DNA of 32,242 nt from positions 1 to 32,242 of IMG/VR virus record IMGVR_UViG_3300047483_000117. One strand, written 5' to 3'. This DNA comes from a virus. A program made the position numbers and the translations under genes. Of the stretch, positions 1 through 32,242 are shown one piece after another. How positions within the stretch are numbered: position 1 is the stretch's first letter; the number at the start of each line of letters is the position of its first letter. The notes beneath the pieces are model-generated. The model saw only the letters and a list, made by a program, of their open reading frames with translations. It ran no database searches and was not told the DNA's origin.

Positions 1-335
1 ACGTGAATAACACGATATGGAAAGTGCTTGGAGATATCATCACGCATCTCAGATAGAGTGTCAAAGATAAGTTTCCAGTCAAGATCACTAGCGTCACGAT
101 TCTTTTTACGACTGGCTTTGTAGTATTCAAAGATTTCCTTGCGCCAGTACTTACGACCATCGCAACAGATAACTACATCACCATATTCTTTGCCATACTT
201 TTTCTTGTATGACTTAATGGTAGAGAGTGTAACGTGGCGAATTAGGTTTTTAACCTCTGCTTCGTCACCCTTCAACTCACGTTGGAAAGTCAAGATAGCT
301 GCAAGAGCCACTTGAGAGTAATCAACTAAAATCAT
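1..335 (-). CDS. rnh: RNase H / 5'-3' exonuclease, T4 gp rnh type (C-terminus beyond window)
   Basis: The 111 visible N-terminal codons (ATG at 335) match the T4 RNase H pattern, a FEN-1-like 5'-3' nuclease that removes lagging-strand RNA primers. The protein opens with MILVDYSQVALAA, like T4 LIDFSQIALS. It continues with VVICCDGRKYWRKEIF followed by YYKASRKKN, where T4 has CIDNAKSGYWRRDFAYYYKKNRG. The early Asp (D5) and the Asp of CCDG are in the positions of the family's metal-binding acidic residues. The gene starts 2 nt after the stop of the 370-aa gene, so the two are cotranscribed from the promoter at 1479-1507. The reading frame is open to base 1, so the rest of the nuclease lies outside the window. 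The proximity of a DsbA homologue mirrors the T4 dsbA-rnh arrangement. Confidence 0.85.
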   Translation of the reverse strand, partial: MILVDYSQVALAAILTFQRELKGDEAEVKNLIRHVTLSTIKSYKKKYGKEYGDVVICCDGRKYWRKEIFEYYKASRKKNRDASDLDWKLIFDTLSEMRDDISKHFPYRVIH

Positions 336-337
336 AA

Positions 338-1450
338 TTAAAATGCTCCAAGCAATACACACTCTTCATTAATACGACCATTGGGTGTGCTTGCTTTGGT
401 CGTTAGTTTCTTAATAGCTGCATTCAGTGCACGCTTACCAATAGACAATCCTTTGAAGAATTCTTCTGGTTTACGTAGTGTGAATGACACAGAGTCTTTG
501 AGACTAAATCCGATGACAGTAGTACCCTTGACACCAAGTGTTCCCATCTCTGCCTTGTAAACTTGAACCTTACGGTATTTTGTATTGTATACCCACAACT
601 CACTTGCAGCGAGAATGTCTTCTGGTTTACATGACTTGAGTTTAAGTTCAGCATACTCTTTCATATACTTGACTTTGGAGACAACCTTGCTAGGTGATGT
701 AGCTTTACGCTTACGTGGGGCACGTGTAGCCTTGGCTGTCTGCACCATCTGGTGACAATCATCGATAATCTCACCAACAAACTTATGGAATGCTTTCAAC
801 TGTCGCTTGTTGAAGTTTGAGTATCCTTCGACAAGTTGTTCGTCTTCTTCATTGATTGCGTCTGCGAGTTCGTTGTACAGTCGGACGTACATGTCTCCGA
901 TTCGCTTGGCGATTGGAGCCGAGACTGACTTTGATAGAAGATAATTCTTCGCTGAGAAAGTTGTCTTACCTTTAGAGATGACAAACTCATCAATCGCTCC
1001 TTCGATTTCACCTGCAATGTCACGTGCCTTTTCCTCGATACGCTCTTGGATAGAAATAACATTTGAGGGTTTGGCTTCGTCAGCCTTCTTTTCTTTAACG
1101 ACTTTGTACTTAGTGATAAGTGCACCAACAGTATCATTAATAAACTGTTTGTGTTTGTCGCTGAGATATTGACCACGTGATGCTAGACGACAGATGATCG
1201 CCAGCTGACGAACTTCTGAATCAGATGCTTTGTTGATAGCCAACACTTCGGCTTTCTTGCCGATTGCAACAAAGTATTCCAGAGCAAACTTGAGAAGTTG
1301 TTTCTCGTTGTAATGCTCTGAATACCAAGTCAGTGCTGAGTTTAGATCCGAACTGTAGTTGTCTTGAGAGACTGACGGTTCATTTTTAAGTGCTTCTTTG
1401 CGGGATGCCAGAATGGCGTGACCCTTCAAAGTACGTTTTGCTGTAGCCAT
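338..1450 (-). CDS. conserved T4-like phage protein, unknown function (370 aa)
   Basis: I do not recognise a named family. The protein is soluble, lysine-rich and mostly helical by composition. A basic linker (RAPRKRKATSPSK, about residues 245-257) separates an N-terminal helical half from a C-terminal domain of about 110 residues that looks alpha/beta. No catalytic motif is obvious. The start is well supported: a GGAGG ribosome site (complement of 1461-1465) lies 10 nt upstream of the ATG, with a sigma70-like promoter just beyond. It is the first gene of a unit whose second gene is RNase H, so a role in DNA replication or nucleic-acid binding is a reasonable guess from context only. Confidence 0.8.
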   Translation of the reverse strand: MATAKRTLKGHAILASRKEALKNEPSVSQDNYSSDLNSALTWYSEHYNEKQLLKFALEYFVAIGKKAEVLAINKASDSEVRQLAIICRLASRGQYLSDKHKQFINDTVGALITKYKVVKEKKADEAKPSNVISIQERIEEKARDIAGEIEGAIDEFVISKGKTTFSAKNYLLSKSVSAPIAKRIGDMYVRLYNELADAINEEDEQLVEGYSNFNKRQLKAFHKFVGEIIDDCHQMVQTAKATRAPRKRKATSPSKVVSKVKYMKEYAELKLKSCKPEDILAASELWVYNTKYRKVQVYKAEMGTLGVKGTTVIGFSLKDSVSFTLRKPEEFFKGLSIGKRALNAAIKKLTTKASTPNGRINEECVLLGAF

Positions 1451-1478
1451 AGGTTTGAGACCTCCATTAATAATATCT

Positions 1479-1507
1479 ATTATACATCAAAACCGAATAA
1501 AAGGCAA
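1479..1507 (-). promoter_or_regulatory. sigma70-type promoter P1 (TTGCCT-17-TATAAT)
   Basis: On the minus strand a perfect TATAAT (1479-1484) is preceded by exactly 17 nt and TTGCCT (1502-1507), with a GGAGG site and ATG downstream. The -35 flank AGTGCTTGCCTTT is almost identical to that of the promoter at 3775-3803, which suggests a repeated host-polymerase (early) promoter type. It would drive the 370-aa gene and RNase H. Confidence 0.75.
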
Positions 1508-1524
1508 GCACTATTTTATAATAA

Positions 1525-1541
1525 CCCTACTGTCAGTAGGG
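1525..1541 (-). terminator. 3' hairpin after DsbA gene
   Basis: On the minus strand CCCTACT-GAC-AGTAGGG forms a perfect 7-bp stem with a 3-nt loop. It is followed by the T-rich stretch TTATTATAAAAT, 14 nt beyond the DsbA stop codon. A second small palindrome (AATACTTAAGTATT, 1543-1556) overlaps the stop. It is placed as a terminator of the 3745-1555 unit. The T-tract is interrupted, so termination may be partial. Confidence 0.55.
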
Positions 1542-1554
1542 GAATACTTAAGTA

Positions 1555-1800
1555 TTACTTTGTGATAGAATCGTAAAGTTCGACGAATTCCTCGTGATCG
1601 TCAATCTCTTGAGTTAGATTCTGCTTGTGATATGTTTTTGCGATTCTATTGATAATCTTCTTTGGAATAGAATGCTTTTGTGATTGATCTTTTACAATCT
1701 CACGAATTAAATCACGTTCTGCTTCAGTACGTGTCATTGATGCACTGATCTCACGAACTGCACCTTGCAATTCTTTCTTTTGGTCTGCTGACAAATTCAT
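1555..1800 (-). CDS. dsbA: DsbA-like dsDNA-binding protein (T4 late transcription accessory)
   Basis: The 81-aa protein aligns with T4 DsbA (89 aa) through its C-terminal half. INRIAKTYHKQN corresponds to T4 FNRLLALYHKDN, and the C-terminus EEFVELYDSITK corresponds to EEVVELYDAVFSK. T4 DsbA is a small double-stranded-DNA-binding protein linked to late transcription. The gene is the last of the small-gene unit. Its ATG overlaps the stop of the upstream membrane-protein gene as TAATG. In T4, dsbA lies directly next to rnh, and here only one gene lies between them, which supports the call. The identification rests on short motifs recalled from T4. Confidence 0.7.
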   Translation of the reverse strand: MNLSADQKKELQGAVREISASMTRTEAERDLIREIVKDQSQKHSIPKKIINRIAKTYHKQNLTQEIDDHEEFVELYDSITK

Positions 1801-1985
1801 TATTTACCTTTCACTTCAACGTTGGCACGAAGAAACGCACCAACCAAAACAACTGCTGCCCATGTTTCCAGAGTATATGGAATAGCCAGCACTGGGAACA
1901 GGGTATTAAGAGCCCAAATAGTTAGGATTGGTCCAAGAATAACGAAACCAATAATAACAGCGATAATCAGGATAAGTTTAGTCAT
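1800..1985 (-). CDS. small two-helix membrane protein
   Basis: The 61-aa protein has a hydrophobic N-terminal segment (about residues 3-33, ending near TLFPVLAIPYT) and a second one (about 40-54), and ends with a short basic tail. No family name is recognised. It overlaps the upstream WYL_2-like gene by 4 nt (ATGA) and the downstream dsbA start by 1 nt (TAATG), so it is translationally coupled in the small-gene unit. Placement in an early-type unit suggests a host-membrane role, but nothing in the sequence identifies one. Confidence 0.75.
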   Translation of the reverse strand: MTKLILIIAVIIGFVILGPILTIWALNTLFPVLAIPYTLETWAAVVLVGAFLRANVEVKGK

Positions 1986-2284
1986 AGTTCAAATCTCACT
2001 TCGGTTACAGAGTCCCAACGGAAGGATCTCCATTCTTGCTTTTCGGTATCAAATACTCGCATTGAGTCATCGCTGTTTTGTCTAACAGTCGAGCCATCTG
2101 ATTCTTTTGTCTTTGGTTGCTTGTCTGTTGGGATTCTACTCTCTGAAAGAGTGCAGAAGAGTTCTCTTGTGCTACCGTCTTTTTTGGTAAACACAACGCA
2201 CAGATTTTTTGTAGCGTCATCATGCAGACATCCTTTTAACCAAGTTTTAAATTCAGGTGTTTGTGTGGCTGGCACTTTGTTCAT
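1982..2284 (-). CDS. WYL_2 / Sm-like SH3-barrel small protein
   Basis: The 100-aa protein resembles the small phage family once called DUF2693 (WYL_2, Sm-like SH3-barrel fold). Features are an N-terminal helix, a beta-hairpin with CVVFTKKDGSTRELFCTL, a conserved RIP segment, and the C-terminal pattern MRVFDTEKQEWRSFRWDSV. I chose the ATG at 2284. A TTG two codons upstream is also in frame, but neither start has a strong ribosome site. The gene overlaps the end of the upstream 82-aa gene by 32 nt and the downstream gene by 4 nt. Function is unknown; Sm/SH3 folds often bind nucleic acid. Confidence 0.7.
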   Translation of the reverse strand: MNKVPATQTPEFKTWLKGCLHDDATKNLCVVFTKKDGSTRELFCTLSESRIPTDKQPKTKESDGSTVRQNSDDSMRVFDTEKQEWRSFRWDSVTEVRFEL

Positions 2285-2501
2285 TATCAAATCTCGCTTT
2301 CAAATCATTAATCATAGGTGTAAAAAATTCTTTAAGTTCTCTAGAACTGTAGAAAGTTGTATAAGCATTGTTGACGATTTCCTTATCACCTTCTTTGAGA
2401 TACTGTTTGATAGTAAACTCAACTACATCATAGGTATGATCCTTGATGTGGACAGTTGTCATCAAGCCACCATTGCGGCACAACTCATAGGTATTGTCCA
2501 T
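2253..2501 (-). CDS. hypothetical protein (82 aa)
   Basis: This is an acidic alpha/beta protein with no recognised family. It begins MDNTYELCRNGGLMTTVHI and carries a Tyr-rich central region (AYTTFYSSRELKEFF). The ATG at 2501 lies inside the end of the 46-aa gene upstream (17-nt overlap), and its own 3' end runs 32 nt into the WYL_2-like gene. Such overlaps are typical of this compact unit and support coupled translation. Confidence 0.65.
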   Translation of the reverse strand: MDNTYELCRNGGLMTTVHIKDHTYDVVEFTIKQYLKEGDKEIVNNAYTTFYSSRELKEFFTPMINDLKARFDNEQSASHTNT

Positions 2502-2625
2502 AAGACTCCTTGTGTTTAGATTTTCGGGTGTACTTAACCTTGCTCTCTACTGTACGCATACGGTACTTTGGAGTGCGAAGATCCTTTGCAACAGGATTTC
2601 TAGGTTTCAGAGTCTTATTATACAT
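2485..2625 (-). CDS. 46-aa basic protein
   Basis: A short frame starts at ATG 2625 with an AAAGG ribosome site 7 nt upstream and stops with TGA at 2485-2487. It fills what would otherwise be a 127-nt gap. The product is strongly basic (sequence includes LKPRNPVAKDLRTPKY, then VKYTRKSKHK) and resembles small basic proteins that recur in marine T4-like phages. The composition suggests RNA or DNA binding, but no function is known. It begins 3 nt after the stop of the 77-aa gene and overlaps the next gene by 17 nt. Confidence 0.7.
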   Translation of the reverse strand: MYNKTLKPRNPVAKDLRTPKYRMRTVESKVKYTRKSKHKESYGQYL

Positions 2626-2628
2626 GGT

Positions 2629-2862
2629 TTACCTTTGTAAAGCAAATTTCTTTAATACATCTTTAGCTTCATTGTAATTAGTTTCTTCGATCATCTCGTC
2701 AATAGTTGCAAGGATGATCATCTTTTGCAGGGCTTCTGCTAGGTTTTGATCTTCTTTATCCAAGAGATTAAACCAGTCGAGATACTCTTCCATAGAGTCC
2801 AAAGACCACATATGGTCGAGCATTTCGACTTGATATGGTGTGAGATTATTTATCTCAATCAT
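2629..2862 (-). CDS. small acidic helical protein (77 aa)
   Basis: The protein is almost entirely helical by composition and acidic (MIEINNLTPYQVEMLDHMWS start; DEMIEETNYNEAKDVLKKF near the end). The pattern is familiar from T4-like phages, but I cannot attach a function. Its start overlaps the stop of the tyrosine-phosphatase gene by 8 nt. It is one of a run of small genes in the early-type unit 3745-1555. Confidence 0.7.
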   Translation of the reverse strand: MIEINNLTPYQVEMLDHMWSLDSMEEYLDWFNLLDKEDQNLAEALQKMIILATIDEMIEETNYNEAKDVLKKFALQR

Positions 2863-3274
2863 AAGTCCAACCCAATGCTTTCATGATTTTATGTTTAACA
2901 CGGAGATTCGGCTGACGATATCTATCAGTCGCAGTGAATCCCATCATCGTTCCAACTTCAGTCACAGCACCACTACGGCAGATACCAGCATGGCAGTGCA
3001 CAAGCACGTTCATACTATTTTCCATAGCGTGGCTGAGCAGACAAGCAATTTCGTTGGCTTGACTGTCGTTGATCTTAAAGTCTTCATCGAAGCCATCTTC
3101 ATCTTCTGCGTCGAGAAACTCGAAACAATAAACTTCTTTGAATTTGTATTTTGTAGGTTTGAATTCTGTAGCAGGATCCTGAATACGAATGAGCATGACA
3201 TTCTCTCCAAGGTCACTGTGGTGACCAAGATGAATATCGCTCATGCTACAATTTTCAATCCAACGAATAGTCAT
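2855..3274 (-). CDS. protein tyrosine / dual-specificity phosphatase
   Basis: The 139-aa protein contains the complete cysteine-phosphatase loop HCHAGICRSG (C94 nucleophile, R100), preceded by the hydrophobic strand MNVLV, as in dual-specificity and PTP-like enzymes. An Asp-rich segment (FLDAEDED, residues 53-60) is a candidate for the general-acid loop. The length suits a minimal phosphatase domain. Its start overlaps the MazG stop as ATGA, so the two are translationally coupled. The substrate is unknown: it could be host phosphotyrosine/phosphoserine proteins or a small phosphorylated metabolite or RNA end. The family and active site are clear from sequence; the role in infection is inference. 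Confidence 0.8.
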   Translation of the reverse strand: MTIRWIENCSMSDIHLGHHSDLGENVMLIRIQDPATEFKPTKYKFKEVYCFEFLDAEDEDGFDEDFKINDSQANEIACLLSHAMENSMNVLVHCHAGICRSGAVTEVGTMMGFTATDRYRQPNLRVKHKIMKALGWTYD

Positions 3275-3534
3275 GTTATATTACTCCAAGTCTTTAATTT
3301 CTCACGTTTCTTTTGAGCATACAAAGAAACACGAGTCCAATCAATCAATCCTTTTTCTTCCATCAACTGGAACATACATTGTAAATCACCAATTTCTTCT
3401 TCAAGATGTTCACGATTACTTTTACCGTTATAAACCTCATCGAAACTAAATCGACGGACTTTACTAATTGCTTGAATAACTTCTGCGCATTCTTCTTGCG
3501 CAATATCCATAATCTCAGTTTCGGTTTTGTTCAA
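3271..3534 (-). CDS. mazG: MazG-like nucleotide pyrophosphohydrolase
   Basis: This is a short (87-aa) all-helical MazG-type NTP pyrophosphatase. It shows the ExxE motif (EECAE, residues 14-18) and the second metal-binding helix EEEIGD (45-50), the arrangement that binds Mg ions and the triphosphate. Phage MazG proteins are thought to hydrolyse non-canonical or host nucleotides, or to alter (p)ppGpp signalling. The start is probably TTG at 3534, since GAGG lies 5 nt upstream; an in-frame ATG at 3510 would also keep the motifs. It is coupled to the downstream phosphatase by ATGA. Confidence 0.8.
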   Translation of the reverse strand: MNKTETEIMDIAQEECAEVIQAISKVRRFSFDEVYNGKSNREHLEEEIGDLQCMFQLMEEKGLIDWTRVSLYAQKKREKLKTWSNIT

Positions 3535-3541
3535 ATTATCC

Positions 3542-3745
3542 TCACGAATTTACAGTGTCAAAGGGAGAAAAGTCTTCCAAATCACGTGCATGAGCTAGTG
3601 CCTCATATTGACGCTGCAATTCATAGTCACTTAGAATTTCTTCGAAAATTTCTTGAATCTTAGCCTCACGTTCATCTTCTGCAAGAAGTGCAAGTTCGGT
3701 GTTCACTTCTTCAATGTCTTGCAAAAGTTCTTTCAGCTTACCCAT
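3542..3745 (-). CDS. small acidic coiled-coil-like protein (67 aa)
   Basis: This is the first gene of its unit. It is very Glu-rich and helical (LLQDIEEVNTELALLAEDE) and ends with an acidic DLEDFSPFD tail. No family is recognised. ATG 3745 is preceded by AAAAGGAG at the right distance and by a strong promoter. A GTG two codons further upstream overlaps the ribosome site and is unlikely to be the start. Being first behind a host-type promoter suggests immediate early expression, and the acidity is reminiscent of small host-takeover or DNA-mimic proteins (inference only). Confidence 0.75.
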   Translation of the reverse strand: MGKLKELLQDIEEVNTELALLAEDEREAKIQEIFEEILSDYELQRQYEALAHARDLEDFSPFDTVNS

Positions 3746-3774
3746 ACACACTCCTTTTCAATTTTCATACCACT

Positions 3775-3803
3775 ATTATACACTAAGTTGCAATTAAAGA
3801 CAA
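3775..3803 (-). promoter_or_regulatory. sigma70-type promoter P2 (TTGTCT-17-TATAAT)
   Basis: On the minus strand TATAAT (3775-3780) and TTGTCT (3798-3803) are separated by exactly 17 nt, and the flank AGTGCTTGTCTTTAATT matches promoter P1 closely. It stands between the terminator at 3819-3842 and the first gene of the small-gene unit (ATG 3745). Confidence 0.8.
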
Positions 3804-3818
3804 GCACTTTCTGGAATG

Positions 3819-3842
3819 AAAAAACCCCTGTGGATACAGGGG
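3819..3842 (-). terminator. rho-independent terminator
   Basis: On the minus strand CCCCTGT-ATCC-ACAGGGG forms a 7-bp GC-rich stem with a 4-nt loop and is followed directly by TTTTTT. It lies 22 nt after the stop codon of the 150-aa gene and just before promoter P2, so it closes the long unit that began at 17791. Confidence 0.9.
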
Positions 3843-3864
3843 TTTAGAGTAAGCGAGTACTTAC

Positions 3865-4317
3865 TTAGTCGTTTCGAGTGTTACGAGTTTGTGGGTCAGA
3901 AGGATCCAACTCATATTGTGGTTCTGCTCCAAAACCCATACCCATCGGCATAGCTCTCGGTGCTGGCATACCCATACCCATTGGTGCACCCATTCCCATA
4001 GGTCTTGGTGCAGTTGGTGATGGAGCAGGTGGAGTTGGTGGCTTGCTCCATCCAGCGTTTGCAGCTTTCATTGCTTCTCGTTGCGCATCTTTATCTCCAC
4101 CACTTAACATGATACCTGATAGAGTACCAGTCAGGAACGTAGCGATAGGAACAATCAACTCAAAGAACTTCTGATCGATAGGAGAAATTGCATTAAGTGG
4201 TTGTGTAACGAAGATGATAGAATACAAGACAACGAACACAATACCAACAAGGGTAAATGATAGACAAATACCAATGAAGAACTTCAGACGAGCCATTAAC
4301 TGCTCTTCTGTGTACAT
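3865..4317 (-). CDS. two-helix membrane protein with Pro/Met/Gly-rich tail
   Basis: The 150-aa protein has two membrane helices (about residues 12-37 and 53-72) separated by a short loop. A cytoplasm-like linker (DKDAQREAMKAANAGW) leads into a low-complexity tail rich in Pro, Met and Gly with repeated PMGMG units. I chose ATG 4317, 1 nt past the upstream stop with a GGAAAG ribosome site; a GTG at 4329 is also in frame. The type is familiar from marine T4-like phages, but its function is unknown. It is the last gene of the unit containing the curli-like cluster, so a link to the cyclase or envelope system is possible but unproven. Confidence 0.75.
   Translation of the reverse strand: MYTEEQLMARLKFFIGICLSFTLVGIVFVVLYSIIFVTQPLNAISPIDQKFFELIVPIATFLTGTLSGIMLSGGDKDAQREAMKAANAGWSKPPTPPAPSPTAPRPMGMGAPMGMGMPAPRAMPMGMGFGAEPQYELDPSDPQTRNTRND
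3938..4012 (-). repeat. low-complexity PMGMG-coding repeat
   Basis: Repeated CCCAT/CCCATACCCAT units on the plus strand encode the repeated Pro-Met-Gly-Met-Gly tail of the 150-aa membrane protein. Such a tract can change length by slippage. Confidence 0.6.
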
Positions 4318-4318
4318 A

Positions 4319-4597
4319 TTACTTTCCACAGCTAACTCCTTGTGAAGCTACTGGTTTAACACCAGTAGATGGTTGATCGGTTGGTGGTCCAAGACGTGGA
4401 TCACGTTGCCCTTTGAAGATGTGTTCAGGACATGTTCTGTTCACATCACAGATTGGCATTTTGCAAAATTCTTTATCCCAATTTGCTGGGTCTTGGCATG
4501 GATAGCGATATCTGTCATGACTAAAGTATGCGAATACGATAGGCAAAACTAATAAACCAGCTACAAGCCAAAGTAAACTCTTGTCGCCTTTGTGCAT
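4319..4597 (-). CDS. single-pass membrane protein with cysteine-rich outer domain
   Basis: The 92-aa protein has one N-terminal membrane helix (about residues 8-25), then a domain with five cysteines (C34, C46, C50, C56, C90) and many prolines. The basic N-terminus MHKGDK suggests an N-in orientation, placing the Cys-rich part in the periplasm, where disulfides could form. The helix is an anchor or an uncleaved signal; no lipobox is seen. It lies 9 nt behind the cyclase gene and 1 nt before the 150-aa gene, so it belongs to the same transcript as the curli-like cluster. No family name is recognised. Confidence 0.7.
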   Translation of the reverse strand: MHKGDKSLLWLVAGLLVLPIVFAYFSHDRYRYPCQDPANWDKEFCKMPICDVNRTCPEHIFKGQRDPRLGPPTDQPSTGVKPVASQGVSCGK

Positions 4598-4606
4598 TGT
4601 TTAACC

Positions 4607-6631
4607 TTACTTGCTAGTTGCATGATAAGTTCCATCCCAATTAGATGGAACACCTTTGTTAAGTCTTTCACTCATGTTATCGTAATAATGTTCTAATTCA
4701 GGAGTGACATTCTTTAGTTGTGGAACAAGTTTTAACGCTTTGTCCCAATCACCAGCATAGTAATGTTCAAGCCACTGTTCATGTAGTTCGTTGTTCGGAG
4801 CAATTGTATAAATCTTTAGACCTATTGTTTTACCCTTAACAGCGATACAATCTAGTTCGACTACATCGTATTTATGTTTAACTAATTCTGCAGTTTCTGG
4901 ACCAATAATCAACAACACACCGTATGATTTTGTCTGACCTTCTAAACGTGCAGCTGTCGATACAGAATCACCTAACACATCATAACCATAACGATCGTTG
5001 GCACCAATGTTACCAATTAACGTTGGACCAGTATTGACACCAGCACCCATACCTACTGGTGGGCGACCTTCTGCTTGAAGTTCTTTGTTGAATTCCTCAA
5101 TAGCTTGAATCATCTCAAGAGCAGTACCAACTGCATTAACAGCATGCTCACTATCATCTATTGGTGCATTGTGTACGTGTAGAGAAGCATCACCGATAAA
5201 CTTGATAATACAACCACCGTTCTTAATAACTGGTCTTGATAGTGCGTCCATGTAACGATTCATAACATTAGTTAAACCTTGTACATCTGCACCGAATGAC
5301 TCACCTAGTGTAGTGAATCCACGTAAGTCTGTCATAACGATAGACAACTCACGCTTTTCGCCTTTTAGACGTTCGGCTGCACCTTCAGGATCTTCTGCCA
5401 GTTGGTTAACAATGACTGGGGAAACATATCCACCAAATTGTTTTTTGATTTGGAGTTTCGCACGCAACTCGACAAGGAACTTGACAACGTATCCATGGAA
5501 GCTGCATATCCCAATGGTAAGTATCGGGAAGACAGCATCAAGTAAATAAGCTGATCGAATAAAGAGTTGGAAACCAGTCCAATAGGCGAAGAATCCCAGA
5601 GCGATTGCAAAGATGTATCCATGTTTGAACCTTGTTAGATAGATTGAAAGAACTACTGCCACTACCATGAACACCAACTCAGCGAAATCAGCCCACCAAG
5701 GACGACTTATGTTGGTGCCAGAAACAACTGTGTCTAGAACTGCTGCTTGTAAGTAATGCGGATAGACTGATCCTGATGATGTAGCGACTGGATTATTAAG
5801 ACCTTTGGCAGTGAGACCAACGATGACGATTCCACCATTGAAGTTTTTGGGTAACTTGGTTGCACTATGTTCAATTGGTCTACGTGTCCCATCCACCCAA
5901 ATTCTACCGAGTTCATCGGTAGTGATTTTTCCAAATTGTGGAATACGTACTGCTTCGATTGCTCCTTCGTTGACTTTAACTTGGAAGGATGGATCTCCTG
6001 CTGCAACTCGCAGTGTTTCAAGACTGATGCTTGGATACAACTGACCCTTTGAGTTGATAACCATTGGTACTCGTCTGGTGACGCCATCAATTTCTGGTAA
6101 GGTGTTAACAATACCAATACCAGCAGCATTGTTATTAAACTCTTTAATGTTAGGTTGGATATTACCATACTTCACTCCTGTAGATTGAGTATCACCACCA
6201 ACTACAGAAACACCTGGACGAAATGGTAAATACTGATCTGTTAAAAATGATTCTTCTGCAGATAGTGCGGTTTGAGGAAGAACCACTGGAACTTCCTTCA
6301 TTAAAGACGCTAGTTGAGAATCTTGACCAAAGCGATCACGCTCAGGCATATAGATGTTAAAGACAACCAACCCAGCACCAGCATTATACAAATCAGCAAT
6401 GAGGGAGGCATATTGTCCACGAGGGAACGGGAATTGTCCTTTTTGTCGAATATAGGCATCGTCGATATTCACAACATGTACCTGCTCAGATACTGTTGTG
6501 CCTTTACTTGTTATTAGTTGATCGAAATAACGAAGACGAACAGACTCAACAAACGAAGGGTCTGCGACTCGAATGGATAACATCAATACTAGTGTTAGAA
6601 GAGCCATCCACGGTGATAAAAGTTTTTTCAT
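4607..6631 (-). CDS. CHASE2-domain class III adenylate/guanylate cyclase
   Basis: The 674-aa membrane protein would make a cyclic nucleotide in the host cytoplasm in response to a periplasmic signal. A first membrane helix (about residues 8-20) is followed by an extracytoplasmic CHASE2 sensor (about 25-310), three helices (about 316-333, 338-357, 364-387), and a class III cyclase domain (about 425-612). Visible cyclase residues are metal Asp D435 (MTDLRGFT) and D481 (KFIGDA), adenine-selecting K477 and D551 (YGYDVLGD), and Arg R562. The position of the usual transition-state Asn (V-N-x-A-x-R) is Ser558. The C-terminus has one TPR-like helix pair (WLEHYYAGDWDKAL). The start overlaps the FecR stop by ATGA. 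FecR and CHASE2 cyclases are neighbours in some bacteria, so the pair probably forms one sensor. cAMP is more likely than cGMP from K/D. Confidence 0.92.
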   Translation of the reverse strand: MKKLLSPWMALLTLVLMLSIRVADPSFVESVRLRYFDQLITSKGTTVSEQVHVVNIDDAYIRQKGQFPFPRGQYASLIADLYNAGAGLVVFNIYMPERDRFGQDSQLASLMKEVPVVLPQTALSAEESFLTDQYLPFRPGVSVVGGDTQSTGVKYGNIQPNIKEFNNNAAGIGIVNTLPEIDGVTRRVPMVINSKGQLYPSISLETLRVAAGDPSFQVKVNEGAIEAVRIPQFGKITTDELGRIWVDGTRRPIEHSATKLPKNFNGGIVIVGLTAKGLNNPVATSSGSVYPHYLQAAVLDTVVSGTNISRPWWADFAELVFMVVAVVLSIYLTRFKHGYIFAIALGFFAYWTGFQLFIRSAYLLDAVFPILTIGICSFHGYVVKFLVELRAKLQIKKQFGGYVSPVIVNQLAEDPEGAAERLKGEKRELSIVMTDLRGFTTLGESFGADVQGLTNVMNRYMDALSRPVIKNGGCIIKFIGDASLHVHNAPIDDSEHAVNAVGTALEMIQAIEEFNKELQAEGRPPVGMGAGVNTGPTLIGNIGANDRYGYDVLGDSVSTAARLEGQTKSYGVLLIIGPETAELVKHKYDVVELDCIAVKGKTIGLKIYTIAPNNELHEQWLEHYYAGDWDKALKLVPQLKNVTPELEHYYDNMSERLNKGVPSNWDGTYHATSK

Positions 6632-7716
6632 TTTTGTATTATAGTTATGGTAGTACTACCACCCTTGTTAACCTGTTGAGTCAAAGCTGACCCATCCTGG
6701 TTTATATTTATCATTACACTAGCGTCTTTATGTACTACAACTTGAGCCACATGAGAACCACCTTTGGTTAATACCAATCTATCGTTATCGTCTACGCCAT
6801 ACACTAGACCAGATAGAGCATTGTATCCTGGAAGCATTGTATTCTGTTCAGCTAGCACTTCTTGGCTAGAAGACAGTGCTGCATTAACTTGGTCTAACAC
6901 GTTGGGTAATAGGTTAAAATCTAATTCATTGAAACCTAATGTGTCATATTTAAGAACGTCTTCGTCTAAAAAGTTCTTAAGAAAATCTTGGTTTAAGAAG
7001 TTTACGTCCAGTGCATTATTAGACTGAGACATCTTTTCTTCTTCTTGTGGTTTTGGTGGGGAGATGATTAATAAGTTATTGATGTTTGCTGGATCAACAA
7101 CTACAACTACTGGTTTAGACGGTAGAGTATTTCTAGAAGCTACCAGTGTTGTTTGATATGCTGTGTCCATGAAAACAGAACCAGCATCTGTAGAAACTTC
7201 GATCGCACCTGTTACGCAGCTTTTCTTATCACAAGACGGTAGTAGCATAATTAGACTACGACCCAACTCATCAACTGTCATAGAAAAGTCAGTACCCCTA
7301 ACTGCAACAGTAGCAGTAGGGGTCTGAACATTCACATTTTGCGGATTACTTTTTGCTATCTGTCCACTTGCGTATCTTGCTGTTCCAAGAACAACCTTCA
7401 TAGCTAGTTTACCAGACCCTTTCTTTGGATCATATACAAAGTCATCTATAACAAGTTTACTTTGTTCTGTTATATTGACAGTTGTGTCGTCATCAAACAG
7501 CAGTTTAGCCTTAGCCTTTGCCGTAACGACAACATCATTCATTTCAACACCAGACCCTACCTTTGATGGGATAGAAGCCTTGTTGCGAACTATCTCAGCT
7601 GGACCTGTTAGTTCTGCTACCTTACCTACTCCAGCCCAATTAGTTGGACTGTACAATAGTAAGGTTGTTACTACTACCAGTTGTATTAACTGTGATAGTT
7701 TGGGCTGTAGTTCCAC
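6628..7716 (-). CDS. FecR-domain periplasmic protein with curlin-like C-terminus
   Basis: The 362-aa exported protein has a signal-peptide-like start (hydrophobic LIQLVVVTTLLLY, residues 10-22, cleavage near WAG), then a FecR domain (about 60-150) with the typical ending TPTATVAVRGTDFSM (132-146). A Pro-rich spacer and an acidic helical region lead to a C-terminal segment (about 328-362) containing ININQDGSALTQQV, resembling curlin repeats. The start is GTG 7716, which lies 77 nt inside the curlin gene; no later start keeps the signal peptide. A GGGG ribosome site is about 9 nt upstream. C162 and C167 could form a disulfide. FecR proteins relay envelope signals; here the likely partner is the CHASE2 cyclase, coupled by ATGA. 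Confidence 0.85.
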   Translation of the reverse strand: MELQPKLSQLIQLVVVTTLLLYSPTNWAGVGKVAELTGPAEIVRNKASIPSKVGSGVEMNDVVVTAKAKAKLLFDDDTTVNITEQSKLVIDDFVYDPKKGSGKLAMKVVLGTARYASGQIAKSNPQNVNVQTPTATVAVRGTDFSMTVDELGRSLIMLLPSCDKKSCVTGAIEVSTDAGSVFMDTAYQTTLVASRNTLPSKPVVVVVDPANINNLLIISPPKPQEEEKMSQSNNALDVNFLNQDFLKNFLDEDVLKYDTLGFNELDFNLLPNVLDQVNAALSSSQEVLAEQNTMLPGYNALSGLVYGVDDNDRLVLTKGGSHVAQVVVHKDASVMININQDGSALTQQVNKGGSTTITIIQK

Positions 7717-8233
7717 TTTGAGTTACCCCGATATTATTCAAGTCGCCTGTTGCAGTAATATTTACAGTACTAGCACCAGTGCTTGTGCTAGTGTGAGTGA
7801 TAGTGTTTGTACTACCAACCACGTTAATTTCGCTATTGTGGTTAGCACCAGTTCCCAGTGCTTGTGTAATGGTGTTGTCGTCACCAGTAACGATCTGCTT
7901 AATGACAGAACCACCGCATGTAGCAGAAGTGCTAGATCCGCAAGTGATAGACTGTACGTTACCACTTCCAGTAGTTTCTACTACAACGTTAGTAGCTGCA
8001 CCATTAACGACCATCGCTAATTGGTTAGAACTACCTATCTGATCAACACTAACTGTGTTTGATCCGCTTCCAATATATGCTAGAGCAGAAGAGTCACCGA
8101 TAGTATTACCAGTACCTTGTTGTGTAATAGTGATAGTTGAACTATCACCAACTTGCTCAATATAAATTTCATTTGCTGAAACATGATGAATTACAAGCAC
8201 CGCCATAACAAAGACGATTGCTTTTAACTTCAT
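7640..8233 (-). CDS. curlin-like secreted amyloid protein (CsgA/CsgB type)
   Basis: The 197-aa protein has a signal peptide (residues 1-20, cleavage after VSA) and then a Ser/Thr/Asn/Gly/Gln-rich domain of about eight imperfect strand-turn repeats. Examples are IYIEQVGDSSTITITQ, VSVDQIGSSNQLAMV and VNITATGDLNNIGVTQ. Curlin repeats stack into an amyloid beta-solenoid with regularly spaced Gln/Asn; the first and last repeats here keep these best. Two cysteines (C98, C106) in the middle are unusual for curlin and may form a disulfide. Its ATG overlaps the CsgG stop (ATGA), so substrate and channel are coupled. It could be a fibre subunit, a nucleator or a soluble effector exported through CsgG. 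No separate major and minor curlins are seen. Confidence 0.82.
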   Translation of the reverse strand: MKLKAIVFVMAVLVIHHVSANEIYIEQVGDSSTITITQQGTGNTIGDSSALAYIGSGSNTVSVDQIGSSNQLAMVVNGAATNVVVETTGSGNVQSITCGSSTSATCGGSVIKQIVTGDDNTITQALGTGANHNSEINVVGSTNTITHTSTSTGASTVNITATGDLNNIGVTQSGTTAQTITVNTTGSSNNLTIVQSN

Positions 8234-9012
8234 TGATTACCTTCTTTCTTTTTGAATTTCCAAAGTCCTCGTTTTTCTCCATCAATAATCATTTCATATA
8301 CTGCTTGTTCAACTGCTACACGAACAGCATATGTTGTAGGTTCATTCAGTGCTGCACCGTTCTCAAGTTCAAGAGCAGAAGTTCCTGCATCTACGAATCT
8401 AAGAACACCGAGACTATGTGCAGTGCTGTATATTGTTTTAGATACAGCATTAGTCATTAACACTTCACCTGAGTTTACACTAATAAGTCTTAGTGAAATA
8501 ACAACTTCATCAACACGATATTGAGTAGATGAACCAATACCAAGGAAACGAGCACCATTGCCACCAGAACGAATGTTACTATCATAGCCGATAATTCCAC
8601 CTTCGATCATCACACCAGCTACAGTTAACGGTTTTAGTGGTTTAGCTTCTTTCCCTTCGTACACTTCACGCTGATTACGAATCAGCTGTCTTTCTTTCAC
8701 CAGATTGTCAAGTCCTACTCTCTCAACAACCTTAAACCATCCTTTTGAGTCTTGAAGTGCTTTAATTAAAAAGACTTCAGCACCTTGTGTCACTGCTGTA
8801 GAAAACAGTGCCAACTTATCATTTGGTTTCTTTTGACCAGTCTTGTCCGCAAAACCATAAACAGCTATGGGTATTAGTGGACCATCTAGTTCTGGGATTC
8901 TATCTTGGTGGGCTTGTTTAGCGATTAACTTTGGTTCTTCTTTACCAAATTCCATCTCTACGTGTGCACAACCACTAAGAAGTACGAATAGTGTTAGGAT
9001 TACGTACTTCAT
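8230..9012 (-). CDS. csgG: CsgG-like outer-membrane curli secretion channel lipoprotein
   Basis: The 260-aa protein is a clear CsgG homologue. The lipobox LLSGC places the lipidated Cys at 15 with Ala at +2, consistent with outer-membrane sorting. Conserved segments match E. coli CsgG: VYGFADKTGQ (51-60), FSTAVTQGA, ALQDSKGWFKVVERVGL, ERQLIR, IIGYDSN, SGGNGARFLGIG, TQYRVDEV and the C-terminal EKRGLWKF. CsgG forms a nonameric pore secreting unfolded curlin. In the constriction loop the E. coli Tyr51 position is Asn (N64), the Asn55 region is changed with one extra residue, and Phe56 is kept (F70). It starts 1 nt after the CsgF stop and overlaps the curlin start. The family call is firm; use by the phage is inferred. 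Confidence 0.95.
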   Translation of the reverse strand: MKYVILTLFVLLSGCAHVEMEFGKEEPKLIAKQAHQDRIPELDGPLIPIAVYGFADKTGQKKPNDKLALFSTAVTQGAEVFLIKALQDSKGWFKVVERVGLDNLVKERQLIRNQREVYEGKEAKPLKPLTVAGVMIEGGIIGYDSNIRSGGNGARFLGIGSSTQYRVDEVVISLRLISVNSGEVLMTNAVSKTIYSTAHSLGVLRFVDAGTSALELENGAALNEPTTYAVRVAVEQAVYEMIIDGEKRGLWKFKKKEGNQ

Positions 9013-9013
9013 A

Positions 9014-9466
9014 TTAGAATGCGAACGATGCTATCGGCACAGTTATATCTGTTCTGTTGCCATTAGCTTCTGTTATTGTTAGGGTTACATCACTAGCAGT
9101 TTTGACCCAAGAGATATTTGTTCCTTGGAAATCCATGGTGCCACTGTTGCCACCATCGGCAAACATTGCGTCTGCCAACTGCTTAGATAACTGTGCGTAG
9201 ATTCTAGACTCTACGTTGACGAGAAACTTAGCTAGGTTTGTGCTCTTTGCGTCACGTTCAGCTTTATCAGCTGCAGCTTTTGCTTCGTCTTTTAATTTTT
9301 GTTTACGTTGACTTTCAATCTGCTCGATTGTCAGAACGTGAGATGAGTATCCCTGCCCATTGAAAGCTGGGGACACAAATTGATGAACCAGTTCTGCTGC
9401 ATAACTATTGTTTGAAATTGTGATCAGCAGAACCAGGAGGTATTTTCTTGAGAGATGCTTTAACAT
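9014..9466 (-). CDS. csgF: CsgF-like curli assembly factor
   Basis: The 150-aa protein has a signal peptide (about residues 1-23, cleavage near SYA-AEL), and the mature N-terminus starts with HQFVSPAFNG. That corresponds to the CsgF pattern (F-x-N-P-x-F-G-G) which plugs into the CsgG pore. An Ala/Lys-rich charged region follows, then a helix (FLVNVESRIYAQLSKQLADAMF) and a C-terminal beta domain ending DITVPIASFAF, as in CsgF. CsgF couples curlin export to surface nucleation. ATG 9466 lies 62 nt inside the upstream gene, so the signal peptide is encoded in an overlap. Its position directly before csgG supports the assignment. Confidence 0.85.
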   Translation of the reverse strand: MLKHLSRKYLLVLLITISNNSYAAELVHQFVSPAFNGQGYSSHVLTIEQIESQRKQKLKDEAKAAADKAERDAKSTNLAKFLVNVESRIYAQLSKQLADAMFADGGNSGTMDFQGTNISWVKTASDVTLTITEANGNRTDITVPIASFAF

Positions 9467-9734
9467 CTTCTAGACCCTTTTTGTTATCTTCGGGCATTTC
9501 GCCCTTTTCTCTTAACGACAAGATAACATTCACCTTCTGGTTCAAACGGATAAGGTCATTATCCAACATTCTAATTCGATCAATAAGATCGACCAGAGTC
9601 TTACTAGCCTCACCTGTTACGGGTTTGATTTCGTTAGTAACCCATTGCCAAACATAGTATACAAAATATCCCAACCCACCTGCAGCTACGATAGGGAAAC
9701 CATATTTATTGATTAGTTCCGCTATCTCGCCCAT
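9405..9734 (-). CDS. single-pass membrane protein, holin-like topology (109 aa)
   Basis: The protein has an N-terminal amphipathic helix (MGEIAELINK), one membrane helix beginning YGFPIVAAGGLGYFVYYVW (about 11-30), and a charged coiled-coil region (IDRIRMLDNDLIRLNQKVNVIL). The layout of a short N-terminus, one helix and a charged coiled coil is that of BhlA/UviB-type holin-like proteins, but similarity of layout is not proof. It is a diverged paralogue of the protein at 9896-10174 (shared GFPI-AA-GYFV). I chose ATG 9734; a TTG twelve codons upstream is in frame. It overlaps the upstream 62-aa gene by 29 nt and csgF by 62 nt. Confidence 0.75.
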   Translation of the reverse strand: MGEIAELINKYGFPIVAAGGLGYFVYYVWQWVTNEIKPVTGEASKTLVDLIDRIRMLDNDLIRLNQKVNVILSLREKGEMPEDNKKGLEDVKASLKKIPPGSADHNFKQ

Positions 9735-9894
9735 TTTCCTGTACTCTCTGGAAGACAATTCTTCCGTCAAACGTAACGTTTACAACATATTTGTCGCCAT
9801 TCTTTACACCAAGTTTCTTGGCGTCTAATTCTTTGTCCATTATAATAGTGCCATTATCAAGCACATCAAAGACATAATCTACAAACATTGTCAT
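9706..9894 (-). CDS. small beta-rich protein, possibly AbrB-like (62 aa)
   Basis: ATG 9894 has an excellent AAGGAGAG ribosome site and lies 1 nt after the upstream stop. The protein has alternating beta strands, with DNGTIIMDKELDAKKLG and VKNGDKYVVNV followed by DGRIVFQRV. The order G-x-I....L...LG...GD.....V....G.I resembles the swapped-hairpin SpoVT/AbrB DNA-binding fold, but this is a weak pattern match and no family is certain. It is sandwiched between the two paralogous holin-like membrane proteins. Confidence 0.65.
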   Translation of the reverse strand: MTMFVDYVFDVLDNGTIIMDKELDAKKLGVKNGDKYVVNVTFDGRIVFQRVQENGRDSGTNQ

Positions 9895-9895
9895 G

Positions 9896-10174
9896 TTAAT
9901 CTCTCCTTGCATCACTTTGCTCGGCACGAGCAATACGGTCTAAGTCAGGGGGAATACCTAAAGCATGAGATACTTTGGTATCGATACGAATCACGTCATG
10001 ATTCATCGCAGCAACACGTTTATCGAGTGCTGAAATGATGTTCTTCATTCCGCTGACGGAGCCTGTGACTCCAGCTAAGATGAACTTTAACGTTAGGAAA
10101 ACGAAATATCCTGCAGCACATGCTGCAGCGATAGGGAAGCCAACGTCGGCTACAAGTTTAAAAAACTCTTGCAT
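9896..10174 (-). CDS. single-pass membrane protein, paralogue of 9405-9734 (92 aa)
   Basis: The N-terminus MQEFFKLVADVGFPIAAACAAGYFV forms an amphipathic start plus one membrane helix. It is followed by a coiled-coil segment (ISALDKRVAAMNHDVIRIDTKV) and a charged tail. Similarity to the neighbouring 109-aa protein in the helix (GFPI, AA, GYFV) and in the coil (D-x-R, DVIRID versus DLIRLN) indicates an old tandem duplication. Holin, pore-tuning or scaffold roles for the envelope system are all possible; the sequence does not decide. Confidence 0.75.
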   Translation of the reverse strand: MQEFFKLVADVGFPIAAACAAGYFVFLTLKFILAGVTGSVSGMKNIISALDKRVAAMNHDVIRIDTKVSHALGIPPDLDRIARAEQSDARRD

Positions 10175-10207
10175 ACTGTATCCATATTGTTATTTTTATC
10201 GGACACT

Positions 10208-10217
10208 AGTATTTAGG
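10208..10217 (-). promoter_or_regulatory. CCTAAATA motif, candidate late promoter
   Basis: On the minus strand CCTAAATA spans the TAA stop codon of the 380-aa gene and lies about 35 nt before the next ATG. It resembles the T4-type late promoter core (TATAAATA). The same octamer occurs at gene junctions near 24655 and 27725. Confidence 0.35.
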
Positions 10218-11355
10218 ACTTCTTATCTTGCAAATCCTCGACTTCTTTTTCGATTGTTTTTGGAGATTGGGTGAATAGTGTCTGGACTTTAGACAAGAAT
10301 GACTGAACTTTTGGTGGTTTCTTACCAGTTTCTGCCATATAACGACCAACTTCTTTCTTAGGTTCGACACGATCGAACAAGTTAGGTTCCCAGTCCTTTG
10401 TGTGTTCTTCAACAGAGATTTCTGGTATCTCCGAGTCAACACTTTCTGTTACCTGTGGCTCATCTTCTAATAAAATGTTATCTTCTACAACAATTTCTTT
10501 AGTTTCAGGTGTTTCTACAATATTTTCTTTATCTGGAAAAGAAACAGATGGCTCTTTCCTAAAGAAAGAGTTCCATCTTGGTGTATGAGCATGTTTTAGA
10601 TTCCAGTTAGCAGCAATTAACATTAACACTGCTAACGGATCGAATACCATAACGATAAGAATAGTGACGAATCTTACGGCTTTTTCAAGTACTTCTTCAC
10701 TGGCACTTTCTTCGTAGATGAGGGCTGCGATGTACTTGATTGGTCCGACTTCGGCTTCGACTTTACGGACTTCTGAGGCGATTGGCGCACGTTCTTCTTG
10801 GAGGGTTGCGATTTTGGCTTGGGAGTCTCCGATTTCTTTGAGGATTCTGTTACGGTCTTTTTGCTGGGATTTTCTGATTGCAATGGAACGTTCAATGCCT
10901 CTTGCACCTTTATCTCCTGTGGCGTCGGTGCCACTACTTCTGGAGATGGTTTCATTAACTTGGAGATCCAGTTGAGAAAGTTCTTGACGACTTGCATTTA
11001 AATTTTCCTTTTCAGTTTTAATTTTCTCATCAATTAGAGTCAGCTTAGCTGCAACATCACCTGTTGGTACTGCTTGGTCAAGGTGTGCTTTTGATAAGAA
11101 GCCAAAGATACCCATTGATGTGAGTAACATCAAGACTACTAGGGCGATGGTAAAGTATGTCTTTAGTAGTCTTGGAATAGCTTTCCAATTTCTATAAAGC
11201 CATGATGCTACTACAAGTTTCGATGCTTCTAGCAAAGAACCCATAATGGCAATCGGGATTGCAGCTGCAGCAAAGATGGCTACTAGACCAGCGACTGCAT
11301 AATAAGCAGCGATGGCTGACAGCGATAGTGCAACTGCGAATAATAGATACGTCAT
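10213..11355 (-). CDS. polytopic membrane protein with long coiled coil (380 aa)
   Basis: Three N-terminal membrane helices (about residues 1-22, 24-50, 68-90) are followed by an extended coiled coil (about 105-210, with LIDEKIKTEKENLNASRQEL). A fourth helix lies at about 228-250 (FVTILIVMVFDPLAVLMLIA), then an acidic, probably cytoplasmic tail of about 120 residues. The coiled coil between helices 3 and 4 and the FDPLAVLMLIAAN motif recall DUF4407-type membrane proteins. ATG 11355 overlaps the GIY-YIG stop (ATGA) and has AGGA 7 nt upstream. Function is unknown. It precedes the holin-like pair and the curli-like genes on one transcript. Confidence 0.75.
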   Translation of the reverse strand: MTYLLFAVALSLSAIAAYYAVAGLVAIFAAAAIPIAIMGSLLEASKLVVASWLYRNWKAIPRLLKTYFTIALVVLMLLTSMGIFGFLSKAHLDQAVPTGDVAAKLTLIDEKIKTEKENLNASRQELSQLDLQVNETISRSSGTDATGDKGARGIERSIAIRKSQQKDRNRILKEIGDSQAKIATLQEERAPIASEVRKVEAEVGPIKYIAALIYEESASEEVLEKAVRFVTILIVMVFDPLAVLMLIAANWNLKHAHTPRWNSFFRKEPSVSFPDKENIVETPETKEIVVEDNILLEDEPQVTESVDSEIPEISVEEHTKDWEPNLFDRVEPKKEVGRYMAETGKKPPKVQSFLSKVQTLFTQSPKTIEKEVEDLQDKKS

Positions 11356-11780
11356 AGTTTTCCTAAAATATGAGAACCGTGGATACGACACATAATGTTA
11401 TTATTGTAGTACTCAGTCGATTCCAATACTCTTCTGACAAACTGCTCTCGTGCTTCGATGTATGAACACTCAGCTTTTGACTTACAGAAGAACAAAATCT
11501 CTCGTGTAAAGTTGTCTTTACCGAGAGATTCTACATCTTTATTTAGTTCTATAGAAGAACCATAGTAGTCTAACCAGTCAGAGTCGATCTTACTACGGAT
11601 CTTCTTCTTTTTCTTAGTACCGTTCTTTAGTGTAACGGTTTTAGTTGTAGTTTTAGAAAACTTAGCCAGTTTCTTACCTACATATTTCCTGTTGTTAGTC
11701 AGGTTAGTGATAAGGTACACGAAACCAACGCAGTCTTCGGGTAGTGATTCAATTAAAGATTCTTTATATAACCAAGTCAT
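11352..11780 (-). CDS. GIY-YIG nuclease-like protein
   Basis: The 142-aa protein carries a GIY-YIG signature at the start: GFVYLITNLTNNRKYVGKK (residues 19-37), with the first Tyr (Y22) and Y33-V-G35 separated as in the family. A Lys-rich insert and the helix KDNFTREILFFCKSKAECSYIEA with candidate catalytic Arg94 and Glu109 follow. This gene type recurs in T4-like phages as a short seg-like homing-endonuclease relative. No extra DNA-binding domain is present, so it may be a non-mobile, repurposed copy. ATG 11780 is chosen; a TTG five codons upstream is in frame. A perfect inverted repeat ends exactly at the start codon. Confidence 0.75.
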   Translation of the reverse strand: MTWLYKESLIESLPEDCVGFVYLITNLTNNRKYVGKKLAKFSKTTTKTVTLKNGTKKKKKIRSKIDSDWLDYYGSSIELNKDVESLGKDNFTREILFFCKSKAECSYIEAREQFVRRVLESTEYYNNNIMCRIHGSHILGKL

Positions 11781-11809
11781 AATAGTCTGAAACAAAGTAA
11801 CAGACTATT
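11781..11809 (-). promoter_or_regulatory. 9-bp stem-loop abutting the GIY-YIG start codon
   Basis: On the minus strand AATAGTCTG and CAGACTATT are perfect inverted repeats of 9 bp around an 11-nt loop, and the 3' arm is immediately followed by ATG 11780. The hairpin would bury the translation start. No T-run follows, so this is not a terminator. Confidence 0.6.
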
Positions 11810-11813
11810 TATT
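11806..11813 (-). promoter_or_regulatory. AATAAATA, candidate late promoter overlapping the stem-loop
   Basis: AATAAATA differs from the T4 late consensus TATAAATA at one base. It covers the stop codon of the zinc-ribbon gene and the outer edge of the 5' arm of the stem-loop. A transcript starting a few nt downstream would lack much of that arm. Confidence 0.35.
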
Positions 11814-11955
11814 CCTCATCTTCTAGATCTTCTTCTTCGTAGATATCTGCAGAACAAACTGGGCAGTATACACATTCTTCTACCTCATGTTCGGATCTTA
11901 AGATAATCTTTCCTCTTGCGCCACATTCAGCACATTCAAAATGTTTTGTTGCCAT
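11809..11955 (-). CDS. 48-aa zinc-ribbon protein
   Basis: ATG 11955 to TAA 11809-11811 encodes a 48-aa protein with two Cys pairs: C8-x2-C11 and C31-x2-C34, with an additional C28. A rubredoxin-like zinc ribbon is predicted, and the tail is very acidic (YEEEDLEDEE). Small zinc ribbons of this kind recur in T4-like phages, and some may contact RNA polymerase or nucleic acid; here the function is unknown. It fits exactly between the oxygenase gene (1 nt away) and the GIY-YIG stem-loop. Confidence 0.8.
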   Translation of the reverse strand: MATKHFECAECGARGKIILRSEHEVEECVYCPVCSADIYEEEDLEDEE

Positions 11956-11956
11956 T

Positions 11957-12481
11957 TTAATCCTCTAATAATTTTCTATCTACGTATCTGCCAAGACTTA
12001 GTACTATTCTAGGTGTACTCCCAACAACTGGAGTGGATCCATGTTTCCACTCAGATGCTAGGTTAATCCAGCATTGTCCTTGTTCAACAGTGTATGTGAT
12101 ACCATCTATAACTGGCATACCACCACCATTTGGTTTTTGTATCAAGAAATTTAATCTAACATGTATCTTGTCAGTCTTTCTTGGGTCGGTATGTGTATGA
12201 ACAAAAGCACCGCCAGAGTTGACACCGATAAAGTTACCGTAAAGATGTTCTTCTTCAGATGGAACTAGACCAAGTGTATTATAGCAGTGTTCAGAAAACT
12301 CACGAACTTGTTTGCTGAGTTCGTGATCCAGCTTATTTAGATTACAGAATTTTCTGCCTAATCCAGCTGGGTTTGTTTTGAATAACTTACCTTCGTCTTT
12401 AACAAAACGTTTGATAGAATCACTAAGACCATCGTCTATCAACAATGGTCTTATTACATTTTTTAAGCTGCTTTGCCCCAT
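11957..12481 (-). CDS. 2OG-Fe(II) oxygenase (prolyl-hydroxylase-like fold)
   Basis: The 174-aa protein has the full facial triad of Fe(II)/2-oxoglutarate dioxygenases: H97-x-D99 in FVHTHTDP and H147 in SEWKHGSTP, with R158 (TPRIVLSLG) placed to bind 2-oxoglutarate. The double-stranded beta-helix core around residues 80-165 is consistent with this. It would hydroxylate an unknown substrate (protein side chain, nucleobase or small molecule). ATG 12481 lies 19 nt inside the end of nrdB. It is the only one of three oxygenase-like genes in the window with a textbook HxD. Confidence 0.85.
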   Translation of the reverse strand: MGQSSLKNVIRPLLIDDGLSDSIKRFVKDEGKLFKTNPAGLGRKFCNLNKLDHELSKQVREFSEHCYNTLGLVPSEEEHLYGNFIGVNSGGAFVHTHTDPRKTDKIHVRLNFLIQKPNGGGMPVIDGITYTVEQGQCWINLASEWKHGSTPVVGSTPRIVLSLGRYVDRKLLED

Positions 12482-13443
12482 ACATCATCCCAAGAACCAG
12501 ACAGTGCACCCTTAGCGTAGTCAGTAACACGATTCTCGAAGAAGTTGCCGTGAACAGGTGCATTGATCATTTCTTCAACCCATGGTAACGGATTCTTCTT
12601 GACTTTGAAGATACCTTTCATACCTAGACCGATCAGACGACGATCTGCGATATAGCGAATGTAGGTCTTGACATCTTCTTTCTTCAAGTCACGTGCTTCA
12701 CCGCAAAGATCAATAAACTTGTCTTCAAGTTCTACCATTCGTTCAGCGATTGTGTAAATCTTACCTTTTAGTTCATCATTCCAAATTTCTGGATTTTCTT
12801 TGATGTACTCTTTGAATAGGCGCATCATGTTCTCAGCGTGCATTGTTTCATCAACAATAGACCAAGTAACAATCTGTCCCATACCCTTCATCATACCATG
12901 ACGTGGGAAGTTTAAAAGCATAATGAAGCTGGAGAACAACTGCATACCTTCAGTGAATGCAGAGAACACAGCGATGTGTGTAGCAGTAGACTCGATTGTT
13001 CCATTCTTAGAACTAATATCTAGAACATAATCATGCTTGTCACGCATCTCTTGGTATTCAAGAAACTGGTTGTAAGTAGTTTCTGGTAAACCAAGTGTCT
13101 CAATCAAGTGAGAATATGCAGCGATGTGTAGTGCTTCACGTGCTGCGAAACCCATCAACATCATGCGCACTTCTGGTTGTGGAAAGTGTGGTAGATAGTT
13201 CTTAACATATCCACCAGCTACGTCAATATCACCTTGTGTAAAGAAACGGAAGATGTTTGTCAAGAATTCTTTTTCTTCCTTGGTTAGTTTCTTCTTCCAA
13301 TCTTTAACGTCTTCAGCCATTGGTACTTCTGTGTGTAGCCAATGTGCTTGTTCGTGCTTCAACCATGCTTCATACGCCCATGGATAGTTGAACGGTTTAA
13401 AGTGATTTCGCTCGTCCGTAAGTCTGCTTGTCTTTTTAATCAT
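12463..13443 (-). CDS. nrdB: ribonucleotide reductase class I small subunit
   Basis: The 326-aa protein has all residues of an active radical-generating di-iron subunit: D72 (TQGDIDV), E103-x2-H106 with the radical Tyr Y110 (AREALHIAAY), E165 (AFTEGMQLF), and E199-x2-H202 (DETMHAEN). With NrdA it reduces ribonucleotides to deoxyribonucleotides for phage DNA synthesis. Because the radical Tyr is present it is Tyr-radical type, not class Ic. ATG 13443 has AAGGAAAA upstream. In this unit nrdB is separated from nrdA by an oxygenase gene and a 64-aa gene. Confidence 0.95.
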   Translation of the reverse strand: MIKKTSRLTDERNHFKPFNYPWAYEAWLKHEQAHWLHTEVPMAEDVKDWKKKLTKEEKEFLTNIFRFFTQGDIDVAGGYVKNYLPHFPQPEVRMMLMGFAAREALHIAAYSHLIETLGLPETTYNQFLEYQEMRDKHDYVLDISSKNGTIESTATHIAVFSAFTEGMQLFSSFIMLLNFPRHGMMKGMGQIVTWSIVDETMHAENMMRLFKEYIKENPEIWNDELKGKIYTIAERMVELEDKFIDLCGEARDLKKEDVKTYIRYIADRRLIGLGMKGIFKVKKNPLPWVEEMINAPVHGNFFENRVTDYAKGALSGSWDDVWGKAA

Positions 13444-13454
13444 TTTTATTTTCC

Positions 13455-14084
13455 TTATAGTACTAACGATGCTGTAGGTGTTTTGATTTCACCCTTGATC
13501 ATAATATTAAATGCCACTACTATTCTATCTTGTTTGGTGTCATTGAATCCAATATCAACACCATGAGGTAACCAACTTGGCCAGAACAACATTACACCAC
13601 GCTCTGGTTGATGGCGAAACAACCCTGCATTGGTTTCGTTCATTCTACTATAGTTGGGTTCAAATACTCTGGCTGATGGTCTTGGGTCAGAGAATGCTGT
13701 CATACCACATTTTTCTGGAGCAGTCAGGTAGATAATACCAGACATATAACAGTTTGGGTGAATGTGAACAGGGTGGCGGTGATTTGGGTTTGTTACATTA
13801 CACCACATATTTGAAATATAGTGACTTGTTCGAACAACACTGTAAAAATCTAAGATAGACTCAGACTCCTTCATAACAAGATCTGCCAATGGTTTAAAAT
13901 CTTCATTTGTTTGAAGATTATCAGCTGATACAAAGTTCTTGTGTTCAAAGTGCCCCTTGCCAAGAGTCTTTAACATTCTAGCTTTACGTTCTAGATTATT
14001 AATAAACTCTACATCACTAACTTTACTCTTGAATAGCAACGTAGGAAAGAGAGTGATAATCTCTCTGTTTTCCATTTCACTCAT
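13455..14084 (-). CDS. 2OG-Fe(II) oxygenase-like protein (2OG-FeII_Oxy_5 type)
   Basis: The 209-aa protein follows the pattern of a phage and marine-bacterial oxygenase family: LFPT near the N-terminus, a core motif HPVHIHPNCYMSGIIYLT (104-121), FSDPR (131-135), VMLFWPSWLPHGV (164-176) and a terminal DRIVVAFN (186-193). Candidate iron ligands are H107 or H109 and H174; the usual HxD Asp is not evident (N111 sits there), with D133 a possible substitute. R187 could bind 2-oxoglutarate. It is related to the partial protein at 31758. GGAG lies 7 nt before ATG 14084, and the gene overlaps the preceding 64-aa gene by 8 nt. Confidence 0.8.
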   Translation of the reverse strand: MSEMENREIITLFPTLLFKSKVSDVEFINNLERKARMLKTLGKGHFEHKNFVSADNLQTNEDFKPLADLVMKESESILDFYSVVRTSHYISNMWCNVTNPNHRHPVHIHPNCYMSGIIYLTAPEKCGMTAFSDPRPSARVFEPNYSRMNETNAGLFRHQPERGVMLFWPSWLPHGVDIGFNDTKQDRIVVAFNIMIKGEIKTPTASLVL

Positions 14085-14271
14085 TATCTAACTCCAACTG
14101 TATTTTATCATCAACAATATGTACCCCAACAACTTCACGGAGTCCTTCACTTGTATTAACAACCACCATAACTCTGGTTTTTGTTTTTAGAAGTTCACCG
14201 CTGTTCTTGGGGTACAGCGCACACCAATACTTCTTTATTTTATCAGAAATTTCGTATGCATCTAGTTTCAT
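14077..14271 (-). CDS. hypothetical protein (64 aa)
   Basis: This is a small beta-rich protein with no recognised family: the helix AYEISDKIKKYW is followed by strands such as TRVMVVVNT and VVGVHIVDDKIQLEL. It is directly abutted to nrdA (TAA then ATG with no gap) and overlaps the next oxygenase gene by 8 nt, so it is cotranslated with nucleotide-metabolism genes. Confidence 0.65.
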   Translation of the reverse strand: MKLDAYEISDKIKKYWCALYPKNSGELLKTKTRVMVVVNTSEGLREVVGVHIVDDKIQLELDNE

Positions 14272-16068
14272 TTATCCCTCGCATGCTAGACACTCGTTGC
14301 CTTGTGCTAGATCGTGTAAGTTAATTTCTTTAATCACTTCACGTTCGATCTTCTTAGCAACTTTGTCTGCTTTTGCGATCTTGTCAGAACGACAGTAGTA
14401 CATAGTCTTCAGCTTTGATTTCCAAGCCATGAAGTGTACTGCATGGATATATTTGATATGTGAATCTGGTCGGAAGAATACGTTCAGCGATTGCGCTTGG
14501 TCGATGTACTCTTGTCGGTCAGCTGCATGCTGGACCACCCAACGCTGGTCAATCTCCATAGAAGTCTTGAACACGTCTTTTGTCCAGTCGTCCATCCAAT
14601 CAAGGTGCTGAACGCTTCCATCATTCGCAATAATACTACGCCAAACTTCGTCAGACCATCCTTCATTATGTTTCTCAGCTTCTTTCTGGATCACTACATC
14701 AAGATACTTATTCTTATTCAGGTGCGAACCTGAGAGAGTATCTTGACGATACGCATTGGCACGATAAGGTTCAATGCTAGGACTAGTATTGCCCATGAGA
14801 ATGGAAGAAGAAGCATTGGGAGCAATAGCCATGAGGTGACTAAAGCGATTTCCAGTGCCAATCGCATCAGGAGCTTCACCTCGCTCGGCACCAAGTTTTT
14901 TATTGGCTTCATCTAGTTTCTTTCTTATACCCGCAAAGATTGTTTTATTGAGTCCGACTGCCATGCTTGATTCCCATGGGATGTGCTTCTTTTGCAAGAG
15001 GGCATGCCAACCCAACGCACCGATCCCGATTGAGCGTTCACGCATGGCGGAGTATTTTGCTCTTTCGATTGAGGTAGGTGCATTATCAATAAAATGCTGA
15101 AGAACATTGTCAAGCATTTCTGCAACATCAGCAAGGAAAGTAGGATCGTTTTTCCACTCATCATAGTATTCAAGGTTCAATGAAGACAAGCAGCAAACAG
15201 CTGTACGTTCTTCGTTGGTTGGTAGGATGATTTCAGAGCAAAGATTAGACTGATGAACACGAAGTCCTTTGTCCTTTAGCCACTGTGGTAACTGACGATT
15301 AGACTCATCAATGTAGTGAATGTATGGTTCACCAGTTTGCATACGCATCTCAAGGATACGCATCCATAACTCTTTAGCCGACACAGTCTCACGAACCTCA
15401 TTAGAAGCTGGGTCAATTAAGTCCCATGAATCATCTGCTTCAGAATCAATCATACAACGCTCAATGATTTCCATGAATGAATCTGGAATATTGATGCCGT
15501 GGTGTAAGTTCAAGCAACGCATGTTTTGGTCGCCTGTTGGCTTACGCATCTCTAAGAAAGAAATAATATCTGGATGGCTAATGTCGAGATAAGCAGCATA
15601 ACTGCCACGACGAGTACGACCTTGACGATATGCAAGACTCGACGCATCGTAAATTTTGAGGTGTGGCATAACACCAGTACTCTTGTCATCCGCAGAACGA
15701 ATACCAAAGCCAATGCCCACACCGCCACCAAGCATAGAAAGCCAATTAGTTTCACTAAGATTATCAACTAAACCCTCCGCTGTGTCTTCAATGTAGTTAA
15801 GAAAGCAAGAGATAGGCAGTCCTCGTTTACTTCTCCCGAATGAGAGAATAGGTGTTGAGTAACTAAGCCAGTGCTTGCTGGAATGATTGTATAGTCGTTG
15901 TGCGTGCTCTGGATTTGAACCAAATTTGCTGCTAACGTATGCGAATCGTTCTTGTGGCGATTTTTCTTCATCTCGCATGTAACTTTCTTTTAATCTAACC
16001 AAACCTAATGCGTCAAACAGACTATCACGAGAATAGTCTACCCTAATGCCATGCACGACATCGTCCAT
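14272..16068 (-). CDS. nrdA: ribonucleotide reductase class I large subunit, no ATP-cone
   Basis: The 598-aa protein retains the full catalytic set: C88 (ISCFL), the thiyl-radical site N275-L-C277-S-E279 (NLCSEI), partner C292 (VCCLSSLNL), the C-terminal YY pair (KTMYYCRS) for radical transfer, and the tail C593-x2-C596 (ECLACEG) for thioredoxin or glutaredoxin reduction. It is about 160 residues shorter than E. coli NrdA (761 aa) and lacks the N-terminal ATP-cone, so it should escape dATP shut-off, as expected for a phage enzyme. GGAG lies 8 nt upstream of ATG 16068. It sits between thyX and nrdB. Confidence 0.95.
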   Translation of the reverse strand: MDDVVHGIRVDYSRDSLFDALGLVRLKESYMRDEEKSPQERFAYVSSKFGSNPEHAQRLYNHSSKHWLSYSTPILSFGRSKRGLPISCFLNYIEDTAEGLVDNLSETNWLSMLGGGVGIGFGIRSADDKSTGVMPHLKIYDASSLAYRQGRTRRGSYAAYLDISHPDIISFLEMRKPTGDQNMRCLNLHHGINIPDSFMEIIERCMIDSEADDSWDLIDPASNEVRETVSAKELWMRILEMRMQTGEPYIHYIDESNRQLPQWLKDKGLRVHQSNLCSEIILPTNEERTAVCCLSSLNLEYYDEWKNDPTFLADVAEMLDNVLQHFIDNAPTSIERAKYSAMRERSIGIGALGWHALLQKKHIPWESSMAVGLNKTIFAGIRKKLDEANKKLGAERGEAPDAIGTGNRFSHLMAIAPNASSSILMGNTSPSIEPYRANAYRQDTLSGSHLNKNKYLDVVIQKEAEKHNEGWSDEVWRSIIANDGSVQHLDWMDDWTKDVFKTSMEIDQRWVVQHAADRQEYIDQAQSLNVFFRPDSHIKYIHAVHFMAWKSKLKTMYYCRSDKIAKADKVAKKIEREVIKEINLHDLAQGNECLACEG

Positions 16069-16088
16069 AATTGTTACTCCAATTTTTA

Positions 16089-16781
16089 TTATTGATTTAC
16101 AAATTCAGTCGCCATCGGGAATGCTTCTGCAATAATTCTTGCGCATTCACGTGCAACTTCCATGTGTTCTTTTTGTGTACCATTACCAGAACGAAGATCG
16201 ATGAAGTGAATCCATGAACGTAGTGTACCATTCATATACATTCGTGACACTGTCAATCCTTCTGGTAGAACAGCACGTGCTTGTTCTTTGGCAATTCCTT
16301 TACTAACTGCCCAATCATATGTTTCTTTTACTTTATTAATAAGATCAATTTGACGTTGCTTCCACTCATCGTGAATCATCGCATTACCAATAGTTGGTTC
16401 CATCTCAATACTATTTTGACGATTCTTTTCGTCTTGTAATCTTGCTTCACGCAAGGCGAATGAGAGATCCTTTGTAGGGTCAGCATAACGCTGAGAGAAC
16501 TCTTGGAATGAGAATGAACGGTGGCGCAAAATCTGGCGAGCGATATCTCGAGTTGTTTCAATCTCAAGACATGCACTAACCATTTCAAGTGGTGACCAGT
16601 GTTTGTGTTTGATCAAATAGCGGATTAACTTGTCCGCTGTTTCCATATTAAATTGGTTGGATGGGTTAGAAACTCTTGCACAGAATGCAATAAGTTCTTG
16701 AGCATCCGTTAGACCCTCATCATACATCTCACGAGAGGGCTTGCTATAACTAATCAATTTTACTTTCACACTTTTCTCCAT
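16089..16781 (-). CDS. thyX: FAD-dependent thymidylate synthase
   Basis: The 230-aa protein contains the ThyX signature RHRSFSFQEFSQRY (RHR at 86-88; pattern RHRx7S), which binds FAD and dUMP. It also has the family's C-terminal Arg/Ser-rich region (GTLRSWIHFIDLRSG). It makes dTMP from dUMP using methylene-tetrahydrofolate and NAD(P)H. It overlaps the primase gene by 16 nt and precedes nrdA, forming a dNTP-supply block. No hydroxymethylase of the ThyA-like type is seen in the window. Confidence 0.95.
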   Translation of the reverse strand: MEKSVKVKLISYSKPSREMYDEGLTDAQELIAFCARVSNPSNQFNMETADKLIRYLIKHKHWSPLEMVSACLEIETTRDIARQILRHRSFSFQEFSQRYADPTKDLSFALREARLQDEKNRQNSIEMEPTIGNAMIHDEWKQRQIDLINKVKETYDWAVSKGIAKEQARAVLPEGLTVSRMYMNGTLRSWIHFIDLRSGNGTQKEHMEVARECARIIAEAFPMATEFVNQ

Positions 16782-17791
16782 GTACTGAATTTCAATTTCG
16801 CTTCCATACCACTATAGGTGTTTGTATTTATCAATTCTACAATTTCTTCTGGTGACAGACCACCTTCTAAAACCATCTCATTGATATCTTTCTGTTGTAC
16901 AGTGGTAGGAAACATACAAACAGAATAACCTAACTCGATATATTTTTCTAATTGCTTGACGATCTCTCGATTTCTAGGCTCGTTATCCATTACAATTGTT
17001 GCATTAGCAAGCAACTGACGGATGGTAGGCGTATCAAAGCTAGAACCAGAGACAGCAATACCATTTGGTAAGAAAAGACTATCAATTGGACCTTCGACAA
17101 CATAGATACGTTTGCCAAAGTCAACACGATCTAAACCATAGATCTTTTCTTCTGTCTCATCGACCTTGATGGTATAATACTTAGGATCCTCTTTACCATA
17201 AGCACGTGCTTGATAAGCAAAACATTTACCTGCTCTAGTGAAGTATGGAATAATCATCCTTGGATGTTCACTTTCTACTGGCTCAACGAACTTTGGTGTA
17301 ACCGTATTGGTGAATGTTTTAAACTTCGGAGCAAAGTACAACAAGTGCCATTTGTTTCGAGGAATCTTACGATCGACCACATACTTAACTGCAGGGTGAG
17401 TTATATCTAGCTTATCTAAACGCTTGAGTGGTTCAAGAATATCGTCTTCCAATAGTTCCACAACCTTTGGCTCAGGAATCATTGGTGCTACGTCTTTGTG
17501 GGAATTGTATTTTGTAGCACCAGCCTTGTAGCGTTCGAGTACATACTCGTCGTACAAGTTAGTGTCTACATATTTGATAAGATTACCGATGTTGGTCGAG
17601 TGACCGCAGTTGTGACACTTGCAAAATAAGTCTTGTTTGGCACGATAGATGTAACCACGTGCTTTCAATTTATTTTTAGATGAGTCACCACACACTGGAC
17701 ACGAATAGTTCCAGAGATAATCATTCTTTTGTTTGAAATTTCGTAAGCGACTACCAAGCATGTTGGTGTACTTAACATCAATGAATAACAT
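16766..17791 (-). CDS. 61: DNA primase, T4 gp61 type
   Basis: The 341-aa protein corresponds in length and motif order to T4 gp61 (342 aa). An N-terminal zinc finger (C31-x2-C34 in SCPVCGDS; C59-x2-C62 in CHNCGH) is followed by KARGYIYR. The toprim domain shows IYVVEGPIDSLF (E233) and VMDNEPRNREI (D269, E271), and the C-terminus GMEAKLKFSTWRKV resembles the T4 end. Gp61 makes pentaribonucleotide primers in the gp41 helicase-primase complex. It is the first gene after promoter P3, with GGAG 8 nt before the ATG, so it heads the long unit. Confidence 0.92.
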   Translation of the reverse strand: MLFIDVKYTNMLGSRLRNFKQKNDYLWNYSCPVCGDSSKNKLKARGYIYRAKQDLFCKCHNCGHSTNIGNLIKYVDTNLYDEYVLERYKAGATKYNSHKDVAPMIPEPKVVELLEDDILEPLKRLDKLDITHPAVKYVVDRKIPRNKWHLLYFAPKFKTFTNTVTPKFVEPVESEHPRMIIPYFTRAGKCFAYQARAYGKEDPKYYTIKVDETEEKIYGLDRVDFGKRIYVVEGPIDSLFLPNGIAVSGSSFDTPTIRQLLANATIVMDNEPRNREIVKQLEKYIELGYSVCMFPTTVQQKDINEMVLEGGLSPEEIVELINTNTYSGMEAKLKFSTWRKV

Positions 17792-17816
17792 TACAAATCT
17801 CCACGCATAGAGTATA

Positions 17817-17845
17817 ATTATACCCTATGTTACATTATAAAGCAA
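17817..17845 (-). promoter_or_regulatory. sigma70-type promoter P3 (TTGCTT-17-TATAAT)
   Basis: On the minus strand TATAAT (17817-17822) and TTGCTT (17840-17845) have a 17-nt spacer. The promoter lies between the stop of the 142-aa gene and the primase ATG (17791), so it should start the unit that ends at the terminator at 3819-3842. The -10 overlaps a palindrome (GTATAATTATAC). Confidence 0.75.
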
Positions 17846-17848
17846 GTT

Positions 17849-18277
17849 TTATTTTGTACCGAATACTGTTGAGAATATTTCTAAGTGACCAATAATGTAA
17901 CCTAAAACAATTGCACCGCCAACAATCATCCAACGCCATCTTTCAAGAACATCGACTCGGTCAGAAACACCCTTGACATCTTTGTCAAGAGCCTTGATGT
18001 CTTCTTGCAACGCTTTTTGAATTTCTTCATGTTGTTGCTTTGATGCAACAGCACTTGCATTCATCTTATGTTCGATACGGGTTTGCATATCGTCCATCTT
18101 CTCGACAATCTCCCTTGTTTGAGTGGTGATGCGAGAATGGAGTTCTTTAATATCGTCTCGCACTTCTCTTACGTCCTCTTGAATGGATTCAACCTTAGTT
18201 TCCAATTTTGCAATTCTTTCTTGGTCCACGGACAGCCTCTCAATACATGTTTTGTTTAGTTCGACTTCTTGGTGCAT
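17849..18277 (-). CDS. tail-anchored coiled-coil protein (142 aa)
   Basis: Residues about 5-105 form a long charged coiled coil (LETKVESIQEDVREVRDDIKEL). A single C-terminal membrane helix (about 112-131, RWMIVGGAIVLGYIIGHL) and a short tail follow. This tail-anchored layout is common among small phage lysis or envelope proteins, but no family is certain. ATG 18277 overlaps the o-spanin stop (TGATG). It is the last gene before promoter P3. Confidence 0.75.
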   Translation of the reverse strand: MHQEVELNKTCIERLSVDQERIAKLETKVESIQEDVREVRDDIKELHSRITTQTREIVEKMDDMQTRIEHKMNASAVASKQQHEEIQKALQEDIKALDKDVKGVSDRVDVLERWRWMIVGGAIVLGYIIGHLEIFSTVFGTK

Positions 18278-18540
18278 CACTTAACACTATCAAAGATTTG
18301 CTTTTGAGTTTTATACCACTCATTCCATGCATCAACTTTGATTCTACATTCATGATACTGTCCGTAGTTATCAACAACGACCTTAAGAACGTCAGACAAC
18401 TTTTCAGTAGTCTCAACAGTCTTTAGATCTGGGCATGACTCCACAAGTTCTTTTGGAACCTCTGGAAAGTTTCTTTTTACTGGTGTAGCTGTGCAACCAA
18501 CTAACAATAGCAGAGGAATAATGACAGCAAGTTTCTTCAC
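18277..18540 (-). CDS. small lipoprotein, candidate o-spanin (Rz1-like)
   Basis: The 87-aa protein begins with a lipoprotein signal peptide (LLLLVGC, Cys16, +2 Thr, suggesting the outer membrane) and a Pro-containing segment (FPEVPKEL). The mature region has two Cys (ESCPDL, YHECRI) and Trp/Tyr near the C-terminus (AWNEWYKTQ). Size, lipobox and overlap with an upstream membrane coiled-coil gene (4 nt) fit an outer-membrane spanin, which joins its inner-membrane partner to fuse the two membranes at lysis. It is not a classic nested Rz1, so the call rests on architecture. Confidence 0.6.
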   Translation of the reverse strand: MKKLAVIIPLLLLVGCTATPVKRNFPEVPKELVESCPDLKTVETTEKLSDVLKVVVDNYGQYHECRIKVDAWNEWYKTQKQIFDSVK

Positions 18541-18992
18541 TTCTTCACCCCTCTGGCTGCATCATTAATAATATCCAAAGTCTCTGCAGTAATCTTACAC
18601 TGAGAGTCTATCTTCACCTCAACGGTTTTTATCTTTTCTTGAACAACCACTTGTTGTTCTTTGACAACTTTTACTTTGTCAACATAAACAGTTTTAATCT
18701 GTTCATTAACTTCTTTAGACTTTTCTTCAGCTTTGGCAACTTGTGCTTCTAGCTCACGTACCTTTTCACGCCAACGCATCTCAGATGCCTGACCACCCTT
18801 AAAGTAAACACCAGCCACTAGTAATACAATACTAACAACTTGGATTATCATACGATAAGGCATCAGTTGTGGTAGATATCTAACCACATAACCGAAAAAG
18901 AATGATGCTGCGAATCCTAAGACACCAGCAATAAGTGTGATATTAACTACAAACGATAAAAGAGCATCTGGTAGGAATGCTAGTAGCCACAT
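18537..18992 (-). CDS. membrane coiled-coil protein, candidate i-spanin (Rz-like)
   Basis: The 151-aa protein has two N-terminal hydrophobic segments (about residues 8-36 and 47-64). A long charged coiled coil follows (about 68-130, with VRELEAQVAKAEEKSKEV), and the end IDSQCKITAETLDIINDAARG resembles the Cys-plus-helix ends of Rz-type proteins. The usual i-spanin has one N-terminal helix, so two helices here is a deviation. It overlaps the candidate o-spanin by 4 nt. Its start follows the upstream stop by 1 nt. No endolysin is seen in the window. Confidence 0.6.
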   Translation of the reverse strand: MWLLAFLPDALLSFVVNITLIAGVLGFAASFFFGYVVRYLPQLMPYRMIIQVVSIVLLVAGVYFKGGQASEMRWREKVRELEAQVAKAEEKSKEVNEQIKTVYVDKVKVVKEQQVVVQEKIKTVEVKIDSQCKITAETLDIINDAARGVKK

Positions 18993-18993
18993 A

Positions 18994-19521
18994 TCACTTC
19001 ACCATAGAACGACGAGTCATTCCAGTGACGACTGTACCGTTGCCTTTCTTATACTTCTTTGCAGCATTAGAACTAATCTTTGGTTCGTCTGTAGAGACAG
19101 CAGCACCAGTGACATTAGCAACATCTTCACTAAGGAATTTATTAACAATAATCTCTTCTTCAACCAAGGACACTCTATTATCCATCACTTTTAGAAGAGA
19201 GACAAATTTTTCTTGCATTAATGTAGTTGAGCGGTCTCCAGATTGGTAGTATTCTTTGACTAACCAAAGTGCTGCAACCAGTGACTTCATCTTACTTTCG
19301 CCACCTGGAAGACGGTTGATGATCTTTTTCATATTGAACACCAAACGATTCAGGTATGTGAATGATTCACGCTCTTGAGGAGTGCTCAGAGTACTAGTTT
19401 TGCGTAATGTCTTACCCTTGGCATCGATGATACCCAGCTTGAATGCGTCTGTTTGATCAAATGGTGTGACCAACATTCTTAGGATTTTGTAAGCTATTAC
19501 GTTGTCTACGATACGACTCAT
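18994..19521 (-). CDS. conserved T4-like phage protein, probably structural (175 aa)
   Basis: The protein begins MSRIVDNVIAYKILRMLVTPF and is helical, with KLGIIDAKGKTLRK and FTYLNRLVFNMKKIINRLPGG segments that look familiar from marine T4-like genomes. I know no function. The C-terminus is basic and disordered-looking. Its ATG overlaps the 126-aa gene stop (ATGA), so the two are a coupled pair, placed between virion genes and the candidate spanin pair. Confidence 0.75.
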   Translation of the reverse strand: MSRIVDNVIAYKILRMLVTPFDQTDAFKLGIIDAKGKTLRKTSTLSTPQERESFTYLNRLVFNMKKIINRLPGGESKMKSLVAALWLVKEYYQSGDRSTTLMQEKFVSLLKVMDNRVSLVEEEIIVNKFLSEDVANVTGAAVSTDEPKISSNAAKKYKKGNGTVVTGMTRRSMVK

Positions 19522-19898
19522 ATTTTCCTCAAAGTATTTACGAGGGTTTCATCTAATGTTACATCAGACAAAACAATATTGAATTCTGGAATTGAATCTG
19601 GCATGCGGTTGAGGTATACTAAGAAAGTTGTCAGTATATCCCAGCAAGATTCATCTATTTTATAAAACAACATTCGTGTTGCTGCTTCACCAAAAATATT
19701 ATAAAGAACGATTATGTGATTAAGAATTAAACGCTCCCTCAATTCACTTTTGTTTTTGTATCTTGAAATAAGTTTCTTTAGATACAAAAACTTCTTCAGG
19801 TCTTCTTCGAACTCTTGCACGCTGTGACACTGCGGATTATCGTAGTGGTGCATCGCATAAAGAACAAAGTTATTTTCGTTTAACTTCTCACTTAACAT
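19518..19898 (-). CDS. conserved T4-like phage protein (126 aa)
   Basis: This is a soluble helical protein beginning MLSEKLNENNFVLYAMHHYDNPQC, with ELRERLILNHIIVLYNIFGEAATRMLF in the middle and the end LVNTLRKI. The sequence type recurs in marine T4-like phages without a known role. Upstream lie a GC-rich hairpin (19915-19935) and an AATAAATA motif (19944-19951) that could serve as a late promoter. Confidence 0.75.
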   Translation of the reverse strand: MLSEKLNENNFVLYAMHHYDNPQCHSVQEFEEDLKKFLYLKKLISRYKNKSELRERLILNHIIVLYNIFGEAATRMLFYKIDESCWDILTTFLVYLNRMPDSIPEFNIVLSDVTLDETLVNTLRKI

Positions 19899-19914
19899 AA
19901 CATCTCACATAAGT

Positions 19915-19935
19915 GAGGGGAGCCAACCTCCCCTC
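19915..19935 (-). terminator. GC-rich hairpin between structural genes
   Basis: GAGGGGAG-GTTGG-CTCCCCTC forms a perfect 8-bp stem with a 5-nt loop just after the Ig-like protein gene (stop 19950). On the minus strand it lacks a T-run, so it may be a weak terminator, an RNA-processing or stabilising structure, or a leader hairpin for the 126-aa gene. Confidence 0.45.
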
Positions 19936-19943
19936 TCATACTT

Positions 19944-19951
19944 TATTTATT
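19944..19951 (-). promoter_or_regulatory. AATAAATA, candidate late promoter
   Basis: The minus-strand octamer AATAAATA overlaps the stop codon of the Ig-like protein gene, about 46 nt before the 126-aa gene start. It has one mismatch to the T4 late consensus. Confidence 0.35.
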
Positions 19952-20477
19952 AGGCTACAGTTAGAGTTGCTGCGCTAGAAGTTACAGACTCTGCACCTGC
20001 TAGAGAAACTACAACACGGTACTTATCACCGTCTGTTGCGCCAGCACCGTCACCAGTTGCTGTTGCACCAGTTGTGTAGCTTGCGCTAGTTGCACCAGAG
20101 ATGTCAGCCCATGCGCCAGCACCTTCTTGTTGAATCTGCCATTGGTATGTTAGAGAACCAGAACCAGTGCGAGTAGCTACAACACTGAATGTCGCTGCTG
20201 CTGGAGCAGTAACAGATTGGTTCGCTGGTTGAGTACCAATAGTGATCTCAGGAGCGATTGTATCGTTGTCTAGAGTAATAGTTGAAATAGCAACTAGAAC
20301 TTCTGACTTGTGGCGAGTGTTGCCTTGAGCATCTGTGTAAGGAGTATTTAAACCCTTAGCTTGGTTTTCTGCTGTTTGAGCTTCTGCAACGTCTAAACCG
20401 AAAACTGTATCCTTCTCTGCAGAAGTTAGGTTCTTTGGTTCGCTTGCTGTAGCGTCTGTGTTTGACCATAGTGACAT
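19950..20477 (-). CDS. virion structural protein with C-terminal Ig-like domain
   Basis: The 175-aa protein has a conserved N-terminal region (MSLWSNTDATASEPKNL; FGLDVAEAQ; TDAQGNTRHKSEVLVA) known from many marine T4-like virion proteins. It is followed by an Ig-like beta-sandwich (about residues 75-175). The Ig domain shows the usual pattern: QPANQSVTAPAAATFSVVA, then LTYQWQIQ with the core Trp, then YRVVVSLAG and SSAATLTV. Ig-like domains on capsids or tails usually bind surface carbohydrates weakly. It has a strong AAGGAGAT ribosome site and an upstream AATAAATC that may be a late promoter, implying high late expression. Confidence 0.8.
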   Translation of the reverse strand: MSLWSNTDATASEPKNLTSAEKDTVFGLDVAEAQTAENQAKGLNTPYTDAQGNTRHKSEVLVAISTITLDNDTIAPEITIGTQPANQSVTAPAAATFSVVATRTGSGSLTYQWQIQQEGAGAWADISGATSASYTTGATATGDGAGATDGDKYRVVVSLAGAESVTSSAATLTVA

Positions 20478-20492
20478 TTTTATCTCCTTGAT

Positions 20493-21386
20493 TTATTTGA
20501 TTCTAGGTCCACGAGCACCAGACTTTGAGCCAGCTGGTCTACCACGACCTCGTTTTTGAGTTGTTGAACTTGTTTCTTCTTCGTCACCTTCACCATGTGC
20601 TTCAATGTCTTTACGACGAATGCTATCTACTTGATAACCAGATGGTTTGTGTTCACGTTCTGCACGAGAACGAACGCTGTGCTCTGATTCATCTTTGTCT
20701 GCAACATATGTGGTGACTTTAACACGACCAGTATCTTTGTGGGTTGCTTTAACCATATACTGGGCACGACCTTCCATAAGAGATTCAACGAAGTCTGTGA
20801 ATGTTACTTTACCGTATGTAATGTTACCGTCTTCGTCAAACTCTTCTTTAACAGTTTTCTTCTTAGCGTTTTCCCACTTTTCTTCGTGTGGTTCATCACC
20901 AGCTACTTGAACCTTAACTTTTACTGGTCCAGTATTAGAAACTGCTTCGCTTACGCCATCTTTGTTCTTTTGTGTATTGTAGTAAGCACCAAGAGCCATT
21001 TTGATACGCTCTTTTTTAGTCTTACCTTCGAACTTTGGATTGGTAGAGTGAACGAAATCACTAATCCAATCAGATGCTTTAGCGTCAGCACCTAAAACTT
21101 CATCTAGTTGATCTAGATCTTGTTCGTCCATTTCTTCTTCACGGATACCAGCAGCACGCATTAAGTTAGCTACTGAAGCACCACGAACCTTACGACCAGA
21201 ATGGCGTACGTTTTGTAGACGTTGTTTAGCTATAGCTGCACGATTAAAATCATATGATTCATCGGTTGGCTCAGTGTCTTCTTTACGAAGCATCTTAAAG
21301 TCTTGAGCATCAATCTGACCGTTTTTATTTTTATCGATCTTATGTTGCTTACCTTTTAATGCTTCTACAAATGATTTGAATTGCAT
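20493..21386 (-). CDS. virion-type protein with EF-hand and AT-hook-like tail
   Basis: The 297-aa protein starts MQFKSFVEALKGKQHKID, like the capsid-targeting N-termini nearby though without a clear LxE site. An EF-hand loop follows directly (DKNKNGQIDAQDF, residues about 18-30), suggesting Ca binding. A middle segment (ASDWISDFVHSTNPKFEGK, then RIKMALGAYYNTQKN) is familiar in marine T4-like structural proteins. The C-terminus has the AT-hook-like basic motif KRGRGRPAGSKSG. ATG 21386 is chosen because GGGGA is 6 nt upstream; an ATG four codons earlier is in frame. A DNA-contacting, head-internal role is plausible. Confidence 0.7.
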   Translation of the reverse strand: MQFKSFVEALKGKQHKIDKNKNGQIDAQDFKMLRKEDTEPTDESYDFNRAAIAKQRLQNVRHSGRKVRGASVANLMRAAGIREEEMDEQDLDQLDEVLGADAKASDWISDFVHSTNPKFEGKTKKERIKMALGAYYNTQKNKDGVSEAVSNTGPVKVKVQVAGDEPHEEKWENAKKKTVKEEFDEDGNITYGKVTFTDFVESLMEGRAQYMVKATHKDTGRVKVTTYVADKDESEHSVRSRAEREHKPSGYQVDSIRRKDIEAHGEGDEEETSSTTQKRGRGRPAGSKSGARGPRIK

Positions 21387-21387
21387 T

Positions 21388-21819
21388 TTATTCCCCATCT
21401 TTAAGGATAGACTTCAACATCCATCCATGTTTCTTATGTGCATCTATTCTAGAGGCGACAAAGTCTAAAAAACCTTGTTCGCCAAGTTGTTCCAACTTCT
21501 TGAATAATATATTTAGGCTAACCAGTACTTGCTCATTAGTATCAGAGAGGTCAGATACCATAGCTTTAGCAGTCTTGGCTAGATTTTTGCAATCTACGGT
21601 TTTGTCTTCGTACATTTCTTCTATGCTTCTAGGTGCATATTCACCCATCGCACGAATCTGTTCAGCTAGTGGATCAACTGCACCATAGACCTCAGAGTAA
21701 AGATCTCCAAAGAATCCATGTAGTTGAGGAAAGAACATACCCTCAACGTTCCAGTGATATGACTGAGCTTTATTGAACATAAAGAATGTATCGGCTAAAG
21801 CTGTTCTTGATTCTATCAT
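21388..21819 (-). CDS. Dps-like ferritin
   Basis: The 143-aa four-helix protein matches the Dps fold: SYHWNVEGMFFPQLHGFFGDLY (residues 20-41) followed by AVDPLAEQIRAMG (47-59). Intersubunit ferroxidase ligands H22, H34, D49 and E53 are at the Dps spacings. The position of E. coli D67 is Gly38, with Asp39 adjacent. Dps oxidises Fe(II) with peroxide and often binds DNA. The usual Lys-rich N-terminal tail is absent. It lies within head-protein genes, so it may be packaged to protect phage DNA, or made late to protect genomes from host peroxide. Confidence 0.75.
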   Translation of the reverse strand: MIESRTALADTFFMFNKAQSYHWNVEGMFFPQLHGFFGDLYSEVYGAVDPLAEQIRAMGEYAPRSIEEMYEDKTVDCKNLAKTAKAMVSDLSDTNEQVLVSLNILFKKLEQLGEQGFLDFVASRIDAHKKHGWMLKSILKDGE

Positions 21820-21821
21820 TA

Positions 21822-22307
21822 TTAACTTCCTACTACAGTCTCGTTATCGTAAATACCAAAGTTAGCAGTTTCAACTTTTGGATTCCATCCAATTTTTCTT
21901 AGTTTAAGAATACAGTGACCTGGACCGTCGAAAGTAAATCTTAGATCTTTGTCTGCATAAATTCGATCAGCAAAACCGTGGTGGTCGAACTCATACTGTC
22001 CAGTGTTAATTAGGTAGTAGTGGCTGTGCACTAAACCACTGCCAGCATTAAGAATTCTAGTTATGTCTAACTGTTTGTCTTTCTTTAGACCCCACCAGAT
22101 ACCAGTAATGAATACATGCGAACCAGTGTATTGAGCAAAGTGACCATCAGTTTCTGCAGAGTCACCAGCACCAGCGACATAAACTTGCTTTGGTGTTGTC
22201 AACCAAGTAGATAGACTAACATCGAGAACTTCACCAGCAGACTCAGTTGTATAAACTTTGATAACTGCTTCAGTTTCTGAATTTTTTAGTACGTGTATTT
22301 TAGACAT
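21822..22307 (-). CDS. putative virion structural protein, beta-rich (161 aa)
   Basis: The N-terminus MSKIHVLKNSETEAVIKVY and the segment HVFITGIWWGLKKDKQLDITR recall a small structural-protein family in marine T4-like phages. The rest is beta-rich (HSHYYLINTGQYEFDHHGF; DLRFTFDGPGHCILKLRKIGW). No enzyme motif is visible. It lies between the Dps-like gene (2 nt gap) and a capsid-targeted small protein (5 nt gap). Function is unknown; virion assignment is by context and resemblance. Confidence 0.7.
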   Translation of the reverse strand: MSKIHVLKNSETEAVIKVYTTESAGEVLDVSLSTWLTTPKQVYVAGAGDSAETDGHFAQYTGSHVFITGIWWGLKKDKQLDITRILNAGSGLVHSHYYLINTGQYEFDHHGFADRIYADKDLRFTFDGPGHCILKLRKIGWNPKVETANFGIYDNETVVGS

Positions 22308-22312
22308 TTAAA

Positions 22313-22582
22313 TCACCATGCTCTGCAAGACCAATAACGTGCTTTGTCTTTTGGTCCTGGATTGTCGCAGTTATGACGTGCACGGAAGTTCTTACGACGA
22401 CCTGGAATATGCTTTTTGATAGTCATATTTTTATCACCGAAGTTGACCTTCTTGGCTTTACCGTCACCATCTGGATCTACATAGACTTTAGATTTCTTAA
22501 CGTCACCAGCCATTGGTTTGTTTAGTGGAACTTTCTTACCTTGGTAAGTAGCTTCTGCTAGGTATTCTTTAAATGATAACAT
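22313..22582 (-). CDS. small head-internal-type protein with capsid-targeting N-terminus (89 aa)
   Basis: It starts MLSFKEYLAEATYQG, closely like the T4 internal-protein capsid-targeting sequence (MKTYQEFIAEA). LAE-A fits the (L/I)xE rule of the T4 prohead protease. The mature part is basic, with KVYVDPDGDGKAKKVNFGD and RRKNFRARHNCDNP, ending ARYWSCRAW. This domain recurs in phages without a known activity; two Cys and the basic surface could bind DNA. ATG 22582 is 1 nt past the upstream stop. An ATG four codons upstream is possible but would bury the targeting motif. Confidence 0.75.
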   Translation of the reverse strand: MLSFKEYLAEATYQGKKVPLNKPMAGDVKKSKVYVDPDGDGKAKKVNFGDKNMTIKKHIPGRRKNFRARHNCDNPGPKDKARYWSCRAW

Positions 22583-22583
22583 A

Positions 22584-23006
22584 TTATGTTCCATATGTGT
22601 CGTCCATAGCACCAGAGCGGAAACCTGTTTTTGCAGGAACATGTGGTGCTGGCTTTTGTGGGTTCATTTCAGTCTGCTTTTTGCGAATAGCGTCAACTTT
22701 TGCACGGGCACGATTTAGACCACGACCATGAATTTGGTGTGGTGGCTCACCCTTCTTCTTACTGAAAACGTGATCCATAGCAGCAACAGCGGTTTTCATA
22801 CGAGCATCACGATTACCACGCTTTGCTTGGTATGATTGTAAAGTTGTTAAGCTAAGTTCATCAAGTTGTTCAGATTGCTCTTCTACAACAGTTTCTTCTT
22901 TAACACAAGAACCTTCAGCACATGGCTTAGTTCCTGGCTTACGCTTGTAGCCCTTCCAGCAGTTACATGCTTCTGCTAGGTATTCTTTGAAAGTTTTATA
23001 AGACAC
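22584..23006 (-). CDS. head-internal-type protein with capsid-targeting N-terminus, Cys-rich (140 aa)
   Basis: The GTG start (23006) is supported by AAAGGAG 9 nt upstream. The protein begins MSYKTFKEYLAEACNCWKGY: LAE-A again fits T4-type prohead-protease cleavage. A cysteine-rich basic segment follows (C14, C16, C29, C34 in CNCW...KPCAEGSC), then QLDELSLTTLQSYQAKR and a basic helix (GRGLNRARAKVDAIRKK). The type resembles small structural proteins of marine T4-like phages. It overlaps the upstream nucleotidyltransferase-like gene by 11 nt. Confidence 0.75.
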   Translation of the reverse strand: MSYKTFKEYLAEACNCWKGYKRKPGTKPCAEGSCVKEETVVEEQSEQLDELSLTTLQSYQAKRGNRDARMKTAVAAMDHVFSKKKGEPPHQIHGRGLNRARAKVDAIRKKQTEMNPQKPAPHVPAKTGFRSGAMDDTYGT

Positions 23007-24627
23007 TTGGCATTGCTCCTTTAGTAGTTTTTCCGTGTGACATTCTAGCCTTTTCTACCTTGCGAACTCTCGCTACAAGTTTCTGGGCAACACGATTTAT
23101 TGTATCTTTTCTTTTTTGTAGTGCACGTTCAATGCGTTCACGTTCACCAACAGAGATTTTTGATGGGTCTCTACCACGTAGCATACGCTTCTTCATTAGC
23201 TTAATAGCTAGTCTACGTGCACGTTTGTTAACTGTTTTAGCGTCAGAGAAACGCTTTAGTGCAATCTTAGTAGAACGCTCTCTTTTCGCTGCGCTCTTGC
23301 GCATACGAAACTTAGCCTTCATACGTTCTTGTCTTGACAGCACTTCCATCAAGTCAAGTTTTTGTTCTTCTGGGTGGTGTTCAACATCTTCGCCAGTGTC
23401 TTCGTAGACCAGAGAAAGTTCTTCTTCCTCATATAGATCCATAATTTCTTCATCAGAAACAGACTCAACCATAGAATCAATATCGCTATCACTTAGTTCG
23501 AATTCTTCTTTAAAGAATGGATCGAATGTCGGTTGAAGAGTTGTAGTATCTACATGATCATCTTTCTCACACTCACATTCTTTCTTACCACAATCTGGAC
23601 AAACCTCATCTTCTTCAGCAAGACGACCTTTTTCAAGTTCGTGTTTTTTCTTAAGTGCTTCTTTTTCTTTAGCTTGTTTGATAATGACCGCAGCTTTGGC
23701 ACGAGCTTTTTGTGCAGCGTTCTCAGCAGGTTTAACTTCTTCAGATACAGTATCATCCGTATTGTTATAGAATGTTAGAAACCCCTTTGTTTTACCACGT
23801 GGTTCTGGATCTTTCTTTGCGCCAGTATCAGCTTCTGGAGCATTAGCGTCAATCTTATCTGATCCAGTAGGTTGAATAACTGCTTCTGTTTTCATCTTTT
23901 GTTTGACTAGCTTCACATCGTGAATCCACTTAGAAACCAGTTCTCCTGTTTGTTCTTTTAGTAATAGATGATTAGAGCCACGTTTGACGATAGTGTATTG
24001 TTTACCATCTGATTCAACCATCTCACCTTCGTTAAAAATCTCACCCTTAAAATACTTCTCACGAAGTTTATCTTTAACTAGGTTGATTTGCTCTTTGATT
24101 GGTTCTAATTGCATACCAACACGCATCTCATTCATTAGACGTTTACCGTCAATGTCACGGATGGTAGATGGTAGTAGACGTTTGAAGTCTTCATATAAAC
24201 CCTTGGTAGCATACTGCTTCATTTTAGGGTTATCGACATCTGGATCTTTATCTCCAATAGAGATAATCTCGACGTTAGAAGATTCTTTTAACTTTTTGAA
24301 TTCAGCGAACTGGTCTGCACCAGCAATAATAACAACTCTACGATACTTTTCGGAAAGTTGTTTAATTGTGTTGCTAAAGAATGACTCGCTGAGTGACTTG
24401 AATTTAGTCTTTGGGAACATTAGCTGTAAGAAATGTTCTTTCTTTTCTTCGCTAATGATTTCGGATGGAGATGTGAAGATTGTGTGGTCTGCTCTGCGTT
24501 GTTCAGCGACCACTTTAACAGTTTTGACTAGTAGTTCGTGCGCAGTTGTAGGTGGGCTAAACTCACCAAGAGCGCAAACGATAGTACTAGTAGGAAGTTC
24601 TTTTATTAATTGTCTATAATCTTTCAT
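22996..24627 (-). CDS. NMN-adenylyltransferase-like domain (degenerate) fused to basic structural domain
   Basis: The 543-aa protein begins MKDYRQLIKELPTS, similar to the T4 capsid-targeting sequence, with IKE as candidate cleavage site. Residues about 15-155 form a nucleotidylyltransferase (HIGH-superfamily) domain: ALGEFSPPTTAHELLVKTV and VVIIAGADQF. The active-site signatures are eroded: GRFNPPTTGH-like became GEFSPPTTAH, and the C-terminal S-G-T-K-x-R site is NPKMK (133-137). A SH3-like stretch (GEIFNEGEMVESDGKQY), an acidic linker with a Cys cluster (CPDCGKKECEC, 343-353) and a very basic helical C-terminus (about 447-532) follow. I prefer ATG 24627 over 24636 for its ribosome site and family-like start. 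Probably a virion protein. Confidence 0.75.
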   Translation of the reverse strand: MKDYRQLIKELPTSTIVCALGEFSPPTTAHELLVKTVKVVAEQRRADHTIFTSPSEIISEEKKEHFLQLMFPKTKFKSLSESFFSNTIKQLSEKYRRVVIIAGADQFAEFKKLKESSNVEIISIGDKDPDVDNPKMKQYATKGLYEDFKRLLPSTIRDIDGKRLMNEMRVGMQLEPIKEQINLVKDKLREKYFKGEIFNEGEMVESDGKQYTIVKRGSNHLLLKEQTGELVSKWIHDVKLVKQKMKTEAVIQPTGSDKIDANAPEADTGAKKDPEPRGKTKGFLTFYNNTDDTVSEEVKPAENAAQKARAKAAVIIKQAKEKEALKKKHELEKGRLAEEDEVCPDCGKKECECEKDDHVDTTTLQPTFDPFFKEEFELSDSDIDSMVESVSDEEIMDLYEEEELSLVYEDTGEDVEHHPEEQKLDLMEVLSRQERMKAKFRMRKSAAKRERSTKIALKRFSDAKTVNKRARRLAIKLMKKRMLRGRDPSKISVGERERIERALQKRKDTINRVAQKLVARVRKVEKARMSHGKTTKGAMPSVL

Positions 24628-24654
24628 ACGATCCATCTATAAAGTAATTAATCT

Positions 24655-24662
24655 TATTTAGG
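24655..24662 (-). promoter_or_regulatory. CCTAAATA motif, candidate late promoter
   Basis: On the minus strand CCTAAATAAG lies in the 39-nt gap between the 592-aa gene and the 543-aa gene, about 28 nt before the ATG. The octamer is repeated at the gene junctions near 10210 and 27725. Confidence 0.4.
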
Positions 24663-24666
24663 ATAA

Positions 24667-26445
24667 TTACTTCATTGCCTTTCTCAAATCATTATACAGT
24701 TCATCTTTGTGTTCTGGCTTCATCTGAGAAGATAGATTAGAGTGGAACTCTTTTTTCTTACCAGTTGCTGCTAGTTCACGAAGTTTAGTACCAGAGATAC
24801 CAGCTACCCCTTTAGCACCTTCTTCACGCTCACCAGATGAGTGGAACTGTATGTCTTTAAAATTATAGTATCCATGAGCAGACTTGACACCATTATACTT
24901 CTTGAGCATTTCTGCCATACCTTTACGATCTGAACCACCAGTAAAGTGTAAGTGTGTAACACCTTTGTTGTGTAGATCTACAGCGTGATGCAGCAGAGTT
25001 GGCTTATCTTTAGAAGCAACTTCGATGTTAGTTCCAGGGAATGCATTCTTAGCATGGTATAGTTTTTGCTCTGGAGACAGAGGATTCTTACCATCTTTAG
25101 TTGCATGTGAGTGAGAAAGGATAAGAGTATGTCCACCCTTAACTTCTTTGGCTTTGTCTTTTAGAGTTTTAACAACTTCTTCGTGACCAGCAGTTGGTGG
25201 ATTCATACGACCAAAAGCGATTACGTGATGAACATCTTTAGATTCCTCTTTAGATGGTCCACGTGCCTTTAGTAAGTTTTGACGGGCAAACTCAGCACGG
25301 TTGACTAACTTAGTTGGCTCAGTTACACCTTTATGTGTATGGCTGTAAACAAACCCTTCTGGTTTAGATTCTTTGCCACCGATGGCATGTGCGTACATAC
25401 CTTCATTAGATTCTAGATGGCGAACTAATAGATTCTTAGCATCTGCTAAGTGTCCATGCATCTTAAGTAGATTATCGTAGTGTTGTTTGTTCTTTTCGAT
25501 ATTATTAACATGACCACGCAACTCATCCAACTTAGCATTCTGAGACTTTTCAGTCTTTAGTTTCTTGACCATGTTTTCATACTTACCAGCAATGTGCTGC
25601 TTTAAACCCTCAGCACTTGGTGTTTCACCAGTACGCACTGTTTGGTTAATGTAAGTAGCCAAATGACCACCATCACCATGATGCATTTCTGTGGCTTTAT
25701 ACATCTTGTCGCCATGTTGATTATGTATCGTTCTGGCTTTAGATAAGTGATCAAGAAATTGTTTCTGTGCTGACTCTGGATAGTTGACTTTACTAGAGTC
25801 ATAGTCTGCAGTATGGTGGTATACATCTTTGTGTTGGCCAAACTCTGAAGCAGAAACATTATGATGCGCAGACATACTAGAAAGAGTATCACCCTCATAC
25901 TTGGTATGAACTACAACACCAATTTTAGATTTCTTAATAGCGTCAGCTTTATCACCCTTTGCTGTATAGGTGATCGTGTTTGGTGTGAAGGATACTTTAC
26001 CGTCTTTGTGCTTTTCTAAATCATCATGTGTATACATCAAGTCGCCTTGATAAACACCGTGCTGTGGAGAGATTTTAGGAAAGTGTTGTAGAGCAGATTT
26101 TAGTTTATCTGCTAGACCTGGAGCATGACCGTGATTCTTATCAACGTCTTCAGGGGTGTAGTTAATCTTTGGATTCTTATTGAATGCAGACTTAGAAGCT
26201 ACAAAGAACTTACCAGTCTCTGGATGGTGACCAAAAACAACAGACGGTGAACCGTCATACTTCATTGTTAGTTTGTTATTTTGTGCACCAGACTTGGTAT
26301 GGAAGTGTGCACCGTGTAGTGCATCATACGCATGGTGGAAACCTTCTTCGCCATGTAAGATTGGTCGATCTTCAGCGTGATGAATATGCTTTAGCTTAGC
26401 ACCTTCATCATCTGCTTCTGTGAGGAATTGCGTAAACTGTAGCAT
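24667..26445 (-). CDS. capsid-targeted protein: KxDG ligase-like domain fused to NMN adenylyltransferase
   Basis: The 592-aa protein starts MLQFTQFLTEADDEG (LTE-A, T4-like capsid-targeting and cleavage motif). The N-terminal half has nucleotidyltransferase/ligase-style motifs: K62-Y-D-G65 (TMKYDGSPSVVFG), GVYQGDLMY (130-138), EGFVY (363-367) and TKLV (378-381), in the order of ligase motifs I, III, IV and V. The C-terminal domain (about 405-592) is a HIGH-superfamily nucleotidylyltransferase with intact signatures: VIAFGRMNPPTAGHEEVV (408-425) and GISGTKLREL (549-558). The linker is His/Lys-rich. The C-terminal domain could make NAD from NMN and ATP, or use a related substrate. The ligase reading is a motif inference. 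Confidence 0.75.
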   Translation of the reverse strand: MLQFTQFLTEADDEGAKLKHIHHAEDRPILHGEEGFHHAYDALHGAHFHTKSGAQNNKLTMKYDGSPSVVFGHHPETGKFFVASKSAFNKNPKINYTPEDVDKNHGHAPGLADKLKSALQHFPKISPQHGVYQGDLMYTHDDLEKHKDGKVSFTPNTITYTAKGDKADAIKKSKIGVVVHTKYEGDTLSSMSAHHNVSASEFGQHKDVYHHTADYDSSKVNYPESAQKQFLDHLSKARTIHNQHGDKMYKATEMHHGDGGHLATYINQTVRTGETPSAEGLKQHIAGKYENMVKKLKTEKSQNAKLDELRGHVNNIEKNKQHYDNLLKMHGHLADAKNLLVRHLESNEGMYAHAIGGKESKPEGFVYSHTHKGVTEPTKLVNRAEFARQNLLKARGPSKEESKDVHHVIAFGRMNPPTAGHEEVVKTLKDKAKEVKGGHTLILSHSHATKDGKNPLSPEQKLYHAKNAFPGTNIEVASKDKPTLLHHAVDLHNKGVTHLHFTGGSDRKGMAEMLKKYNGVKSAHGYYNFKDIQFHSSGEREEGAKGVAGISGTKLRELAATGKKKEFHSNLSSQMKPEHKDELYNDLRKAMK

Positions 26446-26446
26446 A

Positions 26447-27688
26447 TTATTTTAGTTTAAATGAACCAGCGATACCTTTGTGGGCACCTGAAGAAGACTT
26501 TAGAGTATAACGTGCAGCAGTCATAATCTTACCTGTTTTAGCATGCTTACCTTTAATAGTAACAGTAGTACCAGCACCTGGAGCTACATGTAAGCTACCT
26601 TCTTCAAAGTTTGACAAGTGGTCATCTGCTAGAGAGTGCATTGGTTTTACAACAGACTCAGCAGAACCATCGTTCTTGACCTTTGAATGTACAACGCTAT
26701 GAGGGATATGAGTAGAAGGAGAAACGTTCTGACGAATAACGTCTCTTAGGCTAGCATCGTCATGTTGAGAAAGACCTTGAGCGAATGCTGCAGTTGCCGA
26801 TGTTCTGGCAGACAGGTTAGAAGAGCGAGCCATATCTGCTCTTGCTTTTGCTTTGTGTACAAACAATTCTTGTTTGCTTTTTGGTAGAGAATCATGCACA
26901 CGTAGGAACTCAGAAAGTTGCTCATGCATAACTTTGTTTTTACCAGATAGCTTCTTGCCACCAGCGATTGTTGCTTCATGCTTTGCGTGTTCAGCACGAG
27001 CTTTATCAACACCCATCTCATCAATTTTTGTTTGAATGTTACGTTGATCAGCAGAACCACTATAACCTAGTTTGTCCATGTGCTCTTTGTGAGCATTCAT
27101 GAAACTAGAAAGAGAACCAGAAGGAATCTTCGCTGCTTTTTCTAGAGCATCCATACCTGGATTGCGGTAGTTAGGTTCTTGTGAACCATACTTGGCAGAA
27201 ATACCATGATGTCCTACTGTCTTACCTTCTTTGTCGTGAAGTGTTAAGATAACGTCAGCATTAGAGTTTACGTCTTTAACACCAACAGTCTTTTCATGGT
27301 CGCCAGCTACGTTTGGTTTGTCAGCGTTAGATGTCCAGTGAACGTTACCGATGTGAGCATGGTCACCAATATGACCTTGTTGCTTTAGGTGTTCTTTGAA
27401 TGCGTCAGCAGATTGCTTAGCGTGTCGGTCGATCTCTGCATATGCAGGTTCGCCAATCTTCTTACGTAAGCGATCGTGAACTTGTTGTGGCGTACCAGCG
27501 TGATCTTCGTTATCTGAAAAAGAACGATGATGTTCTGGTAGAGTAGAATTTGGGTGTAGGTGTTTGGCTAGAAGAAGTTCATGCATCTTACCTTTGTCGT
27601 CGGCTTCAAGGGAAGCTGTTTCTGCAGCTTCGACCAACAACTCTTCGTTTAAGACTTCTTCTTTAAGAAATGATTTGAATTTTAGCAT
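26447..27688 (-). CDS. capsid-targeted His/Lys-rich protein, possible nuclease fold (413 aa)
   Basis: The N-terminus MLKFKSFLKEEVLNEELLVEAA matches the capsid-targeting pattern with several LxE sites (LKE, LNE, LVE-A). Next comes MHELLLAKHLHPNSTLPEHHR, then a central alpha/beta region with SNADVILTLHDKEGK and HHGISAKYGSQEP, an arrangement (D, then S/E-x-K) that resembles PD-(D/E)xK nucleases. It is rich in His and Lys throughout, like its 592-aa neighbour, and ends in a beta-rich domain (TTVTIKGKHAKTGK). I cannot name the family; the nuclease idea is low confidence. It is separated by 1 nt from the 592-aa gene. Confidence 0.7.
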   Translation of the reverse strand: MLKFKSFLKEEVLNEELLVEAAETASLEADDKGKMHELLLAKHLHPNSTLPEHHRSFSDNEDHAGTPQQVHDRLRKKIGEPAYAEIDRHAKQSADAFKEHLKQQGHIGDHAHIGNVHWTSNADKPNVAGDHEKTVGVKDVNSNADVILTLHDKEGKTVGHHGISAKYGSQEPNYRNPGMDALEKAAKIPSGSLSSFMNAHKEHMDKLGYSGSADQRNIQTKIDEMGVDKARAEHAKHEATIAGGKKLSGKNKVMHEQLSEFLRVHDSLPKSKQELFVHKAKARADMARSSNLSARTSATAAFAQGLSQHDDASLRDVIRQNVSPSTHIPHSVVHSKVKNDGSAESVVKPMHSLADDHLSNFEEGSLHVAPGAGTTVTIKGKHAKTGKIMTAARYTLKSSSGAHKGIAGSFKLK

Positions 27689-27703
27689 CTGTAATCCATC
27701 AAC

Positions 27704-27732
27704 AATAGGGTTAAACTAACCTATTATTTAGG
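27704..27732 (-). promoter_or_regulatory. CCTAAATA motif plus stem-loop in 5' leader
   Basis: The minus strand reads CCTAAATA (27725-27732, spanning the TAA of the metallopeptidase-like gene), then a stem-loop of AATAGGTTA against TAACCCTATT (one bulged base; 27704-27725). The ATG of the 413-aa gene follows 16 nt later. A late promoter with a leader hairpin is the simplest reading. Confidence 0.4.
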
Positions 27733-28441
27733 ATCTACGAGACGCTCGACCAACTTTTTGGTACTTACGATCCCACTTTAGAATCTGGGATAGCAGTTTA
27801 GGTATAGCATGGTTGTTACGATAGTCGTAGTCAAACGTCTTTAGGATATAGTGTAGAGTATTAGAATCACGTTTTCTTTTGGATCTGGCTATAAGAGTTT
27901 CTATATCAACCTTTGGTCTAAACATCTTATAGTCTAGTAGCACACAGTGTGCATATGCTTGAATCTCGTCAAACTCAGAAAGATATCTACGCTCTGCGTC
28001 TTTCTTGACATGTCCCACTTTCTTGTAAGGAACAACGTAGTTACTCCACTCGTCGCATCTTCTATCGTATTGCATAAAGTGGATTAGCTCATGCATCTCT
28101 ACTTGCAATAGCTTAAATTTGAATCGTTTCCAAGAAGAATCTGTGAATGGAAAGATGTCGTATTTTGTAGTGTGAATTTGTAGAATACATTGACGCTCTT
28201 CTGGGTCGTATTCTCCGCCAACAGCTACATGAGTTTCCATGTACTTGGCATTAGACTTTTGTGGTAGCCACTCTATACGAGTTCTCCACTTTCTAAAGTA
28301 GTTGGCGAGACCCTTAGAATCATTACGATATCTATCAAGGTCTCGCCATATTTTTGAGGGTACAAATGACGCTCTAAATGGACGCTCATAAAAGTTGAGC
28401 ATATCCATCCAGTTGAAGTTAGCGTCTTCTAGGAAAGTCAT
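27728..28441 (-). CDS. zinc metallopeptidase-like protein (HExxH)
   Basis: The 237-aa protein has the gluzincin-type motif H117-E-L-I-H121 (VEMHELIHFMQYD) in a predicted helix. A second helix with E156/E159 (YLSEFDEIQAYAHCVLL) could give the third zinc ligand. It is aromatic- and Arg-rich, with a basic C-terminus. No known family is recognised. It lies just upstream of capsid-targeted proteins and downstream of the modification block. A host- or virion-protein-cleaving role is possible; a fold with a lost activity cannot be excluded. Confidence 0.7.
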   Translation of the reverse strand: MTFLEDANFNWMDMLNFYERPFRASFVPSKIWRDLDRYRNDSKGLANYFRKWRTRIEWLPQKSNAKYMETHVAVGGEYDPEERQCILQIHTTKYDIFPFTDSSWKRFKFKLLQVEMHELIHFMQYDRRCDEWSNYVVPYKKVGHVKKDAERRYLSEFDEIQAYAHCVLLDYKMFRPKVDIETLIARSKRKRDSNTLHYILKTFDYDYRNNHAIPKLLSQILKWDRKYQKVGRASRRS

Positions 28442-28464
28442 TTACATCCTAGAAAATTCTAGCA

Positions 28465-29013
28465 TCACTGGGTAACGTGCTTCTCCAGAAACGCCAGAAC
28501 TTTCCCCTGCTCCTCTAAGTTGGTGTTCTTAAACTCAGTAATATAGGGCATCAGTTCAAAGTTAGATTGTATCTTGCTATATTTAGTTTCTCGCCCTCTT
28601 AGGAACTGCTCCGACTGCTCAGAACCACGATCCTTATAACGCTGTTCTAGGAGATCCTTCGGTGCAGTCAAGACAACGACTTGAAGGTCTGTATGTGGTA
28701 GACCCATAGCAAACTCCAAGAAAGATTGGTTGAAGATTCGATCACCCTCAAAAAGAATATTACTGTTGTTAGAAGCAATCCACTCTTGCATAGGTGGTTG
28801 GACAGCCATTGACAAACGGTCTGTACCAGCAAAAGTCTCACCTTCCTCATATTTACCTAGGACATATAGGTCTAACTCTGCGCAGTACATGGCAGAAATA
28901 AGTTTGGCTGGCTCGACTGGAACCCAAGTCTTACCTTCCATAAACTTACGGAAAAGAGTAGTCTTACCAGTACCTGGACTACCACCAACAGCAATAATCT
29001 TTCTAGTTTTCAT
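28465..29013 (-). CDS. P-loop kinase (nucleotide or DNA-base kinase-like)
   Basis: The 182-aa protein opens with a Walker A loop, VGGSPGTGKTT (K17), after a single beta strand, and has an Asp in ILFEGDRIFN and an Arg-rich lid (RYKDRGSEQSEQFLRGRETKY), as in small-molecule kinases. I use ATG 29013. The same frame is open further upstream, but that stretch is covered by a better small gene in another frame (29066-29179). Being three genes from the amino-acid:DNA-transferase-like protein, it could phosphorylate a hydroxymethylated base in DNA, as in thymine hypermodification. It lacks an obvious extra helical domain, so an ordinary dNMP or polynucleotide kinase role is equally possible. Confidence 0.75.
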   Translation of the reverse strand: MKTRKIIAVGGSPGTGKTTLFRKFMEGKTWVPVEPAKLISAMYCAELDLYVLGKYEEGETFAGTDRLSMAVQPPMQEWIASNNSNILFEGDRIFNQSFLEFAMGLPHTDLQVVVLTAPKDLLEQRYKDRGSEQSEQFLRGRETKYSKIQSNFELMPYITEFKNTNLEEQGKVLAFLEKHVTQ

Positions 29014-29065
29014 AGGATTAGTAAATTTCTTAATAGTAATAGTATCTGTGACACCAAGATTCTCT

Positions 29066-29179
29066 TTAAACACCTTTGATTTCCTTAATAAATTCTCGAA
29101 GTTCTTCTTCAGTAAAAGCCCAAACACGTCCGATGAAGTGATGTACATCGGCATCTTTATCATGCTTCTTTGATCTCAT
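29066..29179 (-). CDS. 37-aa small protein
   Basis: A short frame from ATG 29179 to TAA 29066 encodes a 37-residue protein containing HHFIGRVWAFTEEELREFI. It overlaps the end of the 82-aa gene by 20 nt. Its codon pattern and protein-like composition (an amphipathic C-terminal helix) look more convincing than the long N-terminal extension the kinase frame would have here. The ribosome site is weak. The function is unknown. Confidence 0.5.
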   Translation of the reverse strand: MRSKKHDKDADVHHFIGRVWAFTEEELREFIKEIKGV

Positions 29180-29408
29180 TTGCATAGTCTGGAGCAACTT
29201 CTTTTAGTTTCATAAGTTCTTGTTCTTGAACTTTATGGTCAACTGTGACCCTGTTAAAGATCCAACGCTCCATTATTTCCTCAGCAGAGTCTACTGAGAC
29301 GGTTATTGTATTAGCGATAGTAGTAATACCACCTGAGTTGCCACTAACCATACCTAATGTACCATTGTTAAGGACTATGGTACCAACTGTAGTATCATCT
29401 GGGTTCAT
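29160..29408 (-). CDS. hypothetical protein (82 aa)
   Basis: The N-terminal half is beta-rich with Gly/Asn turns (TIVLNNGTLGMVSGNSGG) and the C-terminal half is a charged helix (VQEQELMKLKEVAPDYANEI). No family is recognised. It overlaps the stop of the amino-acid:DNA-transferase-like gene (ATGA), so it is likely translated with it and may be an accessory of the same pathway or complex. Confidence 0.6.
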   Translation of the reverse strand: MNPDDTTVGTIVLNNGTLGMVSGNSGGITTIANTITVSVDSAEEIMERWIFNRVTVDHKVQEQELMKLKEVAPDYANEIKEA

Positions 29409-30424
29409 ACAAAGTTCTCCAATCCAATCAACACTGGCTTCTCATCATTAAACATCCAGTCAAGAGACTCTAACTTTCCTGTGTTCAAGAAAGAAGAAAA
29501 ACGATCCTTGTCAATACCTTTTCTGTGGTCTAAACGTAAGTCAATAGTTTCATTACGTGCTTGCCATAGAACATTCCAATCAATACCATACCATCCGTCG
29601 CCTTCAGCCATAGTAATTTCTTCAGCTTGTCGATCTAGGTAATAACCAAGATAACGACCATGCTTCTCACGGAATATCTTTTTAAAAGAACACAAGCATG
29701 TTTCCATTGTGAAGAAGTCTATAGAAGATGTGAGTTCTGGAAATCTTGTTTTCGTCTCGCAAAGAATCTCTTTGGCTTGTGACTCAAGGTTTGCGTACTC
29801 CACAGCAGTGAGTTTTCTATCCACATCGTGCTCTTGTGCGATGGCAAACAGTAATCCATTACGATGAGAGCGAGAGCCATCATAATCGTCCAGCATGAGA
29901 GAAGTAGGGCTGACCCGAACACCAGCGGTATGCTTAAGATGCTGAAGATAAAACCAAGTAGAATAACGACCAAACTTGTGAAGGCTACCCTTAAGGACTT
30001 CCCACAAGTTATTAAAGTTTGCTTCCTCAGTGTCTCCATAATACTTCTCCATTGCTTCTCGTTGTGTTTTATCTCCGACGAATTTCTGATAAGACTCAAA
30101 CATAGAAGGCAAGTGACCTTTGTTCCACTTGGTATCTGTTTGGTAGCGAAGACGTTTGTAATTTGTAGTATTCCATTGGGTGATACGATCTACAGTTGCC
30201 AACTCAAAGTCTGGAAACTCGTTCATTAATACCCAAGCAGTTGGTAGTTGATATGTATTACCATATAACCAAGCCAACCAAAGTCGTTGTTCATCGTTAT
30301 GTTCATAACGTTTGTGTAAGTAATTAGTAGCCCATACTGCTGGGTCACAGTCATCGTACTTTAATGACCATGCGTACCAGCGAATGAACGCTTCCTTACG
30401 ATTCTGTTCTAAACGATAATCCAT
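29405..30424 (-). CDS. amino-acid:DNA transferase-like / thymine-hypermodification protein
   Basis: The 339-aa soluble protein has the pattern I associate with the phage amino-acid:DNA transferase / alpha-glutamyl-putrescinyl-thymine pyrophosphorylase group. The N-terminal helical region has KEAFIRWYAWSLKYDDCDP, then EQRLWLAWLYGNTYQLPTAW and LMNEFPDF, then KWNKGHLPSMFESYQKFVG. The C-terminal half contains MLDDYDGSRSHRNGLLFA and ETCLCSFKK. Members attach amino acids or amines to pyrophosphorylated hydroxymethyl-uracil in DNA. The start forms TAATG with the GNAT stop, and the neighbours (GNAT, amidotransferase, kinase, oxygenase) fit that chemistry. The family assignment is from memory of motif patterns. 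Confidence 0.55.
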   Translation of the reverse strand: MDYRLEQNRKEAFIRWYAWSLKYDDCDPAVWATNYLHKRYEHNDEQRLWLAWLYGNTYQLPTAWVLMNEFPDFELATVDRITQWNTTNYKRLRYQTDTKWNKGHLPSMFESYQKFVGDKTQREAMEKYYGDTEEANFNNLWEVLKGSLHKFGRYSTWFYLQHLKHTAGVRVSPTSLMLDDYDGSRSHRNGLLFAIAQEHDVDRKLTAVEYANLESQAKEILCETKTRFPELTSSIDFFTMETCLCSFKKIFREKHGRYLGYYLDRQAEEITMAEGDGWYGIDWNVLWQARNETIDLRLDHRKGIDKDRFSSFLNTGKLESLDWMFNDEKPVLIGLENFV

Positions 30425-31065
30425 TACTTTAAAAATTCTTCTAGTGAAGGTTGTTCCATCAATGCGTCACGCAACCATGCTTTACCAACAGCATCAATTG
30501 CAGCTTGCGTTTTAGCTTTCTTCTTTTCACCCCACTTATAAGACTCAAGTCCCTCAGCACGAAATTGTTCTCGTGCTTTATATGGTGGTAATGCTTGTAG
30601 TGGATTTACAATAGCATTGTCACGATAGGCAATCTGCTCTGCACGTGTAGGGAATAATGGTTGGTCTGAGCGGAGTGAACCTGTTGGATCAACTGCCCAA
30701 AAGACCAAGCCATTCCTAATGTGCCAGCTGACAGATGTGGGAGTGCAGGAGATCTTGAGTCGTTTTGATTGACGTTCTTCGACTGCATATTTGATCCACG
30801 CTTCCCAACATTTCGAAGCATATCCCTTACCTTCTTTTCCTTCAAGCGTCACAATCTCATACAAGTTAGCATAACCATCACGATTGTGAGTCGCAAAGAT
30901 TAGACAAACAATCTCACCGTTGTCTTCATAAGCCATTGGTGGTGCTTTATCGTAGTTATGAAAACGATACCACAATGAGTGTGCAGCCGACAAGAACTTG
31001 GTGTTCTTGCCAGATGGACTGTTTTTGATTAACTCTTCAACTCTAGTTGAATTAACGAATAGCAT
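30424..31065 (-). CDS. GNAT-family acetyltransferase
   Basis: The 213-aa protein shows the GNAT core: a strand ending in YEIVTLEGKEGKGYASKCW, with the Q/R-x-x-G-x-G/A acetyl-CoA loop as EGKGYA, followed by the helix and strand KRLKISCTPTSVSWHIRNG. The C-terminal about 80 residues are a charged extension (WGEKKKAKTQAAIDAVGKAW). The start is probably ATG 31065 (GGAT 8 nt upstream); ATG 31083 is in frame. It overlaps the amidotransferase gene by 14 nt. The substrate may be an amine on a modified base, as GNATs occur in phage base-modification clusters, or a protein. Confidence 0.75.
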   Translation of the reverse strand: MLFVNSTRVEELIKNSPSGKNTKFLSAAHSLWYRFHNYDKAPPMAYEDNGEIVCLIFATHNRDGYANLYEIVTLEGKEGKGYASKCWEAWIKYAVEERQSKRLKISCTPTSVSWHIRNGLVFWAVDPTGSLRSDQPLFPTRAEQIAYRDNAIVNPLQALPPYKAREQFRAEGLESYKWGEKKKAKTQAAIDAVGKAWLRDALMEQPSLEEFLK

Positions 31066-31756
31066 GCTGGTAATCCACGGCATCCGCAACTTCAACTTTT
31101 TCGATAGTCATTGCAAGACGCTCATCAAATGTAATATAATGATTCATAAGAACTTCAACTGGTGCACCGCCAACAAGGGCACGTGTAGCAATATCAGCCG
31201 TAGAGGTAATTATACATCCATTTGGAATAGAAGACAAATATAATGGACGCTTACCGTTGCGATAGAATCGCAACTTTCGTTCTTTGTAAAGTTCTACTAC
31301 ACCCATAGACATATGAGAAAACTCACGCAGTGCATCGTTTGAGTGTAATACTAACTCACTATCATTCTTTGTAATGCAATCATAACCATATAACTCTTTC
31401 CAGTTTTCTGGTAACTCTTGTGTAATAACACCATTATGAACGATAGACTTTCCTTTATAAAACATAGGTTGATTATATTCTAAATCACTGGTTGAATAAC
31501 GACAATGCCCAACCATATACAAGTTACCGTCATCAGAAACCATATCAGAAAGGTTATCGTTGTGTAGATGCTTCTCAACAAACTGGTCTGCAGGAATAGG
31601 TTCTTTGATAGTTTCAATACCTGAAGACCACCTTGGTAGAAACGAGATACCAGTTGCATGCATACCACGAATCTTAGATTCAGCGAATACTCTACGTACC
31701 ATAGCAAAGTCTTGCTTAGTTGGTTCTAACAGTATGATTCCAATGACAGCGCACAT
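31052..31756 (-). CDS. class II glutamine amidotransferase (Ntn type)
   Basis: The 234-aa protein begins MCAVIGI with catalytic Cys2. It shows the glutaminase motifs GHCRYST, VHNGVI and KNDSELVL, as in GATase type 2 domains of PurF, GlmS and AsnB. No synthetase domain is attached, so ammonia must be passed to a partner enzyme; candidates are the neighbouring modification enzymes. The ATG lies 1 nt after the oxygenase stop. Free-standing amidotransferase domains of this kind occur in large phages. Its link to base modification is inferred from adjacency only. Confidence 0.85.
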   Translation of the reverse strand: MCAVIGIILLEPTKQDFAMVRRVFAESKIRGMHATGISFLPRWSSGIETIKEPIPADQFVEKHLHNDNLSDMVSDDGNLYMVGHCRYSTSDLEYNQPMFYKGKSIVHNGVITQELPENWKELYGYDCITKNDSELVLHSNDALREFSHMSMGVVELYKERKLRFYRNGKRPLYLSSIPNGCIITSTADIATRALVGGAPVEVLMNHYITFDERLAMTIEKVEVADAVDYQHAIR

Positions 31757-31757
31757 A

Positions 31758-32242
31758 TTAAAGTTCCAATAGGTTTAGTTTATCTTCATTACCAAGTTTA
31801 CCACGAACAAATGTATTGAAAGCCAGAGAAACTCTATCCATATCATGGTCATTTCGTTCAACTCTGTGGTCAAGAGAAGATGGGAACAAGATGAATCCAC
31901 CTTTCTTACCAGACACTCTCCAAGTTCTGCTGTTCAGTGGTGTGAACTGTTTGATGGTAGGTTGAATAGATTCTTTCTTACCCTCAAACACGATTGGAGT
32001 ATCACCCTCATTTGTAAAGTAAATAACTCCACTAACAAAACTATTCGGGTGTGAATGTGCGTACAGTGATGTACCTTTTGGTTGAGTAGAAACCCACGAT
32101 TGCGTGATATAAACATCACAATCGTAGTTCATAACTTCCTTTGTGTACACATTTAGCGCATGTTGTAAACAAGATTTAACTTTAGAAAGTTCTGGTGCAT
32201 CCAAAACATTCTTGTTAATAGAAACCATAGATCCTTCTGGTA
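31758..32242 (-). CDS. 2OG-Fe(II) oxygenase-like protein (N-terminus beyond window)
   Basis: The visible 161 codons contain the same core as the protein at 13455: SLYAHSHPNSFVSGVIYF, then GGFILFPSSLDHRVE and MDRVSLAFN near the end. The frame is open to the window edge, and the Met at 32228 is internal by comparison with the 209-aa relative, so the N-terminus (about 50 residues) is missing. Candidate iron ligands are the His of HSHPN and of LDHRV, and Arg of DRVSL may bind 2-oxoglutarate. As the first visible gene of the modification block it could oxidise a base, but protein or metabolite hydroxylation is equally possible. Confidence 0.8.
   Translation of the reverse strand, partial: PEGSMVSINKNVLDAPELSKVKSCLQHALNVYTKEVMNYDCDVYITQSWVSTQPKGTSLYAHSHPNSFVSGVIYFTNEGDTPIVFEGKKESIQPTIKQFTPLNSRTWRVSGKKGGFILFPSSLDHRVERNDHDMDRVSLAFNTFVRGKLGNEDKLNLLEL

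Follow-up and report, generated by a model that had tools for sequence, protein, structure and literature searches.

Five adjacent minus-strand genes (positions 22313-27688) of the virus record IMGVR_UViG_3300047483_000117 begin with a common leader, M-x-x-[F/Y]-x-x-[F/Y]-[L/I]-x-E, that is most probably a capsid-targeting sequence on head-internal, co-injected proteins, operating as in the T4 internal proteins. At the sequence level this is supported by the leader itself, by its four key positions, by its confinement to one late-promoted cluster, by the add-on nature of the leader, and by the protease and LxE sites of relatives. In all, seven independent lines of evidence support the reading of the leader as a T4-type capsid-targeting sequence.

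The window, meaning the whole stretch of DNA analysed, is the entire IMG/VR record of 32,242 bases, and nearly all of its genes lie on the minus strand. They include a gp61 primase, ribonucleotide reductase, ThyX, a Hoc-like head protein and a GC198-type protein. The best relatives are Methylophilales phage Melnitz, phage C48C1 and cyanophages, and gene content and relatives together place the window among the T4-like Kyanoviridae-type phages. Melnitz, a cultured phage, bears leaders too, in its genes 12203-13288 (MQGFKTFLSE/A) and 13272-14528 (YITE/D). Megablast of the leader-gene region against phage genomes gave no match. Replication and nucleotide-metabolism genes flank the leader-gene cluster, and a head-protein-type gene (19950-20477) adjoins it.

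Five leader genes and their start codons

All five main starts that the sequence-only reading had taken for a shared leader were verified as real minus-strand ORF starts (Table 1). Three of them needed care in placement. The leader ATG of the 546/543-aa protein lies in frame within its ORF, where the alternative start at 24636 (MDRMKDYRQ) gives 546 rather than 543 aa. The 140-aa gene starts at a GTG preceded by an AGGAG ribosome-binding site, giving MSYKTFKEYLAEA, with the motif shifted by two residues. For the 89-aa gene the listed ORF begins at 22642, and the leader ATG stands one base past the stop of the preceding gene. Aromatic residues (F/Y) occupy positions 4 and 7 in four of the five proteins, counting the one shifted by two residues; MKDYRQLIKEL instead has Leu at position 7, a residue replaced by Phe in the G003 relative (MKDYKQFLREL). 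The (L/I)-x-E element reads LKE, LTE, IKE, LAE and LAE in the window, and mostly LxE in relatives.

Table 1. Leader-bearing genes and late-promoter motifs in the window (a slash marks the predicted cut)
Feature	Coordinates	Strand	Start and leader, or placement
413-aa protein	26447..27688	-	ATG 27688; leader MLKFKSFLKE/E at 27659-27688
592-aa protein	24667..26445	-	ATG 26445; leader MLQFTQFLTE/A at 26416-26445
546/543-aa protein	22996..24636	-	leader MKDYRQLIKE/L from ATG 24627
140-aa protein	22584..23006	-	GTG 23006; leader MSYKTFKEYLAE/A
89-aa protein	22313..22582	-	ATG 22582; leader MLSFKEYLAE/A directly before ATYQGKKVPLNKP
CTAAATA late-promoter motif	27725..27731	-	36 nt upstream of the 413-aa gene
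CTAAATA late-promoter motif	24655..24661	-	18 nt upstream of the 546-aa gene

A sixth, weaker instance had been proposed at MQFKSFVEAL (gene 20493-21398, start 21386). We rejected it as a leader, since none of the four key positions is in register and LxE is absent. Relatives of that gene mostly start with MQFKSFMEALKGKQ, with MKTFKQFNEA or with unrelated residues, and a single one (L067) has a clean leader. Also within the cluster is a Dps/ferritin-like protein (21388-21819) that itself has no leader and is a possible DNA-protecting partner; a homologue lies within the cluster of relative G005.

Conserved positions and their frequency

Our survey covered 2,143 ORFs predicted in about 80 related loci (contigs) and in five genomes, and the loose motif was concentrated in three similarity clusters of these ORFs. 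Among the 238 members of the relevant gene families, 155 carried the strict motif, including 23 of the 40 members of family 4 (the 140-aa protein family), versus 3 of 1,665 other ORFs of at least 80 aa. Relatedness of the sequences inflates the corresponding Fisher P of about 1e-161; the independent point is that the start is common to non-homologous cargoes. The three strict-motif ORFs outside the families look like further true cases.

Whole-genome searches were run in near-complete relatives, the window record being 32 kb only. The DNA pattern ATG-N6-TWY-N6-TWY-NTN-NNN-GAR gave 20 matches in six such relatives, 18 of them within the cluster homologous to that of the window, and its reversed form, used as a control, gave none in the same six. 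Cyanophage S-PM2, siphophage Kolga and Roseobacter phage CRP-901 contained no match. In the 169-kb T4 genome the pattern matched only ipII, ipIII and gene 61.1, thus recovering two of the three known internal proteins together with one gene of unknown function. The shared leader start is not due to chance. It was represented by 75 distinct leader peptides and 110 distinct coding sequences, all with the same four positions. Because the leader codons vary synonymously, the constraint acts on the peptide, which rules out an artefact at the RNA level or of start-codon context.

To locate the constrained residues independently of the motif, we took first-ATG N-termini with no motif filter and calculated the information in each column after the Met. 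Columns 4, 7, 8 and 10 ranked highest in each of three families, with column 5 tying column 8 in family 2. The respective values were 2.28, 1.96, 1.65 and 2.10 bits in family 0, 2.23, 1.97, 1.58 and 1.91 bits in family 4, and 3.85, 4.02, 3.06 and 3.28 bits in family 2, against at most 0.15 bits at these columns in other genes. An alignment of 18 sequences of the 413-aa family had M1, F4 and F7 invariant and K5 and E10 near-invariant, with residues 11-19 varying.

Mutagenesis of T4 IPIII found the first ten residues sufficient, with residues 4 and 7 acting in targeting and residues 8 and 10 in processing (PMC9026906). Judged by sequence, the leader columns match these residues position by position and bear out the resemblance to T4 MKTYQEFIAEA noted in the sequence-only reading. 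IPII and IPIII begin MKTYQEFIAEA and IPI begins MKTFKEFTSTTTPVSTITEA. The likeness appears as an ungapped match on four informative positions, with which common descent and convergence would both be compatible.

A separable leader on diverse cargoes

The 89-aa protein provides the clearest view of the leader as an addition. Orthologues in phages without a T4 head lack it and start MAKYQGR (Kolga), MAKYKGR (HTVC202P) or MATYKGK (CRP-901). These leaderless sipho- and podo-type copies thus begin M-A-[KT]-Y-[QK]-G-[KR], and the window protein reads MLSFKEYLAE/ATYQGKK, so that its additional N-terminal stretch stops precisely where the cut is predicted. The presence of the 89-aa cargo in podo- and siphophages led us to consider the leader as a general phage motif, which we rejected, as those copies carry none. 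Contigs without gp21/gp23 that were first read as non-T4 turned out to be T4-like fragments bearing the same leader cluster.

The DUF6267 and adenylyltransferase modules behave in the same manner. Where they are fused, the leader is at the front only; where relatives encode them as separate genes, each has its own (MKSFIDFLKEE... and MLSFLSFLKES...HGVLAFGRMNPP). The orthologous cyanophage genes of the T4-GC71/T4-GC190/T4-GC534 block (P-HM2, S-PM2) encode DUF6267 and cytidyltransferase proteins with their gene order unchanged, and lie close to GC198 and to the head-protein gene GC537. They differ in having no leader: the versions read in P-HM2 begin directly at the domain (MSKNTHLEHLED... and MKKVYVTFGRLNPP...). 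In longer small proteins with two modules, a second (L/I/V)xE/A often stands where the modules meet (12 of about 18 distinct cases).

Short-leader variants occur in the 89-aa family (L133-L212), for example MKSFKTFEAT, MKTFKQHMEAT and MKSFKQHYNEAT. They keep F/Y at position 4 and the E-A pair and lose the preceding L/I; in about 40% of them F, Y, C, T or H stands in its place three residues before the cut, so that FTE, YNE, CNE or HME precedes the Ala. The T4 protease rule, (L/I)xE near residue 10, which the sequence-only reading had invoked, thus describes all five window leaders but is not always followed within the 89-aa family.

The claim that the cargo domains are unrelated holds in part: non-homologous cargoes do share the start, but the 592-aa and 543-aa proteins have an adenylyltransferase domain in common. 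In predicted structures the leaders were disordered and the cargoes folded. The AF2 model of the 413-aa protein had a pLDDT of 88, falling below 50 at residues 1-24, and the PDB entry that it matched best was MspI, a restriction enzyme (prob 0.99, with E 1.9e-3 and a modest TMq of 0.28). Invariant D145, S164 and K166 in this family fit a D...SxK site, and the model suggests a PD-(D/E)XK nuclease-like fold; the protein has structural relatives in cyanophages. A sequence-profile search of solved structures gave no match for the 592-aa protein and only noise for the 413-aa protein.

The 592-aa protein consists of the leader, a DUF6267 domain with a KYDG motif (Pfam PF19782, E 8.6e-95) and a NadD/PPAT/FAD-synthetase-like adenylyltransferase (PHROG cytidyltransferase). 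Foldseek matched its model to FAD synthetase, PPAT and NadD with prob up to 1.0, and residues 1-20 and 352-402 were disordered. The C-terminal domain has the nucleotidyltransferase fold and an (H/T)xGH-type motif (GRMNPPTAGH at 412-421), with a TIGR00125 score below the cut-off of that model. By sequence, the invariant K62-x-D-G motif of DUF6267 may recall polynucleotide ligases, which we treat as a lead. A second cytidyl/adenylyltransferase is encoded by the 546-aa gene (PHROG 3041, E 2e-23). The two small proteins are basic and Cys-rich: the 140-aa protein contains CNCWKGYKRK, a unit also preceded by LxE inside a cyanophage protein (as CWKGYK), and the 89-aa protein is of the PHROG 7595 type (E 5.2e-11). 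Scans of PHROG, Pfam and NCBIfam returned cytidyltransferase, DUF6267 or unknown families and no match to the IPI, IPII or IPIII families. Relatives also have leaders on P-loop NTPase-like and HAD-phosphatase-like proteins, recognised by eye from their motifs only (G021 (L219) 17685-18383; G049 (L232) 43293-43904; G057 (L250) 3169-3807).

Predicted late expression, head protease and proposed role

The CTAAATA sequences upstream of the 413-aa and 546-aa genes (Table 1) have the form of the late promoter described for T4-like phage Aeh1 (PMC1524935). In G001-G004, 62 of 139 copies lay within 60 nt upstream of a start, compared with a mean of 6% for 104 anagrams, and copies in relatives also precede tail sheath and (in G004) capsid genes. 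The T4-consensus late promoter TATAAATA had no copy in the window. The placement of CTAAATA predicts that the leader cluster is expressed late, together with the head.

The window is a 32-kb fragment that lacks head genes of its own, and the protease and capsid cut sites were read in relatives. Peptidase_S77, the gp21 family, was found in all seven relatives of sufficient length (G001-G006 and G009). The major capsid protein had a predicted LxE cut site in 11 of 11 relatives, at about residue 50-65 and just before an AxPxN-like stretch (ELNE/AAPAN, ALFE/AAPTN and FLSE/AAPTN, for example), and the scaffold N-terminus commonly read ILAE/S or LLAE/S. Together these predict the same cutting rule for the lineage. 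In cyanophage ACG-2014f, gp125 (L243 5742-8552) is a 936-residue protein encoded between gp16 and gp17 in which LDE immediately precedes a CWKGYKRK unit, as though a head polyprotein of cyanophages were divided into units by LxE sites.

We infer that the leader proteins bind the scaffold, are cleaved, end up in the virion and are injected. The aromatics at positions 4 and 7 would dock the newly made protein onto the prohead scaffold core, and during head maturation a gp21-type prohead protease would cut after the (L/I)xE at position 10 (12 in the GTG-started gene), freeing the cargo within the head. Surrounded by packaged DNA, the cargo would then be ejected into the host along with it. The cargo types suggest a set of enzymes and DNA-binding proteins that would be required in the opening minutes of infection.

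Delivery is the step challenged by one alternative, in which the leader recruits scaffold or assembly partners to the prohead that are degraded or gone before DNA filling. The T4 core proteins gp22, gp67 and gp68 offer a precedent, being targeted, cut to fragments and mostly lost (PMC9026906), and cyanophages lack gp67 and gp68 (PMC2984593), which leaves room for other core partners. The cargoes here, however, are unlike scaffold in being conserved, folded and enzyme-like, with catalytic-type motifs kept, and a homologue of one of them was recovered from finished virions: mass spectrometry of cyanophage S-SM1 detected T4-GC190, which is homologous to the adenylyltransferase module (PMC3037559). 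We therefore regard loss before DNA filling as unlikely. As the T4-GC190 family has no leader in P-HM2, the S-SM1 result supports the association of this cargo with virions and not the leader mechanism, and that protein can apparently enter heads another way.

The leaderless cyanophage orthologues, and the location of the cluster between replication and nucleotide-metabolism genes, would also suit a docking peptide for some other partner (replisome, RNA polymerase or membrane), with the proteins acting in the infected cell only. We consider this improbable, given the exact T4 targeting and processing positions, including an LxE superfluous for docking, the lack of the leader precisely in phages without T4 heads, the late promoters and the adjoining head-protein-type gene. 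An origin of the shared start in recombined or duplicated 5' gene ends, with no targeting role, would fit the adjacency of the genes and the modular shuffling of the small proteins; it is made very improbable by the retention of the same four positions across the many distinct leader peptides and coding sequences, and by the drift of positions 11-19 while F4, F7 and E10 stay. Capsid targeting with delivery thus remains our preferred reading. A broader proposal, which we offer tentatively and regard as doubtful, is that Kyanoviridae-like phages hold a modular, late-expressed head arsenal in which a portable ten-residue tag brings complete enzymes into virions (nuclease-like, DUF6267 ligase-like, NMN/NaMN-type adenylyltransferases, and kinase and phosphatase relatives), so that NAD and nucleic-acid metabolism or repair would be ready ahead of any phage gene expression. 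If so, the packaged enzymes might, for example, counter NAD-depleting or nucleic-acid-cleaving defences.

T4 IPI, IPII and IPIII (MKTYQEFIAEA / MKTFKEF...ITEA) share with these proteins a ten-residue leader with aromatics at 4 and 7, I/L at 8 and E at 10, mostly followed by Ala, as well as several different cargoes per phage and a gp21-type protease in the lineage. They differ in that their cargoes are non-homologous to those here and are small restriction inhibitors rather than larger predicted enzymes; the genes described here form one late-promoted block, and the phages are Kyanoviridae-like, not Straboviridae. New relative to the T4 proteins are the phage lineage, the enzymes as cargo and the grouping into one late operon, and in the open-access literature we found no description of such sequences for T4-like phages of marine or metagenomic origin. 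T4 gene 61.1 (NC_000866 18966-19130, locus L241; 54 aa, function unknown), which adjoins 61.2 (adfA), begins MKTFKEFIKED and by this start is a candidate for an unrecognised internal protein. To our knowledge, the T4 ADP-ribosyltransferase Alt is without the F/Y-x-x-F/Y leader form, and the enzyme classes here are others than its own. Alt is alike in being a head-packaged, injected enzyme processed by the prohead protease (PMC9026906). In phiKZ and SPN3US, similarly, many head proteins are processed by a gp21-related protease and ejected; the phiKZ cleavage rule differs (S/A-x-E), and the excerpts of PMC9026906 describe no short aromatic leader.

Proteins injected with phage DNA decide the first minutes of infection, but homology hardly ever reveals them except in T4 and a few giant phages. 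The four informative positions of a short leader single out candidate injected proteins in uncultured T4-like phages, by which hundreds of 'hypothetical proteins' become testable injected effectors, and the cargoes suggest the delivery of enzymes and not of small inhibitors alone. Elsewhere in the window, CsgF, CsgG, curlin-repeat, FecR-domain and CHASE2-adenylate cyclase proteins are encoded in one phage-borne block (4607-9466), which recurs in Methylophilales phage Melnitz (50731-56876).
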